A model generated the notes under the pieces. The model saw only the letters and a program-made list of their open reading frames with translations. It was not told the origin of the DNA and made no database searches. Shown here piece by piece: positions 1 through 64,000 of a stretch of DNA of 64,000 bases (positions within the stretch are counted from its first letter, which is position 1; each line of letters starts with the position of its first letter). Both the position numbers and the translations under genes were made by a program. Origin of the DNA: Peristeroidobacter soli (lineage in GTDB: Bacteria > Pseudomonadota > Gammaproteobacteria > Steroidobacterales > Steroidobacteraceae); the NCBI RefSeq assembly GCF_004138485.1, contig NZ_RYEV01000008.1:124001-188000 (forward strand). The letters run 5' to 3'.

Positions 1-1
1 A

Positions 2-658
2 GGCGCGGGTCAGTTCGACAAGGCGGAAAAGATGATCACGGACAACCGTGTGCTGTTCCACCGTGTCGCGAATACGCTGAACTATCTCGACATCAAGACC
101 GTGGTGGTCAGCTGCGGCACGTGTTTCGATCAGCTGCAGGGTTATAAATTCGACGAGATCTTCCCCGGCTGCCGCATCGTCGACATTCACGAGTTCCTGA
201 TGGAGCGGAACGTGAAGCTCGAAGGCGTGACGGGCGTGAGATACATGTATCACGACCCGTGCCACACGCCGATCAAGAGCTACGATCCTTTGAAGGTCGT
301 GAATACGCTCATCAACGATGAACTGAACGGCAAGGTCGAGAAGAACGACCGGTGCTGCGGCGAGTCCGGCACCTTTGCCGTGAGCCGCCCGGATGTGGCG
401 ACTCAGGTGCGGTTCCGCAAGGAAATCGAGATGAAGAAGGGCGCGGAGAAGTTGCGCGCGGATGGGTTCAAGGGGGATGTGAAGATCCTCACTTCCTGTC
501 CGTCCTGCATGCAGGGTCTCAAGCGCTACAACGACGACGCGGACATCGATGCGGATTACATCGTCGTTGAAATCGCGAAGCACATACTCGGTAACAACTG
601 GCTGCCGGACTACGTGCAGAAAGCAAACGCGGGCGGTATCGAGCGCGTTCTCGTGTGA
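2..658 (+). CDS. (Fe-S)-binding CCG-domain oxidoreductase, C-terminal part (5' end outside window)
   Basis: The reading frame is open from base 2, so the true start lies upstream of the window. The visible 218 residues carry the cysteine signature of heterodisulfide-reductase-B / GlpC-GlcF type CCG domains: SCGTC, then DPCH, CCGESG and finally SCPSC. These ligate an Fe-S cluster used to pass electrons from flavin oxidases to the respiratory chain. The C-terminus resembles the Fe-S tail of long FAD-linked oxidases (glycolate/D-lactate type, including the DUF3683 fusions), which is an inference because the flavin part is not visible. It stands alone at the window edge, with no gene following on the same strand for 7 kb. 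Confidence 0.8.
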   Translation, partial: GAGQFDKAEKMITDNRVLFHRVANTLNYLDIKTVVVSCGTCFDQLQGYKFDEIFPGCRIVDIHEFLMERNVKLEGVTGVRYMYHDPCHTPIKSYDPLKVVNTLINDELNGKVEKNDRCCGESGTFAVSRPDVATQVRFRKEIEMKKGAEKLRADGFKGDVKILTSCPSCMQGLKRYNDDADIDADYIVVEIAKHILGNNWLPDYVQKANAGGIERVLV

Positions 659-857
659 TTTGAGGGCGGGACGGAGTGGGCTGTCGCCCGTCCCTGAGTT
701 TCTGAGAAGAGGTGTCAGCTCTCGCCCGCGCCTTTGAGCTCAACCCATGGAGACTGGCCCAAGCCAGTCTCCCGGGCCGAGCGATAGCGAAGGCAGTAGG
801 GGAACACGGTGTCGGGAGGAGGAACGCCACCTCGGCACCGTGCCGCACCGACGCCTC
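659..857. other. Intergenic region between two convergent genes
   Basis: No credible gene was found between the Fe-S protein stop and the GH5 stop on the opposite strand. A perfect 9-bp stem with a 4-nt loop lies at 750-771 (GAGACTGGC-CCAA-GCCAGTCTC), and a weaker stem gggacgg/ccgtccc at 668-694. Neither is followed by a clear T-run, so they are possible factor-dependent terminators or repeat palindromes rather than proven intrinsic terminators. Confidence 0.4.
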
Positions 858-3371
858 TTACCGACCCCACAGCCGATTCAGCAGATTCGTCTTCCGCTGA
901 TCAAACGTCCGCCACTCACCCCACCCCGTCGTGTTGGACACCGGGTCATACGCATGGCCATACCAGCCGGCCGTATCTCCCGACTCTGGATTGATCGACC
1001 AATAACACCCCTCGATATTCTTACTGACCAGGTAATCGACGAACGCGTTCTGCCACTGCGCATCCACGCCGGGCGTGATGTGACTCCAGCGATTCCGGTC
1101 CCGGATGCTCGCCTGACCCTGCGGCCAATCCAGGTTGCCACCAAACTCACCCACGACCATTCCGTAACCCAGTTGCTTGAGATAACCGAAGTGCTCCTCC
1201 CATCCAGCCGCGAGCTGCGTCGGGTTGATTACGATATTGCACTTCGCATCGCCCGCCGCATCGCCCTCCAGCCCCGCACATTGCGGCTGCGAAGGATCCA
1301 TGAACATTCGCTGCACGAACACGGACGGTCCGTAGGTGTGCGGTGAGAACACCAGCCGCTCCTTGGGAATATTGATCGGGTTGCTCCCGGCCTCATACAA
1401 ATTCTCACCCCAATTCGGATTCGACGCCGTATTTCCATGGGGCACCGCTGTGGTCGTAGCCGGAGTTCCATCCTGCGTCCCAGCCACCGTGCCCACTCCC
1501 TGCACGAACAACAGTGTGTTCGGATTCACCGCGTTGATCGCCGTATACGCAGACTCAACCAGCGACTTCCACTCCGCCCACGTGTAATCGTGCGGTTCAT
1601 TGAACACGTCGATGCCGATGATGTTGTCCACACCGAGCTGCGTGCCCAGCCCGGCCAGTGTCCGCAAGTTATCCAGCCACAGCGTCTGGTTATAAGGCTG
1701 CGTGGTCGTCACGGTGCTCGGATTGCCGCTCGCCGCGCACGAATAGTTCTCTCGCTTGAAATCATAGTTGTCGCGAGTCGCATCGACCCAAGGCGGACGC
1801 GCATCCAGCCGGCCCTTGCGCCAGCCGACGTAGTTGGAGCAGGAGTGCACGTCGAGCATGACCTCGATGTTGTTCTGGTCGGCGAGCTGAATGATCTGCT
1901 CCAGCGCCAGCCGGGAGTTCGCCACTCGTACCGACGAGTGATTCTTCAGGTACGGATCGCGACCCTGCGGGTCGTTGGCGTTCAGAGTCTGCGGCACGAC
2001 CGGCAAGCGGATGACGTTGATGCCCATGCCGGTGATTTCAGTCATGGTCTGTTGAATCGTGCGGCCGGTGCCGGCGCCGCCGTTCGCCCAGAAAGTGTTG
2101 CCGATGTATTGCTCCATCGGCGCGCCGCTCGGATTGGTCGGATCGTTGGAAGGTTCGTGCCGTCCTTCCAGACCGAACCACGACCCGCAACGGACGGGGA
2201 ACACTGTGCCGTTTTTCGTGATACGGCCGGTGGGATCCACTCGGAACACGGCGCCGGAGCTGGTCGTCCGCGTGGCAGTGATCGTCGCTGACGTGTAACC
2301 CGACGCAGCCGCCGTGAACGTCGACGTTGCCGTGCCTGTTCCCGCAGCGGCGGTGAAAGTCACATTCACGCCGGTGCTCCAGTTCGAGCTGTTGAGCGTG
2401 ACGCTCGTCGGCGAGTGCGTGATCGCAGTGCTGCCCGAACGCGTGATCGTCACCGTCACCGCGCTGGAAGGCGCCGCGCTCAGACGAATCGATGAAGTGC
2501 CACTCGATCCGCCCATCAGCGACAACGTACTCGGCGTCGCCGTGATGGACGACGTTTGTGTGCCCTGAATCGTGAACGGCACAGCCGCCGTCGCCGTGCT
2601 CAGCGACGGCGACCCGTTATCGAACGCCGTCGCCTGTGCGGTGTGGCTACCTGAGGCGAGGCCGGTCACGCTGAAGCTGTATGGCGAGGTCGTGTCCGAG
2701 TTCACCAGGTTGCCATCAACACGAAACTCCACACGAGTCACCGCACCACCCGGATCACTCGCCGTCGCGGCGAGCGTCACCGCCGAGCCCGCGGCAAACG
2801 TTTGGCCACTGGTCGGGCTGGTGAGGCTGATGATAGGCGCCGTGTTGCCGGTGCCACCGCCCGTACAGGCCGTGCCGTTGAGGGAGAAGCCGGTTGGCGT
2901 CGAGTTCGTCGTCGTGAACGTTCCGTTGAAGCCGATATTGAACGTCGCGCCGCTGCCGATGCTTTGATTCCACGCCGCGTTGCTCGTCACCGTGACCTGT
3001 GAGCTGCCGGCGGGCTGCGAGAACGTTACGGGCCAGCCGTTCTGGATGCGCTCACCGTTGGCGAAGGTGAAGATCAGCGTCCAGCCGTTGGTGATGGCTG
3101 GGCCGGTGTTCAGGAGGGCGATGTTGGCGCCGTAGCCGTTACCGCCTTCCCAACTCTTGGTGTAAGTGATCTGGCAGCCGGCGCTCTGCGCGAATGCGCC
3201 GGGCGCCGCCGCTAAATAGCACAGAGCCAGCGTGATGAACGACAAGATACAGCGCGATAGCGCCGTGGCTGAATATGGCCGCGGATCTTTGCACGGCGCT
3301 CGCCAATCGATGCGCCGCCGGCCCGGCGGCAGCGCGCTTGCTGCCGCCTCGTGCGCGTGTAATTGAAGCAT
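858..3371 (-). CDS. Secreted modular endoglucanase: CBM2 - Ig-like - linker domain - GH5
   Basis: Predicted 837-residue secreted cellulase. The ATG at 3371 is preceded by AAGGAG at 7-nt spacing; the longer open frame upstream lacks such support. A long N-region precedes the signal peptide core, with a likely cut after AFA (about residue 61). Residues 62-170 are a family 2 cellulose-binding module with typical Trp residues and a Cys pair. Residues 178-268 form an Ig-like (PKD/Big) domain and 275-370 a second beta-sandwich. The catalytic GH5 domain spans about 378-837, with acid/base Glu592 in FNEP and nucleophile Glu742 in GEFGG. It hydrolyses internal beta-1,4-glucan bonds, although the exact GH5 subfamily and substrate are inferred. 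It is the last gene of the GH6-LPMO-GH5 group, and its first 307 mature residues are nearly duplicated in the GH6 protein. Confidence 0.93.
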   Translation of the reverse strand: MLQLHAHEAAASALPPGRRRIDWRAPCKDPRPYSATALSRCILSFITLALCYLAAAPGAFAQSAGCQITYTKSWEGGNGYGANIALLNTGPAITNGWTLIFTFANGERIQNGWPVTFSQPAGSSQVTVTSNAAWNQSIGSGATFNIGFNGTFTTTNSTPTGFSLNGTACTGGGTGNTAPIISLTSPTSGQTFAAGSAVTLAATASDPGGAVTRVEFRVDGNLVNSDTTSPYSFSVTGLASGSHTAQATAFDNGSPSLSTATAAVPFTIQGTQTSSITATPSTLSLMGGSSGTSSIRLSAAPSSAVTVTITRSGSTAITHSPTSVTLNSSNWSTGVNVTFTAAAGTGTATSTFTAAASGYTSATITATRTTSSGAVFRVDPTGRITKNGTVFPVRCGSWFGLEGRHEPSNDPTNPSGAPMEQYIGNTFWANGGAGTGRTIQQTMTEITGMGINVIRLPVVPQTLNANDPQGRDPYLKNHSSVRVANSRLALEQIIQLADQNNIEVMLDVHSCSNYVGWRKGRLDARPPWVDATRDNYDFKRENYSCAASGNPSTVTTTQPYNQTLWLDNLRTLAGLGTQLGVDNIIGIDVFNEPHDYTWAEWKSLVESAYTAINAVNPNTLLFVQGVGTVAGTQDGTPATTTAVPHGNTASNPNWGENLYEAGSNPINIPKERLVFSPHTYGPSVFVQRMFMDPSQPQCAGLEGDAAGDAKCNIVINPTQLAAGWEEHFGYLKQLGYGMVVGEFGGNLDWPQGQASIRDRNRWSHITPGVDAQWQNAFVDYLVSKNIEGCYWSINPESGDTAGWYGHAYDPVSNTTGWGEWRTFDQRKTNLLNRLWGR
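2268..3188 (-). repeat. Duplicated CBM2-Ig-linker module, copy in the GH5 gene
   Basis: The 921 bp encode residues 62-368 of the GH5 protein. They align without gaps, and with high identity, to residues 33-339 of the GH6 protein (6491-7411). The catalytic domains on either side are unrelated. This is direct evidence for module duplication, or for gene conversion between the two cellulase genes. Confidence 0.85.
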
Positions 3372-3433
3372 GTGACGTCTCCTTGTTGATGCCTCAGAAG
3401 ATGCGGTCTGTGTGTGCCGAGCCTCTGATTTCC

Positions 3434-5137
3434 TCAGAACGTGCCGGTTTGCGTGTACTGCGTGCCGCCGCTGGTGTAGGTCACCGTGTAAGTGTCGCCA
3501 GTGGTGGGGTGGGCAGTGCCTGTGCCGCCGAATTGCGCGGCGAACGTGCGATTCGTTCCGGGACTGAGGGTCGTTCCAGAAGCGAGCGTGAATTGATACG
3601 TGACTGCGGTGCTCGTGCTCGAGTTGCTCTGCTGGATCTGGCTGCCGAGCGTGTTGTACTGACCGCTGTAGCTGACCCCCGTCGTTCTCTGCACGACGAC
3701 CGTCGCCGACAGCGCAGTGACAGCTGCCGTATTGGATAGGCGCAGCTGCAGTTCGTTGTAGTACGGGCTGTTCGCGGCGACGGCCGGTGTCACAGTGACG
3801 CCACCATTGCCCGTCGTAGCCGGAGTCACTTGCAGGAACGCACTCGTGATATCCGCTGACGTCAGTGAGTACACGCGATTGGCCGTTGCGTTCGCCTGTG
3901 GAACGACCTGGCTCTGCGCATTCAGTACACCGATGCGAACTGCACCGTTCGCCGCATTGACCGCTTGCGCGAGCGCCAAAGGCCACGCGGCGGCAGCCGC
4001 GTCAGAGGAAGTGATCACCAGCGGACTCGTCGGCCAGTACGCGTCTTGACCGCTGCCGTTCACCGTGCGAACGGAAACTCGATCGCCGACCGTCAGCGTG
4101 CGTGACGTAGAAGTCAGCGGACCGAGATCGAACCACTGCGACGCGAGCGCAGGTGCATGAACAAACGTGCGCGTGGCGCTGTCGGAAGCGCCGCCGCTCG
4201 CCACGACCAATGAAACAGTGACGTTCGCGGACGCCTGCGGATTGCCTAATGTCAGAGTCGCGACCGACTGCGTGGCGTTGGTGAGCGTATAGAGCGACGG
4301 ATTCTGGGAGCTGACGGTCCACTGGTAGCTCAGATTCGAGCCGATGGACGTGCGGCCATCCAGCGTGATCGAGCCGGCGCCCTGGAACTCGGCCACGTCG
4401 GGCGTCAGCACCATCTGCGCATCGACGGTCGGTGTGGTGCCGCCTTGGAACATCGCGTCGATGCAGCCGTGGAAACGTTCGTACGTCCATTGATTGCGGC
4501 CCCATTCGGCGTAGATCACATGACGGCCGGTGCGCGCAGGGACGTTACAGCGGGTTTGAAACGTCGCGGCGGCGGGATTTGGAATCACATCCGGGTTGGC
4601 GTTCGGTGTCGCGTCGTTGTACTTGAGCACGCAGAACGGTGCATCCTCGAAATCGTTGAACGACAGCGGTTGGCCCACCGTGAACACGAAGCCCGGCTTG
4701 GTGATCCAGTAGCGGAACTCGTCCGTGTCCGAGAAGTGCGGCCCCCAGGAGATGTTCCAGGTGAACACCTTCGATCCGGAGGTCATGGGCGTCGTGGGCC
4801 AGTTGATCGGCTGATCCCACGGGGTGGCGGCGCCGTTCCAGGTTTCCGAGTTGAAGCTGCAAACGTTCTGGCGCACGCCGACGCCCGAGCGGCCGGTCGT
4901 GTGCGTGAGTACGCTCATGAAGCTGTAGCCGGCGTTGGGGTCGACACCGGTCGCGGTGAATGCCTGGCCGCAAACTGGATACTGCGCGGTGCCGTTGGCG
5001 ACTTGATCGGGTTTGGTGAGAGCGCCGCAGAACCAGTTGCGCGACGGTGGGTCTTGAATCAGTCCGTGCCCGAAGGCGCTGCCCATCATGAGCAGCAACG
5101 CGCCGAGCAGCATCGTCCGTAATGCATCGAGCTTCAT
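3434..5137 (-). CDS. AA10 lytic polysaccharide monooxygenase with C-terminal accessory domains
   Basis: Predicted 567-residue secreted copper enzyme that cleaves crystalline cellulose or chitin oxidatively. The start at 5137 follows GGAGG at 5-nt spacing. The signal peptide ends in AFG, so the mature protein begins with His24 (HGLIQDPPSR). This N-terminal histidine is half of the copper histidine brace. The second brace histidine is His134 (WGPH), in a segment that aligns with the ARHSTT...ITKP region of CBP21, and Phe230 (CIDAMF) occupies the usual axial position. After the AA10 domain (24-232) come an Ig/PKD-like domain (about 240-345), an uncharacterised segment rich in Ala, Val and Thr (350-455) and a C-terminal beta-sandwich (about 460-567) of no family I can name. 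Its place between GH6 and GH5 cellulase genes favours cellulose as substrate. Confidence 0.93.
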   Translation of the reverse strand: MKLDALRTMLLGALLLMMGSAFGHGLIQDPPSRNWFCGALTKPDQVANGTAQYPVCGQAFTATGVDPNAGYSFMSVLTHTTGRSGVGVRQNVCSFNSETWNGAATPWDQPINWPTTPMTSGSKVFTWNISWGPHFSDTDEFRYWITKPGFVFTVGQPLSFNDFEDAPFCVLKYNDATPNANPDVIPNPAAATFQTRCNVPARTGRHVIYAEWGRNQWTYERFHGCIDAMFQGGTTPTVDAQMVLTPDVAEFQGAGSITLDGRTSIGSNLSYQWTVSSQNPSLYTLTNATQSVATLTLGNPQASANVTVSLVVASGGASDSATRTFVHAPALASQWFDLGPLTSTSRTLTVGDRVSVRTVNGSGQDAYWPTSPLVITSSDAAAAAWPLALAQAVNAANGAVRIGVLNAQSQVVPQANATANRVYSLTSADITSAFLQVTPATTGNGGVTVTPAVAANSPYYNELQLRLSNTAAVTALSATVVVQRTTGVSYSGQYNTLGSQIQQSNSSTSTAVTYQFTLASGTTLSPGTNRTFAAQFGGTGTAHPTTGDTYTVTYTSGGTQYTQTGTF

Positions 5138-5183
5138 ACATCCTCCGTTGAATATCTGAAGTCCCGTCCCCCGCTTGTCGGAA

Positions 5184-5215
5184 GGGACCCGGCGCACGAG
5201 GCGACGCCGGGTCCC
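5184..5215. terminator. Strong stem-loop between the GH6 and LPMO genes
   Basis: A perfect 11-bp stem (gggacccggcg / cgccgggtccc) with a 10-nt loop begins 7 bases past the GH6 stop codon in the direction of transcription. Only two T residues follow it. It could act as a partial terminator or as a 3' stabiliser of the GH6 message, lowering expression of the downstream LPMO and GH5 genes relative to GH6. Confidence 0.55.
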
Positions 5216-5221
5216 GGTTTC

Positions 5222-7507
5222 TCACAGCGGTGGATAGGCGTTCTGTAACAACTGCTGGAATTGCGCCGGGAACCAGTGCCCGGACAGTGGCGCATTCGGC
5301 AATGCGCCGGTCATGTTGTTGTTATTGCGCGGGTTGCCGCCGTACGTCGGGTCGCACATGCGGTCGAAGCCTTTGCCTTCGTCGTTCGGAATCTCCTGGC
5401 TCGCGCCGTCGGACTCGCCGGGCGGCTTGATCCAGACATAGGCATCGATGCCTGTTGCCGGCGCGGCACGCGGCCGCTCGCCGAGCCCCGCACCGCTGGC
5501 ATTGCACCAGTTGCCTTTGTGAATGCGCCGGTCGATGCGTGATGCGTCGATGCGAGTGTTGAGATCGGCCGCCGTGCTCGGCCCCGTCGGTCGGTTCGGG
5601 CCGCCCCAGCCGTTGCGCGAGGTGTCGATCAGCATGCCGATGTTTGCATCGAAGCCGGCCTGGATGGCGCGTTGGCGGAACGCCTGGGCGTACGTCAGCT
5701 CATCGTTGAATTGATTCCAGTCGATCCAGCGCGACGGGCGCGTGGTACTGTCGACGACGATGTACGGCTCCTGCAACGCTGATGTATTCGCAGTGTTGGT
5801 GATGAAGCCGTGCACGTTCGCCAGCGTGCTGCCCGAAGCGGTTGCCGCGGTCCGCATCATGTCGACGGACGGGCCGAAGTTGGTGTCCCAGCCGAGCCAG
5901 CCGTGGTGACCCGCATCGACGTAGTTGTAAACATTCGGAATCGCGCCGAAGGTCGCGAGCGCGTAGCCGACGCCGTCGACGTAGCCGCGATTCTGGGCCA
6001 TCGTGTCGCAGGCCGCGGTGCCGGTGGGGCGAGTCGTCACGTTCGTCACCAGATTCGGCAGCGAGTCGATCTCGATGATCAGCACGATACGCAGGTTCGC
6101 GTACTCGGCGCGTCGCAGGACGCCGGCGATCACATCGATGTACTCGGCCTTGTAGCGAGGCAGATCGTTGGGGCCGAGCTCACCGTTGGAGGCGAGCGCC
6201 GCGCAATCGCGGCCGGGCAGGTTGTAGATCACGATCTGAATGGTCATCGGCGTGGCGCCGTTCGCTTGATCCTGTGTCAGCGCTTCGTTCAAGTGATCGA
6301 CCAGCCCCAGGTTGCCCGTGGTCGAGCTGCCGTTGCCGGCGATCGCGCTGATTCGATCCAGCCACACGCCGGTAGGCTGCATGGAGATCGCGCTGCCGCC
6401 GGAGGCGGCGGCATTCGCACGCCACAGCGGATTGTTATAAACGCCGGAGCCGAGATAAGGATTGTCGACGCGACCGGTCACGACGCCACTGCGCGTGACC
6501 GAGACTGTCGCGGAGGTGTAACCGCTAGATGCAGCGGTGAACGTTGAGGTCGCGGCGGCCGTACCAGTCGCGGCGGTGAATGTCACATTCACACCGCTCT
6601 GCCAGTTACCGCTGTTGAAGGTGATCGAGGACGAGCTGGCAGTGATTGCCGTGCTGCCTGAACGCGTGAGTGTGACGGTCACGCTGCTCGACGGTGCGGC
6701 GTTCAATCGCAGAGTTGCGGTGCCGCTCGCGTCGCTGGCAAGTGTCAGCGACGATGGGCTGGCGACGATCGTCGGCTGCACCGTGCCCTGAATCGTGAAC
6801 GGCACGGCAGCCGTTGCGGTGCTGAGAGCGGGCGAGCCGTTGTCGAACGCAGTGGCTTGCGCCGTGTGGCTGCCAGACGCGAGGCCCGTCACGTTGAAGC
6901 TGTACGGCGAAGTGGTATCCGTGTTCACCAAATTGCCATCGACGCGAAATTCCACGCGACTGACCGCGCCGCCCGGATCGCTGGCGTTGGCAGCGAGCGT
7001 CACAGTCGAGCCGGCAGCGAATGTTTGACCGCTGGTCGGGCTCGTCAGACTGACGATGGGCGCGGTGTTGCTGGTGCCGCCGCCGGTGCAGGCGGTGCCG
7101 TTCAGTGTGAAGCCGGTGGGTGTGGAATTGGTCGTAGTGAACGTGCCGTTGAAACCGGCGGTGAACGTCGCACCGCTGCCGATGCTCTGATTCCACGCCG
7201 CGTTGCTCGACACCGTGACTTGAGCGCTGCCCGCAGCTTGAGTAAACGTTACCGGCCAACCGTTCTGAATGCGCTCGCCGTTGGCGAAACTGAATTGCAA
7301 CGTCCAACCGTTGCCGATGGCCGGACCGGTATTCAGGATGGCGATGTTGGCGCCGAAGCCATTACCGCCTTCCCAACTCTTGGTGTATGTGATCTGGCAG
7401 CCGGCACTTTGCGCGAAGACTGGCTGTATCAGTGCTGGGCCGAGAACCAGCAGCAGGGCAAAAAACCAGCGCGCGGCAGATCCTTCGGACCTTTGTCGTC
7501 CTTCCAT
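5222..7507 (-). CDS. Secreted modular exoglucanase: CBM2 - Ig-like - linker domain - GH6
   Basis: Predicted 761-residue secreted cellobiohydrolase-type enzyme. The start at 7507 has AGGGGG 7 nt upstream. The signal peptide ends in VFA (about residue 32). CBM2 covers 33-140, an Ig-like domain 148-241, a second beta-sandwich 246-340 and the GH6 domain 346-761. GH6 hallmarks are YNLPGRDCAALAS, with Asp434 matching Asp175 of Trichoderma Cel6A, and IEIDSLPN, with Asp481 matching its catalytic acid Asp221. The domain is long and resembles bacterial GH6 exoglucanases that release cellobiose from non-reducing ends. It is the first gene of the cellulase operon; the GH6, LPMO and GH5 activities are complementary on crystalline cellulose. 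Confidence 0.94.
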   Translation of the reverse strand: MEGRQRSEGSAARWFFALLLVLGPALIQPVFAQSAGCQITYTKSWEGGNGFGANIAILNTGPAIGNGWTLQFSFANGERIQNGWPVTFTQAAGSAQVTVSSNAAWNQSIGSGATFTAGFNGTFTTTNSTPTGFTLNGTACTGGGTSNTAPIVSLTSPTSGQTFAAGSTVTLAANASDPGGAVSRVEFRVDGNLVNTDTTSPYSFNVTGLASGSHTAQATAFDNGSPALSTATAAVPFTIQGTVQPTIVASPSSLTLASDASGTATLRLNAAPSSSVTVTLTRSGSTAITASSSSITFNSGNWQSGVNVTFTAATGTAAATSTFTAASSGYTSATVSVTRSGVVTGRVDNPYLGSGVYNNPLWRANAAASGGSAISMQPTGVWLDRISAIAGNGSSTTGNLGLVDHLNEALTQDQANGATPMTIQIVIYNLPGRDCAALASNGELGPNDLPRYKAEYIDVIAGVLRRAEYANLRIVLIIEIDSLPNLVTNVTTRPTGTAACDTMAQNRGYVDGVGYALATFGAIPNVYNYVDAGHHGWLGWDTNFGPSVDMMRTAATASGSTLANVHGFITNTANTSALQEPYIVVDSTTRPSRWIDWNQFNDELTYAQAFRQRAIQAGFDANIGMLIDTSRNGWGGPNRPTGPSTAADLNTRIDASRIDRRIHKGNWCNASGAGLGERPRAAPATGIDAYVWIKPPGESDGASQEIPNDEGKGFDRMCDPTYGGNPRNNNNMTGALPNAPLSGHWFPAQFQQLLQNAYPPL
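6491..7411 (-). repeat. Duplicated CBM2-Ig-linker module, copy in the GH6 gene
   Basis: Second copy of the 921-bp module described for the GH5 gene (2268-3188). Differences are scattered substitutions without gaps, which suggests either a fairly recent duplication or continuing gene conversion. Confidence 0.85.
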
Positions 7508-7873
7508 GATACGACCCCCTGGTGAAGCGTCGCTCCGGTGAGCGACGCGGTGACATTCCTTGTTCGAGCGGGCGCGAACATGGGGCAATTGGCTAGCGCT
7601 GTCAACATGGAGACTTTGGCGGTTCGAGCCAATGCGAGACAACGGCGAGTCAGGCGCGCGGCGCTCGTTTTCAAGAAAATCAGTGCACTTATTTGGCGCC
7701 CCGCCGAGTCATTGAGCAGTCAAAAGCGCGGTGGCGCGGACTGCGTCGCCGGCGACCTCGTCGGCGAGGGTTTGATGATTTCTGCGCGCGCCGCGATGAA
7801 TGCGCCGATTCTTTGCAGGCCGCGAGCACGTCGTTACACTCGCGCGGTTGCTTTCATCGAACAGGGGAACGCC
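7508..7873. promoter_or_regulatory. Divergent control region between the cellulase operon and dienelactone hydrolase
   Basis: 366 bp without a convincing gene between divergent start codons. It must hold the promoter of the GH6-led operon. At 7589-7606 lies TTGGCT-AGCGCT-GTCAAC, an imperfect palindrome around AGCGCT of the kind bound by LacI-family sugar regulators, 82 bp upstream of the GH6 start. No regulator gene is nearby, so this assignment is tentative. Confidence 0.35.
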
Positions 7874-8749
7874 ATGAGCCGGGATGTGCAGACCGATATC
7901 GCCAACGTGTTCTCGCGCATGGAGCTGAATCGCCGCCACATGGTGGCCAGCAGTCTCGCCGCCGCCGGCTTTGCGCTCGCCGTGCAGCCGATCGGCGCCG
8001 CGACCGTGAGTACCGATACCAATGGTCTCGATGCGGGCGATGTAAAAATTCCGGTCGGCGATGAGACCCTCCCCGGCTATCGCGCCATGCCGGCCAAGGG
8101 CGGTCCGTTCCCCGTCATCCTGGTCGTGCAGGAAATCTTCGGCGTCCATGAGCACATCAAGGATGTGTGCCGTCGTTTCGCCAAGCAGGGCTATTTCGCG
8201 ATCGCGCCCGAGATGTACTACCGGCAGGGCGATGTCTCCAAGCTCAAGACCATCGACGAGATTCGTCCCATCGTCGCCAAGGTGCCGGATGATCAGGTCA
8301 TGGGCGATCTGGATGCGGCGGTGGAATTCGCGCAGAAGTCCGGCAAGGGCGATGTGGCGAAGCTCGGCATCACCGGGTTCTGCTGGGGCGGGCGCATCGT
8401 GTGGCTATATGCCGCGCACAGCAAGCAGCTCAAAGCAGGCGTGGCCTGGTACGGCCGCCTGGTCGGCGATCCCACCGAGAATCAGCCCAAACATCCGGTC
8501 AACATCGCCGCCGATCTGAATGCGCCCGTGCTCGGCTTGTATGGCGGCAAGGATCAGGGCATTCCGCTCGAAACGGTCGAGCAGATGCGAGAGGCGCTCA
8601 AGAAGGCGAAGGTCGCGTCGGAGATCGTCGTGTATCCCGACTCGCCGCATGCATTCTTCGCCGACTATCGGCCGTCATATGTCGAAGCGGATGCGAAGGA
8701 TGCCTGGCAGAAGGCGCTGGCCTGGTTCAAGAAGAACGGCGTGGGTTGA
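7874..8749 (+). CDS. Dienelactone hydrolase family protein with Tat-like leader
   Basis: Predicted 291-residue alpha/beta hydrolase. The ATG at 7874 has AGGGGA upstream; the open frame extends further 5' without support. Residues 14-38 ([19 protein letters not shown]) look like a twin-arginine leader, common among exported members of this family. The catalytic triad of dienelactone hydrolases is present: Cys170 in GFCWGG, Asp227 in GGKDQG and His259 in SPHAFF. The family opens dienelactone rings in chloroaromatic degradation, but many members act on unknown esters or lactones, so the substrate here is open. The next gene starts 33 bp downstream on the same strand and may be cotranscribed. Confidence 0.85.
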
Positions 8750-8782
8750 GGAACGAACGACAATCTCAGCGGAGGATTCAGG

Positions 8783-9886
8783 ATGAAGTGTCGCTGGCTC
8801 GTGGCTGCTGCTTGCGCATCTGTATTGGTCGCGGCGTCGATCGACGCCGCGGAAAATTCCGCCGCCGGCGTGATCGAGCATTATGGACTGCAGGAGGCCG
8901 ATGCTCCGGTGAAGGAGCGCAAGGGCTGGCGTAAGCCGAAGCGCATTCTGGTCGGCGGCTTCGCGGCGCGGCTGGGTTCGGAGCTGCGGGCCGTCGCGCC
9001 GGATGTCGAGTTCATCGTCGTCGGCACGCCTGAAGCCAGGTCGAAGCTTGCGAGTATCGACGCGACCATCGGTGTGTGCGATCCGGAAACGCTCAGCGCG
9101 GGCAAGTCCATTCAATGGATTCAGCTGGTGACCGCGGGTGTCGAGAACTGCGTGTCCATTCCGGCCATCAAGGAACGAAACATTCTGGTCACCAACATGC
9201 AGCGTATTGCCGGTCCCGTGATCGCGGAACACGTGATGGCGATGGCCTTGGGTCTTGCGCGCGGACTCGATGTGTATATTCCCGCGCAAGCGCAGGGGAA
9301 ATGGATTCCGCGTCTTCCGCCCGGACGCGCGACCACCGTTGACGGCAAGACGATGCTGGTTGTCGGTCTCGGCGGCATCGGGACTGAAGTCGCGAAGCGG
9401 GCGCATGGGCTCGGCATGAAAGTCACCGCGACCCGAAATAGCGGTCGCACTGGCCCGGACTTTGTGAGCTATGTGGGCCTCGCGGATGAGTTGCCGAAGC
9501 TCGTATCCGAGGCCGACTTCGTCGTGAACACGGCGCCGCTGACGCCGCAGACTCAAGGCATCTTCAACGCCGCATTGTTTGGAAAGATGAAGCCGACGGC
9601 GTTCTTCATCAACATCGCGCGCGGTGGCAGTGTGGTCACGTCCGATCTGATCGATGCGCTCAACAACCAAACCATCGCCGGCGCCGGGCTCGATGTCACC
9701 GATCCCGAGCCGCTGCCGCCCGGGCATCCGTTGTGGAAAGCGCCGAACCTGATCATCACGCCGCACGTTTCCGCGGACTCCGATCTGAGCGGTCAGGCGC
9801 CGCTGCAGGTCGTGCGCGAGAACATCAGGCGATATGTGGCCGGCGACAAGATGCTGTCGGTGGTCGATGTAGCCCGCGGCTACTAG
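8783..9886 (+). CDS. D-2-hydroxyacid dehydrogenase family protein with signal peptide
   Basis: Predicted 367-residue NAD(P)-dependent oxidoreductase of the D-isomer-specific 2-hydroxyacid dehydrogenase family. The start has GGAGGA upstream. The Rossmann motif GLGGIGTEVAKRAHG and the catalytic trio Arg280 (IARGG), Glu309 (DPEPLP) and His328 (TPHVS) are intact. Residues 1-23 (MKCRWLVAAACASVLVAAS...) form a Sec-type signal peptide, which is odd because the cofactor is normally cytoplasmic. It follows the Tat-leader hydrolase by 33 bp, so both products may be extracytoplasmic. Substrate unknown. Confidence 0.85.
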   Translation: MKCRWLVAAACASVLVAASIDAAENSAAGVIEHYGLQEADAPVKERKGWRKPKRILVGGFAARLGSELRAVAPDVEFIVVGTPEARSKLASIDATIGVCDPETLSAGKSIQWIQLVTAGVENCVSIPAIKERNILVTNMQRIAGPVIAEHVMAMALGLARGLDVYIPAQAQGKWIPRLPPGRATTVDGKTMLVVGLGGIGTEVAKRAHGLGMKVTATRNSGRTGPDFVSYVGLADELPKLVSEADFVVNTAPLTPQTQGIFNAALFGKMKPTAFFINIARGGSVVTSDLIDALNNQTIAGAGLDVTDPEPLPPGHPLWKAPNLIITPHVSADSDLSGQAPLQVVRENIRRYVAGDKMLSVVDVARGY

Positions 9887-9892
9887 GGCCTG

Positions 9893-9919
9893 TGCCCGCT
9901 GCATCTGGGCATCCTGCCC
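9893..9919. repeat. Short dispersed palindrome (TGCCCGCTGCATCT-GGGCATCCTGCCC type)
   Basis: The reverse complement matches 21735-21761 at nearly every position. The core gggcatcctgccc is itself a short hairpin and recurs at 20766-20778; looser forms occur near 24531 and 61447. It probably belongs to a REP-like family of this genome. Confidence 0.5.
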
Positions 9920-9994
9920 TTCAGGGAACCGGGCGCGCGGTGCAAGCGTTTCGCCGACATTGCCCCGTTTGGCGGTCCTGCAATCCTTACTCCG

Positions 9995-12253
9995 ATGCTC
10001 GCGCCCGTTGTTCCATCGACCTTGCTTCAACCCGGCCGCAATTGCTGGCGCGTGGAGAACGCGGAGCGCGCGTCGTTCCTGGTCGACGGCGACAATTATT
10101 TCCGTGCATTCGTCGAGTCGGCGCGCAAGGCCAAGCGATCCATTCTGATTTCCGGCTGGGATTTCCATAGTCGCACGCGTCTGCTGTGCAAGGATGGCGC
10201 GCAGGATTGCGAGCTGGAGCTCGGCGATTTCCTGAACGAGCTGGCGCGGCGGAACCGGCATTTGCACATCCATATCCTGATCTGGGACTACCCGGTGATT
10301 TTCGGGCTGGATCGGGAGTGGGCGCCGTTCTACGGCCTGGGCTGGCAGCCGCACCGGCGCGTGCATTTCCGTTACGACAACACGCATCCCACCGGTGGCT
10401 CGCATCACCAGAAGATCGTGGTGATCGACGACACCATTGCCTTCAACGGCGGCATCGATCTGACCTGCCGGCGCTGGGACACCAACGATCATTCCCCCAG
10501 CAACGAGCATCGTCAGGTGAAAGGCACGGCCTATCCGCCGTTTCACGATTTGATGATGGCCGTCGAAGGCGCTGCCGCGCGGTCGCTGGGCGACCTGGTG
10601 CGCGAACGCTGGCGCAAGGCGACTGGCGAAACATTGCGACCGCCGGCGGAACAGCGTCGGGTGTTTCGTCGCCGGGCCGCCGCGGAGGAAATGAAAACGT
10701 CCCGCTGGCCGCAGTCGCTGCCGGTGCATCTCAAGGACGTCGAAGTTGGCATCTCGCGCACCGCTCCGGCAGTCAATGGCGATGATGGTGTCCGCGAGGT
10801 CGAAGCGCTGTATGTAGACATGATCGCGGCGGCCAAGCACTGCATCTACATCGAGAATCAATATTTCACCGCCGACAAAGTCGGCGATGCCTTGCTCGCG
10901 CGGCTCGATGAGCCCGATGGGCCCGAGGTCATCGTCGTGCTGCGCCAGCTGAGTCATGGCTGGCTGGAAGAGCTGACCATGCAGACGCTGCGCACGCGTC
11001 TGCTTCAGAAGCTGCGCGACGCCGACAAGCATCAGCATTTTCGTGTCTACTATCCGTTCATCAACGGTTTGAAGGAAGGCACCTGCATCGATGTGCATTC
11101 CAAGATGATCCTGATCGACGACGATCTGGTGCGGATCGGTTCGGCGAATCTGGCGAATCGTTCCATGGGGCTCGACACCGAATGCGATCTGACCATCGAG
11201 GCGCGCGGTCGCAAGGACATCCAGGATCAGATCCGCGGTCTGCGTTCGCTGTTGCTGGCGGAGCACCTGGGCTTCGAGGTGGAGCAGGTGAGCGAGGCGA
11301 TTGCCGAGGCCGGTAACTTGCGCGAGGCGATCGATCGGCTGCAGCGTGAAGACCGCACGCTGAAGCCGTTGAATGAATCGCCCCAGGTTTCGGACACGCT
11401 GCTGAACGTCATCAGCGTCGCCGATCCGGAGAAGCCGGTGGGGCTGGCGGATCTGGCGCAGATCTTCAGTCCGAGGTCCACCGATGTCGGCATCGCGGAT
11501 GCGAGCCCTGTGGTGAATGAGCGGTCCGAAGCGCTGGGCACACCGACAGGTCCGTCGTGGGGCAAGCTGGCCGGCATCGCGCTGGGCGTCTTCGCGCTGA
11601 CCGCGTTGTGGAAATTCACGCCGCTGTCTTCGTATCTCGAAGGCAATCACATCATGAGCTGGGCCCGCGAGGTGGGCCAGACGTGGTGGGTGCCGATTCT
11701 GACCGTGCTCGCGTTCACACCAGCGTCCTATGTGATGTTCCCGAGGCCGCTCATCACATTGTTTGCTGTCATCGCGTACGGTCCGGTCTGGGGCTTCATC
11801 ATCGCCATGACCGGTATTCAACTCGCCGCGTGGACCAGTTACGTTGCGGGCAAACGGCTCGATCCGGCAACGGTCCGGCGCATGGCTGGCGCGAAGCTGG
11901 ATAAGATTCTGCAGGTGTTGCGTCGTCGCGGCTTGCTCGCGATGACTGCGCTGAGACTGGTTCCGTTGGCGCCATTCGCTGTCGAAGGCGTCGTCGCCGG
12001 CGCCATGCGCATGCGGCTGTGGGAATTCTTGCTAGGGACTGCTATCGGTATCCTGCCGGGCACACTGACGTCGACGGTGTTCAGCGATCAGCTGTCGGCC
12101 TGGCTGGATGATCCTCGTCGTATCAACTATTGGGCGATCGCGCTGGTGCTGGTGCTGCTCGGTGGCGCCATGTGGCTGGTGCGGCGCTGGTTGATCTCGG
12201 CGGCCGCGACCTCGTCCCCGCGACATGGCGTCAGCGACGCGCGCACCATCTGA
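9995..12253 (+). CDS. Phospholipase D-like protein fused to a VTT/DedA membrane domain
   Basis: Predicted 752-residue fusion. The N-terminal half is a PLD superfamily enzyme with both HKD motifs: residues 137-146 (HHQKIVVIDD) and from His368 (HSKMILIDDDL), the latter followed by GSANLANRS. This domain normally transfers or hydrolyses phosphatidyl groups, as in cardiolipin synthases. The C-terminal part (about 515-750) has several hydrophobic helices and fits the VTT (SNARE-associated Golgi / DedA) domain, a family with proposed lipid scrambling or transport roles. No clear ribosome-binding site precedes the ATG. It overlaps the following gene by 29 bp. PLD-VTT proteins next to EEP nucleases recur in proteobacteria; a membrane phospholipid remodelling role is likely but unproven. 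Confidence 0.87.
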   Translation: MLAPVVPSTLLQPGRNCWRVENAERASFLVDGDNYFRAFVESARKAKRSILISGWDFHSRTRLLCKDGAQDCELELGDFLNELARRNRHLHIHILIWDYPVIFGLDREWAPFYGLGWQPHRRVHFRYDNTHPTGGSHHQKIVVIDDTIAFNGGIDLTCRRWDTNDHSPSNEHRQVKGTAYPPFHDLMMAVEGAAARSLGDLVRERWRKATGETLRPPAEQRRVFRRRAAAEEMKTSRWPQSLPVHLKDVEVGISRTAPAVNGDDGVREVEALYVDMIAAAKHCIYIENQYFTADKVGDALLARLDEPDGPEVIVVLRQLSHGWLEELTMQTLRTRLLQKLRDADKHQHFRVYYPFINGLKEGTCIDVHSKMILIDDDLVRIGSANLANRSMGLDTECDLTIEARGRKDIQDQIRGLRSLLLAEHLGFEVEQVSEAIAEAGNLREAIDRLQREDRTLKPLNESPQVSDTLLNVISVADPEKPVGLADLAQIFSPRSTDVGIADASPVVNERSEALGTPTGPSWGKLAGIALGVFALTALWKFTPLSSYLEGNHIMSWAREVGQTWWVPILTVLAFTPASYVMFPRPLITLFAVIAYGPVWGFIIAMTGIQLAAWTSYVAGKRLDPATVRRMAGAKLDKILQVLRRRGLLAMTALRLVPLAPFAVEGVVAGAMRMRLWEFLLGTAIGILPGTLTSTVFSDQLSAWLDDPRRINYWAIALVLVLLGGAMWLVRRWLISAAATSSPRHGVSDARTI

Positions 12254-13025
12254 GGCCGAAGTCCCGACCGAGCCGGTCGAGGCGCCAGCGCCTGGCGTCC
12301 GCCGGATCTCCATCGGTTCGTACAATGTTCACAGCTGTGTCGGGCTGGATCGAAAGCGCTCGCCCGCACGCATCGCCGACGTGCTCAAGGAGCTCAGCTG
12401 CGACATCTATGCGTTGCAGGAGGTCGACAACGAGCCCGGCGCAGAAGACGACTCGAAGCAGCTGGAATATCTGTCGGAAGCGATGAGCATGGCGGCCATC
12501 CCCGGCATGAGCATCGTGCGACATAGCGGCGAGTATGGCAACGCGCTGCTGACGAGATTTCCAGTCATCAGCGTGCATCGACACGACTTGAGCTATGGCA
12601 AATGGCTCGAGCCGCGAGGTGCGCTCGATGTCGAGCTGGATGTCGGCGGGCGCGCGCTTCGCGTGATCGCCACTCATCTTGGGCTGAGCCGATCGGAGCG
12701 CCGTTTCCAATGGCGCCACTTGCTGGCCGCGATTGCAAAGTCGCCCCCCGAGCATCCGACCATCGTGCTCGGCGACATGAACGAATGGTTTCCCGGCGCC
12801 GGCACGTTACGAGACGCGCACAAAATTTTGGGTGAAGCGCTGGCGCCGCCGGAATTCCCGTCCTTCTGGCCGTTGCTGGCGTTGACCAGAATCTGGGTGC
12901 GACCGGTGCAGGCGATTGTGGCGATCAAAGTGCACGCGACGCCGCTTGCCAGGCGCGCGTCGGATCATCTGCCGTTGCGAGCGGAGATCGACGTCGAGCG
13001 CTTCGCCATGCGCGCGCCGGCTTAA
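12225..13025 (+). CDS. Endonuclease/exonuclease/phosphatase (EEP) family protein
   Basis: Predicted 266-residue Mg-dependent EEP-fold hydrolase. Family motifs appear in order: SYNVHS, LQEVD, THLGL, GDMNEW and SDHLPL. These contribute the metal-binding Asn/Glu, the catalytic Asp-Asn and the final Asp-His. Members range from DNA-repair nucleases to inositol-phosphate and sphingomyelin phosphatases. The 29-bp overlap with the PLD-VTT gene implies translational coupling, so a phosphodiester or phospholipid substrate is more likely than DNA. No signal peptide is apparent; the first 25 residues are proline and alanine rich. Confidence 0.85.
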   Translation: MASATRAPSEAEVPTEPVEAPAPGVRRISIGSYNVHSCVGLDRKRSPARIADVLKELSCDIYALQEVDNEPGAEDDSKQLEYLSEAMSMAAIPGMSIVRHSGEYGNALLTRFPVISVHRHDLSYGKWLEPRGALDVELDVGGRALRVIATHLGLSRSERRFQWRHLLAAIAKSPPEHPTIVLGDMNEWFPGAGTLRDAHKILGEALAPPEFPSFWPLLALTRIWVRPVQAIVAIKVHATPLARRASDHLPLRAEIDVERFAMRAPA

Positions 13026-13753
13026 TGCGAGGCCAGGATTCGCGACTTGCTGGTTTCGTACTGTTCTTCTGTCAGCACGCCCAACTCGCGCAGCCGGTGG
13101 TGCTCGCGCATTTCGTCGCGCAGGAAAGTTTGAGGCGGCTGCGGTCGCGCCAGCTTCGCCGCGTTGATGCTCTTGATGAGCTCGATGAAGAATTTCTTCC
13201 CTTCGCGGGCACTGCCGATCGCGCCCGTCACACTCACCAATGTCACACCGCCGTGAACGCTGGTGAACTCGAGCGATTCGGTCGTACGCCGTAGAAACAT
13301 CAGCACGGAGCCCAGCGATGCGAGCAGCGCGGCCACCGCCGTCACTGGCGCGGGATTGACCCATGCGGCAGCGTTGTGTGGCCATAGCAGCCAGAGCGCA
13401 CAAGTGGCGAGCGCGGCCAGGCTGACGGCGAGCGCCGCCCAGAACCAGGCGACTTGACGCACGATCATCGGCTTCGCATTGGCGAAGCGCAGATCGAAAT
13501 CGTATTTGCGCGGCTCGCTGTCGGGCCGCGTCAGTTGCACGGACAGGAAATGTTCGTCGAGCAGGCCCAGTTGCGTGACGCAACCACGCAGCTTGCTGGT
13601 GAGCGTGTAGCTCATGCGCGTCGGGCGGTGCGGACGTTTCTTGGGCGTGACGAGTGCGTCGTCGTGACCCGTATCGAGGGAGATGTGCTCGGCACGTGCG
13701 CGGACAGGGCGTGCCTGAGGCTCCTGTGTCATCGTCTGGGCCACCGCGTTCAC
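13022..13753 (-). CDS. Two-helix membrane protein with SHOCT-like C-terminus
   Basis: Unrecognised 243-residue protein. A GTG start at 13753 follows GAGG at 6-nt spacing; an ATG seven codons in is the alternative. Two hydrophobic segments (about residues 103-123 and 133-154) suggest an integral membrane protein with a basic, proline-rich cytoplasmic N-terminus. The C-terminal 30 residues (LRELGVLTEEQYETSKSRIL) have the pattern of the short SHOCT oligomerisation motif. The 3' end overlaps the convergent EEP gene by 4 bp. Function unknown. Confidence 0.65.
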   Translation of the reverse strand: MNAVAQTMTQEPQARPVRARAEHISLDTGHDDALVTPKKRPHRPTRMSYTLTSKLRGCVTQLGLLDEHFLSVQLTRPDSEPRKYDFDLRFANAKPMIVRQVAWFWAALAVSLAALATCALWLLWPHNAAAWVNPAPVTAVAALLASLGSVLMFLRRTTESLEFTSVHGGVTLVSVTGAIGSAREGKKFFIELIKSINAAKLARPQPPQTFLRDEMREHHRLRELGVLTEEQYETSKSRILASH

Positions 13754-13897
13754 ATCTGACCTCGGAATCCGACCGTCGTTGTTCTACGAAGCAGATCGGA
13801 TGCTAGGACTGTGACGAAGTTGCTAACGAGAACACCGTCACACTCGCGGCGTGCCCGTGAGGAATTGCGGGACTCCCCGAAGCCGAGTGTTAAATGA

Positions 13898-14539
13898 TCA
13901 CTTGCTCGAGATGTCGATGAAGCGCAGGAATTCGTTGCGGGTGCGCGCATCCTCGCGGAAGTCGCCGAGCATCTTGCTGGTGATCATCGACACGCCGCGC
14001 TTGTGCACGCCCCGCGTGGTCATGCATTGATGGATCGCGTCGATCACGACGCCCACGCCGCGCGGCTTGAGCACATCGTTGATACAGCGGGCGATCTGCG
14101 CGGTGAGCTTTTCCTGGACTTGAAAGCGCCGTGCATAACCGTCGACCACACGGGCCAGCTTGCTGATGCCCACGACTTTGTTGGTGGGCAGATAGCCCAC
14201 GTGCGCGCGACCGATGATCGGCGCCATGTGATGCTCGCAGTGAGACTCGAACTCGATGTCCCTCAGCACGATCATCTCGTCGTAACCTTCCACTTCCTCG
14301 AAGGTGCGGCGCAGATAGTCGGCCGGGTCGGTGAGATAGCCGGAGAACCAGTCGCGATAGGCGTTGACGACGCGCTTGGGCGTGTCACGCAGGCCTTCCC
14401 GCAACGGATCTTCTCCCGCCCAGCGCAACAGTGTTTCGACGGCCTGACGCGCGTCCTGCTCGCTCACCGTGGGGGCTTGCACATGCGCCTCGGGGAGGGC
14501 GGCATTGGCAGTCTTTTTCGTGCTTTTTTTCTGAGTCAT
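13898..14539 (-). CDS. folE: GTP cyclohydrolase I
   Basis: Predicted 213-residue enzyme converting GTP to 7,8-dihydroneopterin triphosphate, the first step to tetrahydrofolate (and to queuosine precursors). Hallmarks: zinc-binding [23 protein letters not shown] and [11 protein letters not shown]. The chosen ATG at 14539 precedes a basic N-terminal tail; upstream GTG/TTG codons could extend it by up to 10 residues. It runs divergently from the START-like gene, sharing an 80-bp control region. Confidence 0.95.
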
Positions 14540-14619
14540 GGGCGCTAGGTTACCATCCTTCACTCGCAAGGATTACCATGCGCGCCTGCAGCGGTGCCAT
14601 TGCGTAAAGGAAACAATGA

Positions 14620-15192
14620 ATGCGTGCATGCCTGATCGCGACGGCCGTCCTGGGCGCGATGTCGGTGGCCGGCGCGGCGCGCGCCGAGATCGTCAGCGCC
14701 GGGCCGAATGGCTTCAATTTGCGACATGTCGCTGAGACGCCGAACGTCGCACCGCCCGTGATCTGGGCCGCGCTCGCCGATATCGCCAAATGGTGGGATC
14801 CCGAACACACCTATTCGGGCGATGCCCGCAATCTGTCGCTCGAACCGAGTGTCCGGGGCTGCTTCTGCGAGAAGCTCAGTCTTTACGCAGGCATCGAGCA
14901 TGGCACGGTCGTGTACGCGCAGCCCGCCAAAACATTGCGGGTCAATGGCGCGCTCGGGCCGCTGCAGGAATTCGGTGTGAACGGCGTGATGACCTGGCAG
15001 ATCGAGGCGGCGGCCGGCGGCTCGCGCATCACGTTCACATACAATGTCGGTGGTTTCGCGGATCGGCCGCTGGCCGACTGGGCGCCCATCGTCGACGAAG
15101 TGCTCGGCGGGCAATTGCAGCGCCTGGCGCGCTACGTGACCAATGGCAACCCGGCGGCCCCTGCGCCCAGGCAGGAACCCTCCAAGCCATAG
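14620..15192 (+). CDS. Exported SRPBCC/START-like protein
   Basis: Predicted 190-residue protein with an N-terminal signal peptide (cleavage near GAARA, residue 22) followed by a polyketide cyclase/START-like fold. The IWAALADIAKWWDPEHTYSG segment and the ITFTYNVGGF strand fit the helix-grip family used for binding hydrophobic ligands. AAAGG precedes the ATG by 8 nt. The ligand is unknown. It lies directly upstream of the lipoprotein protease gene with a palindromic element between them. Confidence 0.75.
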   Translation: MRACLIATAVLGAMSVAGAARAEIVSAGPNGFNLRHVAETPNVAPPVIWAALADIAKWWDPEHTYSGDARNLSLEPSVRGCFCEKLSLYAGIEHGTVVYAQPAKTLRVNGALGPLQEFGVNGVMTWQIEAAAGGSRITFTYNVGGFADRPLADWAPIVDEVLGGQLQRLARYVTNGNPAAPAPRQEPSKP

Positions 15193-15203
15193 TGACTTTA
15201 AAG

Positions 15204-15226
15204 GGGACAGATTTAAAATCTGTCCC
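15204..15226. repeat. REP-like perfect palindrome GGGACAGATTT-A-AAATCTGTCCC
   Basis: Two 11-bp arms separated by one base, lying just before the ribosome-binding site (GGAGGAG) of the following lipoprotein gene. The same kind of GGGGACAGATTT palindrome is common in gammaproteobacterial intergenic regions and is often linked to RAYT (REP-associated) transposases. That link is from general knowledge; no RAYT gene is in this window. Confidence 0.6.
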
Positions 15227-15241
15227 TCCCGGAGGAGTTCC

Positions 15242-16048
15242 ATGCGCATACGTTCCCTGCTCATCGCCGCCGTCGCGGTCCTGGTCGCTGCCTGCCAATC
15301 CGTGCAGACCACGCAGCCCGGTGCCATCGGTGTCACCCGCAAGCAGATGATGGCGGTCTCGGCCCAGCAGGTGGACGAGGGCGCAAAGGTTGCTTACGAC
15401 CAGGAAGTGAACAAGGCGCGCCAGTCCGGCGCCTTGAACAAGGACAAGCAGGTCTACGATCGGGTGCAGAAGATTTCGCAGCGCTTGATCCCGCAGACCA
15501 AGGTGTTCCGTCCGGACGCGCCGGGCTGGGCCTGGGAAGTCAACGTGCAAACCTCCGAAGACGTGAACGCGTACTGCATGCCTGGCGGCAAGATCATGGT
15601 CTATACGGGTTTGATCGATGCGATCAAACCGACCGACGCCGAGCTGGCCGCGGTCATCGGCCACGAAATCTCACACGCGTTGCGTGAACATTCGCGCGAA
15701 CGTTTGTCGCGTGCGTACGCGGAGCAGATCGTGCTGGCCGGCGTGGCCGTGGCGACGGGGGCTGAAGCGACGACGATGCAAATCGCCAGTCAGGTGTCCG
15801 CTGTGACCTTCACGTTGCCGCACAGTCGCGAGCAGGAAGCCGAGGCCGATCGCATGGGCCTGGAGTTGATGGCTCGCGCGGGCTATGACCCGAACGCCGC
15901 CGTCACGCTCTGGCAGAAGATGTCCAAGGCGGGCGGGGGCGGCACGCCGGAATTCCTGAGCACCCACCCGTCCGGCGAGTCGCGCATTCGCGATCTGGAG
16001 AAGAACGTGCCGGTGGTGCTGCCGCTGTATCAGGCAGCCGCGAAATAA
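15242..16048 (+). CDS. M48 family metalloprotease lipoprotein
   Basis: Predicted 268-residue lipoprotein with lipobox VLVAAC (Cys19), placing it on a periplasmic membrane face. The zinc-protease motif HEISH is at residues 141-145, with the third ligand in the downstream EQEAEADRMG motif typical of M48. The family (LoiP, YggG, BepA-like) degrades or repairs misfolded envelope proteins. The ATG at 15242 has GGAGGAG 5 nt upstream, clearly favouring it over the longer open frame. The mRNA leader carries the REP-like palindrome. Confidence 0.9.
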   Translation: MRIRSLLIAAVAVLVAACQSVQTTQPGAIGVTRKQMMAVSAQQVDEGAKVAYDQEVNKARQSGALNKDKQVYDRVQKISQRLIPQTKVFRPDAPGWAWEVNVQTSEDVNAYCMPGGKIMVYTGLIDAIKPTDAELAAVIGHEISHALREHSRERLSRAYAEQIVLAGVAVATGAEATTMQIASQVSAVTFTLPHSREQEAEADRMGLELMARAGYDPNAAVTLWQKMSKAGGGGTPEFLSTHPSGESRIRDLEKNVPVVLPLYQAAAK

Positions 16049-16055
16049 CCCGCCG

Positions 16056-16385
16056 CTACTGGCTGGCGGCCATCCCGATCGCAATCACGGCGACGACGAT
16101 GGCCACCACCGCGGTGCCGCCGAGCCACAGCGACTGGCGGTGCAGCGACGTGATGGCCCGGGTCAGGTTCGCCAGCTGCTGAGCCATCTCATTGACCAGC
16201 TCCGCCTGACGCCGCTCGTTTTCTTCCAGGCGCAATATGCGCTCGACCAGCTCATCGACAGCGAGGTCTGGCGGGGCCGACGCCACTTCAGGCGGCGGCA
16301 GTTGCTTGGTGCGTTTCAAAAGCTCGCGCGACACATCGAGGATGGACGGCACGAGCTGCACGATCTGTAACCAGGGTACGGCCAT
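16056..16385 (-). CDS. Small coiled-coil membrane-anchored protein
   Basis: Unrecognised 109-residue protein. A charged central region (about residues 35-80, with regular Leu spacing and LEENERRQAELVNEMAQQ) predicts a coiled coil. It is followed by one C-terminal hydrophobic helix (about 86-106), suggesting a tail-anchored inner-membrane protein. The start MAVPWLQIV was chosen because the longer frame has no better signal. It converges on the M48 lipoprotein gene with 7 bp between stops. Confidence 0.6.
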   Translation of the reverse strand: MAVPWLQIVQLVPSILDVSRELLKRTKQLPPPEVASAPPDLAVDELVERILRLEENERRQAELVNEMAQQLANLTRAITSLHRQSLWLGGTAVVAIVVAVIAIGMAASQ

Positions 16386-16476
16386 GCATTTAGGGTAACA
16401 GAGACGACGAAGCCCCACCGCACCCTTCACTCACAGGCGCGGCGGGGCTCATCGCCGAATCGATCACGGCGCGGCT

Positions 16477-16731
16477 TCAGCTCTTGGTGCGAGCTTCGAA
16501 CTCGGTCTTGCTCAGGTAGCCATCGCCATTGGTGTCGGCGGCGGCAAAGCTGTCGGCCAGCGACTTGTCGGCTGCGGCTTCGGTCTTGCTGAGCTGCGCA
16601 TCGCCGTTCTTATCGAGGGAATCGAAGGTCGCCGCGGAATGTTTCATCGAGTGGTCCTTCTTGTCCTTGTCACCGGCGAAGGCGGTCATGGACAGCAGGG
16701 CCGCTGCCAGGAATGCAATCAACTTGGTCAT
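16477..16731 (-). CDS. Exported EF-hand calcium-binding protein
   Basis: 84-residue small protein with a signal peptide ending AFA (residue 19). Two EF-hand loops follow: DKNGDAQLSKTE and DTNGDGYLSKTE, both with Asp/Asn at calcium positions and a terminal Glu. GGAG lies 6 nt upstream of the ATG. It probably binds calcium in the periplasm. It sits divergent to the two-component operon, a placement that could mean shared control. Confidence 0.85.
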   Translation of the reverse strand: MTKLIAFLAAALLSMTAFAGDKDKKDHSMKHSAATFDSLDKNGDAQLSKTEAAADKSLADSFAAADTNGDGYLSKTEFEARTKS

Positions 16732-16951
16732 GATCCTCTCCTCGTTGCTTGACTGGTAGATCCAATGGAGCGTGTCTCGTCACTGCTCTCTTCCCGCGCG
16801 GGGACTGAACGCGGAGCCGTAAAACGGGGTTCCGGGGTTGCGTAAAACGCAGTATCGTCGGGCGATTTGCCCACCGGCTGTAGTCAGAACTTGACGAAAC
16901 TTCGCAACCGGCGCGGCTTCGATATGCCATGGTCGAGCGCGCCGGGCGCCT

Positions 16952-17692
16952 ATGGACCGAATCATGACCTTGCCTGCTTCAATACTGATCGTCGACGACG
17001 ACCGCGAGCTCGGCCAGATGCTGACCGAGTATCTGAGCGGCGAGGGCTTTCAGGTGTCCGTCGTGCGCGATGGCGCCGAGGCGCTGGCCCGCCTGACCGG
17101 CGAGTCGCCGCCGTTCGATCTGGTGATCCTGGATGTGATGTTGCCGTCGTTGAGCGGCTTCGAAGTGTTGCGTCGTCTGCGTCACAGCCTGTCCGTGCCG
17201 GTCATCATGTTGACGGCGCATGGTGCCGACGTGGATCGCATCGTCGGGTTGGAGTTGGGCGCCGACGACTATCTCTCGAAACCGTTCAATCCGCGTGAGC
17301 TGGTTGCCCGCGTGCGCGCGGTGCTGAGACGTTTCTCGCCACGTGATGCCGATACGCCGGCGCATCCGGTGAGCGTCGGCCCGCTGCGCCTCGATCCGGC
17401 GATGTTCGAAGCTACATTGTCGGGACAGTCGGTGCGGCTCACGGGCACGGAGCTGCGACTGCTCGAAGTATTGATGCGCGCAGTCGGTCAGGTGCAATCG
17501 CGCGAGTCGTTGACTGAACGCGTGCTGGGACGCCGGCTCACTCCTTATGATCGAAGCATCGATACGCATGTGAGCAACTTGCGCCGTAAGCTCGGCCTGG
17601 GCGAGAACGGCCTGCCGGAGATCCGTAGCATTCGTGGCGCCGGTTACGTGCTGATCGCCATCAACGACACGCGTGCGGAGTCGCGTGCTTGA
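16952..17692 (+). CDS. OmpR-family response regulator
   Basis: 246-residue two-component regulator. The receiver domain (about residues 8-125) has the acidic triplet VDDD, phosphoacceptor Asp61 in LDVMLP and the KP dipeptide in LSKPFNP. The winged-helix DNA-binding domain (about 148-240) shows the OmpR pattern, ending in YDRSIDTHVSNLRRKLG and RGAGYVL. A second ATG four codons in is possible. It precedes the kinase gene by 15 bp. The domain pattern is closest to CpxR/RstA-like regulators, but the stimulus is unknown. Confidence 0.93.
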   Translation: MDRIMTLPASILIVDDDRELGQMLTEYLSGEGFQVSVVRDGAEALARLTGESPPFDLVILDVMLPSLSGFEVLRRLRHSLSVPVIMLTAHGADVDRIVGLELGADDYLSKPFNPRELVARVRAVLRRFSPRDADTPAHPVSVGPLRLDPAMFEATLSGQSVRLTGTELRLLEVLMRAVGQVQSRESLTERVLGRRLTPYDRSIDTHVSNLRRKLGLGENGLPEIRSIRGAGYVLIAINDTRAESRA

Positions 17693-17707
17693 GCGTTTGA
17701 GAACCCT

Positions 17708-19069
17708 GTGCGCTCGCTGTTCCTTCGCATCTTTCTGTCGTTCTGGGTAGCGACGCTGCTGGTGCTGGCTACTACCGCCGCGGTGGCGTGGTATCGCTTT
17801 CAGCGCGATCAGTCACCCTCGCCCGATAGCCGGCAGCTCGCCTCCGAAGCGCGGCAGCGTCTGCTGGCCGGCGGTATGAAGGATCTGTATGCCTGGATCG
17901 AGAACGCGGAAGATCGTTATCCCGGCCGGTACATTTATGTCGTGCGTCCGGATGGTCAGGACGTTCTGCGGCGGCGGCTGCCACCGACTTATCGCAGCTA
18001 CGCGAATCGCCTGAAGGAGGCGGGCTTCTTCGGTCGCGAGCCGCCGCCGAATGGTCGCGACGATCCGCTGTTGCTGACGCCGCTGTTCACCGATCGCGAC
18101 GGCACGGTCTACACCGTGATGGTCGGGCAGCGCTCGCTGATCAGTCCGTTGCAGGCGTCCGACGTGCGTCTGGTCGTGTTCGCGTTCGCGCTCGCCATCA
18201 GCGGCCTGGTGTGCTGGTGGCTGGCTCGTTACATCAGCAAGCCGCTGGAACGGTTGCAGTCGAGTGCGCGCTCGCTGGCGGCGGGCAATCTCGATGAGCG
18301 GGTCGGCGAGGAATTTTCGAGTCGCCGCGACGAGCTTGGCGTGCTGGCGCAGGACTTCGACGCGATGGCCGATCACGTCCGTACGTTGATCGCGTCGAGA
18401 GAAGCCCTGTTGCGAGCCATGTCTCATGAGCTGCGCTCACCTTTGGCGCGACTGCGCGTCGCATCGGGTCTGGCGCGCCGGCCGCAGGCCGACATCGTCA
18501 AACAATTGGATCGCATCGAGCTGGAGGCCGAACGCCTCGACACATTGATCGGTCAGATGTTGCAGCTGTCGCAGCTGCGCTCCTACAAGCCGACGCTGCC
18601 GCTCGAGCCGATCGATGTGACGACTTTGTTGAACGAGGTGGTCGAGGACGCGCGCCTGGAAGCGAGCGGGGCCGACAAGAACGTGGACTGGACGGCGGGT
18701 GAGAGCCTGTGGCTGAACGGCAATCACGATCTCATGCGCAGTGCCATCGAGAATGTGCTGCGTAACGCCGTTCGCTTTACCAAGCCGGGTTCGGCGGTCG
18801 CGGTGTCATTGAGCCGCGAGCAGCAGGATGCTTTGATTGTGATCGAAGATCACGGTCCGGGTGTGCCGGAGGCGGAGTTGGCGCACATCTTCGAGCCGTT
18901 CTATCGAGTCGCCGAGTCGCGTGATCGCGATTCCGGTGGCACGGGGATCGGGCTCGCCATTACGGCGCGCGTCGTTGGTTTGTATCAGGGCCAGGTGCGG
19001 GCGCTGAACGCGGCGACTGGCGGTTTACGCGTCGAGATTCGCTGGCCGCTGCGGCGAGATGCGGCATGA
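17708..19069 (+). CDS. Sensor histidine kinase, CpxA/RstB type architecture
   Basis: 453-residue membrane kinase with a GTG start. A transmembrane helix (about 7-28), a periplasmic sensor segment of about 120 residues and a second helix (about 154-176) lead to a HAMP domain. His240 in SHELRSP is the phosphorylation site. The ATPase domain shows the N-box (ENVLRNAVRF), DHGPGVPE and GGTGIGLAI. It should phosphorylate the regulator encoded immediately upstream. Its stop overlaps a small repeat-bearing open frame through ATGA. Confidence 0.93.
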   Translation: MRSLFLRIFLSFWVATLLVLATTAAVAWYRFQRDQSPSPDSRQLASEARQRLLAGGMKDLYAWIENAEDRYPGRYIYVVRPDGQDVLRRRLPPTYRSYANRLKEAGFFGREPPPNGRDDPLLLTPLFTDRDGTVYTVMVGQRSLISPLQASDVRLVVFAFALAISGLVCWWLARYISKPLERLQSSARSLAAGNLDERVGEEFSSRRDELGVLAQDFDAMADHVRTLIASREALLRAMSHELRSPLARLRVASGLARRPQADIVKQLDRIELEAERLDTLIGQMLQLSQLRSYKPTLPLEPIDVTTLLNEVVEDARLEASGADKNVDWTAGESLWLNGNHDLMRSAIENVLRNAVRFTKPGSAVAVSLSREQQDALIVIEDHGPGVPEAELAHIFEPFYRVAESRDRDSGGTGIGLAITARVVGLYQGQVRALNAATGGLRVEIRWPLRRDAA

Positions 19070-19080
19070 TCATGCGCGCC

Positions 19081-19209
19081 GATGCGGCGGGACTGGAATT
19101 TGATCCCGCGTCAGCTGCTGCGGTGAGATTAGAACTGATCGCGCACGTCGCTGCGGTGATAGGACCTGATCTCGCGGCCGCCGCTGCGGTGGGATTAAAC
19201 CTGATCGTG
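19081..19209 (+). repeat. Imperfect 33-bp tandem repeat, four units
   Basis: Units start at 19081, 19117, 19150 and 19183, each like gctgcggtgggattaaacc followed by tgatc. The spacing is 36, 33 and 33 bp. The units lie in frame in a 60-codon open frame (19066-19248) whose ATG overlaps the kinase stop (ATGA), giving 11-residue repeats such as AAAVRLELIAH. Whether this frame is translated cannot be judged; it also overlaps the end of the convergent lipoprotein gene. Confidence 0.6.
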
Positions 19210-19683
19210 TCCTTTGACGGCGTATTGGGATACGGCGTGGCTCCGTAACGATTGCGCGCGATCGCGAATCGCCGTGATCTCCTCGGCGCTAACGTCTTTA
19301 TCGCCGGCGCGTGCTTTCAACACTTTGCCCTGCTCGTCGAATTCCAGCTCGATGGTGTCGTTCGAGTTGAGCGCGGCGCCGTGGTACTTCATCAAACGCG
19401 CGCCGAGAAATTCATAGGTGCCAGTCTGCGACGTGGCCTTGCGCGTTTCTGCCAGGCTCTGAATCTTTCCATCGTTGAATCTGGCTCGATAGGTGGCGGC
19501 GATGCCGCCGGGCGCGAATGAGCCGCGAAATTCCTGACCTGGCTGGTGCGCTGGATCGGCCGCGCGTTGTTCAACGAGTGGTGTGTTCGGCGTCGCGGCG
19601 GGCGCGGGTTCTTTCGAGCAGGCGGCGAGCAGCGAGGCCGCGATTGTCATCGCGAGCCGGCATGCGCCAAACCGCAGCGGCAT
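19195..19683 (-). CDS. Putative lipoprotein of unknown function
   Basis: 162-residue predicted lipoprotein with a hydrophobic leader and lipobox SLLAAC. The mature region begins with a Pro/Ala-rich linker followed by a small beta-rich domain (RGSFAPGGIAATYRARFNDGKIQSLAE) and an acidic stretch. I do not recognise the family. The ATG at 19683 gives the best signal peptide; a second ATG 11 codons later is possible, and no strong ribosome-binding site supports either. The long open frame upstream is GC-driven and unlikely to be coding. Confidence 0.6.
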   Translation of the reverse strand: MPLRFGACRLAMTIAASLLAACSKEPAPAATPNTPLVEQRAADPAHQPGQEFRGSFAPGGIAATYRARFNDGKIQSLAETRKATSQTGTYEFLGARLMKYHGAALNSNDTIELEFDEQGKVLKARAGDKDVSAEEITAIRDRAQSLRSHAVSQYAVKGHDQV

Positions 19684-19930
19684 TTGTTTTGTCGAGAGCA
19701 CGGTTGATCCAGGGGCATGAGGTCCGATCGGCAGCGCAAAGTTGTGCATTTTCGGCGCGTGCGCAAGGCCCCTGGCCGTCTGCCGGCGGCGACAGCCGCA
19801 CGACATAAAACTGCATCTTGCGTACGGCCTTCCCGCGCGACGCGCGAACGTGATTTGCTTCACACGACGGCGCGATCAGTTCCTCTAGTCTGCGGCGGAC
19901 TTTCCCGTCCGTCGTTTTATGGAGGAATTG

Positions 19931-20194
19931 ATGAGCGCCGCCAGCCCCGCCCCGACTCAGGTCCGTCGCACCGCCACGGCCGCGCCTTCCCGTGCTCCTC
20001 AGCAGGCCGCTCCGCAAGCCCAGCCGCAAGCGCGCGCGACCACGCAGGTGTTCGACTTCTCCAAGCCGAGTGGCGAGGATGAGATTCGCGTGAACCTGGC
20101 CGACGTGCCGGTCATGCGGACTTCCATGGAAGTCGACGTGTTCGAGCCGACGCTGCTGAGCCGCCTGTTCGATCTGTTCGGACCGCGCCGCTAA
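19931..20194 (+). CDS. Small Ala/Pro/Gln-rich hypothetical protein
   Basis: 87-residue protein not recognised. An optimal GGAGG precedes the ATG at 19931, and an intrinsic terminator follows the stop, so it is a real single-gene unit. The N-terminal 45 residues are Ala, Pro and Gln rich and basic. The C-terminal half (FDFSKPSGEDEIRVNLADVP and VFEPTLLSRLFDLFG) looks ordered, with an amphipathic end. No signal peptide. Confidence 0.65.
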   Translation: MSAASPAPTQVRRTATAAPSRAPQQAAPQAQPQARATTQVFDFSKPSGEDEIRVNLADVPVMRTSMEVDVFEPTLLSRLFDLFGPRR

Positions 20195-20220
20195 CAGCGC
20201 ACCACACGCCTTGCTTCGAG

Positions 20221-20255
20221 AGAGCCCGCCGGCACAACTGGCGGGCTCTTCTTTT
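20221..20255 (+). terminator. Rho-independent terminator
   Basis: A 10-bp stem agagcccgcc / ggcgggctct with a 9-nt loop is followed by tcttttaa. It ends the transcript of the small 87-residue protein gene. Confidence 0.85.
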
Positions 20256-20383
20256 AACTGGAGCTGCCGCACTTGCCGGGTACGAACAAGGCGAGTGCGT
20301 GAGATGACGCCTGCGCTCGCCGCCCGCGGCGGCGGCATGCAGATGGCATGAAGTGTTACATTCCCGCGTCTGCAGGGGGTGTG

Positions 20384-21718
20384 ATGTCATTGCATAGTCG
20401 AATTTTGGTGGCGCTTGCGATGCTGTTCTCGGTGAGCGGTGGCATGGCGGCGAGTTTTACCGGCCCGAACGACGTGGCTCGGGTGTTCGATCTCATGCAG
20501 CGCCGCCTCGAGCTGATGCGCTCCGTCGCTGCCTGGAAGTACGCCAATAACGCGCCGGTCACCGACGCCGCTCGCGAGCAGCAAGTCCTGGACGCGACCG
20601 TCGCCCAGGCGCAGCGGCTCGGCATCGATCCCGCGTCGGCGCGCGAGCTGTTCTCGCTCCAGATCCGCATGGCTCGCGACGTACAGGAACATTTCATCGC
20701 GACCTGGAAGCAGCAGAAGCCAGCCAACGAGGCCGATCCTGCGCATCCCTGCGCCCCCGACATTCGGGCATCCTGCCCAGCACCGGTGCGTGATCTGAGC
20801 AAGGAGCTGCGACCGGAGCTGGATCGTCTCGGTAACGAGCTGCTGCAGGCCATCTATCTCGCCCTGCCTGAATTGATGACCGATGATTTTGCCACTCGCT
20901 ATCAAGCGCAAGCCGCGAAGCTCGCGATGCCCGGGCTGCAACAGGACGATGGAGCCGCGCTGCTGAAAGCGGCGAGCCAGTTGCGCCCGGCGGCGATGCC
21001 GGCACTCGAACGAATCAAGGCCAGCAAGGTGCTCCGCATCGGCATGACTGGCGACTACGCGCCCTTCACGCTGGAGCGGGGCGGTGAGCTTTCAGGCGCG
21101 GATGTCCAGATGGGCGATGCGTTGGCGAAGTCGCTGGGAGTACAACCGCAATTCGTGAGCACGAGCTGGAGCACGCTGATGCGGGACTATCAGGCCGGGC
21201 GCTTCGACGTGGCGCTCGGCGGGGTCAGCATCACGCCGGAGCGTGCCAGGGTGGCGGCGTTTTCCATTCCTTATCATCGGGGCGGCAAGACACCCATCGT
21301 TCGGTGTGGCACCGAGGCGCGCTTCGACACGGTCGAGGAAATCGATCGCCCCGAAGTACGCGTCGTCGTGAATCCGGGTGGGACCAATCAGCAGTTCGTG
21401 CGCGAGCGGCTGAGTCACTCGCATGTCACCGTGCATCCGGACAATCGCACGATCTTCGCGGAGATCGCGGACGGCCGCGCCGACGTGATGGTGACCGATG
21501 ACGTCGAGGTCGACTTGCAGGCGCGTCGTGACAAGCGATTGTGTCGCGCGACTGCATCGACGTTCACTCACGGTGACAAGGCGATTTTACTGCCGCGAGA
21601 CGAGGCGCTTCGCGGCCAGGTCGATGCATGGTTGCAGGATCAAATTGCGGCGGGCGCAGTGAATGCATGGCTGGAAAGCGCGCTGGTCGCGCAGGCGCAG
21701 CGGAAGACCGTGAATTAG
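20384..21718 (+). CDS. Periplasmic chorismate mutase - cyclohexadienyl dehydratase fusion (AroQ-PheC)
   Basis: 444-residue protein with a Sec signal peptide (about residues 1-23). Residues about 30-200 match secreted chorismate mutases of the AroQ-gamma class ([22 protein letters not shown], then DARE-like [19 protein letters not shown]). Residues about 210-444 are a solute-binding-protein-3 fold as in periplasmic cyclohexadienyl dehydratase PheC ([44 protein letters not shown]). Together they would convert chorismate to prephenate and then to phenylpyruvate (or arogenate to phenylalanine) outside the cytoplasm. AGGGGG supports the start at 20384. The catalytic assignment follows the families; the purpose of a periplasmic phenylalanine route is unknown. 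Confidence 0.85.
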
Positions 21719-21734
21719 ATAGCTGGCCGGTGCT

Positions 21735-21761
21735 GGGCAGGACGCCCAAATGCAGCGGGCA
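21735..21761. repeat. Short dispersed palindrome, second copy
   Basis: gggcaggacgcccaaatgcag and flanking bases match the reverse complement of 9893-9919. The surrounding 21719-21907 gap holds further GC-rich palindromes (ggccggtgccggcc, ggccattggcc) but no gene; the lemA ribosome-binding site GGAGG ends it. Confidence 0.5.
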
Positions 21762-21907
21762 GGATGTGCTGGAGCTGCCCGGCAGGCAGGCGGCCGGTGC
21801 CGGCCAACGCCGTTTGCCGGTCGCCGGCGGCCATTGGCCGGCGATGCTGCTGCGAGCCGGGCGTATTCGGTATGCTTTGATGCGGCATTCGCCGTGGAGG
21901 TCGTCAG

Positions 21908-22489
21908 ATGGGCTGGATCGTTTTCATCGTCATCGTCCTGATCGCGATTTTTTTCATTTCCATCTACAACAAGCTGGTCGGTGGCCGGAACGCCTATAAG
22001 AACGCGTTCGCCCAGATCGACGTGCAGCTCACGCGGCGTCACGATCTGATTCCGAACCTGGTGGAAACCGCGAAGGGCTACATGAAGCACGAGCGCGAGA
22101 CGCTCGAAGCGGTCATCACTGCGCGCAACGCCGCGGTCACCGGTTTGAAGAATGCCTCGGCGAATCCGGGCGACCCCAGCGCCGTCCAGCAATTGTCGGG
22201 TGCTGAGAATGCGCTGAATGGCGCGCTCGGCCGACTGTTCGCGCTGGCCGAGGCCTATCCGGATCTCAAGGCCAATCAGAACATGATGCAGGTGTCGGAA
22301 GAGCTGACCTCGACCGAAAACAAAGTCGCGTTCGCGCGCCAGGCGTTCAACGATGCCGTCATGACTTATAACAATGCTCGCGAGATGTTCCCCAACAGCA
22401 TCGTCGCCAACATGTTCTCGTTCCTGCCGGCGCAGTTGCTGGAGATCGAGTCGGCCGAGAAGCGCGCGGTGCCGGTGGTGAAGTTCTAA
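21908..22489 (+). CDS. lemA: LemA family protein
   Basis: 193-residue protein with one N-terminal membrane helix (residues 3-21) followed by the helical LemA domain. Typical blocks are YNKLVGGRNAYKNAFAQIDV, RRHDLIPNLVETAKGYMKHE and MFPNSIVANMF. The bulk is expected to be a periplasmic four-helix bundle. GGAGG lies 7 nt before the ATG. It is followed 24 bp later by an M48 protease gene, the conserved lemA-htpX-like pairing, so the two products probably act together at the envelope. Confidence 0.92.
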   Translation: MGWIVFIVIVLIAIFFISIYNKLVGGRNAYKNAFAQIDVQLTRRHDLIPNLVETAKGYMKHERETLEAVITARNAAVTGLKNASANPGDPSAVQQLSGAENALNGALGRLFALAEAYPDLKANQNMMQVSEELTSTENKVAFARQAFNDAVMTYNNAREMFPNSIVANMFSFLPAQLLEIESAEKRAVPVVKF

Positions 22490-22513
22490 CCACGGCATCC
22501 AGCGGGCGCCGCC

Positions 22514-24433
22514 ATGAACTTCTTCGAGCGACAGGAAGCGTCGCGACGGATGTCGCGCTGGCTCATCGTGCTGTTTGCCGCCGCGGTGCTGTCCGTGGTC
22601 GTGGCGGTGAACCTCGTCGTGTCCTTCCTGATCTCACGAGGCCAGGAGAACATGACCGGCTACGCGCCGACTCTGGGCGAATGGATGAGCGCCAATCCGG
22701 GCACGCTATTGATCACGACCCTGGTGGTCGTGGGCATCATCGGGCTGGCGAGTCTTTATAAGACGGTGGTGCTGGGCGGCGGCGGCGGTGTGGTCGCTAA
22801 ATCGCTCGGCGGCGTGCGCGTGTCGCCGGACACCACCGATCCACAGCAACGCCGGCTGCTCAACGTCGTCGAAGAAATGGCGATTGCTTCGGGCGTGCCC
22901 ATGCCCGAGGTGTATCTGCTCGAGCATGAGATGGGCATCAATGCGTTCGCCGCCGGTCACAATCCCGCGAACGCGGCGATCGGTGTCACGCGCGGCACGT
23001 TGACGACCTTGAATCGCACCGAGCTGCAAGGCGTGATCGCGCACGAGTTCAGTCATATCTTGAATGGCGACATGCGCCTGAACATTCGGCTGATGGGGCT
23101 GCTGTTCGGTTTGCTGGCGATTGCCATGATCGGGCGCATCGTGCTCCGGTTCAGTTCCGGGGGGCGCGATTCCAAGAAGGCGTTTCCGGTGCTGCTGGTC
23201 GCGCTGGCGGTGCTGATCATCGGCTACATCGGCTTGTTCTTCGGTCGGTTGATTCAGGCGGCGGTGTCTCGCAGCCGTGAGTCGCTGGCCGACGCGTCGG
23301 CGGTGCAGTTCACTCGCGATCCCGTCGGCCTGCGCGGCGCGTTGCTGAAAATCGGTGCGCTGTCGGGCGGTTCCAAGATCGGCAATCCCGAAGTCGAAGA
23401 AGTCGCGCACATGCTGTTCGCGCCGGGCATGAGCCGGTTCTTCGCCACGCATCCGTCGTTGGAATCCCGTCTGAAGGCGATCGACCCGAGCTTTACTTCC
23501 AAAGACTTCGACCGTGCCCGCGCCGAGCTGATTCACGCGGCCGAGCAGGCCAAGGCGGATGCGACGCCGAAACAAACGTCGGCCGAGCGGTTGGAATCGC
23601 TGATCGACGTGCCGGGCGCGGCAGCGGTCGCGGGGCTCGTGGCCAATCCCGGCACCGTTCATATGCAGCTCGCGCGGGACATTCGCAAGTCGTTGCCGGA
23701 AGCCATCGTCCTCGCCGGCGCTCATCCTGATTCGGCGCGGGTGCTATTGCTGACGTTGGCGCTCGATACCAATCCCGAAGTGCGCGAGCGGCAGCAGCAG
23801 TTCATCGCTGCCCAGATTGATCCGCGGACGGCGGAGCACGTCGGACAATTGTTGGACGTCGTCGATGGGCTCGAGCCCGAACAGCGCATGCCGGCCTTGT
23901 TGCGCGCGATTCCTGCGCTCCGGCAGCTGACGCGCGACGAGCGTATGAAGTTGATGTCCACGCTGAATGGCATGCTCCAGCGCGAAGGCCGGGTCTCGTT
24001 GCAGAGCTACGTGCTTCGCAAGCTGGCGCAGGTTCATCTGAACGATGACCTGAATCCGGTCGCCCGGACCCGGCAGCTGCCGTTAAACGTCGTGCAGAAG
24101 GACATTCAGGTGCTGTTCTCGGTGTTGGCTCAGCATGGGCACGCCGACCTGGCGGACGCTCGACGAGCCTACGAGGCTGGCGTGCACCACCTGCTGCCCC
24201 GGGAGCGGCCGTCGTTCGTCAATCTGGCGCATTGGGCTCAGCCGCTGGACGTGGCGCTGAGCCGGCTCGATCAGCTGGCTCCCATCATGAAGGAGCAACT
24301 GGTCGAGGCTCTGGTCAAGACCGTGACCCACGATCAAAAACTCACCCTCGGCGAGGCCGAGCTGCTGCGCGCCGTCTGCGCGACCGTCCACTGCCCGTTG
24401 CCACCCCTGGTAACGTCTGGAACAGACGGCTAG
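22514..24433 (+). CDS. Membrane M48 metalloprotease with long C-terminal domain
   Basis: 639-residue HtpX-like zinc protease. Hydrophobic helices lie at about 17-42, 60-82 and, after the active site, 193-212 and 235-260. The active site is HEFSH (His177, Glu178, His181), with the third ligand in SRESLADASAVQFTRDP. HtpX proteins are about 290 residues; here about 300 further residues (from 335) form a soluble helical region with no family I recognise. The pairing with lemA supports an envelope quality-control or processing role. The C-terminal helices may bind substrates or partners. Confidence 0.88.
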   Translation: MNFFERQEASRRMSRWLIVLFAAAVLSVVVAVNLVVSFLISRGQENMTGYAPTLGEWMSANPGTLLITTLVVVGIIGLASLYKTVVLGGGGGVVAKSLGGVRVSPDTTDPQQRRLLNVVEEMAIASGVPMPEVYLLEHEMGINAFAAGHNPANAAIGVTRGTLTTLNRTELQGVIAHEFSHILNGDMRLNIRLMGLLFGLLAIAMIGRIVLRFSSGGRDSKKAFPVLLVALAVLIIGYIGLFFGRLIQAAVSRSRESLADASAVQFTRDPVGLRGALLKIGALSGGSKIGNPEVEEVAHMLFAPGMSRFFATHPSLESRLKAIDPSFTSKDFDRARAELIHAAEQAKADATPKQTSAERLESLIDVPGAAAVAGLVANPGTVHMQLARDIRKSLPEAIVLAGAHPDSARVLLLTLALDTNPEVRERQQQFIAAQIDPRTAEHVGQLLDVVDGLEPEQRMPALLRAIPALRQLTRDERMKLMSTLNGMLQREGRVSLQSYVLRKLAQVHLNDDLNPVARTRQLPLNVVQKDIQVLFSVLAQHGHADLADARRAYEAGVHHLLPRERPSFVNLAHWAQPLDVALSRLDQLAPIMKEQLVEALVKTVTHDQKLTLGEAELLRAVCATVHCPLPPLVTSGTDG

Positions 24434-24450
24434 TCGAAGCCGCCCCATGG

Positions 24451-24547
24451 GTACATGGATGTACCCCGCCGCTTGCGGCGGCGAGAGGTAAAAGTCACGC
24501 CTTTTGGCGACTCGCAGGAGGGTTGTGGCAGGGATGCCCGATCCCGA
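24451..24547. repeat. Dispersed intergenic repeat, copy 1
   Basis: About 97 bp that align along their whole length with 61363-61467, 37 kb away. Shared blocks include the ccgccgc/gcggcgg hairpin, aaaagtcacgcctttt and ggcagggatgcccgat. It lies in the 278-bp gap between the M48 gene and uvrA, which holds no gene. Confidence 0.7.
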
Positions 24548-24711
24548 CTTTAAGTAGACAGTCCCTGACAGCTTTCGGCGTTTGAATGCGCCCCCTGGTG
24601 AGCGCGCGCTTGAAGCTGCGCTTACAATCCACATCTCCATGATTCGTCGGGCCCGGTCCTCGGGCCTGGCGTTTTTCCTACAGCGTTCGGGGCCTCAGGC
24701 CATCGGTGAGC

Positions 24712-27700
24712 ATGTCCCAGTCCATCGTCATTCGTGGCGCGCGCCAGAACAATCTCAAGAACCTGCACCTCGAGTTGCCCACCGGCGAGCTGATCGTCGT
24801 TACCGGCGTGTCCGGATCGGGCAAGTCCTCGCTGGTGTTCGACACGCTGTACGCCGAAGGGCAGCGCCGCTACGTCGAGACCTTCTCGCCGTACGCGCGC
24901 CAGTTCCTGGATCGCATGGACCGGCCGCAGGTCGAGCGCATCGACGGCATTCCGCCCGCCATCGCCATCGATCAGACCAATCCGGTGCGGACCTCGCGCT
25001 CCACCGTGGGCACGATGACCGAGCTCAACGATCACTTGAAGCTGCTGTTCTCGCGGGCCGCGCAGGTGTACTGCCGTCAGTGCTCGGCGCCGGTGAAGCG
25101 CGATTCCGCGCAGAGCATTTATGCAGAGTTGAGCGAACGTTTGCAGGCGTTGGGTCGCAGCGACGCGCGCGTCATCGTCACGTTCCCCGTGCCGGTGCCG
25201 GCGAATTTCGGCGAGGCTGAAGTGCTGAGCCTGCTGGAAAAGCAGGGCTACACGCGGCTGTTCCAGCGAATCACGTCCACGGTGGCCGCGACCGAGCCCG
25301 CCAAGGGCAAGAAGAAGGCTGCGAAGAAGGGGCGCAAGAACGCCGAGGAAGCATCTCAGACCAGCGTCGTCCTCGAAATGATTCAGGACCGTTTCCGTTT
25401 CGACAACACCGATCGCGAACGCGTGATCGAAGCGCTCGAGTCCGCGCTGCGCGTCGGCCGGGATCGGGTGGCGATTCACGTGCTCGAAGCGAATGGCGGT
25501 GGTCGCAGCGCCGAGAATGACGTCACTCCTCCGGCGACATCGGCAACCTGGCGCTTCTCATCGGATCTGCACTGCGCCGACTGTGACATCCATTATCGCG
25601 AGCCCACGCCCAGCCTGTTCTCGTTCAACTCGCCGCTCGGGGCATGCGACGCGTGCCGGGGTTTCGGGCGCATCATCGGTATCGACTTCGGTCGCATCAT
25701 TCCCGATCAAAGCAAGACGTTGAAGGGCGGCGCGGTCCGTCCGTGGCAGACCGAGTCGTATCGCGAGTGCCAGGACGATCTGATCAAGTACGCGCGCAAG
25801 AGAAACATTCCCATCGACGTGCCGTGGCGCGAGCTGACCGAGGAGCAGCGTCAGTGGGTGCTCGAAGGCGAAGGCAGCTGGGAAGACAAGCTGTGGTACG
25901 GCGTGCGCCGCTTCTTCGCCTGGCTCGAAACGAAATCCTACAAGATGCATGTTCGCGTCCTGTTGTCGAAGTATCGCGCGTACACGCCATGCACGGTGTG
26001 CGATGGCGCGCGACTCAAGACCGACGCGTTGCTGTGGCGTCTCGGCACCAAGGCGGACGCGAAAGCGGTGCTGCCCGACGCCCTGCGCTTCAAGCCGAAC
26101 GGCGTGCAATGGAACGACGCGCAGCTGGCGGAATTGCCGGGCATCGGCATTCACGAGCTGATGCTGTTGCCCATCGATCGGTGCAAACAGTTTTTCGATC
26201 GCCTGGCGCTGCCGGCGCCGCTGGATGAAGCGAGCGATCTGGTTCTGCGCGAGATCCGCGGCCGTTTCGGTTATCTGCTCGACGTGGGCCTGGGCTATCT
26301 CACGCTCGATCGCCAGTCGCGCACGCTGTCCGGCGGCGAGGTACAGCGAATCAATCTCACGACGGCGCTCGGTACGTCGCTGGTCAATACCTTGTTCGTG
26401 CTGGATGAGCCGTCGATCGGCTTGCATCCGCGCGACATGGGGCGCGTGATCAATGTGATGCATCGACTGAAGGCCGCGGGCAATTCACTGGTCGTGGTCG
26501 AGCATGATCCCCAAGTGATGCAGGCCGCCGACAAGTTGATCGACGTCGGTCCGGGTCCCGGCGAGAAGGGCGGCGAAATCGTGTTCTTTGGTGAGCCCGC
26601 CGAGCTGGCGAAGGCGGAGCGTTCGCTCACGGCGGATTATCTGCTGGGTCGCAAGCAGGTCAGCGAAGTATTGCCGGATGCCGCTCAGTCGGCGCCGACC
26701 GCGGCGCTGACAGTGAAGGGCGCGCGCCAGCACAATCTCAAGGGCATCGACGTCTCCATTCCGTTGCAGCGCCTGGTGTGTGTCACGGGCGTGTCGGGCT
26801 CGGGCAAGTCGACGTTGATTCAAGACGTGCTGTATCCGGCACTGCTCAAGCACTTCGGCAAGCCGACCGAAGCGCCGGGTGAGCACGACTCGATCAAGGG
26901 CGCTGAAAACATCAGCGCGGTCGTGATGGTCGATCAGACATCGATCGGTCGCACCACCCGTTCCAATCCGGCGAGCTATGTCGGCGCGTTCGACGCGATC
27001 CGCAAGTTGTTCGCCAACGAGCCGCTGGCGAAAGAGCGCGACTACACGATCGGCACGTTCAGTTTCAATTCCGGCAACGGTCGCTGCCCGACCTGCGGCG
27101 GCAATGGTTTCGAACACGTCGAGATGCAATTCCTGTCCGACGTGTATCTGCGTTGCGCAGACTGTAACGGCCGCCGCTATCGCGGCGAAATTCTCGAGAT
27201 CAAATTGAATCGCGGCCCCGGCCCGGGCCGTAGCATCGCCGACGTGCTCGACATGACGGTGTCGGAAGCGGTCGAGTTCTTCGCCGGCGAGCGCGAAGTG
27301 CTGTCGACATTGCGTCCGCTCGCCGAAGTGGGTCTCGACTATCTGCGACTCGGTCAGCCGGTACCGACGCTGTCGGGTGGCGAAGCACAGCGGTTGAAGC
27401 TCGCGGGTCACCTGGCGGAAAGCGCAACGGCGCGCTCGGATGACGACGCCACGCCGGGCAAGTTGTTTCTATTCGACGAGCCCACCACGGGCTTGCACTT
27501 CGACGACATCGCCAAGCTGCTGCGCGCGTTCCGTCGTTTGATCGCGGCCGGGCATTCGTTGCTGGTCATCGAGCACAATCTCGACGTCATCGCTGCGTCC
27601 GATTGGCTCATCGATCTCGGTCCGGAAGGGGGCGAGGCGGGCGGAGAAATCATCGCGGTCGGTACGCCGGCGGACCTGATGAAGGTGCCGGGCTCGCACA

Positions 27701-30507
27701 CGGGCAAGGCGCTGCGTGAAGTCCAGAGCGGCTGGAAGATCGCCGATCAGCGCACGGTCGTGCCATTGGCGGCTTCGGCGCATCGGCCGAAATCGAATGT
27801 CATCAGCATCCACGGCGCTCGCGAGCACAATCTCAAGAACGTCGATGTCGAGCTGCCGCGCGACAAGTTCATTGTGGTCACCGGCGTGTCGGGCTCGGGC
27901 AAGTCGACGCTGGCGTTCGATATCGTGTTCGGCGAAGGACAGCGCCGCTATCTCGAATCGCTCAACGCGTACGCACGGCAGTTCGTGCAGCCGGCATCGC
28001 GCCCCGATGTCGATGCGATCTTCGGCATTCCGCCGACGGTTGCCATCGAACAGCGCACCAGCCGCGGCGGTCGCAAGAGCACCGTGGCGACGCTGACGGA
28101 GATTTATCACTTCCTGCGCTTGCTGTACGTGAAGCTGGGCACTCAGTACTGCCCGGATTGTGACGTGCCCATCGAGCCGCAGAGCTTCGAATCCATCTTC
28201 GCCCGTATCAGTCGCGACTATCGCGGCAAGAGCGTGAGCTTGCTGGCGCCGCTGGTCGTGGCACGCAAAGGTTTCTACACCGACCTCGCGGCGTGGGCCT
28301 TGAAGAAAGGTTATGAGCAACTGCGCGTCGATGGCGAGCTGCTGCCGACGCAGAGCTGGCCGCGTCTGTCTCGTTTCCAGGAACATACGATCGAGTTGCC
28401 GGTTGCGACCGTTCAGGTTTCCGCGCGTAACGAGCGCGAGCTGCGTGAAGCACTGACGACGGCGCTCGACTTCGGCAAGGGCGTCGTTCATCTGCTCGAT
28501 GAAAGCGTGAAAGTGAAGAAGGCTCCGGTGGCCAAGAAGGCTGCGAAAGGCAGCACGGCCATCGCTGCGAACGCCGGCCTGTCGATCTTCTCGACTCGCC
28601 GCGCTTGTCCGTCCTGCGCCAAGAGCTTCGCCGAGCTCGATCCGCGTCTGTTCTCGTTCAACTCCAAGCATGGCTGGTGCGAAGACTGTTACGGCACCGG
28701 CTTGCAGATTCGCGGCTTCGACGAGGAGCAGAGCGGCGAGGAGATCTGGTGGAACGAATGGTTCGAGCAGGAAGCCGAAGTTTGTGACACTTGCGAGGGC
28801 GAGCGCCTCAATCCGATCGCCCGCAACGTGCGCTTCCGCGATCAGTCGATCGCGGCGGTGACGGCGCAGTCGGTCGGCGACATGCGCAAGCAGTTCAACA
28901 CGTTGAAGCTGAAAGGCCGCGAGGGTGAGATTGCGCGCGACGTGCTGACCGAAATTCACTCGCGTCTGGCATTTCTCGAAGACGTGGGGCTGGGTTATCT
29001 CGCATTGGATCGCTCGGCGCCGACCTTGTCGGGCGGCGAAGCGCAGCGCATTCGCTTGGCCGCGCAGCTCGGCTCGAATCTGCAGGGCGTGTGTTACATC
29101 CTCGACGAGCCGACCATCGGCCTGCATCCGCGCGACAACCGCATTCTGCTGGACACGCTCGACAAGCTGGCCGCGAAGGGCAATTCGCTGCTCGTGGTCG
29201 AGCATGACGAAGAGACGATTCGTCGCGCCGACTACGTGCTCGATCTCGGTCCCGGCGCGGGTACGCGCGGCGGTCGTGTGGTTGCGGCGGGCACAGCGGA
29301 AGAACTGGAGCGCTCACCTGAATCGATCACGGGTCGATTGCTCGCCCAGCCGCTACAGCATCCGATCGGCAACCGTCGTGCGGTGACACCGAAGTCGCCG
29401 GCGCTGGTCGTGAAAGACGCATCGCTGCACAACTTGCGTAAACAAACCTGCAAGGTGCCGTTGGATCGGCTGGTCGTTGTCACGGGCGTGTCAGGTTCGG
29501 GCAAGTCGACCATGGCGCGCGATGTGCTTCATGACAACTTGCGAGCGGCGCTGGGTCGTCGCAGGGGTGCGAAACTCGAGTGGCGTGGCTGTAAAGAGAT
29601 CGCCGGTTGGGAACAGATCGAGCGCATTCTCGAAGTGGATCAGACACCGATCGGCAAGACGCCACGCTCGTGCCCGGCGACTTATATCGGTTTCTGGGAC
29701 GCCATTCGTAAAGTGTTCGCCGAGACGCCGGAGGCGCGCATGCGCGGTTACACGCCGTCGCGGTTCTCATTCAACACGGCCGGCGGTCGTTGCGAGGCCT
29801 GCGAAGGGCAGGGCATGCGCAAGATCGAGATGAGCTTCCTGCCGGACGTGCGCGTGTCTTGCGACAGCTGCGGCGGTCGCCGCTTCAATCAGGACACGCT
29901 CAGCGTGCAATACAAAGGCAAGAGCATCGGCGATGTGTTGATGATGAGCATCGACGAAGCGGTCGACTTCTTCACCGCGCATCCGCGCATTCATCATTGT
30001 CTGCGCTTGCTCCAGGACGTGGGCCTCGGCTATCTCACATTGGGACAGCAGAGCCCGACGCTCTCCGGCGGCGAGGCCCAGCGCATCAAGCTGGTGACGG
30101 AACTATCTAAAGTCAGGGAATCCCGGAGGCTCCGCACGCCGGAGCCGGGCGAGGTGGTGGAGAAGCTGCCGGGCACGCTGTATGTGCTCGACGAACCCAC
30201 GGTCGGTCTGCATATGGCCGACGTCGAGAAGCTGATTCGAGTGTTGCATCGACTGGTCGACGCCGGTAACACCGTGGTCGTCATCGAGCATGATCTCGAC
30301 GTGATTGCCGAGGCGGACTGGATCATCGATCTCGGTCCCGAGGGCGGCGCCGAAGGTGGCAAAGTCGTCGTGCAGGCTTCGCCGGATGACATATTGCGCT
30401 CGGCTCGCGAATCTCACACCGCGCGCATCCTGAAGGAGTTTCTGCGTGATCGCGCGCAGGCGACTGGCGCCAAGCCCGCAGTGGAGCGTCGACGCACGGC
30501 TTGCTAG
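24712..30507 (+). CDS. Double-length UvrA excinuclease subunit with four P-loops
   Basis: About 1931 residues, twice the usual UvrA length (about 940). Walker A motifs GVSGSGKS occur near residues 32, 693, 1058 and 1592, and ABC signatures LSGGE recur in each unit, so two complete UvrA-like halves (about 1-1020 and 1030-1931) are fused. Zinc-finger cysteine pairs are present (CPTCGG...CADCNGRR in the first half, CEACEGQ...CDSCGGRR in the second). UvrA recognises bulky DNA damage and loads UvrB. Such long forms coexist with a normal UvrA in other proteobacteria and may have a specialised role, possibly in resistance or alternative damage sensing. GTG at 24706 is an alternative start. Confidence 0.9.
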
Positions 30508-30574
30508 TCGCGCTGCTTGCTAAAGGGCATACTCGATCACAATCGGCGGGGAGCCGGTCAGATCGTGAACCCCT

Positions 30575-32404
30575 TTGTCAGTCAGCGGTACGTCCAACGC
30601 GGCGATTACGCATGGCTTGCGGCAGGCTCAGACCCTGCTGCAACAGGGCCTGCATGCGCAAGCGGCCGATGTTTGCAGCCGGTTGCTGGCGCAGTGGCCG
30701 ACGCTGACCGAAGCTTTGCAGCTGCTGGCATTGGCTCGCAAAGCTGTCGGGGATGTCAGCGAAGCGGAACGTTTGTTACGCGCTTGTGTACAACTGCAGC
30801 CGCAGCGAGCCGATTTTCACGCCAACCTGGCCAACTTGTTACGTGCGAGCGGTCGTGTCGCCGATGCCGAGGCGAGCTATCGGCTGGCGTTGCAGGCGGA
30901 TGCTCGTTTCAAACCGGCACGCCTGGGATTGATTCGTACGCTGAACGCGGCCGGCGTTCATCCGCAAGCGCAGATCGAAGCGGCCGCTCTGGTTCACGAC
31001 GATCCGGCCGACGCCGAAGGTTGGGCCGAACTGGCCGCCGCGCTCAAAGGTCAGGGCAGATTCTCCGATGCGGAAGCCGCCTATCGAGCGGCGCTCGCGC
31101 GCCGTCCTTCGTTCGCGATCGCGCGTCACAACCTGGGCTCACTGCTGTCGCAGCTGGAGCGCGCCGACGAGGCGCTGCGTGAAATCGATCGAGCGGTCGA
31201 GGCTGGCCTGAAAGGTCACGCCGTGCATTTGAATCGCGCCATTGCTTTACAACAGCTGGGGCGCTTCGAAGCAGCCGAGCAGGAGTTCGAACACGCCGCG
31301 CAACTGGCGCCGGCGCACGTCGATACTCAAGCGCGGCTGGCGAAGCTTCGCTTCATGCGCGGTGACGCCGACTTCACTCGCGGTCTGCGCGCGGTGGTCG
31401 CGGGGAATTTGCGCAATTCTCAATTACATCTGTGCCAGGCGAGCTTGTTGCGCGATGCCGGCCGGCTGTCGGAAGCCACCGCGGCGTTTCAGGACGCAAT
31501 CGCTCACTGCGGCGAACAACCGGAGTTGTTGATGGGGCTGGCGCTCACCGCGATGGACGCCGGTATACCCGGGCAGGCGCTGGCGCCGGCGCAGGCCGCC
31601 GTTTGTGCTCGGCCCGATTACCTGCACGGATCCACTTGTTTGCAGTCGGTCCTGCTGTCGCTGGGGCGCGCGGACGAAGCGATGCCGCTGATTCAGCGGG
31701 CCCGGGCGCTCGCGCCATTTCATCAAGAACACATTGCCTGCGAGGCGACCGCGGCTCGCATGCTCGGGCTGCCCAGATATCAGGAACTCTACGACTACGA
31801 TCGTTTCGTGGTACCCAGGATGCTCGATCGGCCGGATGGCTTTGCTTCCATCGAAGCGTTCTGCGACGAGCTGATGGGTGTGTTGGCCGAACGGCAGCAA
31901 CTCGCCATGCATCCGCTGGATCAGAGTTTGCGTTTCGGAGCACAGACGCCGCGCAGTCTGCTGGCGGATCCGCATCCGTTGATTCGTGAGTTCCTGGAGC
32001 TGCTGTCGGCGCCGATCGCTGAATATCGCTCGCGATTACCGCAATCCGAGGATCACCCGCTGTTGTCTAGAAATAACGGCGAAGCGCGGCTGTCGGGATG
32101 TTGGTCGATCCGTCTGCATCGTGGAGGCTATCACCTGAATCACGTGCATCCGTCGGGCTGGCTCAGCTCGGCTTGTTACATTCATGCGCCGGCGGATGCT
32201 CGAGACACCGTCGCGCGCAGTGGCTGGATCAAATTCGGAGAACCGCGCTACCCTACGCCCGGAGTCGATGCGGAACGGATGCTTCAGCCCAGGGCGGGAA
32301 TGCTGGTATTGTTTCCTTCCTATATGTGGCACGGAACCATGCCTATCACCACGGACGAGCCTCGAGTCACCATCGGTGCCGACGTGCTGCCTGGCACGGC
32401 CTGA
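30575..32404 (+). CDS. TPR protein with C-terminal Fe(II)/2-oxoglutarate oxygenase domain
   Basis: 609-residue protein. Residues about 10-385 are tetratricopeptide-like repeats (ALQLLALARKAVGDVSEAERLLRAC and so on). The last 200 residues fit the putative 2OG-Fe(II) oxygenase group often annotated TIGR02466-like: a HVHPSGWLSSACYIH block with His523 and His525, the distal His586 in YMWHGTMP, and EPRVTIGADV supplying the 2OG-binding Arg. An in-frame TGA lies 9 bases before the TTG at 30575 and no ATG/GTG follows in the first 40 codons, so a TTG start is required. It begins 67 bp after uvrA. The TPR array probably docks a protein substrate. Confidence 0.82.
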   Translation: MSVSGTSNAAITHGLRQAQTLLQQGLHAQAADVCSRLLAQWPTLTEALQLLALARKAVGDVSEAERLLRACVQLQPQRADFHANLANLLRASGRVADAEASYRLALQADARFKPARLGLIRTLNAAGVHPQAQIEAAALVHDDPADAEGWAELAAALKGQGRFSDAEAAYRAALARRPSFAIARHNLGSLLSQLERADEALREIDRAVEAGLKGHAVHLNRAIALQQLGRFEAAEQEFEHAAQLAPAHVDTQARLAKLRFMRGDADFTRGLRAVVAGNLRNSQLHLCQASLLRDAGRLSEATAAFQDAIAHCGEQPELLMGLALTAMDAGIPGQALAPAQAAVCARPDYLHGSTCLQSVLLSLGRADEAMPLIQRARALAPFHQEHIACEATAARMLGLPRYQELYDYDRFVVPRMLDRPDGFASIEAFCDELMGVLAERQQLAMHPLDQSLRFGAQTPRSLLADPHPLIREFLELLSAPIAEYRSRLPQSEDHPLLSRNNGEARLSGCWSIRLHRGGYHLNHVHPSGWLSSACYIHAPADARDTVARSGWIKFGEPRYPTPGVDAERMLQPRAGMLVLFPSYMWHGTMPITTDEPRVTIGADVLPGTA

Positions 32405-32600
32405 ACACAGCAAACAAAAGCGGCCGGCGCCAGCCTTACGCGCTGTTGTGAACCAGCAACGTGTATACATTCCCCGAAGCGGTGCGCCCGCCGTGGTCAC
32501 AATGCGGTCGCCTGCGTAAATGCTGGCGTTTCCGGGAGATTTCTGCGTGTGCCCGCGTCGGAACGATCACGCACGGTTGTACTTCCTTTGCCGATTTTGC
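32405..32600. other. Upstream intergenic region before the first TBDR
   Basis: No gene was recognised. Open frames here lack ribosome-binding sites and have random-looking composition. The promoter of the receptor gene probably lies at the 3' end of this stretch. Confidence 0.4.
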
Positions 32601-32750
32601 AGCTGTATGCTCGGAGCCACGCTTGGGTCGATAGTTGTGAATTATCCATCGCTGCGGCCCAGGAAGGGAGCGTAGCCGACACCCCGAAACTGCAACTGAC
32701 GGGTGTCGGTCAGGAGTCAATTAAAACCCTCTCGCAGGAGGAGCATTCTA
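32601..32750 (+). promoter_or_regulatory. TBDR1 promoter/leader with conserved element and stem-loop
   Basis: The element agctgtatgctcgg at 32601 is matched by agttgtatgctcag at 37261 upstream of the second TBDR, 150 and 135 bp before the respective start codons. A perfect 9-bp stem (ccgacaccc 32676-32684 / gggtgtcgg 32701-32709) sits in the presumed 5' leader. The ribosome-binding block ctctcgcaggagga just before the ATG recurs at 61536 and, with one change, at 37377. Confidence 0.55.
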
Positions 32751-35700
32751 ATGTCGACGAATATTTCGATTCGGCGCGCGGTGAGCTACGCGCTGTGGAC
32801 GAGCGTTGCGGCAGCGGCCGCGCACTCGTCACCGATCATGGCCGCGGAAAACCAGGACATGGTCGCCGAGGTTGTGGTTACCGGTTCACGCATCCAACGT
32901 CAGGACTACGTTGCCAACAGCCCTGTGATCACCAGCACGGCTGAGCAGATTGTCGAGAACGCGGACGTTACTCTCGATACTTATCTGAACACGCTGCCGC
33001 AGGTGAATCCGGCCGGCGGCACCACCTCCAACAACCCGGGTAACGGCGGTCAGTCGAACATCGACCTGCGCGGCCTGGGCGCCAACCGTAACATCGTGCT
33101 GTTTGACGGCCGTCGCGCCATGCCATCGGCGAGCGACATGACGGTCGACCTGAACACCATTCCGCAGGCCCTGATCGAAAGCATCGAAATCGTGACCGGC
33201 GGCGCCGGCGCGGTGTACGGCGCGGACGCGGTGGCGGGCGCGGTGAACATCAAGCTGCGGGAGAACTACGAAGGCCTGGACTTTCGTTATAACTTCTCCA
33301 ACAGCACCGAATACTGGGACGCCGAGGAATATCAGGTTTCCGGTCTCGGCGGCATGAACTTCGCGGACGGTCGCGGCAACTTCGTGATCGGCGCGGATTA
33401 CTCCAAGCGCGAAGGCATGATCAAGAGCCAGCGCGCGTTCGCGGCGCAGGCGACTTCGACCACTTCGTATCTGCCCGAGGGCCTGTACATTCCGGGCGCC
33501 AACGGGCCGGACCAGACGGCGATCGATGCGCTGTTCGGCCGGGCCGATTACGGCAGCAATGCGCCGGGATCGGTGCTCGGAAACCTGATTGGTTTCAACA
33601 CCGATCGCACGTTGTTCTCGCGCGGCGTGTTCAACAGCCCGCGTGACGTGGTGAATTTTCGCTATCCGAACGATCTGAACATCAACGCCAACCTGTTCCC
33701 CGACCTGTATTCGTACAACTTCGACTCGGTCAACATCCTGACCTTGCCGCTGGAGCGCAAGTCGGGCATGGGCAAGTTCAAGTTCGAGTTCGAGGGTGGG
33801 GTCGAAGTGTTCGCGTCGGCCGGCTACACGGAATATGACTCGACCACCGCGCTTGCTCCGACGCCGTTCCCGACGGTGGGCACCAAGGCGCCCGGCGAGG
33901 CATCCGCGATTCAGGCGACCTCGTCATTGGTACGGCCCGGCCGGACCGTCAGCAACAACCTGGTCATCCCACTGAACAATCAGACCATCCCGGATGATCT
34001 GCGCACGCTGCTGGCTCAGCGCACGGGTACCTTGAATACGACGACGGGTCTGATCGAGGGCGATCCCAATCTCATCGATTATCTGACCCCGGCCGCTCAG
34101 CCGATCATGATCCGCACGCGCACGCTCACCACGGGCCTGCGTCAGTCGGCGTTCAACAACGAAGTCCTGCAGTACACGGTCGGTGCGCGCGGTCCGCTGT
34201 TCGGCGACACCTGGAAGTGGGAAGCCTACGCGTCGCAAGGCAAGACCGAGATCACCGAAACCCAAACCGGCAACATCGATACGCAACGTGTGATCGATCT
34301 GGTCGCGATGAACGACAGCGGCGCGAGCGTGTGCGACGGCGGATTGAATTTCTTCGGTCGCAATCCCCTATCGGCGGAGTGCGCGGCCTACATCACGGTG
34401 CCTCCGACAGTGCTGTCGACCGAGTTCAAACAACGCATCGTGCAGGGCTTCGTGACCGGTGAAATCGCTCAGCTGCCCGCCGGCCCGATGTCGCTGGTGG
34501 TCGGTGCCGAGGGCCGCTGGTTCGATTATGACTTCGATCCGGGCAACAGCTCCGGTCCGGTGTCGGGCTTGAATGCCCAGAATCCGGCCAAGGGCAACAA
34601 CAACTTCCAGGATCTGTTCCTCGAGACCCTGATTCCGCTGGTGAACGGTGCGCCGGCGGCCAAGTCGCTGGAACTGAGCCTCGGTTATCGCTTCTCGAAG
34701 AGCGAATTCGAGGACGAGATCGCCGACCTGAAGAGCGACAGCCAGAACTCGAACGCCTACAAGGTCGAGTTGAGCTGGGTGCCGGTCGACAGCCTGCGCG
34801 TGCGCACGTCGTATCAGCGCGCGGTGCGCGCGCCGAACTTCGACGAGTTGTTCGACGGCGGCGGCTCGGCGCCGCAGTACTTCGATCCGTGCTCGGTTGG
34901 CACGGCGAAGCGCACCGGCGCCGATGCGGCCGATATGCGCAGGCTCTGCCAACAGACGGGCGTAGGCGCTTCCGTCATCGATGGTTACGTGCAGACCCCG
35001 GGTAATCAGATCTCGATCACGACCGCTGGCAACATCGATCTGGAGCCGGAGACCGCGGACACCGTCACGATCGGCTTGGTGTTCACTTCTCCTTGGGAAG
35101 GTGCACTGGCCGGCCTGCAGGGTTCGTTGGACTACTACAGTATCGATATCTCCGATCCCATCATCGATCCGTCGCCGAACATCTACGTGGCGGCTTGCTA
35201 CAACTACTACGGCGACAACCCGACCTACAGTGCGACCAATCCGTTCTGCGGTGGCATCGTGCGCGGCGGTGGCGACGTTCTGGGTGTGGATTCCGTGGAC
35301 ACCGACGACGGCGTGTTCCCCGGCATCAACGGTGGTTCGATCAAGACCGATGGTCTGGACCTGCAGTTGAACTACAGCGTCGGCCTGCCAAAGGGCGAGC
35401 TGGGCTTCAACCTGGCGTACAACTATCTGCTGTCGTTCAAGCAGTCGGATCGTCCGGGTCTGCCGGCGCTCGACTACGCGGGCACGGTGTCGTACTTCGG
35501 CGCGGGTCTGGGCACGAGCTTCCCCGAGCAGCGTGCGAATCTCACGGGTCAGTACGCGATCGGTCCGTTCGCCGTCCAGGCCCGTTTGCGCTGGATCGGC
35601 GACATGGAGAATCGCGCGGCCGTGCAGTTCCCCGGTGAGACGTTCAAGGGCGTGCCCTCGATCTCCTACCTGGATCTGTCGGCCAGCTGGAAGTTCATGG

Positions 35701-35846
35701 ACAAGTCGATGTTCCGTATCGGCATGAACAACGTCATGGACAAGCAGCCGCCGGCATATGCGCCGAACGTGCAGTCCGGTACCGACCCGTCGACTTACGA
35801 CGTGATCGGCCGGCGCATCTTCGGTCAGATCTCGATCGGCTTCTAA
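32751..35846 (+). CDS. TonB-dependent outer membrane receptor (TBDR1)
   Basis: 1031-residue receptor. Strong AGGAGG precedes the ATG at 32751. The signal peptide ends near SPIMAA (about residue 33). The plug domain (about 45-160) has the usual EVVVTGSRIQRQ start, NIDLRGLGANRNIVLFDGRRA and GGAGAVYGADAVAGAVNI. A 22-strand barrel follows, ending in the terminal Phe of outer membrane proteins (ISIGF). It should import a large ligand (oligosaccharide, peptide or metal chelate) with TonB energy; the ligand is unknown. It lies among hydroxylase and sulfotransferase genes, which suggests a functional link. A terminator follows. Confidence 0.93.
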   Translation: MSTNISIRRAVSYALWTSVAAAAAHSSPIMAAENQDMVAEVVVTGSRIQRQDYVANSPVITSTAEQIVENADVTLDTYLNTLPQVNPAGGTTSNNPGNGGQSNIDLRGLGANRNIVLFDGRRAMPSASDMTVDLNTIPQALIESIEIVTGGAGAVYGADAVAGAVNIKLRENYEGLDFRYNFSNSTEYWDAEEYQVSGLGGMNFADGRGNFVIGADYSKREGMIKSQRAFAAQATSTTSYLPEGLYIPGANGPDQTAIDALFGRADYGSNAPGSVLGNLIGFNTDRTLFSRGVFNSPRDVVNFRYPNDLNINANLFPDLYSYNFDSVNILTLPLERKSGMGKFKFEFEGGVEVFASAGYTEYDSTTALAPTPFPTVGTKAPGEASAIQATSSLVRPGRTVSNNLVIPLNNQTIPDDLRTLLAQRTGTLNTTTGLIEGDPNLIDYLTPAAQPIMIRTRTLTTGLRQSAFNNEVLQYTVGARGPLFGDTWKWEAYASQGKTEITETQTGNIDTQRVIDLVAMNDSGASVCDGGLNFFGRNPLSAECAAYITVPPTVLSTEFKQRIVQGFVTGEIAQLPAGPMSLVVGAEGRWFDYDFDPGNSSGPVSGLNAQNPAKGNNNFQDLFLETLIPLVNGAPAAKSLELSLGYRFSKSEFEDEIADLKSDSQNSNAYKVELSWVPVDSLRVRTSYQRAVRAPNFDELFDGGGSAPQYFDPCSVGTAKRTGADAADMRRLCQQTGVGASVIDGYVQTPGNQISITTAGNIDLEPETADTVTIGLVFTSPWEGALAGLQGSLDYYSIDISDPIIDPSPNIYVAACYNYYGDNPTYSATNPFCGGIVRGGGDVLGVDSVDTDDGVFPGINGGSIKTDGLDLQLNYSVGLPKGELGFNLAYNYLLSFKQSDRPGLPALDYAGTVSYFGAGLGTSFPEQRANLTGQYAIGPFAVQARLRWIGDMENRAAVQFPGETFKGVPSISYLDLSASWKFMDKSMFRIGMNNVMDKQPPAYAPNVQSGTDPSTYDVIGRRIFGQISIGF

Positions 35847-35875
35847 GCAGGATTGGATCGACCTCGATCCGGAAG

Positions 35876-35902
35876 GGCGGCTCGGCGACGAGCCGCCTTT
35901 TT
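35876..35902 (+). terminator. Rho-independent terminator of TBDR1
   Basis: A 9-bp stem ggcggctcg / cgagccgcc with loop gcga is followed by TTTTTCTT, 30 bp after the receptor stop. Confidence 0.9.
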
Positions 35903-36018
35903 CTTGGCGCGGATTTTCTTGCGGCCAAACGTGCGCGGGGTGCGATCAACGGGCCCAAGGGCCCATGGTGCTCGCGATATCCAGGCCTAATACTCGGCTC
36001 ACGATGCCGAGGTGGGTT

Positions 36019-36294
36019 ATGCCGCGATCCATTACGACCTGTGCGCTCATCGTCCCGTTGGCAATTGCGCTCGCCGCTTGCGCGAACGCTCCGGAAGGAA
36101 TGCGGGACGCGCGGGTTCACTCGACGCCATCCTGGAACAAATACTACGTCGCGGGCTCGCGCATTCCGCGCACGCTGGACGCGCAAGGTCAGCCGCTGAC
36201 CGGCTCTCACATCGTCACCATCACCGATGAAGAGCTGACCAATTCCTCCGGCGTGTTGCTCGGAGACAAGCTCAACGGCGGCTATTCGCGTTGA
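36019..36294 (+). CDS. Small lipoprotein associated with the TBDR region
   Basis: 91-residue predicted lipoprotein. GAGGTGGG precedes the ATG; the leader ends in lipobox ALAAC (Cys20). The mature part contains WNKYYVAGSRIPRTLDAQGQP and an acidic patch (TDEE). I do not recognise the family, but the GSRIPR segment recalls the T/G-S-R-L core of the two Cys2 proteins further downstream. It stands alone between TBDR1 and a converging oxygenase gene. Confidence 0.7.
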   Translation: MPRSITTCALIVPLAIALAACANAPEGMRDARVHSTPSWNKYYVAGSRIPRTLDAQGQPLTGSHIVTITDEELTNSSGVLLGDKLNGGYSR

Positions 36295-36311
36295 TGAAAT
36301 TTTTTTTCGTT

Positions 36312-36335
36312 GATCACTAACTTTAGTTAGTGATC
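36312..36335. repeat. Perfect inverted repeat GATCACTAAC-TTTA-GTTAGTGATC
   Basis: 10-bp arms with a 4-nt loop. It contains the stop codon of the oxygenase gene on the minus strand. No T-run follows in either direction; the eight T residues lie upstream on the plus strand. Half of it (ctttagttagtgat) resembles the palindrome region at 37187-37201, so it may be a protein-binding site as well as a bidirectional hairpin. Confidence 0.6.
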
Positions 36336-37061
36336 GCCGGCCCGTAACCAGCCAGTGATGCTGTAACGAGCGTGCGTCGCTGCCGGAGCCACGTAGCTCA
36401 CGCAGTGGTTCTGCGGCACGCGGAACAGATTCAACACGTTGAACTTGGGCACATAGCCTTCCGCGACGTGGCCGTCGCGGTCGATGAATTGCAGAACGCC
36501 ACCCCAGTCGGCGCGCCACTCCGGAGTAAAACCAAACACATAGGCGGCCAGACGCTGCTTGCCGGCGACGTTGTCGTCATGTTCGGTGAGAAAGTGCCCC
36601 GGCAGATATCGGGTCGCCTGGCTGTCGGCGAAGGCGATGGCGGGCAGTCCGGTGATCGCGCGCGCGAATTGCAGAAATTCCTCCGAATTCAGGAACTCAT
36701 GCATGGCCATGAGCGGGTGCGCGCGCTCGCCCGACCGATACAGATCGTACAGAGGAAAATTCTCGAACACGTATTGGAAACCGCGCCGGGACTGCTCCAG
36801 CATTTTTTTCGTCATCGTCTCTCGCTGCTCCGGCGGCATCAGCATCAGCTGTTGATGCGCGATGTCGACGTGGCGCTGTCCTACGTTGAGCGACAGCTGC
36901 CAGGGCGTGCGCGTGTCGAGTTGCGTGAAGAGAGTGTCCGCACTGGAGGCCGTGAGTACGTCTGGTATGTGCACGCGGCCTTGTGTTCTGAAGATATCGG
37001 CGATCACCCGTCGATCCAGCCGCGGGTTCAATTGGATCTGCAATTGGATCTGCTCGTGCAT
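36327..37061 (-). CDS. Fe(II)/2-oxoglutarate oxygenase, prolyl-hydroxylase-like
   Basis: 244-residue enzyme with the double-stranded beta-helix motif set of SM-20/prolyl 4-hydroxylase relatives. Metal ligands are His161 and Asp163 (LTEHDD) and His219 (PQNHCVSYV); Arg232 (ARYSITGWLR) is placed to bind the 2OG carboxylate. It has no signal peptide, so it is cytoplasmic. Such proteins hydroxylate peptide side chains or small molecules. It is divergent from TBDR2, sharing a 334-bp control region. The start has no strong ribosome-binding site. Confidence 0.85.
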   Translation of the reverse strand: MHEQIQLQIQLNPRLDRRVIADIFRTQGRVHIPDVLTASSADTLFTQLDTRTPWQLSLNVGQRHVDIAHQQLMLMPPEQRETMTKKMLEQSRRGFQYVFENFPLYDLYRSGERAHPLMAMHEFLNSEEFLQFARAITGLPAIAFADSQATRYLPGHFLTEHDDNVAGKQRLAAYVFGFTPEWRADWGGVLQFIDRDGHVAEGYVPKFNVLNLFRVPQNHCVSYVAPAATHARYSITGWLRAGDH

Positions 37062-37184
37062 GTCTTGTCGTTGTACCGGTAAGTATTACAGGCGGCGGTA
37101 TCGAATGACGCTTCTGTACTTGCTAAATGACCGTTGTCTCTTTACAACGCGCGCCGATTGGACACCACTTTGTGCTCGACATCC

Positions 37185-37198
37185 CTTACTTAAGTAAG
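37185..37198. promoter_or_regulatory. 14-bp perfect palindrome CTTACTTAAGTAAG in divergent promoter region
   Basis: Lies between the divergent oxygenase and TBDR2 genes and is symmetrical over 14 bp. The segment cttaagtaagtgat shares 12 of 14 positions with ctttagttagtgat in the inverted repeat at 36312-36335. It is a plausible operator for an unidentified dimeric regulator. Confidence 0.45.
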
Positions 37199-37260
37199 TG
37201 ATTTACAACCGACAGCTCGCGGGAACCGCTGAGAAATCCGCTTGTTGCCGCGAAACCAAC

Positions 37261-37395
37261 AGTTGTATGCTCAGCACACTTCGGTCCAGCGTTGTCGGCG
37301 AGCAAACCACCGACTGTTGCGCATCGATCACGAGATGCCTCATTCACACAGCTGAATGCCCCTCACAAATTTAACCTCTTGCAGGAGGAGTGGAA
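37261..37395 (+). promoter_or_regulatory. TBDR2 promoter/leader with element shared with TBDR1
   Basis: agttgtatgctcag at 37261 matches the TBDR1 element, and tTTGCCG-like sequence lies 12-15 bp upstream in both. The leader ends in cctcttgcaggaggag, nearly the same Shine-Dalgarno block as TBDR1. Confidence 0.5.
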
Positions 37396-40329
37396 ATGAA
37401 ATCGACCAGTAACTCCCTTCGGTACGCAGTTCACTGCGTGCTGTTGGCGAGCGCAGCCACCGCGCTGCCTGCCTTGCCGGCGTTGGCACAGGAAACCGAC
37501 TCGGCGGCCCGGCCCATCGAAGAAGTGGTGATCACCGGTTCGCGCATTCGTCGCGTCGACGAAGAAACCGCCAGCCCCGTGTTCGTCATGGATCAGAACA
37601 CCATCGCCAACACCGGCGTGCAGACGATGGGCGATCTGATGATGCGCGTGCCGGCAATTTCCGGCGCGGCCACCAATCCGCAAGTCAACAACGGCGGCGG
37701 TACCGGTGAATCCAACGTCGAACTGCGCGGTCTCGGTGCGCAGCGCACGCTGGTGCTGTTGAACGGTCGGCGCATCAACGTACTGGGCGCGAACGGCACC
37801 ACGTCGGCGGTCGACATCAACATGATCCCGATCAACATGATCGAGCGGGTCGAAGTGCTGAAGGAAGGTGCTGGCGCCGTGTACGGCTCCGACGCCATCG
37901 CGGGCGTGGTGAACTTCATCACCAAGAAGAATTTCGACGGCGCCGAAGTGAACGTCGAATACGGCCGCACGGGTGAGAATGACGGCGAGCACGAGTCCGC
38001 CAGCCTCACGCTCGGCAGCACGACCGACAAGATGAGCGTCATGTTCGGCGTGAATTACAACAAGCAGAAGGCGGTGTCCGCGGCCGATCGTCAGTTCTCT
38101 GCCAACGCGCTGTACCTCTATGGCGGCGGTGTGAGCGTCGGCGGTTCGAGTCGCACGCCGAATGGTCGCATCGGTCTGCTGGACTGGATGGACGATCCGG
38201 CCCATCCGGATGATCCGGACGCTCCTCAGATTCCGGTGCCGGGCACTCTGGCCGAGCTGTTCCCGGGTTGCTCGGGCACTCAGTCCCTGACGCGCAACGA
38301 CGGTGCGGCCGGCAACGCGGTCAACCCCGCCAACTATCACTGTTTCGCGGGCGCCGACGCATTCAACTATCAGCCGTACAACTTGCTGATCACGCCGACC
38401 GAGCGCACCAGCTTCTTCACGATGCTGAACTACAAGATCACCGAAAACACCGAGGCCTACGGCGAAGTGGTGTACAACCGCACCCGCTCCGGCTTCCAGC
38501 TCGCGGCACTGCCGTTCGACGCCAACGCCGACGACATCGTGATCTCCGCCAACAACGCCTACAACCCGTTCGGCTATGCCTTTGGCGGCGTCGATGGCTT
38601 GAATCCGAACTTCCTGACCCGCCTGCAGGCACTCGGCAATCGTCGCAGCGACGTCGATACCGATTCCATCATCGGTAACGTCGGCGTGCGCGGCAAGTTC
38701 GGCCAGAGCAGCTGGGAATGGGATCTGGGCGCGCAGCTCGGACGTATGAACCAGGACCAGAACATCACCGGTTATCTGCTCAAGCCGCAGCTGCAGAACG
38801 CGGTGGGCCCGACGTTCGTGGACACCGACGGCACGCTCCGATGCGGCAGCGATGCGGCGAATCTGATCGCCGGGTGTACGCCGATCAACTTGTTCAACCT
38901 GTCCGATCCGGCACAGATCCAGGCATTGCGCGACATTTCCACCAACTATCGTAGCGACTACAACTACGACAGCTCGGGCTTCGCGCTCAACACCAATGGC
39001 GAGTTGTTCGATATCAGCGGCGGCACGGTGCTGATGGCGGTGGGTGCGGAATATCGCACGCAAAGAGGTGTGTTCGAGACGGACGTGCTGACGCGCGGCG
39101 AAGCGCCGCTGTATCTGTCCTGCTTGCTCGCGCAGGAAACCTGTACCGGCAACTCCTCGGCCGAATACAACGTGCGCGAAATCTACACCGAGTTCTTCGT
39201 GCCGCTGCTGAAGGATCTGCCGGGCGTGCAGGCGTTGAACGTCACCGTCGGCGTGCGCTACTCGGATTACTCGATCGACACGATCGGCGACGACACCAAC
39301 GCGCAGTTCAAGGTCGAATACCGTCCGATCTCCGACCTGTTGGTCCGCGGTTCGTATGCCCAGGTGTTCCGTGCGCCGACCATCCTCGATTTGTCGAAGG
39401 CGCCGTCGCAGGATTCGCCGACGTTCAACGATCCTTGCACGCAGCTCACGCCGGCGGCGCTCGCGGCCAATCCGGGCCTGGCGCGTGCCTGCGTGGGCGT
39501 GCCGACCAATGGCAATTTCAAGCAGCCGAACAGCCAGATCACCGGTCTGATCCTCGGCAATCCGAACCTGAAGCCGGAAACCGGCGACGTGACCACGTTC
39601 GGCGTGGTGTACGACCCGAACTTCGTCGAAGGGCTGTCGGTGTCGCTGGATTACTGGAAGTACAAGATCGAGGATCTGATCACGCCGCTCGATCCGAACT
39701 TCGCGGTCGAGCAGTGCGTCGACACCGGCACCTACTGCGATCTGCTGTATCGCTATCCGTCGAGCAGCCCGAACGCGGGTGAGTTCCAGGTCTTCCAGGA
39801 ACCCATCGTCAACCTCGGCGTGCTGGAAACCGACGGTTTCGATCTGGGCGTGAAGTACTCGCTGCGCGATACGTCGGCCGGCTCGTTCAACATCACGTTG
39901 GACCTGACCCGCATCAACAGCTACGAGAACACCCCGTCGCCGGGTGCCGCTCCGGTGGAGATCGCGGGTACGTTCGATCGTCAGTTCGGCAACTATGCCA
40001 AGTGGCGCGGTCTGATGGGCGTGGGCTGGGCGATGGGTGGCTTCGACGGTCTGCTGTCGTTTCGTTATATCCACAGCCTGAAGATCATCGGCCCGGACGG
40101 CGGCCTGTCGGATGAGCCGCCGCTGGAGATCGGCTCGACGACCTATATCGATGCGACCTTGGGTTACACGTTCCCGACCGACACCAAGGTCCAGGTCGGC
40201 GGCATCAACCTGACCGACAAGCAGCCGCCGCTGCTGTATCAGAACAACGTCACGAACGCGAACACCGATGTGTCCACCTACGACCTGCTGGGTCGTCGCT
40301 GGTACGTCAGCGTGACGCAGAAATTCTGA
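37396..40329 (+). CDS. TonB-dependent outer membrane receptor (TBDR2)
   Basis: 977-residue receptor preceded by GCAGGAGGAG. The signal peptide ends in ALPALA (about residue 33). The plug (about 40-165) shows EEVVITGSRIRRVDEETASP, NVELRGLGAQRTLVLLNGRRI and EGAGAVYGSDAIAGVVNFI; the barrel ends with a terminal Phe (VTQKF). It is a paralogue of TBDR1 with similar plug and leader, but the barrel loops differ, implying a different or variant ligand. A sulfotransferase gene starts 97 bp downstream after a terminator. Confidence 0.93.
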   Translation: MKSTSNSLRYAVHCVLLASAATALPALPALAQETDSAARPIEEVVITGSRIRRVDEETASPVFVMDQNTIANTGVQTMGDLMMRVPAISGAATNPQVNNGGGTGESNVELRGLGAQRTLVLLNGRRINVLGANGTTSAVDINMIPINMIERVEVLKEGAGAVYGSDAIAGVVNFITKKNFDGAEVNVEYGRTGENDGEHESASLTLGSTTDKMSVMFGVNYNKQKAVSAADRQFSANALYLYGGGVSVGGSSRTPNGRIGLLDWMDDPAHPDDPDAPQIPVPGTLAELFPGCSGTQSLTRNDGAAGNAVNPANYHCFAGADAFNYQPYNLLITPTERTSFFTMLNYKITENTEAYGEVVYNRTRSGFQLAALPFDANADDIVISANNAYNPFGYAFGGVDGLNPNFLTRLQALGNRRSDVDTDSIIGNVGVRGKFGQSSWEWDLGAQLGRMNQDQNITGYLLKPQLQNAVGPTFVDTDGTLRCGSDAANLIAGCTPINLFNLSDPAQIQALRDISTNYRSDYNYDSSGFALNTNGELFDISGGTVLMAVGAEYRTQRGVFETDVLTRGEAPLYLSCLLAQETCTGNSSAEYNVREIYTEFFVPLLKDLPGVQALNVTVGVRYSDYSIDTIGDDTNAQFKVEYRPISDLLVRGSYAQVFRAPTILDLSKAPSQDSPTFNDPCTQLTPAALAANPGLARACVGVPTNGNFKQPNSQITGLILGNPNLKPETGDVTTFGVVYDPNFVEGLSVSLDYWKYKIEDLITPLDPNFAVEQCVDTGTYCDLLYRYPSSSPNAGEFQVFQEPIVNLGVLETDGFDLGVKYSLRDTSAGSFNITLDLTRINSYENTPSPGAAPVEIAGTFDRQFGNYAKWRGLMGVGWAMGGFDGLLSFRYIHSLKIIGPDGGLSDEPPLEIGSTTYIDATLGYTFPTDTKVQVGGINLTDKQPPLLYQNNVTNANTDVSTYDLLGRRWYVSVTQKF

Positions 40330-40376
40330 TCGAGCGGGCCTGCGCGGGCTTTCCTGCGCCGGTCCGATGCAGCTTC

Positions 40377-40413
40377 AAGGGCCGTGAGGTTTTGCCTCGC
40401 GGCCCTTTTCTGT
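40377..40413 (+). terminator. Rho-independent terminator of TBDR2
   Basis: A 13-bp stem aagggccgtgagg / cctcgcggccctt (one G-U pair) with a 5-nt loop is followed by TTCTGTTT. It ends 13 bases before the sulfotransferase start codon. Confidence 0.85.
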
Positions 40414-40426
40414 TTAGTTTCCGGAC

Positions 40427-42280
40427 ATGACTGCCAGTTTCCGTTCATCGTTGCCCCCGGAGTTGCAGGCGTCGCTGCGCGAGGCCGTGACTGCGTTCAA
40501 TGCCGGTCGGTTCGAGTCTGCGGCACGAAGCTGTGAGCGGGTGCTGGCCCGGGCGCCCGGAAATCTGCGAGCGTTGGGCGTTTACGGCGCGGTTCTACAC
40601 GCCCAAGAGCGCTACACCGAGGCCGAGCGCGTGTTCGGTGAGTTGGTGGATGCCGATCCCAACACCGCCATGCACTGGATGAATCTCGCGACCGCCCGGC
40701 GCGGGGCGGGCAAATTCGAGGACGCCCTGCGTGCCTACATGCGCGCATCCGAGCTTGGCTGCGCCACCGCCGATTTCTATTTCAACGTCGGTCTCACCCA
40801 TCTGGATCGACGCGACTACGAATCCGCTCGCGCGGTATTGAAAAAGGCGCTGGAGCTCGCGCCCGCGGATGCCTTGATCCGGTCTGAATACGTTCACGCC
40901 TGTTACGAGACCTTGCAGACGGACGAAGCTCTCGAAGCGCTGCAGGGCTGGACGGAATTCTCGGGGCTGACCCCCGAGCAACTGGCCGATGTCGGTCAAC
41001 GAATGATGAACCTGGGTGAGACCGAGCGCGCCGAGCATGTCCTGTCGCGGCTTGGCAGCCACGAGCTGGATGCACGCGCGATGTTGACACTCGCGCAGAT
41101 CATGGAGCGGACCAATCGATTGCCGGAAGCGCAGCGGCTGGTAGAGCAGCTCTCCAGCGGGGCGCGCGCCGCGTCGCTCGGCATGGATCTGCTCGTCACG
41201 CGAGCGCAGCTGGCGCAACGGGCCGGCGATCACGAGCGCGCCCGCGAATGGTTTCAGGAGGCGCTCTCGCAAGTCGTGCACGAGCACGACAGACATTTCG
41301 TTTTGTTTCCGCTGGCGAAGTCGCTGGACGCCTTGAAGCGTTACGACGAGGCGTTCGCTGCCATGGCCGAGGCGCACACATCGCAAGTCGCGCATTTGAA
41401 GCTCACCGCGCCGATGGCGGTCGCTCGCGGCACGCCGACATGGGATATCACCCGGTGGGGCTGCGATCCCGCCGATATCGCACAATGGGACTATGGCGAC
41501 GTGCCGGCGCTGGAGGAGAGCCCGGTGTTCGTAGTGGCCTTCCCACGGTCGGGCACGACATTGCTGGAGCAAACGCTCGACGCGCATCCGCAGTTGAAAT
41601 CCATGGATGAACAGCCCATCGTCCAGGCGGCGCTCGATGACGTCATTGCCGAGGGCGTGCACTATCCGGAGGAGATGGGGAAACTCACTGCGCAGCAAGT
41701 GGCGGCCATCCGCGCGCGTTATTTCGAACGCGCGGCGGCGAAGGTGAAGCGGACGCCCGGCCAGCGCATCGTCGACAAGAATCCGCTCAACATGCTCCGG
41801 CTGCCGGTGATAAAGCGTTTGTTTCCAAACGCGCCCATCATTCTCGCGGTCCGTCATCCGTGCGACGTGGTGCTGAGTTGCTTCATGCAGCACTTCCGCG
41901 CGCCGCATTTCGTGATGTTGTGCTCCGATCTGCAAACGCTGGCCGATGGCTACCGCCGTTCGTTCGATTTCTGGTACGAGCAGTCGGCCCTGCTGTCGCC
42001 GAACGTGCTGGAAGTCCGTTACGAAAGCTTCGTCGCCGATTTTGAACGCGGCGTGCGGGAGATCGCCGACTTCCTGCGTCTGCCCTGGCACGACGGCATG
42101 CTGGCGCCAGCCGAACACGCGCGCGCCAAGGGATACATCAGCACGCCGAGCTATTCGCAGGTCGTGCAACCGGTGAATCAAAAGGCGGTGGGACGCTGGC
42201 GCGCCTACGAGCGGCACCTCGCGCCCATCATCCCTCAGCTGCAGACTTATTTACGCCGGTGGGATTACTCGGATCGATGA
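40427..42280 (+). CDS. TPR-containing sulfotransferase
   Basis: 617-residue protein: tetratricopeptide repeats over about residues 12-330, then a PAPS-dependent sulfotransferase domain. The 5'-phosphosulfate-binding loop is FPRSGTTLLEQTL (residues 372-384) and the 3'-phosphate motif RHPCDVVLSCF follows about 100 residues later. TPR-sulfotransferases of this build occur beside TonB receptors in other proteobacteria (general knowledge). The acceptor is unknown; the TPR array suggests a protein or peptide acceptor. Its 3' end overlaps the convergent oxygenase gene by 53 bp. Confidence 0.88.
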   Translation: MTASFRSSLPPELQASLREAVTAFNAGRFESAARSCERVLARAPGNLRALGVYGAVLHAQERYTEAERVFGELVDADPNTAMHWMNLATARRGAGKFEDALRAYMRASELGCATADFYFNVGLTHLDRRDYESARAVLKKALELAPADALIRSEYVHACYETLQTDEALEALQGWTEFSGLTPEQLADVGQRMMNLGETERAEHVLSRLGSHELDARAMLTLAQIMERTNRLPEAQRLVEQLSSGARAASLGMDLLVTRAQLAQRAGDHERAREWFQEALSQVVHEHDRHFVLFPLAKSLDALKRYDEAFAAMAEAHTSQVAHLKLTAPMAVARGTPTWDITRWGCDPADIAQWDYGDVPALEESPVFVVAFPRSGTTLLEQTLDAHPQLKSMDEQPIVQAALDDVIAEGVHYPEEMGKLTAQQVAAIRARYFERAAAKVKRTPGQRIVDKNPLNMLRLPVIKRLFPNAPIILAVRHPCDVVLSCFMQHFRAPHFVMLCSDLQTLADGYRRSFDFWYEQSALLSPNVLEVRYESFVADFERGVREIADFLRLPWHDGMLAPAEHARAKGYISTPSYSQVVQPVNQKAVGRWRAYERHLAPIIPQLQTYLRRWDYSDR

Positions 42281-42842
42281 ACAGCAGGTACGTGGAAATG
42301 ATGTACTTGTCGCCCGAGATCGGCGGGCAGCCTTCGTGCTGGTACATCCAGTACGGAGGAAACATCAGCAAGCGACCGGCGCGCGCCGGAATGGTCACGT
42401 CCAGCTGCGGGAAGCGCGTCTCGCCGCCTTGCTCGACATCGTTCAGATACCACAGCAGCACCAGGTAGCGATTCGCCACATGGTTGATGGCATCGAAATG
42501 CAGCTGAAACTGTTCCTGTTGCCCGGCGCGGTAGCGCTTCAGGGTCAGGTTGGCGAACAGCGGCGAGTTGGGAATGGGCAGGGCCAGCTCGATGTCGCGG
42601 TTGTAGCGCTCCAGCGCCCGGTCGATCTGCCGGCGGAACATGCCCTGGAAGGCCTCGTCCGCCAGGCGGCTGACGTTCAGCTCGGTCCAGGCCGAGTCCT
42701 CCAATCCTCTACGCACGCCACGGCCGTTGCGCAGCTGGAAGCGTTCCAGCCCGGCGAACGAACCGATCATCTGCTGGCACAGCTGCGGGTCCAGGTCCTG
42801 ATCGTAGGTGCGAATGTAGCGGCGCAGGTCTGCGTGGCTCAT
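42228..42842 (-). CDS. Fe(II)/2-oxoglutarate oxygenase, PHD-like
   Basis: 204-residue prolyl-hydroxylase-like enzyme. Metal ligands His115 and Asp117 (QLHFDA) and His169 (MYQHEGCPP) are present, with Lys179 (SGDKYIIST) at the 2OG-binding position, as in prolyl 4-hydroxylases. YLVLLWYLNDVEQGGETRFP is the family core. It is cytoplasmic by sequence. It starts only 22 bp from the divergent TPR-hydroxylase gene, so the promoters must overlap coding sequence. Likely a peptide hydroxylase; substrate unknown. Confidence 0.88.
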   Translation of the reverse strand: MSHADLRRYIRTYDQDLDPQLCQQMIGSFAGLERFQLRNGRGVRRGLEDSAWTELNVSRLADEAFQGMFRRQIDRALERYNRDIELALPIPNSPLFANLTLKRYRAGQQEQFQLHFDAINHVANRYLVLLWYLNDVEQGGETRFPQLDVTIPARAGRLLMFPPYWMYQHEGCPPISGDKYIISTYLLFIDPSNPTGVNKSAAEG

Positions 42843-42864
42843 AGGCAGCTATAGTAGCGCGGAA

Positions 42865-44136
42865 ATGAATTCACCAGACATCCAGACCCTGATGCAGCAG
42901 GGCCGGCTCGATGAGGCGGAGCGGCTGGCGCGCCAGTCGTTGCAGCACCGGCCGGGTGACGTGGAATCGCTCAATACGCTGGGTTTGATCGCCCTGCGTC
43001 GCGGGCAGTTCGAACGCGCGCAGCAACTGCTGGAATCGGCCATCGAGTCCAACCCGGGCAATGCGTCGAGCCGGCATTATCTCGGCCGCGTGCACGACGC
43101 GTCGGGCAACACGGAGGGGGCGGTCGCTGCTCACGGTGCCGCGCTCAGGCTCGCGCCCGGCATGTTCATCATCCGCTTGCACTACGCAATCGCGCTGGAG
43201 CGTGCCGGCCAGAACGAGCAGGCGGCGATTCAATATTTTCGTGCGAGCAACGACGCGCAGGCGCAAGGGCGCTGGCTGAGCGCGGAGACCACGGCGCCAG
43301 CGTTGCGGCCGATGGTGGAGCACGCCGTGCGCATGGTCAGAGCGACTCGCAAGGAAACCTTTGCGAAGCTGCTCGAACCGCTGCGTCAGAAGTTCGGTGC
43401 CAGCTCGCTCGATCGCATCGAGCGCGGCCTGCGCATCTACCTTCAGGAAGAAGCGCCGGTTCATCCAGACCCGCGCCAGAAGCCGACGTTCTTCTACGTG
43501 CCCGACGTGCCGCCCGCGCCGTATCTGGATCGATCCCTGTTTCCCTGGATCGAACGGCTCGAAGCACAGACCGATGCCATCCGTCAGGAGCTGTTACAGC
43601 TGCTGCGCAGTGACGCCGGTCGCGAGCGGGTGTTCAACACCGAGGCTATCGAGAAACAAAACCTGCGAGGCTTGCAGACGCCGCCGAGCTGGAACGGTTA
43701 TTACTTTTATCGGCATGGCGAACGCCGCGCCGACAACTGTCTGGCATGTCCCGTGACGGCGAGTACGCTCGAATTCCTGCCCTTGTCTCATGTGCGCGAG
43801 CACGGTCCGGAAGTTCTGTTCTCGGTGTTCACGGCGGGCACGCATTTATTGCCTCATCGCGGCGTGACCAACTCACGGCTGGTCGGGCATCTGCCGTTAC
43901 TCGTGCCGCCGGACTGCGCATTGAATGTCGGCGGCGAAGTGCACGAGTGGCGCGAAGGGCGCGCAGTCATCTTCGATGATACGTACGAGCATGAAGCGTG
44001 GAATCGCAGTGACCGCACGCGTGTGGTTCTGATCTTCGATATCTGGAATCCGCATCTCACCGAAGCCGAGCGTGCCGCCGTCGAGTTGCTCGTGCCGGCC
44101 ATGGGTGATTTCCGGAAAGCGGCGGAGACGGCGTAA
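42865..44136 (+). CDS. TPR protein with aspartyl/asparaginyl beta-hydroxylase domain
   Basis: 423-residue protein. Tetratricopeptide repeats cover about residues 5-130. The C-terminal half is an AspH-type oxygenase: His331 in HRGVTN, HLPLLVP, then His376 in YEHEAWN and Arg385/387 (RSDRTRVVLIFD). AspH enzymes use a two-histidine iron site to hydroxylate Asp or Asn beta-carbons. The domain is complete and of normal length. It heads a three-gene operon: the hydroxylase-sulfotransferase fusion starts 2 bp after its stop. Confidence 0.9.
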   Translation: MNSPDIQTLMQQGRLDEAERLARQSLQHRPGDVESLNTLGLIALRRGQFERAQQLLESAIESNPGNASSRHYLGRVHDASGNTEGAVAAHGAALRLAPGMFIIRLHYAIALERAGQNEQAAIQYFRASNDAQAQGRWLSAETTAPALRPMVEHAVRMVRATRKETFAKLLEPLRQKFGASSLDRIERGLRIYLQEEAPVHPDPRQKPTFFYVPDVPPAPYLDRSLFPWIERLEAQTDAIRQELLQLLRSDAGRERVFNTEAIEKQNLRGLQTPPSWNGYYFYRHGERRADNCLACPVTASTLEFLPLSHVREHGPEVLFSVFTAGTHLLPHRGVTNSRLVGHLPLLVPPDCALNVGGEVHEWREGRAVIFDDTYEHEAWNRSDRTRVVLIFDIWNPHLTEAERAAVELLVPAMGDFRKAAETA

Positions 44137-44138
44137 TC

Positions 44139-45959
44139 ATGCGCTTACCCCGGCCATTTTATCGCTTACCGCTGCGCTTCGATGTGGAGCGGTTGCGCGC
44201 TGAAGCGGCGGCATTGCCTGCCGGCGCCTGGGCTCGTCATCCCAATGATATCAAGGGCAACAGCGCGGCCCGGTTGATCAGCGTCGATGGCGGCGAGAAC
44301 GACGAAGTCAACGGCCGCATGCAGGCGACGCCGCATCTCCAGCAGTCGCCTTACATCCGGCAGATTCTGGCGAGCTTCGGTGTGGTGTGGAGCCGCTCGC
44401 GTCTGTTGCGTCTCGCGCCGGGCGCGATCGTTCCCGAGCATGCCGATATCAACTATCACTGGTTCACGCGCGTCCGTTTACACATTCCCATCGTGACGCG
44501 GCCGGAAGTTCGTTTCTATTGCGCGGACCAGTCCGTGCACATGGCGGCGGGTGAAGCTTGGGTGTTCGACAACTGGCGTTCGCATCGAGTCGAAAACTTC
44601 ACACCGGACGAACGCATTCACCTGGTCGCGGATACGTCGGGTAGCGCCAATTTCTGGCAGCTGGTCGCGCAAAGTGACAACCCGAATGCGCAAGTGCGCG
44701 AGGTTCCCTACATCGCGGATCGCCAGCTGTCGCCGCTCATGGAGCGCTCCAAGCTTGCGGCCGTCATGACGCCGGGCGAAATGGATTTCTTGATTCTCGA
44801 CCTGCGCTCGGAGCTGGAGGCTCGAGAGAACCTATCAGACTCGCGCGCGCGTCTGATTCGTTATCACGGATTGCTGGAAGGGTTCTGCAAAGACTGGCGG
44901 CAGCTGTACTCATTGTATGGCGAGGAGCCCGACGGTTGGCCGGAGTTCGTGCGTCTGCGCGACAGCATACGCAATGCGTCTCGAGAGCTGTCGGAGGGCT
45001 TGATGATGCGCACGAATCGAGTGCCGGCTCATCAGGTGCTGGAAGGTCGTGTATTGCGCGCGATGTTGTCGCTGCCGCAGCCGGCGCGCCGGCGCATGCA
45101 GAAGATCGACGCGCCGATTTTCATCGTCTCGGCACCGCGCTCCGGAAGCACGCTGCTGTTCGAAACATTGGCGGCGAGCTCGCAGCTGTGCACGGTTGGA
45201 GGTGAAGCGCATTGGTTGGTGGAAGGAATCGAGGCGCTACGTCCCGGCGCGCCGGGCATTGACTCCAATCGTTTGACGGCTGAGCATGTCAGCGACGTCA
45301 TCGCGGCCGACATCCGCGAGCAGATTCTGTCGCGGCTGCAGGACCACGCAGGTCGGCCGCTGCGCGAGCCCGGCGAACGACGTTTCCTGGAAAAGACGCC
45401 GAAGAACTCGCTACGAATTCCGTTTTTCAATCATATATTTCCCGATGCGCGCTTCGTGTTCCTGTGGCGCGATCCGCGCGAGAACATCAGCAGCATCATG
45501 GAGGCCTGGCGATCTGGCAACTGGCGTACTTATCCCAAACTGGAGGGGTTCGATGGACCGTGGTCGATGCTGTTGCCGCCAGGCTGGCGCGCCATGAACG
45601 GCCGACCGCTGGCTGAAATCGCCGCCTGGCAATGGGAACGAACCAACGCCCGAATCCTCGATGACCTGCAAGCGTTGAGCAGTGAACGCTGGGCAGCGCT
45701 GGAATATGATGAACTGCTGCGGAATCCCGTCGGTGCTATCGGTAAGCTATGCGACTTCCTGCGGATGCCGGTAGATTCAGCACTGGCGCAGCGTTTGTCC
45801 GCGCCGCAGCCGCCGTCCCGTTACACACTGACCCCGCCAGCAGCGGACAAATGGCGCGCGAATGAGGCGCAGATTGCTCCGGTGTTACCGTCCGTTCAGG
45901 CCACGTGGGATAGATTGCGAGCGTTGAGTGGGGCTCAAGGAGTTGGCGATGTTTCGTAA
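44139..45959 (+). CDS. Fusion of AspH-like hydroxylase and sulfotransferase
   Basis: 606-residue bifunctional protein. Residues about 1-170 are AspH-like: His101 and Asp103 (EHADINYHWFTRVRLHIPI), His149 (NWRSHRVEN) and Arg159. Residues about 325-600 form a sulfotransferase with the PAPS loop SAPRSGSTLLFETL (from residue 331) and the WRDPRENISSIM 3'-phosphate motif. The middle (170-320) is helical linker. The fusion places an oxygenase that creates a hydroxyl beside an enzyme that sulfates hydroxyls, suggesting sequential hydroxylation and O-sulfation of one substrate; this is inference. It is tightly coupled to both neighbouring genes (2 bp gap before, 11 bp overlap after). Confidence 0.88.
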   Translation: MRLPRPFYRLPLRFDVERLRAEAAALPAGAWARHPNDIKGNSAARLISVDGGENDEVNGRMQATPHLQQSPYIRQILASFGVVWSRSRLLRLAPGAIVPEHADINYHWFTRVRLHIPIVTRPEVRFYCADQSVHMAAGEAWVFDNWRSHRVENFTPDERIHLVADTSGSANFWQLVAQSDNPNAQVREVPYIADRQLSPLMERSKLAAVMTPGEMDFLILDLRSELEARENLSDSRARLIRYHGLLEGFCKDWRQLYSLYGEEPDGWPEFVRLRDSIRNASRELSEGLMMRTNRVPAHQVLEGRVLRAMLSLPQPARRRMQKIDAPIFIVSAPRSGSTLLFETLAASSQLCTVGGEAHWLVEGIEALRPGAPGIDSNRLTAEHVSDVIAADIREQILSRLQDHAGRPLREPGERRFLEKTPKNSLRIPFFNHIFPDARFVFLWRDPRENISSIMEAWRSGNWRTYPKLEGFDGPWSMLLPPGWRAMNGRPLAEIAAWQWERTNARILDDLQALSSERWAALEYDELLRNPVGAIGKLCDFLRMPVDSALAQRLSAPQPPSRYTLTPPAADKWRANEAQIAPVLPSVQATWDRLRALSGAQGVGDVS

Positions 45960-46377
45960 GTTGTTGTTGATTGCGGCTGTCGCTGGCGCGACGAGCCAGG
46001 TCTTCGCACAGCAGGTCGCTCCGGCCGAGCCCGCTGCGCCCGCCGCGGCACCTCAGGCGGCAACGCCTGCGCCACCGCCGGCCGACGCCAAAGTGATCAA
46101 GGAACCTGCTGCCGCTGCGGCGCCGGCCGATGAAAAAGCAAACCCGCTGACGGAAGGACAGATTGACGCCGATAAGATCATGGCCATGCAAAAGGCCGGC
46201 TACACGATCAAGAACGAGAACGGCCAGACTCTGCTATGCCGTCGGGACAATCAGACCGGCTCGCGACTGCGTCACAAGACATCCTGTATGACTGCGCGGG
46301 AATGGGAACAGTTGCAGGAAGAGAACAAACTCCAGCTCAAGTCGCTGGAGCGTCGTCCGCGCATGAGTCCGCAGTAG
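45949..46377 (+). CDS. Small exported protein with C-x15-C signature
   Basis: 142-residue protein. AAGGAG precedes the ATG at 45949, inside the 3' end of the fusion gene. The signal peptide ends in VFA (about residue 21). A long Pro/Ala-rich linker (about 22-70) leads to a conserved domain: Cys-x15-Cys followed by M-T-A-R-E-W, with T-G-S-R-L between the cysteines. The same signature, without gaps, is present in the lipoprotein at 47729-48070. Family function unknown; the co-operonic position makes it a candidate substrate of the hydroxylase and sulfotransferase. Confidence 0.82.
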   Translation: MFRKLLLIAAVAGATSQVFAQQVAPAEPAAPAAAPQAATPAPPPADAKVIKEPAAAAAPADEKANPLTEGQIDADKIMAMQKAGYTIKNENGQTLLCRRDNQTGSRLRHKTSCMTAREWEQLQEENKLQLKSLERRPRMSPQ

Positions 46378-46388
46378 AGATGCCATGG

Positions 46389-47081
46389 CTACTGGAACGA
46401 GTAGCCGTGACGTTCGATGACCAGTTGGTCGCGCTCGGCGACCAGCTGCGCCAGCCCGGCATCGTAGAACTGACGATGAGGCGCATGTTCCGAAGTGTTC
46501 AGCGCCGGCGCGGTGCTCATGTAATCGCGCAGCTCCGATGTCACAGGCTCGCCCGCCGATTCCAGTAGCGGTGGCACTTCAGTCCGCAACTGCTCCATGC
46601 GGGCGAGCTTTACGGCCGCGATGTCCGGCCCATACAAATATCGATAAAGAAACGAATAGAAGCCGAGGCCACTGCCCCGAATCGGCGCCAGCGCGGAGTT
46701 CGGCAGGTTCAGCCCTTGATTGAGATAGGTCGCCGGCAACGCCGCGAGCGCCCGCTCCAGCAACGCCGGGTCGCGATCCAGGTTCAGCATGTTTCGAATC
46801 GTTGCCGCGAAGTCCAGCGTGCCGCCCTGGCTCAGCGTTTGAAACAAGGCGTTGGGTTGCGGCCGCGAGCGCTGAAAGCTGTACCACGAAACATAGTAGC
46901 TCCAGGGATTTCGCACCAGGCCCAGCAACGGCAGCGAGGAGTACTGCGCGGGCAGCATCGAGCGGGGCAGGTGATAGCCGATCTGCCTGGCGCCCGCGAT
47001 GTGATGGATCAGACCGGCGTTGACGAAAGTGCCGCCGGACTTATGTAAGTGCAGGAAGACGAAGCGAGGAGTGACGATCAT
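46389..47081 (-). CDS. Sulfotransferase family protein
   Basis: 230-residue single-domain sulfotransferase. The PAPS-binding loop is HLHKSGGTFVN (residues 11-21), and LVRNPWSYYVSWYSF provides the 3'-phosphate motif. This K-S-G-G-T type loop is typical of carbohydrate and tyrosylprotein sulfotransferase relatives. Its ATG overlaps the stop of the AspH-like gene upstream (ATGA), so the two are cotranslated. It converges on the Cys2 protein gene with 11 bp between stops. Confidence 0.85.
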   Translation of the reverse strand: MIVTPRFVFLHLHKSGGTFVNAGLIHHIAGARQIGYHLPRSMLPAQYSSLPLLGLVRNPWSYYVSWYSFQRSRPQPNALFQTLSQGGTLDFAATIRNMLNLDRDPALLERALAALPATYLNQGLNLPNSALAPIRGSGLGFYSFLYRYLYGPDIAAVKLARMEQLRTEVPPLLESAGEPVTSELRDYMSTAPALNTSEHAPHRQFYDAGLAQLVAERDQLVIERHGYSFQ

Positions 47082-47722
47082 CCCGCGGCATGCGTGGCGA
47101 AATGCCGATCGACGGTTTCGTCGTACCGGCCGAGGTTCCGGTCGCCGGCCGCCAGGAGTTGCAGCAGGTCGGGCGTGGGCAGGAAGTCACAGATCATGTG
47201 AGTGCGCGATCGTTCCGGGTCGGCGTTCCACACCGCGTGCGGCGAGCTGTTGTTCAGTACCCAGATCTCGCCGGGCCGCATCAGATAAGTGAGCTCACCG
47301 GCGATCATATGCACGTGCTCGTGTGACTCGATCGGAAAATGCAGCCGCAACGTCTTGGCGAAATACGGTGCGCGATCGATGTGCGGATCGATGGAGACAC
47401 CGCCGGGCAGACGTGCGAGCAAACATCGCTGCGGTGGCGCCGGTATCAGCTTTTCAATGATCTCGCGGGCATACGGCATCAGCGCCAGCGGCTCACGATC
47501 CTCGATCGGCAACGCTCCCTGCGCCGGCGCGTAACCCCGAAGAAACAAGGCCTCGGCGTTGCGATGAACGCCGACACGGCCGCCGGTGGATCCCCATAGA
47601 GCCGTCGGCAATGCCGCGACCTCATCCGCCAGTCGCCGCGCATCGATTCCCACCGGCAGGCGCAGGCAGCCGCCCACCAGCGTGGTCTTGTCGATGACGG
47701 GATGGCCGGGGAGGTCCAGCAT
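47078..47722 (-). CDS. Aspartyl/asparaginyl beta-hydroxylase-like oxygenase
   Basis: 214-residue enzyme. Metal-binding His114 and Asp116 (DPHIDRAPYFAKTLRLHFPI) and His162 (SSPHAVWN) are present, with Arg173 (RSRTHMICDF) for 2OG. Compared with the TPR-fused member, this one keeps an H-x-D carboxylate. It starts 6 bp after the stop of the Cys2 lipoprotein gene and overlaps the sulfotransferase gene, so the three form one transcript. Probably hydroxylates a peptide or amino-acid side chain. Confidence 0.87.
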   Translation of the reverse strand: MLDLPGHPVIDKTTLVGGCLRLPVGIDARRLADEVAALPTALWGSTGGRVGVHRNAEALFLRGYAPAQGALPIEDREPLALMPYAREIIEKLIPAPPQRCLLARLPGGVSIDPHIDRAPYFAKTLRLHFPIESHEHVHMIAGELTYLMRPGEIWVLNNSSPHAVWNADPERSRTHMICDFLPTPDLLQLLAAGDRNLGRYDETVDRHFATHAAG

Positions 47723-47728
47723 TGCCGT

Positions 47729-48070
47729 TCAATTGCCCCTGGGCGGCAGGGCTTCGCTGGAGTTGAGGGCTTCCTTGAAGCCGTCCTTCGCATTGTTGGT
47801 GCGCGCGGTCCATTCGTCCTGAGTCAGGCAGATCTTTTTGTTCTTCAGTCGCGTGTTGGTCACGGACTCCTGCTTGCAGATGATCTTCTTGCCGTCCGCG
47901 GTATTGATGGGCTCGCCGCTTTCGACGGAATAGTTGATCAGCCGCTGGGCCTTCTGATCGTCCGTTTCCTTGGCCGCCACCGCGGGCGCGGCGGTGGGCG
48001 CGACCGGCTTCGGCGAGGCGCAGCCGAGCAATGCGACCAGGCAAACCGATAAACAAATGAGTGAGCGCAT
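47729..48070 (-). CDS. Small lipoprotein with C-x15-C signature
   Basis: 113-residue predicted lipoprotein; AAGGAAG precedes the ATG at 48070, and the lipobox is ALLGC (Cys17). After an Ala/Pro-rich linker come Cys-x15-Cys, an internal T-N-T-R-L and a following L-T-Q-D-E-W, matching the exported protein of the opposing operon position for position. It lies between a DUF192 gene (20 bp upstream) and the AspH-like gene (6 bp downstream). Confidence 0.82.
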   Translation of the reverse strand: MRSLICLSVCLVALLGCASPKPVAPTAAPAVAAKETDDQKAQRLINYSVESGEPINTADGKKIICKQESVTNTRLKNKKICLTQDEWTARTNNAKDGFKEALNSSEALPPRGN

Positions 48071-48090
48071 GAGACTTCCTTGACGCCTTG

Positions 48091-48627
48091 TTAATGTTGA
48101 GATGCTGCGAGCTCGGCCTGAATCACCTGGGCCCCGGCCGCGATCTTCAGACGCGCCGCCGTGCCTGCGGGCAATTCGACCACGCCCAGCACTATACCCC
48201 CGGATTCGATGGTCTTCAGCGACAGCGGTTCGGTGTTCTGCACGACCTTGATCACCTTGCCATCGGGGGCCACGAACAGCATGTCCAGCGGCACGTAGGT
48301 GTTCTTCATCCACATCGCCACCGGCTGGGGCTGGGGATAAATGAACAGCATGGAGTCATCGGGGCGCAGCTGCCTGATGAACATCAAGCCGCGCGCGCGC
48401 CGCTGGTCGTCATCGGCGATCCAGCTGTTGAAACGATGCAAACGGGCATCCGTCGTGGCGATCTGAATGGTCGAGCGGCGGAAGACCTGGTCCAGATCCT
48501 TGGTGGTGACCTCGGGGGTGGCCGCCGGTTTGGGGGGCGAATCGGCGCCGCCCTGGGCAACGCCGCTCAGCAACGCGCCCACCAGCAAGGCCGGCAGCAA
48601 CCGGCCGATTGAATACATCGTGATCAT
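48091..48627 (-). CDS. Exported DUF192 family protein
   Basis: 178-residue protein with a signal peptide (about residues 1-26) and a DUF192 domain over 60-170: RARGLMFIRQL, MLFIYPQPQPVAMWMKNTYVPLDMLFV and the VVELPAGTAARLKI end. DUF192 proteins are small periplasmic proteins of uncertain role. Its ATG overlaps the stop of the upstream gene by 4 bp. A second ATG three codons in is possible. Confidence 0.87.
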   Translation of the reverse strand: MITMYSIGRLLPALLVGALLSGVAQGGADSPPKPAATPEVTTKDLDQVFRRSTIQIATTDARLHRFNSWIADDDQRRARGLMFIRQLRPDDSMLFIYPQPQPVAMWMKNTYVPLDMLFVAPDGKVIKVVQNTEPLSLKTIESGGIVLGVVELPAGTAARLKIAAGAQVIQAELAASQH

Positions 48628-49346
48628 CGTTTCCGTTCCATTTGGCGTTGCGCCGTCATCGGTCCGCCTTCGAGCGTTTCATCTTTGTCTTCGCTGTCGA
48701 AGTCGATCCGACCTACATAGTCGAATCGTGACAACAGGATGACACCGTCGCCGCGCACGGCGCGCGCGGGATGTGTACAAAAACCGCGTGCGATGACTCG
48801 ATACGAACGAGAGCGGCGCGGTATCCCGGCCAGCGGCTCCTGGCGCACCTCGTCGAGCGTGCATTTGTTATCGCCCTGGGTACTGTAAAACTCGCCCAGG
48901 CCTTCTCGTATGACAGTCACGTTGACCGGCAGTGCCCGCGCGGTCTGACCCTCGCGTAACCCGGCGGCGCCGAACACCAGCACCAGCCGCTCGCCATCCG
49001 CGCCGCCTTTGTGACTGAAACGCATGCGGATGCCGCCGTCCGGCCGCACGGCGCCGGTGCATTCGGTGCCGTCGTTGCCCCAAACGAGCTCTGCTTGCAC
49101 TGCGCCCGACAGGCGGGCCTTGAGAGAGCCGCGTCCGTCCGGCAGGCAGGCCACCGGGGCCGGCGGCTTGCCAGCGTTGTCAGCGGCTTCCGCGGGCGGC
49201 TGAGCATGGACCTTGCAGGACAGTCCCAACGTTAACCCACAGATGATCGTTATTGCAGGCAGGCAGCGACGCCAGCCCGCAAGGTGCGAGGAGCCGCAGC
49301 CATGTCCGAGCGCGAGGACGACGTCGTTATTAAACCGTTGCAGCAT
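48624..49346 (-). CDS. Secreted protein of unknown function
   Basis: 240-residue predicted exported protein. A hydrophobic segment (CLPAITIICGLTLGLSC) ending in VHAQ gives a signal peptide after an unusually long N-region. The mature part is a beta-rich domain with paired Cys residues (VACLPDG, TECTG, NKCTLDEV, GFCTHPA) and GDGVILLSRFDYVGRIDF near the end. I do not recognise it. The start is uncertain: there is no clear ribosome-binding site. It probably heads the minus-strand operon running through DUF192, the Cys2 lipoprotein, the AspH-like enzyme and the sulfotransferase. Confidence 0.65.
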   Translation of the reverse strand: MLQRFNNDVVLALGHGCGSSHLAGWRRCLPAITIICGLTLGLSCKVHAQPPAEAADNAGKPPAPVACLPDGRGSLKARLSGAVQAELVWGNDGTECTGAVRPDGGIRMRFSHKGGADGERLVLVFGAAGLREGQTARALPVNVTVIREGLGEFYSTQGDNKCTLDEVRQEPLAGIPRRSRSYRVIARGFCTHPARAVRGDGVILLSRFDYVGRIDFDSEDKDETLEGGPMTAQRQMERKR

Positions 49347-49565
49347 GCCGGTATGCTTACTCTGGATGCGGGGTTCCGGCAGACTGTGGCGCCGGAGCCT
49401 CGCCGTCCCGGATCCGACGAGGATGAGGATGGCGAGCAACCAACAATGCCGAAGCCGCGCCTGCGAGGCAAGCGGCCACGGTCGTCGCCGACACTGAAGT
49501 CGGTCAACTCAACGGATGGTTCCCGTGCCGACGGGACTGCCCGACGCGAAGCGAGATTTCGTGAT

Positions 49566-50879
49566 ATGGACGATAGAGCAGAGCCCGCTCGATCGACGGA
49601 AAGTGTGGCACGTCGCCGCGCTGAATCGCAGGCACGGACGCGGCGTTACGTCAGCCGCATCACGCGCAATACGCTGGCCGTGATCATGGCCGGCGGGCGT
49701 GGCGAGCGCCTGAAGCATCTCACCGACTTCCGCTGCAAGCCGGCCACGCCGTTCGGCGGCAAGTTCCGCATCATCGACTTCGTGCTGTCGAACTGCGTGA
49801 ATTCCGGCATCCGCCGTATCCAGGTGATGACCCAGTACAAATCGCATTCGCTGATTCAGCACATCCAGCGCGGCTGGGGCTACCTGCGCGGCGAGTTCGG
49901 CGAGTTCGTCGAAATCATCCCGGCGCAGCAGCAGATGGGCGATTCGTGGTACCGCGGCACCGCCGACTCGTTGTACCAGAACCTGCAGATCATCAAGCTG
50001 CACAACCCCAAGCACATCCTGGTGCTGGCCGGCGATCACATCTACAAGATGGACTACGGCGTCATGCTGGCATCGCATGTGGCGAAGCGCGCCGATATCA
50101 CGGTCGGCGTGGTCGAAGTGCCGCGCGAGCAGGCGACCGCGTTCGGCGTGATGAGCGTCGATCCGGAATACCGGATCACCAAGTTCTCCGAAAAGCCCAG
50201 GGAGCCGGAGGGCATTCCGGGGCGCGAGCACATGGCGCTCGGCTCCATGGGCATCTATGTGTTCAAGGCCAGCCTGTTGTATCGATTGCTCGAGGAGCAG
50301 GCCCAACGTCCGGGCACGTCCCACGACTTCGGCAAGAACATCATTCCCACCGCGCTCCATACTCACAAAGTGATCGCGTATCCATTCACGGACAACGAGA
50401 CGCGCGTTCAGCATTACTGGCGCGATGTCGGCACCGTGGATGCTTTCTATGACGCCAACATGGAGCTGATCCACGTCAACCCCGAGCTGAATATCTACGA
50501 CGAGCAGTGGCCGATCTGGACCTATCAGCGCCAGTATCCACCCGCGAAGTTCGTACTCGACGAGCCGGGGCGCCAGGGCATGGCGGTGAACTCCATGGTG
50601 TCCGGCGGCTGCATCATCTCCGGCGCCACGGTGAATCAATCGTTGTTGTTCTCGAACGTACGCATCGACGAACGCAGCTACATCGAGCGTGCGGTGATCT
50701 TCCCCGACGTGAAGATCGGCGCCGGCTGTGTCATCAAGCGGGCCATCGTCGACACCGGCGGCGTGGTGCCTCCCGGTACCCAGATCGGCGTCAATCGCGA
50801 GGAGGATGCCCGCCGGTTCTATATGAGCGAGCAAGGCGTCGCGCTGGTGACGCGGGATATGCTGGCGCGGTTGGGGTGA
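49566..50879 (+). CDS. glgC: Glucose-1-phosphate adenylyltransferase
   Basis: 437 residues, normal for GlgC. It makes ADP-glucose from ATP and glucose-1-phosphate, the committed step of glycogen synthesis. Visible motifs: IMAGGRGERLKHLTDFRCKPATPFGGKFRIIDF, GTADSLYQN, VLAGDHIYKMDY and FSEKPREPEGIPG, with the left-handed beta-helix domain at the C-terminus. The ATG at 49566 was chosen because a longer form (ATG at 49302, with GAGGAG) would overlap the divergent secreted-protein gene and adds about 88 unconserved residues. glgA lies 0.8 kb away in the opposite orientation. Confidence 0.93.
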   Translation: MDDRAEPARSTESVARRRAESQARTRRYVSRITRNTLAVIMAGGRGERLKHLTDFRCKPATPFGGKFRIIDFVLSNCVNSGIRRIQVMTQYKSHSLIQHIQRGWGYLRGEFGEFVEIIPAQQQMGDSWYRGTADSLYQNLQIIKLHNPKHILVLAGDHIYKMDYGVMLASHVAKRADITVGVVEVPREQATAFGVMSVDPEYRITKFSEKPREPEGIPGREHMALGSMGIYVFKASLLYRLLEEQAQRPGTSHDFGKNIIPTALHTHKVIAYPFTDNETRVQHYWRDVGTVDAFYDANMELIHVNPELNIYDEQWPIWTYQRQYPPAKFVLDEPGRQGMAVNSMVSGGCIISGATVNQSLLFSNVRIDERSYIERAVIFPDVKIGAGCVIKRAIVDTGGVVPPGTQIGVNREEDARRFYMSEQGVALVTRDMLARLG

Positions 50880-50946
50880 GGGTCTGCGTCACATAATCCG
50901 GGCGCCGGCGTCTGCTATTCTTCGGCCCTTCTTTCTGGGGGCTCAA

Positions 50947-51423
50947 ATGAACAAGCTGGTCGCCCGTTGCTTGCTGATTCTCGCGCTGGCCGTCGGCATC
51001 AACGGCTGTAGCGCCCTGCGCCCCGACCTGAAGGCACCGCGGCTCGCGCTGATCGCCGTGGCGATGACCTCGGGCGACGTTTTCAATCAGCAGTTCCTGA
51101 TCCGTATGAACGTCGAGAACCCGAACGATCGCGACCTGCCGATCAAGGGCCTGGACTACAAGGTGTTCCTGGAAGGCGACGGTTTTGCCGAGGGCAAGTT
51201 GAACAAGCCGTTCGTGATACCGGCCAACGGCGAGATCGACTTCGACATGACGGTGAAGACCAACTTCGTCAGCGGCGTCGGCCGCCTGCTGTCCCGGCTG
51301 AACGGTCGCACTCAGGTGAATTACTCGATCGAGGGCGATCTGCTGACCGACATCCGGTTCCTGAAGAAGATTCCGTTCGAGGAGACCGGCAGCGTCAATC
51401 TGGCGACCATGCGCCCGAACTAG
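50947..51423 (+). CDS. LEA14-like (LEA_2) lipoprotein
   Basis: 158-residue predicted lipoprotein with lipobox GINGC (Cys21). The mature domain (RLALIAVAMTS...FLIRMNVENPNDRDLPIKGLDYKVFLEG) has the water-stress/LEA_2 beta-sandwich pattern. GGGGGC precedes the ATG. Its TAG stop is formed by the first three bases of the MITE-like element. Role unknown; desiccation or envelope stress is suggested only by the family. Confidence 0.85.
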   Translation: MNKLVARCLLILALAVGINGCSALRPDLKAPRLALIAVAMTSGDVFNQQFLIRMNVENPNDRDLPIKGLDYKVFLEGDGFAEGKLNKPFVIPANGEIDFDMTVKTNFVSGVGRLLSRLNGRTQVNYSIEGDLLTDIRFLKKIPFEETGSVNLATMRPN

Positions 51424-51708
51424 GGCCTGTTAACACTCATTGGATGGGCTGCGACGAGCTATTGCGGTTCAGGGCTAGGCGCGACGACCGCCGTGTACTC
51501 TCCGTACATAAGGGAGGAGTAACGACGGCCTGAACCGCAATAGCTCGTCCCATCTAAGGATATTTATTCATTAAATGGGTTGCGCCTCGAATCGCCCACA
51601 GCTGCGTTACAAAGCTTGCCCATATCGACATATGGGCTGCGCTTTGTGCCTTGCTGCAGGCGATTGGAGGCGCAACGCAGCCCATCCAATGAGTGTTAAC
51701 AGGCCCTA
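51421..51708. mobile_element. MITE-like element with 33-bp terminal inverted repeats and two internal hairpins
   Basis: The ends are perfect inverted repeats of 33 bp (TAGGGCCTGTTAACACTCAT and on). Inside, a 21-bp perfect stem (gacgagctattgcggttcagg 51453-51473 with its complement 51529-51549) and a second long stem (ttgcgcctcgaatcgcc... with ...ggcgattggaggcgcaa) form two side-by-side hairpins, each again echoing the atggg/cccat of the ends. No open frame is coded. The outermost TAG on each strand is the stop codon of the LEA gene and of glgA. Confidence 0.8.
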
Positions 51709-53169
51709 GTCCCACTTGCCGGTGAGCTCGCGATACAGCTTCACGTACTCGCCGGTCTGACGGTCCCAGGAGAAGTCCTGCGCCATGCCGTTGCGCATGA
51801 GCTGGGTCCAGCCGTCCTGATCCTTGAAGAAGTCGAGCGCGGTGTGAATGGCCCACTCTACCGCCGGCACATCGAAATCGTTGAACACGATGCCCGTGCC
51901 CTGGCGCGTCGCCGGGTCCCACATCTGCACCGAGTCCGCCAGGCCGCCGGTGCGCCGGACGATCGGCGCGGTGCCGTACTTCAGGCTATACATTTGGTTG
52001 AGCCCGCAGGGCTCGTACTGCGACGGCATCAGGAACATGTCGCTCGCCGCTTCGATCAGGTGTGACAGTTCTTCGCTGTAGCCGCGATGGAACACCACGC
52101 GATCGGGGAAGCGCTGTTGCAGCTGAACGAAGAAGTTCTCGTAATGCGCCTCACCGCTGCCGAGCGCGACCAGGCTCAGGTCGCGCGTCTCGAGAATGTA
52201 GGGCAACGAGTCGAACAGCAGATCGAAACCCTTCTGCACCGTCATGCGAGAGACCACGCCCATCATCGGCGTGCTGTCGCTGACGGAAAGATTCATCCAG
52301 TCGAGCAACGAGCGCTTGGTGGCGCGCTTGCCCGACAGATCCTCGGGCGAGAAGTGATGTTTCAAATAGCGGTCGGTGCCGGGATTCCACTCGCTGTAGT
52401 CGACGCCATTCAAGATGCCGACGACGCCGTCGGCGCGTGAACGCAGTACACCGTCGAGACCGTGACCGCCGATCGGCGTGCAAATCTCCTTTGCATACGT
52501 CGGGCTCACTGTCGTGACCCGATGCGCGTGACGCACGCCTTCGCGCAGCCAGTTGAAAGGCCCGCCGGCCAATGTTTCGGGCGCGACCAGATAATTCACA
52601 TCGCCGCCGACGTCGTAGGTCGTGCCGGCCGGGAAAATGCCTTGATAGCCGATGTTATGAATCGACAGCACCGAGCGGGTTGCCGAGAACAGGCTGTCCC
52701 ACGCATACACGCTCTTGAGCATCATCGGCATGAGCGCGGTGTGCCAGTCGTTACAGTGCAGGATGTCCGGCGCGAACTGCATGCGCTGGCAGGCGTCGAG
52801 CGTCGCTCGTTGCAACACCAGGAAACGCAGATGCTCATCCGGGCTCAGCGTATAGATCGAGGGCCGATCGTAAACTTCCGGACAGTGCACCAGATACAGA
52901 GGCACGGTGGAGTTCGGCAGCCGGGATTCGAGAATCGTGAATGTATAGCGATGCGCACCCAGCGACAGCGACACGTCGCGCGCGGCCGCCATCGGAGGCG
53001 CGTCTTGTAACGCGCCGTGGCTCATGCCCGAGTACAGCGGCATGAACACACGCACGTCGTGACCCAACGCATGCAGATGACGCGGCAGGACGCCGGCGAC
53101 GTCGGCGAGCCCGCCGGTCTTGGCCAGCGGCGCGATTTCGGAGGCGACGAAACAGATCTTCAGCGGCAT
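51706..53169 (-). CDS. glgA: Glycogen synthase (ADP-glucose type)
   Basis: 487 residues, the usual GlgA length. It extends alpha-1,4-glucan from ADP-glucose. The N-terminal KTGGLADV (Lys17) is the ADP-glucose binding motif; HNIGYQG, NGVDYSEWNP and the C-terminal PSQYEPCGLNQMYSLKYGTAPIVRRTGGL are GT5 hallmarks. Its TAG stop is supplied by the MITE-like element, so the last codon may differ from the ancestral end. It starts 3 bp after the phaR stop, coupling glycogen and PHA control genes on one transcript. Confidence 0.95.
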   Translation of the reverse strand: MPLKICFVASEIAPLAKTGGLADVAGVLPRHLHALGHDVRVFMPLYSGMSHGALQDAPPMAAARDVSLSLGAHRYTFTILESRLPNSTVPLYLVHCPEVYDRPSIYTLSPDEHLRFLVLQRATLDACQRMQFAPDILHCNDWHTALMPMMLKSVYAWDSLFSATRSVLSIHNIGYQGIFPAGTTYDVGGDVNYLVAPETLAGGPFNWLREGVRHAHRVTTVSPTYAKEICTPIGGHGLDGVLRSRADGVVGILNGVDYSEWNPGTDRYLKHHFSPEDLSGKRATKRSLLDWMNLSVSDSTPMMGVVSRMTVQKGFDLLFDSLPYILETRDLSLVALGSGEAHYENFFVQLQQRFPDRVVFHRGYSEELSHLIEAASDMFLMPSQYEPCGLNQMYSLKYGTAPIVRRTGGLADSVQMWDPATRQGTGIVFNDFDVPAVEWAIHTALDFFKDQDGWTQLMRNGMAQDFSWDRQTGEYVKLYRELTGKWD

Positions 53170-53172
53170 GCG

Positions 53173-53718
53173 TCAGGACTTGTCGGCGTCGCTATCGGGC
53201 GCTTTGCCACCGGTCTTGCCCTTCGAGGTGTTGGTGGTGGGCGGAGTGTCGCGGCTCGGTTCGCGAGGCGGTGCGAATGTCGACAGCAACGTCTCCTGCA
53301 TCTTGGCCCACAGTTCCAGGTTCTGTCGAGCGAGCTCGGCGAGCGGATTCGGCGCGCCGCTTGCCGGGCCCATGGTCCGGTTCAACTGCTGCTGCATGAC
53401 TTCCTGTTGACGGATGAATGTCTCGACGCTCTTCTCCAGATAGCTGCTGAAGTAGCTCTGCATCGAGTTGCCATAAAACCGGATCATGGATTCGAGCAAT
53501 GACGTCGAAAGGATGGGGCGGCCGAATTGTTCCTGGTCCGCGATCACCTGCAGCAGCACGAGGCGCGTGATGTCCTCATTGCTTTTGTCCTCGATCACCT
53601 TGACGCGCGTACCGGCGATCACCATGTCGCGGATGTCGTCGATCGTGATATGACGACTCTGCGCGGCGTCGTACAGGCGCCGGTTCGCATATTTTTTGAT
53701 CAGTCGTTCTTCGCTCAT
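53173..53718 (-). CDS. phaR: Polyhydroxyalkanoate synthesis repressor
   Basis: 181-residue regulator with the PHB/PHA accumulation DNA-binding domain (IKKYANRRLYDAAQSRHITIDDIRDMV) and the PHB_acc repeat (QVIADQEQFGRPILSTSLLESMIRFYG). PhaR binds nascent PHA granules and represses phasin and PHA genes. It is divergent from phaE, with 156 bp between starts where it probably acts. The C-terminal tail is Pro/Gly/Thr-rich and disordered. Confidence 0.92.
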   Translation of the reverse strand: MSEERLIKKYANRRLYDAAQSRHITIDDIRDMVIAGTRVKVIEDKSNEDITRLVLLQVIADQEQFGRPILSTSLLESMIRFYGNSMQSYFSSYLEKSVETFIRQQEVMQQQLNRTMGPASGAPNPLAELARQNLELWAKMQETLLSTFAPPREPSRDTPPTTNTSKGKTGGKAPDSDADKS

Positions 53719-53874
53719 GCTCAGCTCGACAGGCTCATCGCGCGCTCCGGCATGGGATGGAGGCCGGCTACTGTAGCGACGTGCATTTGGCGGTGCAACA
53801 GACTATGCACCAAGGCGGGCAATCCACGCCGAGACCATTGATAATGCCCTGTCGACGAATGGCGGGAAGCGGCA

Positions 53875-54696
53875 ATGACCGAGTCGAAAAACGACGGATC
53901 CGACTGGATCCAGGCCTGGATCCAGCAACAGCGCGAGCAATTGCGCCGTGCCGGCATGCCCGGCGCGGATGCAGCAAGCGGCGAAAAATCCGCGGGCGGT
54001 CCGGATCAATACCGCGATCTCGGCATGCGCTGGCTGGAAGCGGGTCAAGCCTATTTGCAGGGATGGCAGCAGTTCGCGCAACGAAGCGCCGGTGGTTCCG
54101 CTGCTGGCGAGACGCCGCTGAAGTTCGGTGAGGAGATGCTCAACGCGTGGCAAGGCACGTGGGCCGGCGCCGCCTCGGCGGGCGAAGGTGCCACTCGTCA
54201 ATTTGCCGACCTGATCTCACGCTTGCCCGCGCTGGGTCTGGCGCGCGAGCAGACCGAAGCATGGCGTGAGCTGCTGGCTGCGCAAGCCGAGTATCAACAC
54301 CTGGAGCAAGAGCTGCGCACGGTGTGGGCCAAGGTGCAGACCGAAGCATTGGTCATGGTGGAGGCGGCGATCCGCGAGCGTCGCGCGAAGCAAGACGCCA
54401 TGCCTGGCATCGAGGACTATCGCGAGCTGTACAACTTGTGGGTGGAGTGCGGCGAGAAAGTGTTCGCGCAGGTGGCGCACAGCGAGTCGTACTGCAAACT
54501 GCAGGCGCAGCTCGGCAATGCGGCCATTCGTTTGAAGTTGCGTCAGCAGGCCGTGCTGGAACGCGCGTTGAAACATTTCGATTTGCCGACGCGCTCCGAG
54601 TTGAACACGGTCCACAAGCAGATGCGCGAGTTGCGCGAGCGGGTCGCCACGCTGGAAGCGCAATTGGCCGCGGCGCGTGGGGAGGAACGATCATGA
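53875..54696 (+). CDS. phaE: Class III PHA synthase subunit PhaE
   Basis: 273-residue accessory subunit of class III poly(3-hydroxyalkanoate) synthase. PhaE features: an N-terminal Trp/Gln-rich helix (DWIQAWIQQQREQLRRA), the LEAGQAYLQGWQQF segment, the conserved block DYRELYNLWVECGEKVFAQVAHSE and a C-terminal coiled coil (MRELRERVATLEAQL). The stop overlaps the phaC start (ATGA), ensuring equal synthesis. Confidence 0.9.
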   Translation: MTESKNDGSDWIQAWIQQQREQLRRAGMPGADAASGEKSAGGPDQYRDLGMRWLEAGQAYLQGWQQFAQRSAGGSAAGETPLKFGEEMLNAWQGTWAGAASAGEGATRQFADLISRLPALGLAREQTEAWRELLAAQAEYQHLEQELRTVWAKVQTEALVMVEAAIRERRAKQDAMPGIEDYRELYNLWVECGEKVFAQVAHSESYCKLQAQLGNAAIRLKLRQQAVLERALKHFDLPTRSELNTVHKQMRELRERVATLEAQLAAARGEERS

Positions 54697-55787
54697 GCGA
54701 GTCCACGCCAGGCTCGGCGGAGCTTGCGGCTGTCACCAACGATTTCATGCGGCGCATGTCGCAAGGCCTCGCAGCGCTCGCGAACGCCGGTGATGTGACC
54801 ATTGGCAGCTCCGCCAAAGACGCGGTCTTCACTGAAGACAAAGTCACGTTGTATCGCTATCGGCCCTCGGAAGTGGTGGCGCCCGAGAATCGGGTGCGCA
54901 CACCGCTGCTGATCAGCTACGCACTGGTCAACCGGCCGTACATGATGGATCTGCAGACCGATCGCTCGCTGATCCGCGGTCTGTTGCAGCGAGGTGTCGA
55001 TGTCTATCTCATCGACTGGGGTTACCCCGACGGCGCCGATCGCTATCTGGCGCTGGAAGACTATGTGTTGCGCTATCTGCCGCACTGTGTGGATTTCGTG
55101 CGCCAGGCCAGCCAGCAGGATCGAATCAATCTGCTCGGGGTCTGTCAGGGCGGCACCATGACATTGTGTTACGCGGCGTTGCATCCGCAGCGGCTGCGCA
55201 ATCTGATCACGATGGTGACGCCGGTGGATTTTCACACGCCGGAGAATCTGCTGACCAAGTGGGCGAAACACGTGGACGTCGACGCGCTGGTCGCGGCCAC
55301 CGGCAATGTTTCGGGCGACGCGCTCAATGCGTTGTTCGTGAGCCTGATGCCGTTCCGGCTCAACAGTCAGAAGTATGTCGACCTGTTGCATCAGCTCAAC
55401 GATCCCGACACCAGTGGCGCTGCGCTGGAGAATTTCCTGCGCATGGAGAAATGGATCTTCGACAGTCCGGATCAGGCCGGCGAAATGTTCCGGCAGTTTC
55501 TGACCCTGTTCGTCAAACAGAACCGGCTCAAGGACGGCACGCTGGAAGTGGGCGGCCGCAAGGTGGATCTGAAACAGATCACCATGCCGCTGCTGAACAT
55601 CTACGCCATGCAGGATCACCTGGTGCCGCCGTCCGCCAGCAAGCCGCTGGGCGAGCTGACCGGCAGTTCCGACTACAGCACGCACGAGTTCCAAGGCGGT
55701 CACATCGGCATTTATGTGAGCGGCACCGCGCAGCGACAGATACCGGACAGGATTGCCGGCTGGCTGCGCGAGCGGGACCGCTCTTAG
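54693..55787 (+). CDS. phaC: Class III polyhydroxyalkanoate synthase PhaC
   Basis: 364 residues, typical of the short class III PhaC that requires PhaE. It polymerises 3-hydroxyacyl-CoA. The lipase-like box GVCQGG contains nucleophile Cys151; Asp308 (MQDHLVPP) and His337 (GGHIG) complete the triad. GGAGG precedes the ATG. With phaR divergent, the unit forms a complete regulated PHA locus apart from phaA/phaB, which are not in the window. Confidence 0.94.
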   Translation: MSESTPGSAELAAVTNDFMRRMSQGLAALANAGDVTIGSSAKDAVFTEDKVTLYRYRPSEVVAPENRVRTPLLISYALVNRPYMMDLQTDRSLIRGLLQRGVDVYLIDWGYPDGADRYLALEDYVLRYLPHCVDFVRQASQQDRINLLGVCQGGTMTLCYAALHPQRLRNLITMVTPVDFHTPENLLTKWAKHVDVDALVAATGNVSGDALNALFVSLMPFRLNSQKYVDLLHQLNDPDTSGAALENFLRMEKWIFDSPDQAGEMFRQFLTLFVKQNRLKDGTLEVGGRKVDLKQITMPLLNIYAMQDHLVPPSASKPLGELTGSSDYSTHEFQGGHIGIYVSGTAQRQIPDRIAGWLRERDRS

Positions 55788-55900
55788 ACGGACCCGCGTC
55801 ATCTCCAAAGTAAGAGAATCGTCACATGCCAAAGGGTTGTTGACGCCGTTTCGGCTGGCGCGCAATCTGCCGCTCCTCCCCAATACCAAGTAGCTCCGTC

Positions 55901-56848
55901 ATGATCTACGACAACATTCTCGGCACCATCGGCCGTACCCCCATCGTCAAAATCAACCGCCTCGCGCCGGCGAACGTCACGCTGTACGCCAAGTGCGAGT
56001 TCTTCAATCCGATGTCGTCGGTCAAGGATCGTCTGGCCATTGCCATCATCGAGGACGCGGAGCGTCGGGGTACGTTGCAGGCGGGCCAGACCGTGGTCGA
56101 AGCCACCTCGGGCAACACCGGCATCGCGCTGGCGATGGTGTGCGCCGCCAAGGGGTATCCGTTCGTCGCGGTCATGGCCGAGACGTTCTCGGTGGAGCGT
56201 CGCAAGATCATGCGGCTGCTCGGCGCCAAGGTCATTCTCACGCCGGCCGCCGAGCGCGGCTCGGGCATGGTGCGCAAGGCGAAGGAGCTGGCCGAGAAGC
56301 ACGGCTGGTTCCTGGCCCGCCAGTTCGAGAACCCGGCCAATCCCGACTATCACCGCAACACCACCGGCCCCGAGATCCTCAGCGACTTCGCCGGCCGCCG
56401 GTTGGATTTCTGGGTCACGGGCTGGGGCACGGGCGGCACGCTCACGGGCGCAGGCGAAATGATCAAGAAGGCGCGTCCCGACGTGCGCGTCATTGCGGCC
56501 GAGCCGGCGTCGGCGTCGCTGCTCGCCGGTGCCGAGTTCAAGCCTCACAAGATTCAGGGCTGGACGCCGGACTTCGTGCCGGGCGTGCTGAATCGCCAGG
56601 TCGCCGACGAGATCCTGACGGTCACCGATGACGAGGCCATTCAGACCTCGCGTCAGCTCGCGGCGAAGGAAGGCATTTTCTGCGGCATTTCCGCCGGCGG
56701 CACGATCGCGGCGGCATTGAAGGTGGCGCAGAAGGCGCCGCAGGGGTCGGTCATCCTGGCGATGCTGCCGGACACCGCCGAGCGCTATCTGTCGACCGCG
56801 CTGTTCGAGGGAATCCCCGACGCGTCGGACGCCGAGCCCACACTCTGA
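55901..56848 (+). CDS. PLP-dependent cysteine synthase
   Basis: 315-residue O-acetylserine sulfhydrylase. The PLP Lys is Lys42 in SSVKDR; the substrate loop TSGNTG and the phosphate-binding GTGGT follow. It makes L-cysteine from O-acetylserine and sulfide. It is closer in length and pattern to CysK than to CysM, but the two cannot be separated safely by eye. A GC-rich hairpin (ccgccacc-ggtggtggcgg region, 56868-56893) follows the stop without a clear T-run. Confidence 0.9.
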   Translation: MIYDNILGTIGRTPIVKINRLAPANVTLYAKCEFFNPMSSVKDRLAIAIIEDAERRGTLQAGQTVVEATSGNTGIALAMVCAAKGYPFVAVMAETFSVERRKIMRLLGAKVILTPAAERGSGMVRKAKELAEKHGWFLARQFENPANPDYHRNTTGPEILSDFAGRRLDFWVTGWGTGGTLTGAGEMIKKARPDVRVIAAEPASASLLAGAEFKPHKIQGWTPDFVPGVLNRQVADEILTVTDDEAIQTSRQLAAKEGIFCGISAGGTIAAALKVAQKAPQGSVILAMLPDTAERYLSTALFEGIPDASDAEPTL

Positions 56849-57081
56849 TTTGTGCGTCCGAATCAGGCCTCCGCCACCGGTGGTGGCGGGGTCTGAAACA
56901 TTAATTTGACGTCAGCTGGAGCCCGCCCCGCGGTTCAAATTTCTGAATCGCGGGCGCGCGCCCTTCGTTTTGCGAATCTTTGCAACGTTTGCAATGAGTC
57001 GCTCGAATTTTCGCATGATCGTCGCGGAGACAAGCCGCACCGCAGCTGGGAGAATGGCTCGCTCTGCTGGCTGACAACTCC
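56849..57081. other. Intergenic region with promoter for the efflux operon
   Basis: 233 bp holding the hairpin after the cysteine synthase gene and, further on, the presumed promoter of the RND operon. No gene was recognised and no regulator gene is adjacent. Confidence 0.35.
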
Positions 57082-58176
57082 GTGGCGGATTTCGTGAATC
57101 GCAATAGCATCGTGGCGGTGGCGCTGGCCGTAGTGCTCGGCGCTGGCGCTTGGTATTACTTCGGACGCTCCGACTCCGGCTCGGGCCAGGCTCCCGGCGG
57201 CCGGCCGGCCGGTGCGCGTGAAGTGCCGGTTATGACGGCTCAACCCAAGCTCAAGGACTTCGCGCTCGAAGTCGAAGCGCTCGGTACCGTGCGTGCCAAG
57301 GAATCGGTCGACATCACCGCCAAGATCGCCGACCGCGTCACCGCGATCCGCTTCGAGGAAGGCAAGCAAGTCAGCAAGGGCGACGTGCTGGTCGAGCTCG
57401 ACAATGCCGAAGCGCTCGCCGATCTCGCCGCCGCCGAAGCCGCCGAGCGCGACAGCCGCAGCCAGTTCAAGCGCAGTCAGGAGCTGTTCCAGACCAAGGC
57501 TCTGTCCGAGGCGCAGCTCGATCAGCTCGAAGCCACCATGCTGTCGAATCAAGCCAAAGTGGCCGCGGCCCGCTCGCGCGTCAAGGATCGCCTCATCACC
57601 GCGCCGTTCAACGGTCGCGTCGGTCTGCGCAATGTGAGTCTGGGTGGATTGGTGAGCCCCGGCGGCGTCATCACCACGCTCGACGATCTGAGCATCGTGA
57701 AGCTCGATTTCGCCGTGCCCGAGTTGTTTCTTTCCAGCCTGAAGCCCGGCCTGACCGTCGAGGCGCAGAGCAACGCCTATCCGAACACGACCTTCAAAGG
57801 ACGCGTCGACAGCGTCGATACGCGCGTCGATCCCACCACGCGCGCTGTCGTCGTGCGCGCGCTGATCGACAACCGCGACGGCCGGCTGCGGCCCGGCATG
57901 TTCATGACGCTTCGTCTGGTGCGTTCCGAAGGCAAGGCGCTGATGCTGCCCGAAACGGCCATCGTGCCCGAGGACAGCAAGCACTTCGTCTTCATCGTCG
58001 CGGACGGCCGCGCTCAACAACGTGAAGTCACGATTGGCCGGCGCCGTCCGGGCGAAGTCGAGATCCTCAAGGGTGTGACCGACCAGGACATGGTGGTCAT
58101 CGACGGCACCTTGAACGTGCACAATGGCACGCCGGTGGTGTCGCGCTCCGAAGCTCAGCCTCAGGCCGCGTCATGA
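57082..58176 (+). CDS. RND efflux periplasmic adaptor (membrane fusion protein)
   Basis: 364-residue adaptor with an N-terminal membrane anchor (residues 9-27) and the barrel-sandwich/hairpin order of HlyD/AcrA-type adaptors: VEALGTVRAKESVDITAKIADRV, the alpha-hairpin (LADLAAAEAAERDSRSQFKRSQELF), then the lipoyl half ITAPFNGRVGLRNVSLGGLV. GTG start at 57082; a second GTG four codons later is possible. Its stop overlaps the pump gene by 4 bp. Confidence 0.92.
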   Translation: MADFVNRNSIVAVALAVVLGAGAWYYFGRSDSGSGQAPGGRPAGAREVPVMTAQPKLKDFALEVEALGTVRAKESVDITAKIADRVTAIRFEEGKQVSKGDVLVELDNAEALADLAAAEAAERDSRSQFKRSQELFQTKALSEAQLDQLEATMLSNQAKVAAARSRVKDRLITAPFNGRVGLRNVSLGGLVSPGGVITTLDDLSIVKLDFAVPELFLSSLKPGLTVEAQSNAYPNTTFKGRVDSVDTRVDPTTRAVVVRALIDNRDGRLRPGMFMTLRLVRSEGKALMLPETAIVPEDSKHFVFIVADGRAQQREVTIGRRRPGEVEILKGVTDQDMVVIDGTLNVHNGTPVVSRSEAQPQAAS

Positions 58177-61100
58177 TCCTTTCGGAAATCTCGGTTCGCC
58201 GCCCCGTATTCGCGATGGTGGTGAGCCTGTTGCTGACCATCATCGGCCTGATGGCGCTGAGCCGGCTCACGGTGCGTGAGACGCCGAACGTGCAGCCGCC
58301 GGTCGTCAGTATCGACACGGTGTATCGAGGCGCTTCGGCCGCGGTCATCGAATCGAAGATCACCCAGATGATCGAGAACCAGATCGCCGGCCTGGAAGGG
58401 GTCGAGACGCTGCGTTCCTCGAGCTTCGACGAGCGCTCGCGCATCACCATCGAGTTCGCGCTGGATCGCGACATCGAATCGGCGGCGAACGACGTGCGCG
58501 ATCGCGTCTCACGCGTCGTACAGCAGTTGCCCCAGGAGGCCGATCAGCCACAGGTCTCGAAGGTCGATACGTCCTCGGAGCCGGTGATGTGGCTGGCATT
58601 GACCAGCCTCTCGCGCACGCAACTGGAATTGACCGATTACGCCGATCGTTATCTGGTGGATCGGATGTCCGTGGTGCCGGGTGTTGCGTCCATTCGTATC
58701 GGCGGCGAGCGTCGCTACGCGATGCGGGTGTGGCTGGATCGCAAAGCGCTGGCCGCGCGTCAGATGACCGTACAGGACATCGAAGATTCGTTGCGACAGG
58801 AGAACGTCGAGCTGCCGGCGGGTCGTATCGAATCGCTGGAACGCGAATTCACGTTGCGTACCGACACCGGCTTCCGCACGCCGGAGGATTTTCGTCAGCT
58901 CGTGGTCGGTCGCGGCGGCGACGGCTATCTGGTGCGGCTCGGTGAGGTCGCGAACGTCGAAGTTGCAGCGGAAGACCTGCGTTCGATCGCGCGCACCGAT
59001 GGCAAGCCGGGCGTGAGCCTCGGCATCGTTCCTCAATCCACCGCCAACGTGCTCGATGTTTCCAAGGGCGTGTACGCGGAAATGGCCGAGGTGCAGAAGA
59101 CGCTGCCGAGCGATCTGAAGCTCGATATCAGCATCGACGACTCGATCTTCGTCAGCAAATCGATCTACGAAGTGGAGCACGCGCTGGTTACGGCGCTGTT
59201 GCTGGTGCTGGTCGTGATCTATCTATTCCTCGGCACGTTGCGCGCCACCATCATTCCGGTGGTGACGATTCCGGTGTCCATCATCGCCGCGTGTATCGTC
59301 ATGGCGATCGCCGGCTTCTCGGTCAACGTGCTGACGCTGCTCGGCGCGGTGCTCGCTATCGGTCTGGTGGTCGACGACGCCATCGTCGTGCTCGAGAACA
59401 TCGTGCGCCGGATGGAGCTGGGCGAGGCGCCGTTGCTCGCGGCTGTGGACGGCAGTCGTGAGATCGGCTTCGCGGTCATTGCCACCACGCTGGTGCTGAT
59501 GGCGGTGTTCCTGCCGATCTCGTTCATTCCCGGCAACGTCGGCCGGTTGTTCGGCGAGTTCGGCATCACCATCGCGGCGGCCATCGGCATCTCGGCGCTG
59601 GTGTCGCTGACCCTGGTGCCGATGCTGAGCTCGAAGATTTTCGCCAAGGGCATCGTGCGTGGCCGGGTGGCGCATGCCGTCGACCGGTTCTTCCAGTGGC
59701 TGTCGAGGGTGTACGAGATCACGTTGCGTCGAGCGCTGGCGGCACCGCTGGTGGTGGTCGTGGCGGGCGCGCTCGCCTTCGGTCTCGCGTTTGTCTTGTT
59801 CAAGGATCTGCCATCCGAATACACGCCTAGCGAAGATCGTCAGCGCGTGTTCATCCGGCTCACGGCGCCTGAAGGCGCGAGTCTGCAGTATCTCGATCGT
59901 TACCTGCGTCAGGTGGAAGAGGTGGTGCTGGAGGAAGTGGAGCGCGGCAACGTGCGTCGCTTCAACTCTCGCGCCCCGAGCTTCGGTGGCGGCACCGACA
60001 TGAACTCGGGCTTCGTGTCCTTGAACCTCAGTGAATGGGGCGAGCGCGAGGAGTCGGCGCAGCAGATCGCCGCTCGCATGCGCAAGCGGTTGTCCAACCT
60101 GATCGGTGTGCGCGTCAACGTCGGCATGCCCGGTGGATTGGGCATTCGCGGCTCAGGCATTCCTGTGCAAGTGGTGCTCGGCGGCAGCGATTACGAGGAG
60201 CTGGCCAAGTGGCGCGACACCATTCTCGCCAAGGCTTCCGAGAATCCCGGCCTCACCAACCTCGATTCGGATTTCTACGCGCGCAAGCCGCAGATTCGCG
60301 TGATGGTCGATCGCAATCGCGCCGGCGACCTCGGCGTGTCGCTGAACGCGGTGGGCCGAACGTTGGAAACGATGATGGGCTCGCGCATCGTCACGACGTA
60401 TCTGGATCGTGGCGAACAGTACAACGTGATCCTGCAGGCCAAGGATACGGACCGCGCGACGACCAGCGATCTCAACAACATCTACGTGCGCTCGGCAACG
60501 ACACGCCAGCTGGTGCCGCTGTCGAATCTCGTGACCATCGAAGAGACGGCCGGCCCGACCGAGTTGAAGCGCTTCGATCGACTGCGCTCGATCACGATCT
60601 CCGCCAACCTCACGCCGGGCTACTCGTTGGGCGAGGCGCTCGACTACATGGAGAGCCTGATTCGCACCGAGCTGCCGGCGCACGCGGTGATCAATTACGA
60701 CGGCGAGTCGCGCGAGTTCAAACGCTCGGGCGATGCGTTGTATGTGACGTTCATGCTGGCGCTGCTGATCGTGTTCCTGGTGCTGGCCGCGCAGTTCGAA
60801 AGCTTCCGCCACCCGCTGATCATCATGATGACCGTGCCGCTCGCTGTGGCGGGCGCGTTGCTGGGCCTATGGTTTACGGATCGATCCATCAACGTGTACA
60901 GCCAGATCGGCTGCATCATGCTCATCGGACTCGCGGCCAAGAACGGCATCTTGATCGTGGAGTTCGCCAACCAGCTGCGCGACCGCGGTGTGGACTTCCT
61001 CGACTCCATCATCGAATCGTCGGCGATCCGGTTGCGCCCGGTGCTGATGACCAGCCTGTGTACCGTGTTCGGCGCGGTGCCGCTGTTGATCGCATCCGGT

Positions 61101-61316
61101 GCCGGCGCGGAAAGCCGCAGCACCATCGGTTCAGTGATCGTCTACGGCGTGACGTTCTCGTTGTTGTTGACGCTGTACGTGGTGCCGGTCGTCTACGCGT
61201 TCGTCGCCCGAAACACGAAGTCCCCGGAGTACATCAGCCACATGATCGAGAAGTTGCGCGCCACGACGGGGTCAAAGCCCGCTACGCCTCCGCCAACGGA
61301 ATCAAACGTAACTTAG
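58173..61316 (+). CDS. RND-family efflux pump inner-membrane permease
   Basis: 1047 residues, standard for HAE1-type RND pumps. Twelve hydrophobic helices are expected. The TM4 proton-relay motif LVVDDAIVVLENIVRRME and the LIGLAAKNGILIVEFANQLRD block of TM10-11 are present. It should export amphipathic compounds using the proton gradient, with the adaptor encoded upstream and an outer membrane channel encoded elsewhere. No TolC-like gene or regulator lies next to it. Confidence 0.94.
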   Translation: MILSEISVRRPVFAMVVSLLLTIIGLMALSRLTVRETPNVQPPVVSIDTVYRGASAAVIESKITQMIENQIAGLEGVETLRSSSFDERSRITIEFALDRDIESAANDVRDRVSRVVQQLPQEADQPQVSKVDTSSEPVMWLALTSLSRTQLELTDYADRYLVDRMSVVPGVASIRIGGERRYAMRVWLDRKALAARQMTVQDIEDSLRQENVELPAGRIESLEREFTLRTDTGFRTPEDFRQLVVGRGGDGYLVRLGEVANVEVAAEDLRSIARTDGKPGVSLGIVPQSTANVLDVSKGVYAEMAEVQKTLPSDLKLDISIDDSIFVSKSIYEVEHALVTALLLVLVVIYLFLGTLRATIIPVVTIPVSIIAACIVMAIAGFSVNVLTLLGAVLAIGLVVDDAIVVLENIVRRMELGEAPLLAAVDGSREIGFAVIATTLVLMAVFLPISFIPGNVGRLFGEFGITIAAAIGISALVSLTLVPMLSSKIFAKGIVRGRVAHAVDRFFQWLSRVYEITLRRALAAPLVVVVAGALAFGLAFVLFKDLPSEYTPSEDRQRVFIRLTAPEGASLQYLDRYLRQVEEVVLEEVERGNVRRFNSRAPSFGGGTDMNSGFVSLNLSEWGEREESAQQIAARMRKRLSNLIGVRVNVGMPGGLGIRGSGIPVQVVLGGSDYEELAKWRDTILAKASENPGLTNLDSDFYARKPQIRVMVDRNRAGDLGVSLNAVGRTLETMMGSRIVTTYLDRGEQYNVILQAKDTDRATTSDLNNIYVRSATTRQLVPLSNLVTIEETAGPTELKRFDRLRSITISANLTPGYSLGEALDYMESLIRTELPAHAVINYDGESREFKRSGDALYVTFMLALLIVFLVLAAQFESFRHPLIIMMTVPLAVAGALLGLWFTDRSINVYSQIGCIMLIGLAAKNGILIVEFANQLRDRGVDFLDSIIESSAIRLRPVLMTSLCTVFGAVPLLIASGAGAESRSTIGSVIVYGVTFSLLLTLYVVPVVYAFVARNTKSPEYISHMIEKLRATTGSKPATPPPTESNVT

Positions 61317-61777
61317 TACAACCCGCCAAGGAATGAAGTGAACGCGGCGGTAACCCGCCTCAGGCACAGGGATGTGCCCGCCGCCGTCTGGCGGCGGCGA
61401 GCGGCAAAAAGTCACGCCTTTTTGCCAGTCTCGCGCGACGGCTCGTGGCAGGGACTGCCCGATGCCTAGCCCGAAAAGAAGAGCCGGTAGGCTGCAACAC
61501 ATACCGGCTCGGTGTCCCAGAGCGGCTCACAACCACTCTCGCAGGAGGACGGTATATGAGACCACGGCAGATACCCCGCGTTCCCTAAATATTTTGTAAT
61601 TCGGAAATACATTTTTGGAATGGAAGTCGCACCGTTCCGACCCTGTCTTGTCGCATTAATTAGGAAAATTAACCGATCGGTTGGGGCCCATCGGCGCCGG
61701 CCGCAGGGCGGGCATTGCTAGAATGCCGGCTTTGGCCGGTTGGCCCCGTCGGGGCCGCCTGAAACTCGGATCGCGCC
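61317..61777. other. Intergenic region: dispersed repeat, hairpins and orphan TBDR-like leader
   Basis: 461 bp without a normal gene. It holds the second dispersed repeat (61363-61467), a 9-bp inverted repeat gagccggta/taccggctc (61481-61510), and at 61536-61558 a block ctctcgcaggagga followed by an ATG that opens only 10 sense codons before TAA (61586-61588). The stretch 61585-61680 is AT-rich compared with the rest of the window. Confidence 0.5.
61363..61467. repeat. Dispersed intergenic repeat, copy 2
   Basis: Matches 24451-24547. It contains two hairpins: ccgccgcc.../ggcggcgg and ggcaaaaag-tcacgc-ctttttgcc (61403-61426, perfect 9-bp arms). In copy 1 the second hairpin differs by changes that largely keep pairing. 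Placed after the RND pump stop, this hairpin could double as a terminator. Confidence 0.7.
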
Positions 61778-63274
61778 ATGGCTTTGACGCCCTATCAACA
61801 ACTCGAACAGGAATTCCGGCGCCTGCACGCCTTTCGCAGCGCTGCCAGCCTGTTGCGCTGGGATTCCGCCGTAATGATGCCTCGGGGCAGCTCCGAGCTG
61901 CGGGGCGAACAGCTCGCCGTGCTGGAGACCGAGAGTCACTCGCTGGTGAGCTCGCCGCGGGTCTCCCGGCTGCTCGATCGCGCGGAGGCCAACCTGCAGG
62001 GGCTGGAGGATTGGCAACAAGCCAACCTCAAGGAAATGCGCAGGGAGCGCGACCACGCCATCGCCACTCCGCAGAACCTGGTGTCGCGGCTTGCTAAAGC
62101 GACGGCGCGGGCCGAGATCAAATGGATCGAGGCCCGGCAGAAGAGCGACTTCTCCTTGTTCGCGCCGCATCTGGAAGAAGTGGCGGCCCTGGTGCGGAAC
62201 AAGGCCGACCTGCTCGGCAAGGCGCTCAAGCTCGATCCCTACGACGCCTTGCTGGATGAATTCAGCCCGGGCATGACCGCGGCCGAGATCGACGGCATCT
62301 TTACGACGCTGGGCCGACGTCTGCCGGGCCTGATCCAGGAAGCCATCGACACCCAGGCCAAACATGCGCCGCTGGAAATCACCGGGCGGTTCTCGGCCAG
62401 CAAGCAGCGGCACCTGGCGACCGAGCTGATGAAGACCATGGGCTTCCCGTTCGATCGCGGCCGGCTCGATGAAAGCGAGCATCCGTTCACCGGCGGCATT
62501 CCCGGCGACATCCGTATCACGACCCGTTTCAATCCCGCCGATCCGCTGACCGGGTTGATGGGCGTGCTGCACGAGACCGGTCACGCCATGTACGACGTCG
62601 GTCTGCCGGAACAGTGGCGCGGCCAGCCGGTGGGGCGCGATCGCGGCATGGCCATGCAGGAGAGTCAGTCGCTGCTGCTGGAGATGCTCATCTGCAGGAA
62701 CCGGCCGTTCCTGCGTTATATGAAGCCGCTGATGGAAAAGGCCTTCGGGGTCGCAGGTCCCGAGTGGGAAGTCGAGAATCTGTATCGGCTGTTGACGCGC
62801 GTTCGTCGCAGCCTGATTCGCGTCGATGCCGACGAGGTCACCTATCTGGTGCACATCCTGCTGCGCTATGAGTTGGAGCAGGAGATCCTGAAGGGCGAGT
62901 TGAAGATTCGCGATCTGCCCGAAGCCTGGAACACCCGCATGGGCGACCGGCTCGGCGTGCAGCCCGCGAACGACGCCGAAGGCTGTCTGCAGGACGTGCA
63001 TTGGGCGGTGGGTTCGTTTGGATATTTCCCCTCGTACGCCATCGGCGCCGTGATCGCCGGCCAGCTGTATGAGAGCCTGCGCTCCGATCGGCCGCAGCTC
63101 GATGAGGAAATCGCCGCGGGCCAATTCGGGGGATTGTTCGACTGGTTGCGGCAGAATGTGCATGCGCTGGCCGCGAGCGTCAGCACTCCCGAGCTGATTC
63201 GCAACGCCACCGGCAAGCCGCTGTCCGCCGCCTCCTGGCTGCGCTATATCGAAGGCAAGTACCTGGAACTCTGA
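61778..63274 (+). CDS. M32 family carboxypeptidase (Taq-type)
   Basis: 498-residue zinc metallocarboxypeptidase. The active-site HExxH is HETGH (His265, Glu266, His269), followed by the M32 blocks [29 protein letters not shown] and [19 protein letters not shown]. It removes C-terminal residues from peptides in the cytoplasm. The stop is 2 bp before the ttcA start, indicating an operon. Confidence 0.93.
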
Positions 63275-63276
63275 GC

Positions 63277-64000
63277 ATGTGGGCCGCCCCTGACACTTCG
63301 AACAACTTCAAGCGCCTGCAGGCCCGGCTGCGCAGCCAGGCCGGCAAGGCCATCGAAGATTTCCGCATGATCGAGGCGGGCGACAAGGTGATGGTGTGCC
63401 TGTCGGGCGGCAAGGATTCCTATACCTTGCTGGACATCCTGATGTCGCTCCAGCGCAGCGCGCCGGTCGAGTTCAGCCTGCTCGCGGTCAACCTGGATCA
63501 GAAACAGCCGGGCTTTCCCGAACACGTGCTGCCCGAGTATCTGAAGGCGCTCGGTGTGCCGTTTCATATCATCGAGCAGGACACGTACAGCGTCGTCAAA
63601 CGCGTCATTCCCGAAGGCAAGACCATGTGCGGGCTGTGCTCGCGGCTGCGGCGTGGCGCCTTGTATCGATTCGCGGCGGAGAACGGCGTCACCAAAATCG
63701 CGCTCGGCCATCATCGCGACGACATCGTCGAAACGCTGTTCCTGAACATGTTCTTCGGCGGCAAGCTCAAGGCCATGCCGCCCAAGCTGCACTCGGAAGA
63801 TGGACGTCACATCGTGATTCGTCCGCTGGCCTACATTCCCGAGGCCGACATCGAACGTTATGCGCGCGTCCGGGAGTTTCCGTTGATTCCGTGCTCGCTG
63901 TGCGGCTCGCAGGAGAACATGCAGCGGGTCGAGATCAAGAAGATGCTGCGCGAGTGGGAACGTCAATATCCCGGCCGCACCGAAACCATCTTCTCCAGTC
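63277..64000 (+). CDS. ttcA: tRNA 2-thiocytidine biosynthesis protein TtcA (3' end outside window)
   Basis: The frame runs off the right edge; 241 residues are visible. The PP-loop SGGKDS (residues 43-48) binds ATP. Cys118 and Cys121 (CGLC) and the second pair Cys206 and Cys209 (CSLC) are those of TtcA: the first pair ligates the 4Fe-4S cluster with a further Cys. It thiolates C32 of tRNAs. The start ATG lies 2 bp after the M32 gene; no separate promoter is seen. Confidence 0.93.

Follow-up and report, generated by a model that had tools for sequence, protein, structure and literature searches.

A conserved PF05118 oxygenase-sulfotransferase fusion in Peristeroidobacter soli as a candidate modifier of exported proteins

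A single polypeptide of Peristeroidobacter soli combines a predicted 2-oxoglutarate (2OG)/Fe(II) hydroxylase of family PF05118 with a PAPS sulfotransferase of the tyrosylprotein-sulfotransferase (TPST) type, and we propose, with a probability of roughly 0.55, that this fusion is a bifunctional enzyme which modifies exported proteins encoded nearby. Its gene lies in a stretch of 64,000 nucleotides (the window), taken from a genome of 9.37 Mb in 17 contigs, and forms a complete reading frame from an ATG start to a TAA stop (Table 1). In agreement with the original prediction of a hydroxylase and a sulfotransferase in one 606-residue chain, both domains score above their curated Pfam cut-offs, namely Asp_Arg_Hydrox (PF05118; residues 63-166, E 3e-14, 53.6 bits, cut-off 22.6) and Sulfotransfer_3 (residues 326-546, E 9.2e-27, 95.1 bits, cut-off 27). 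The iron ligands His101, Asp103 and His149 occur at the residues predicted, and the PAPS loop APRSGST, expected near residue 332, spans residues 332-338. The Pfam scan gave no TPR match and no DUF4915 domain in the fusion protein, whose chain ends after the sulfotransferase. The AlphaFold2 model reaches a mean pLDDT of 93.5 with a pTM of 0.60: the folds of the individual parts are modelled with confidence, the way they are arranged relative to each other is not. Structural comparison with VIA-align relates the two halves of the model to the 2OG hydroxylase fold and the tyrosylprotein sulfotransferase fold, and a helical domain would join them.

Table 1. Features of the window's gene island, parts of the fusion protein, and related loci named in the text
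Feature	Position	Strand	Basis or remark
TPR + 2OG-Fe(II) oxygenase (PF13759), 609 aa	30575..32404	+	Pfam
TonB-dependent receptor, 1047 aa	32703..35846	+	Pfam
2OG-Fe(II) oxygenase (PF13661), 244 aa	36327..37061	-	Pfam
TonB-dependent receptor, 979 aa	37390..40329	+	Conserved first cassette gene
TPR + TPST-like sulfotransferase, 617 aa	40427..42280	+	Protein-tyrosine sulfotransferase, E 1.7e-16
2OG-Fe(II) oxygenase (PF13640), 204 aa	42228..42842	-	Divergent from the 42865 gene
TPR + AspH-type oxygenase, 423 aa	42865..44136	+	HxG...H; human AspH, E 2.9e-27
Fusion protein, 606 aa	44139..45959	+	Oxygenase, helical and sulfotransferase parts
Fusion, PF05118 2OG/Fe(II) oxygenase	residues 1-206		H101, D103, H149, R159; R113, H115
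Fusion, helical domain	residues ~207-312		
Fusion, TPST-like PAPS sulfotransferase	residues 319-601		P333-RSGST, E356, K419, R444, S452
Small exported Cys2 protein, 142 aa	45949..46377	+	Signal-peptide-like start, two-cysteine loop with TGSR
Sulfotransferase-like protein, 230 aa	46389..47081	-	Weak PF00685, E 0.012
PF05118 oxygenase, HxD motif, 214 aa	47078..47722	-	~28% identical to the fusion's N-terminal half
Second Cys2 protein, lipoprotein-like, 113 aa	47729..48070	-	Same iterated profile family
Example three-domain fusion	L111:7318-9858		
Three-domain loci with beta-helix neighbour	L085, L087, L088, L089, L098, L101, L105, L106, L109, L111, L112, L113		

The fusion is widely conserved. 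Scanning of named bacterial and archaeal genomes gave a count of 433 relatives, and 79 loci were kept and read; both halves stand in one open frame in 77 of them, the exceptions being an in-frame stop (L071) and a contig end (L075). This conservation in one frame excludes chance or assembly error, including an error confined to one genome, the outcome that the original prediction had named as damaging to it. The two-domain combination recurs, and 16 of the 79 loci add a DUF4915 domain. Alignment of the window fusion with the 77 intact relatives (n = 78, down to ~40% identity) revealed H101, D103, H149, R113, H115, R159, R334, G336, E356, K419, R444, S452 and K571 as invariant; the nearest named relative, Steroidobacter agaridevorans, carries a fusion 87% identical to that of the window. 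Judged by record titles, 67 of the 79 loci belong to Pseudomonadota and the remainder to Cyanobacteriota, Acidobacteriota, Actinomycetota, Planctomycetota, Verrucomicrobiota and Myxococcota, these phylum names being provisional because many records are metagenome-assembled genomes and some titles (L087, L097) look mislabelled.

Within the taxonomic family of the window the search covered 200 genomes, and 20 of the 29 loci read there (L009-L037) hold both halves in a single open reading frame. In three genomes (G035, G052, G110) the halves are encoded by two adjacent genes, the order being reversed so that the sulfotransferase comes first, and two (G160, G086) carry the oxygenase half without a fused sulfotransferase and with a separate TPR-sulfotransferase gene close to it; the gene that follows the latter is a TonB receptor, as confirmed in G086 only. 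The other loci are cut or partial. The two activities are therefore linked also in these five genomes in which they are unfused. No relative of the fusion is encoded in the viral contigs searched, and phage records gave one match, covering 13% of the query. Two plasmid records contain near full-length homologues named only 'sulfotransferase', so that the oxygenase half is easily overlooked. On an Asticcacaulis plasmid (L170:11956-13755), the annotated 'sulfotransferase' coding sequence begins at 12874 and the frame is open from ~11956; the gene table therefore misses the oxygenase half.

The oxygenase half possesses a full HxD...H triad. With a profile of the 78 proteins its best solved sequence match is L-proline cis-4-hydroxylase (4P7W, E 1.9e-15, residues 12-221); proline 3-hydroxylase (1E5R) and a beta-hydroxylase from the biosynthesis of a nucleoside antibiotic are matched as well, and the fusion model aligns with 7V4M, L-proline cis-4-hydroxylase and AspH at Z 16.5, 15.8 and 15.6, respectively (VIA-align). 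L-proline cis-4-hydroxylase shares the HxD...H site and the fold, yet both proline hydroxylases are stand-alone enzymes that act on free amino acids and lack a sulfotransferase, unlike the fusion. Human AspH binds iron through H679 and H725 only, in an HxG...H arrangement, and the 2OG analogue is contacted at its oxalyl end by R688 and H690 and at the opposite end by R735 (PMC10947486). By alignment R113, H115 and R159 of the fusion are likely the counterparts of these 2OG-contact residues. The label 'AspH-like' originally given to this half thus fits at family level only, because human AspH uses just two histidines: the PF05118 family, the fold and the 2OG-binding Arg/His pattern are common to both, whereas the fusion has an iron-site Asp that is absent from AspH, lacks the TPR domain of AspH and carries a sulfotransferase instead. 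By its sequence, the true AspH homologue of the window is the neighbouring TPR protein, whose gene ends 2 nt upstream of the fusion gene. AspH proper acts on Asp and Asn residues of EGF-like domains.

The sulfotransferase half superimposes on TPST1 with Z 19.2 and an rmsd of 3.2 over 221 aligned positions (VIA-align), and its PRSG loop, Glu, Lys and Arg...Ser pair fall on TPST positions; in TPST-type enzymes PRSG is the PAPS 5' loop, the Glu is catalytic and the Arg...Ser pair belongs to the 3' side. TPST1 and TPST2, which sulfate tyrosines of proteins, have this fold and these residues in common with the C-terminal half, but they are only ~18% identical to the fusion and contain no oxygenase domain. 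With the profile of 78, the best solved sequence match is the CurM sulfotransferase (PDB 4GBM, E 5.1e-19), which, unlike the fusion, belongs to a polyketide synthase line, and protein-tyrosine sulfotransferases follow at E about 1e-13.

The fusion gene is part of an island (30575-48070) that encodes two TonB receptors and two small Cys2 proteins. Six proteins of the island have one 2OG-oxygenase domain each and three have one sulfotransferase domain each, the fusion being included in both counts and the sulfotransferase match at 46389 being weak. A cassette of TonB-dependent receptor, TPR-sulfotransferase and TPR-AspH genes accompanies 21 of 63 two-domain loci versus none of 16 three-domain loci, and its carriers include records of Steroidobacteraceae, Solimonas, Hydrocarboniphaga, Nevskia, Rhodanobacter, Ideonella and Rubrivivax. 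Many other two-domain fusions (Brevundimonas, several Rhodanobacter) are surrounded by housekeeping genes. Outside the island, the window holds a 1933-residue open reading frame (24706-30507) whose start resembles UvrA; the usual UvrA is about half that length. Elsewhere in the same genome a PF05118-like hydroxylase is paired twice more with a TPR-sulfotransferase (L133:10888-12368, L135:9306-11003), accompanied by an unclassified open reading frame of ~310-340 residues with no Pfam or NCBIfam match.

The Cys2 gene that follows the fusion gene starts with an ATG 11 nt inside its end, preceded by AAGGAG. This unannotated family (two-cysteine loop, TGSR-like core) matched no Pfam family, and an iterated profile seeded with the window's two members found 18 open reading frames in the window and 13 other loci; 10 of these 14 loci, window included, have a member immediately 3' of the fusion and in the same orientation. 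A genome-wide search in eight cassette genomes (G000, G214-G217, G530-G532) found 12 members, 11 of them within the cassette: eight directly at the fusion gene, one ~1.8 kb off and two at 8-10 kb in the same wider cluster, the twelfth being a weak match elsewhere. The best matches of profile A3 lie near the fusion partly by construction, because the profile was built mostly from fusion-adjacent members; the genome-wide scarcity of Cys2 in cassette genomes is not an artefact of that construction. In L045-L052, a group of loci in which the cassette is mostly present, no Cys2 gene was detected adjoining the fusion. In the window's taxonomic family Cys2 occurs in 84 of 200 genomes, often without the fusion, and of 20 Cys2 neighbourhoods away from it two contain sulfotransferase, TonB receptor and hydroxylase genes and three more a TonB receptor. 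The small Cys2 proteins, originally put forward as substrates to assay, are thus real neighbours of the fusion, but this distribution weakens the idea of a dedicated substrate; they are a real companion and a good candidate substrate.

In the 16 longer fusions a third, C-terminal domain, the DUF4915 beta-propeller (TIGR03032/DUF4915), sits behind the other two (E 1e-114 to 1e-128 in the five proteins run against Pfam). A search for PF16261 found it in 14 of 14 genomes, reached via 15 of the 16 loci (L106 was left out), mostly in open frames of fusion length, and found no PF16261 (DUF4915) in the window's genome. In the model of the L109 protein (pLDDT 82, pTM 0.46) the propeller most resembles the YWTD propellers found in relatives of the LDL receptor (Z 23.8). 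A gene for a secreted protein of right-handed beta-helix type directly adjoins 12 of the 16 loci; in L106 a contig end cuts this gene off after its first part. The four exceptions are L093 and L097, which start at a contig edge, L095, where no such gene occurs, and L108, whose neighbour is of another kind. The neighbours checked bear marks such as repeats of the beta-helix or Chlamydia PMP type, choice-of-anchor Q, Calx-beta or IPTL-CTERM, and the neighbour in L113, with no Pfam match, is assigned by homology. Beside the 63 two-domain loci neither the motif search nor the homology cluster found a beta-helix gene (12/16 versus 0/63, Fisher's exact p 4e-11, ignoring relatedness). In the tree of the 78 proteins three-domain status needs only 3 changes, so the 16 loci are not independent events; the carriers span several phyla. 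On a Diaphorobacter plasmid outside the 79 loci, the gene for a two-domain fusion is accompanied by an overlapping TIGR03032 gene and by a divergently oriented gene for a beta-helix protein with IPTL-CTERM.

Two further ideas on these neighbours were given up. DUF4915 alone is a poor marker of beta-helix genes, with only 2 of 26 stand-alone loci having one by homology; these 26 were the strongest matches, minus two at contig ends (G384, G327). Stand-alone DUF4915 genes adjoin open reading frames of more than 1700 residues in six of the 26 (L149, L154, L156, L162, L165, L168). A prediction of tyrosine sulfation from acidic tyrosines found no significant support: the medians within beta-helix regions are 1.00 per 100 residues in 13 fusion-adjacent proteins versus 0.14 in 16 others (p 0.10). 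The sets examined numbered 14 and 21, of which 1 and 5 had no measurable region and were dropped, and the fusion-adjacent set is not fully independent because L112 and L113 give two proteins each.

As 2OG and PAPS are cytosolic cosubstrates, the fusion should act before export, presumably on a polypeptide in the cytosol. That the target is a protein we infer from the TPR of partner enzymes, the exported neighbours and the propeller. In a cassette of the window's type the most likely targets would be the small Cys2 proteins or the TonB receptor, and in three-domain relatives the beta-helix surface-type protein, which the added propeller may hold. Both halves would work on one protein, with hydroxylation coming first and creating the sulfation site, and it is plausible that the sulfate is placed on the hydroxyl just made by the first half. 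The more specific, two-step version is tentative: one and the same polypeptide would hydroxylate a side chain of an exported protein, in a Cys2 loop or a beta-helix repeat, and then O-sulfate the hydroxyl so formed.

A different division of labour, with the hydroxylase acting on an Asn/Asp/Pro-type residue and the sulfotransferase on Tyr/Ser/Thr as two separate modifications of one protein, would leave the fusion merely to bring both enzymes to one target. The resemblance of the second half to TPST, which needs no prior hydroxylation, and the lack of a confident domain arrangement in the model (pTM 0.60) are compatible with it; we nevertheless consider it rather unlikely, the two halves being together in nearly all homologues read, which coupled steps fit at least as well. 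That one half is non-catalytic, a regulatory or binding module, is hardly credible, given that the residues for iron, 2OG and PAPS do not vary among the 78 proteins, which come from several phyla. Three observations would instead suit an enzyme that hydroxylates and sulfates a small molecule (a lipid, a natural product or a free amino acid), the compound being handled by the TonB receptor: the solved enzymes nearest to the oxygenase half use free proline or take part in making a nucleoside antibiotic, the sulfotransferase half matches the polyketide enzyme CurM, and the neighbouring TPR-AspH scores, though below cut-off, on the models of the lipid hydroxylases OlsC and LpxO. Such an enzyme appears improbable: no NRPS, PKS or ligase genes were seen among the scanned cassette proteins, the three-domain relatives adjoin surface-type proteins, and the neighbouring enzymes carry TPR, a domain which in AspH helps to bind the protein substrate (PMC13168262).

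The action of the fusion on exported proteins encoded nearby is favoured by the unvarying catalytic residues, by the recurrence of the fused design, by the cassette and by the Cys2 and beta-helix neighbours. It is weakened by the many two-domain fusions that stand alone among housekeeping genes, by the wide occurrence of Cys2 without the fusion, by the failure to detect it beside the fusion in L045-L052, by the rarity of beta-helix genes near stand-alone DUF4915 and by the acidic-tyrosine comparison (p ~0.1).

The component domains were already known, and in open-licence full-text literature, outside which most subscription papers lie, we found no description of the fusion, DUF4915 or TIGR03032. 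To our knowledge, sulfated proteins are little known in bacteria. Here two fused enzyme types have stayed intact over large distances beside exported proteins, and the proposed modification pathway, with named substrate candidates, is thus directly testable. If the two-step version is true, a sulfated hydroxy-amino acid would be present on bacterial surface proteins of several phyla.
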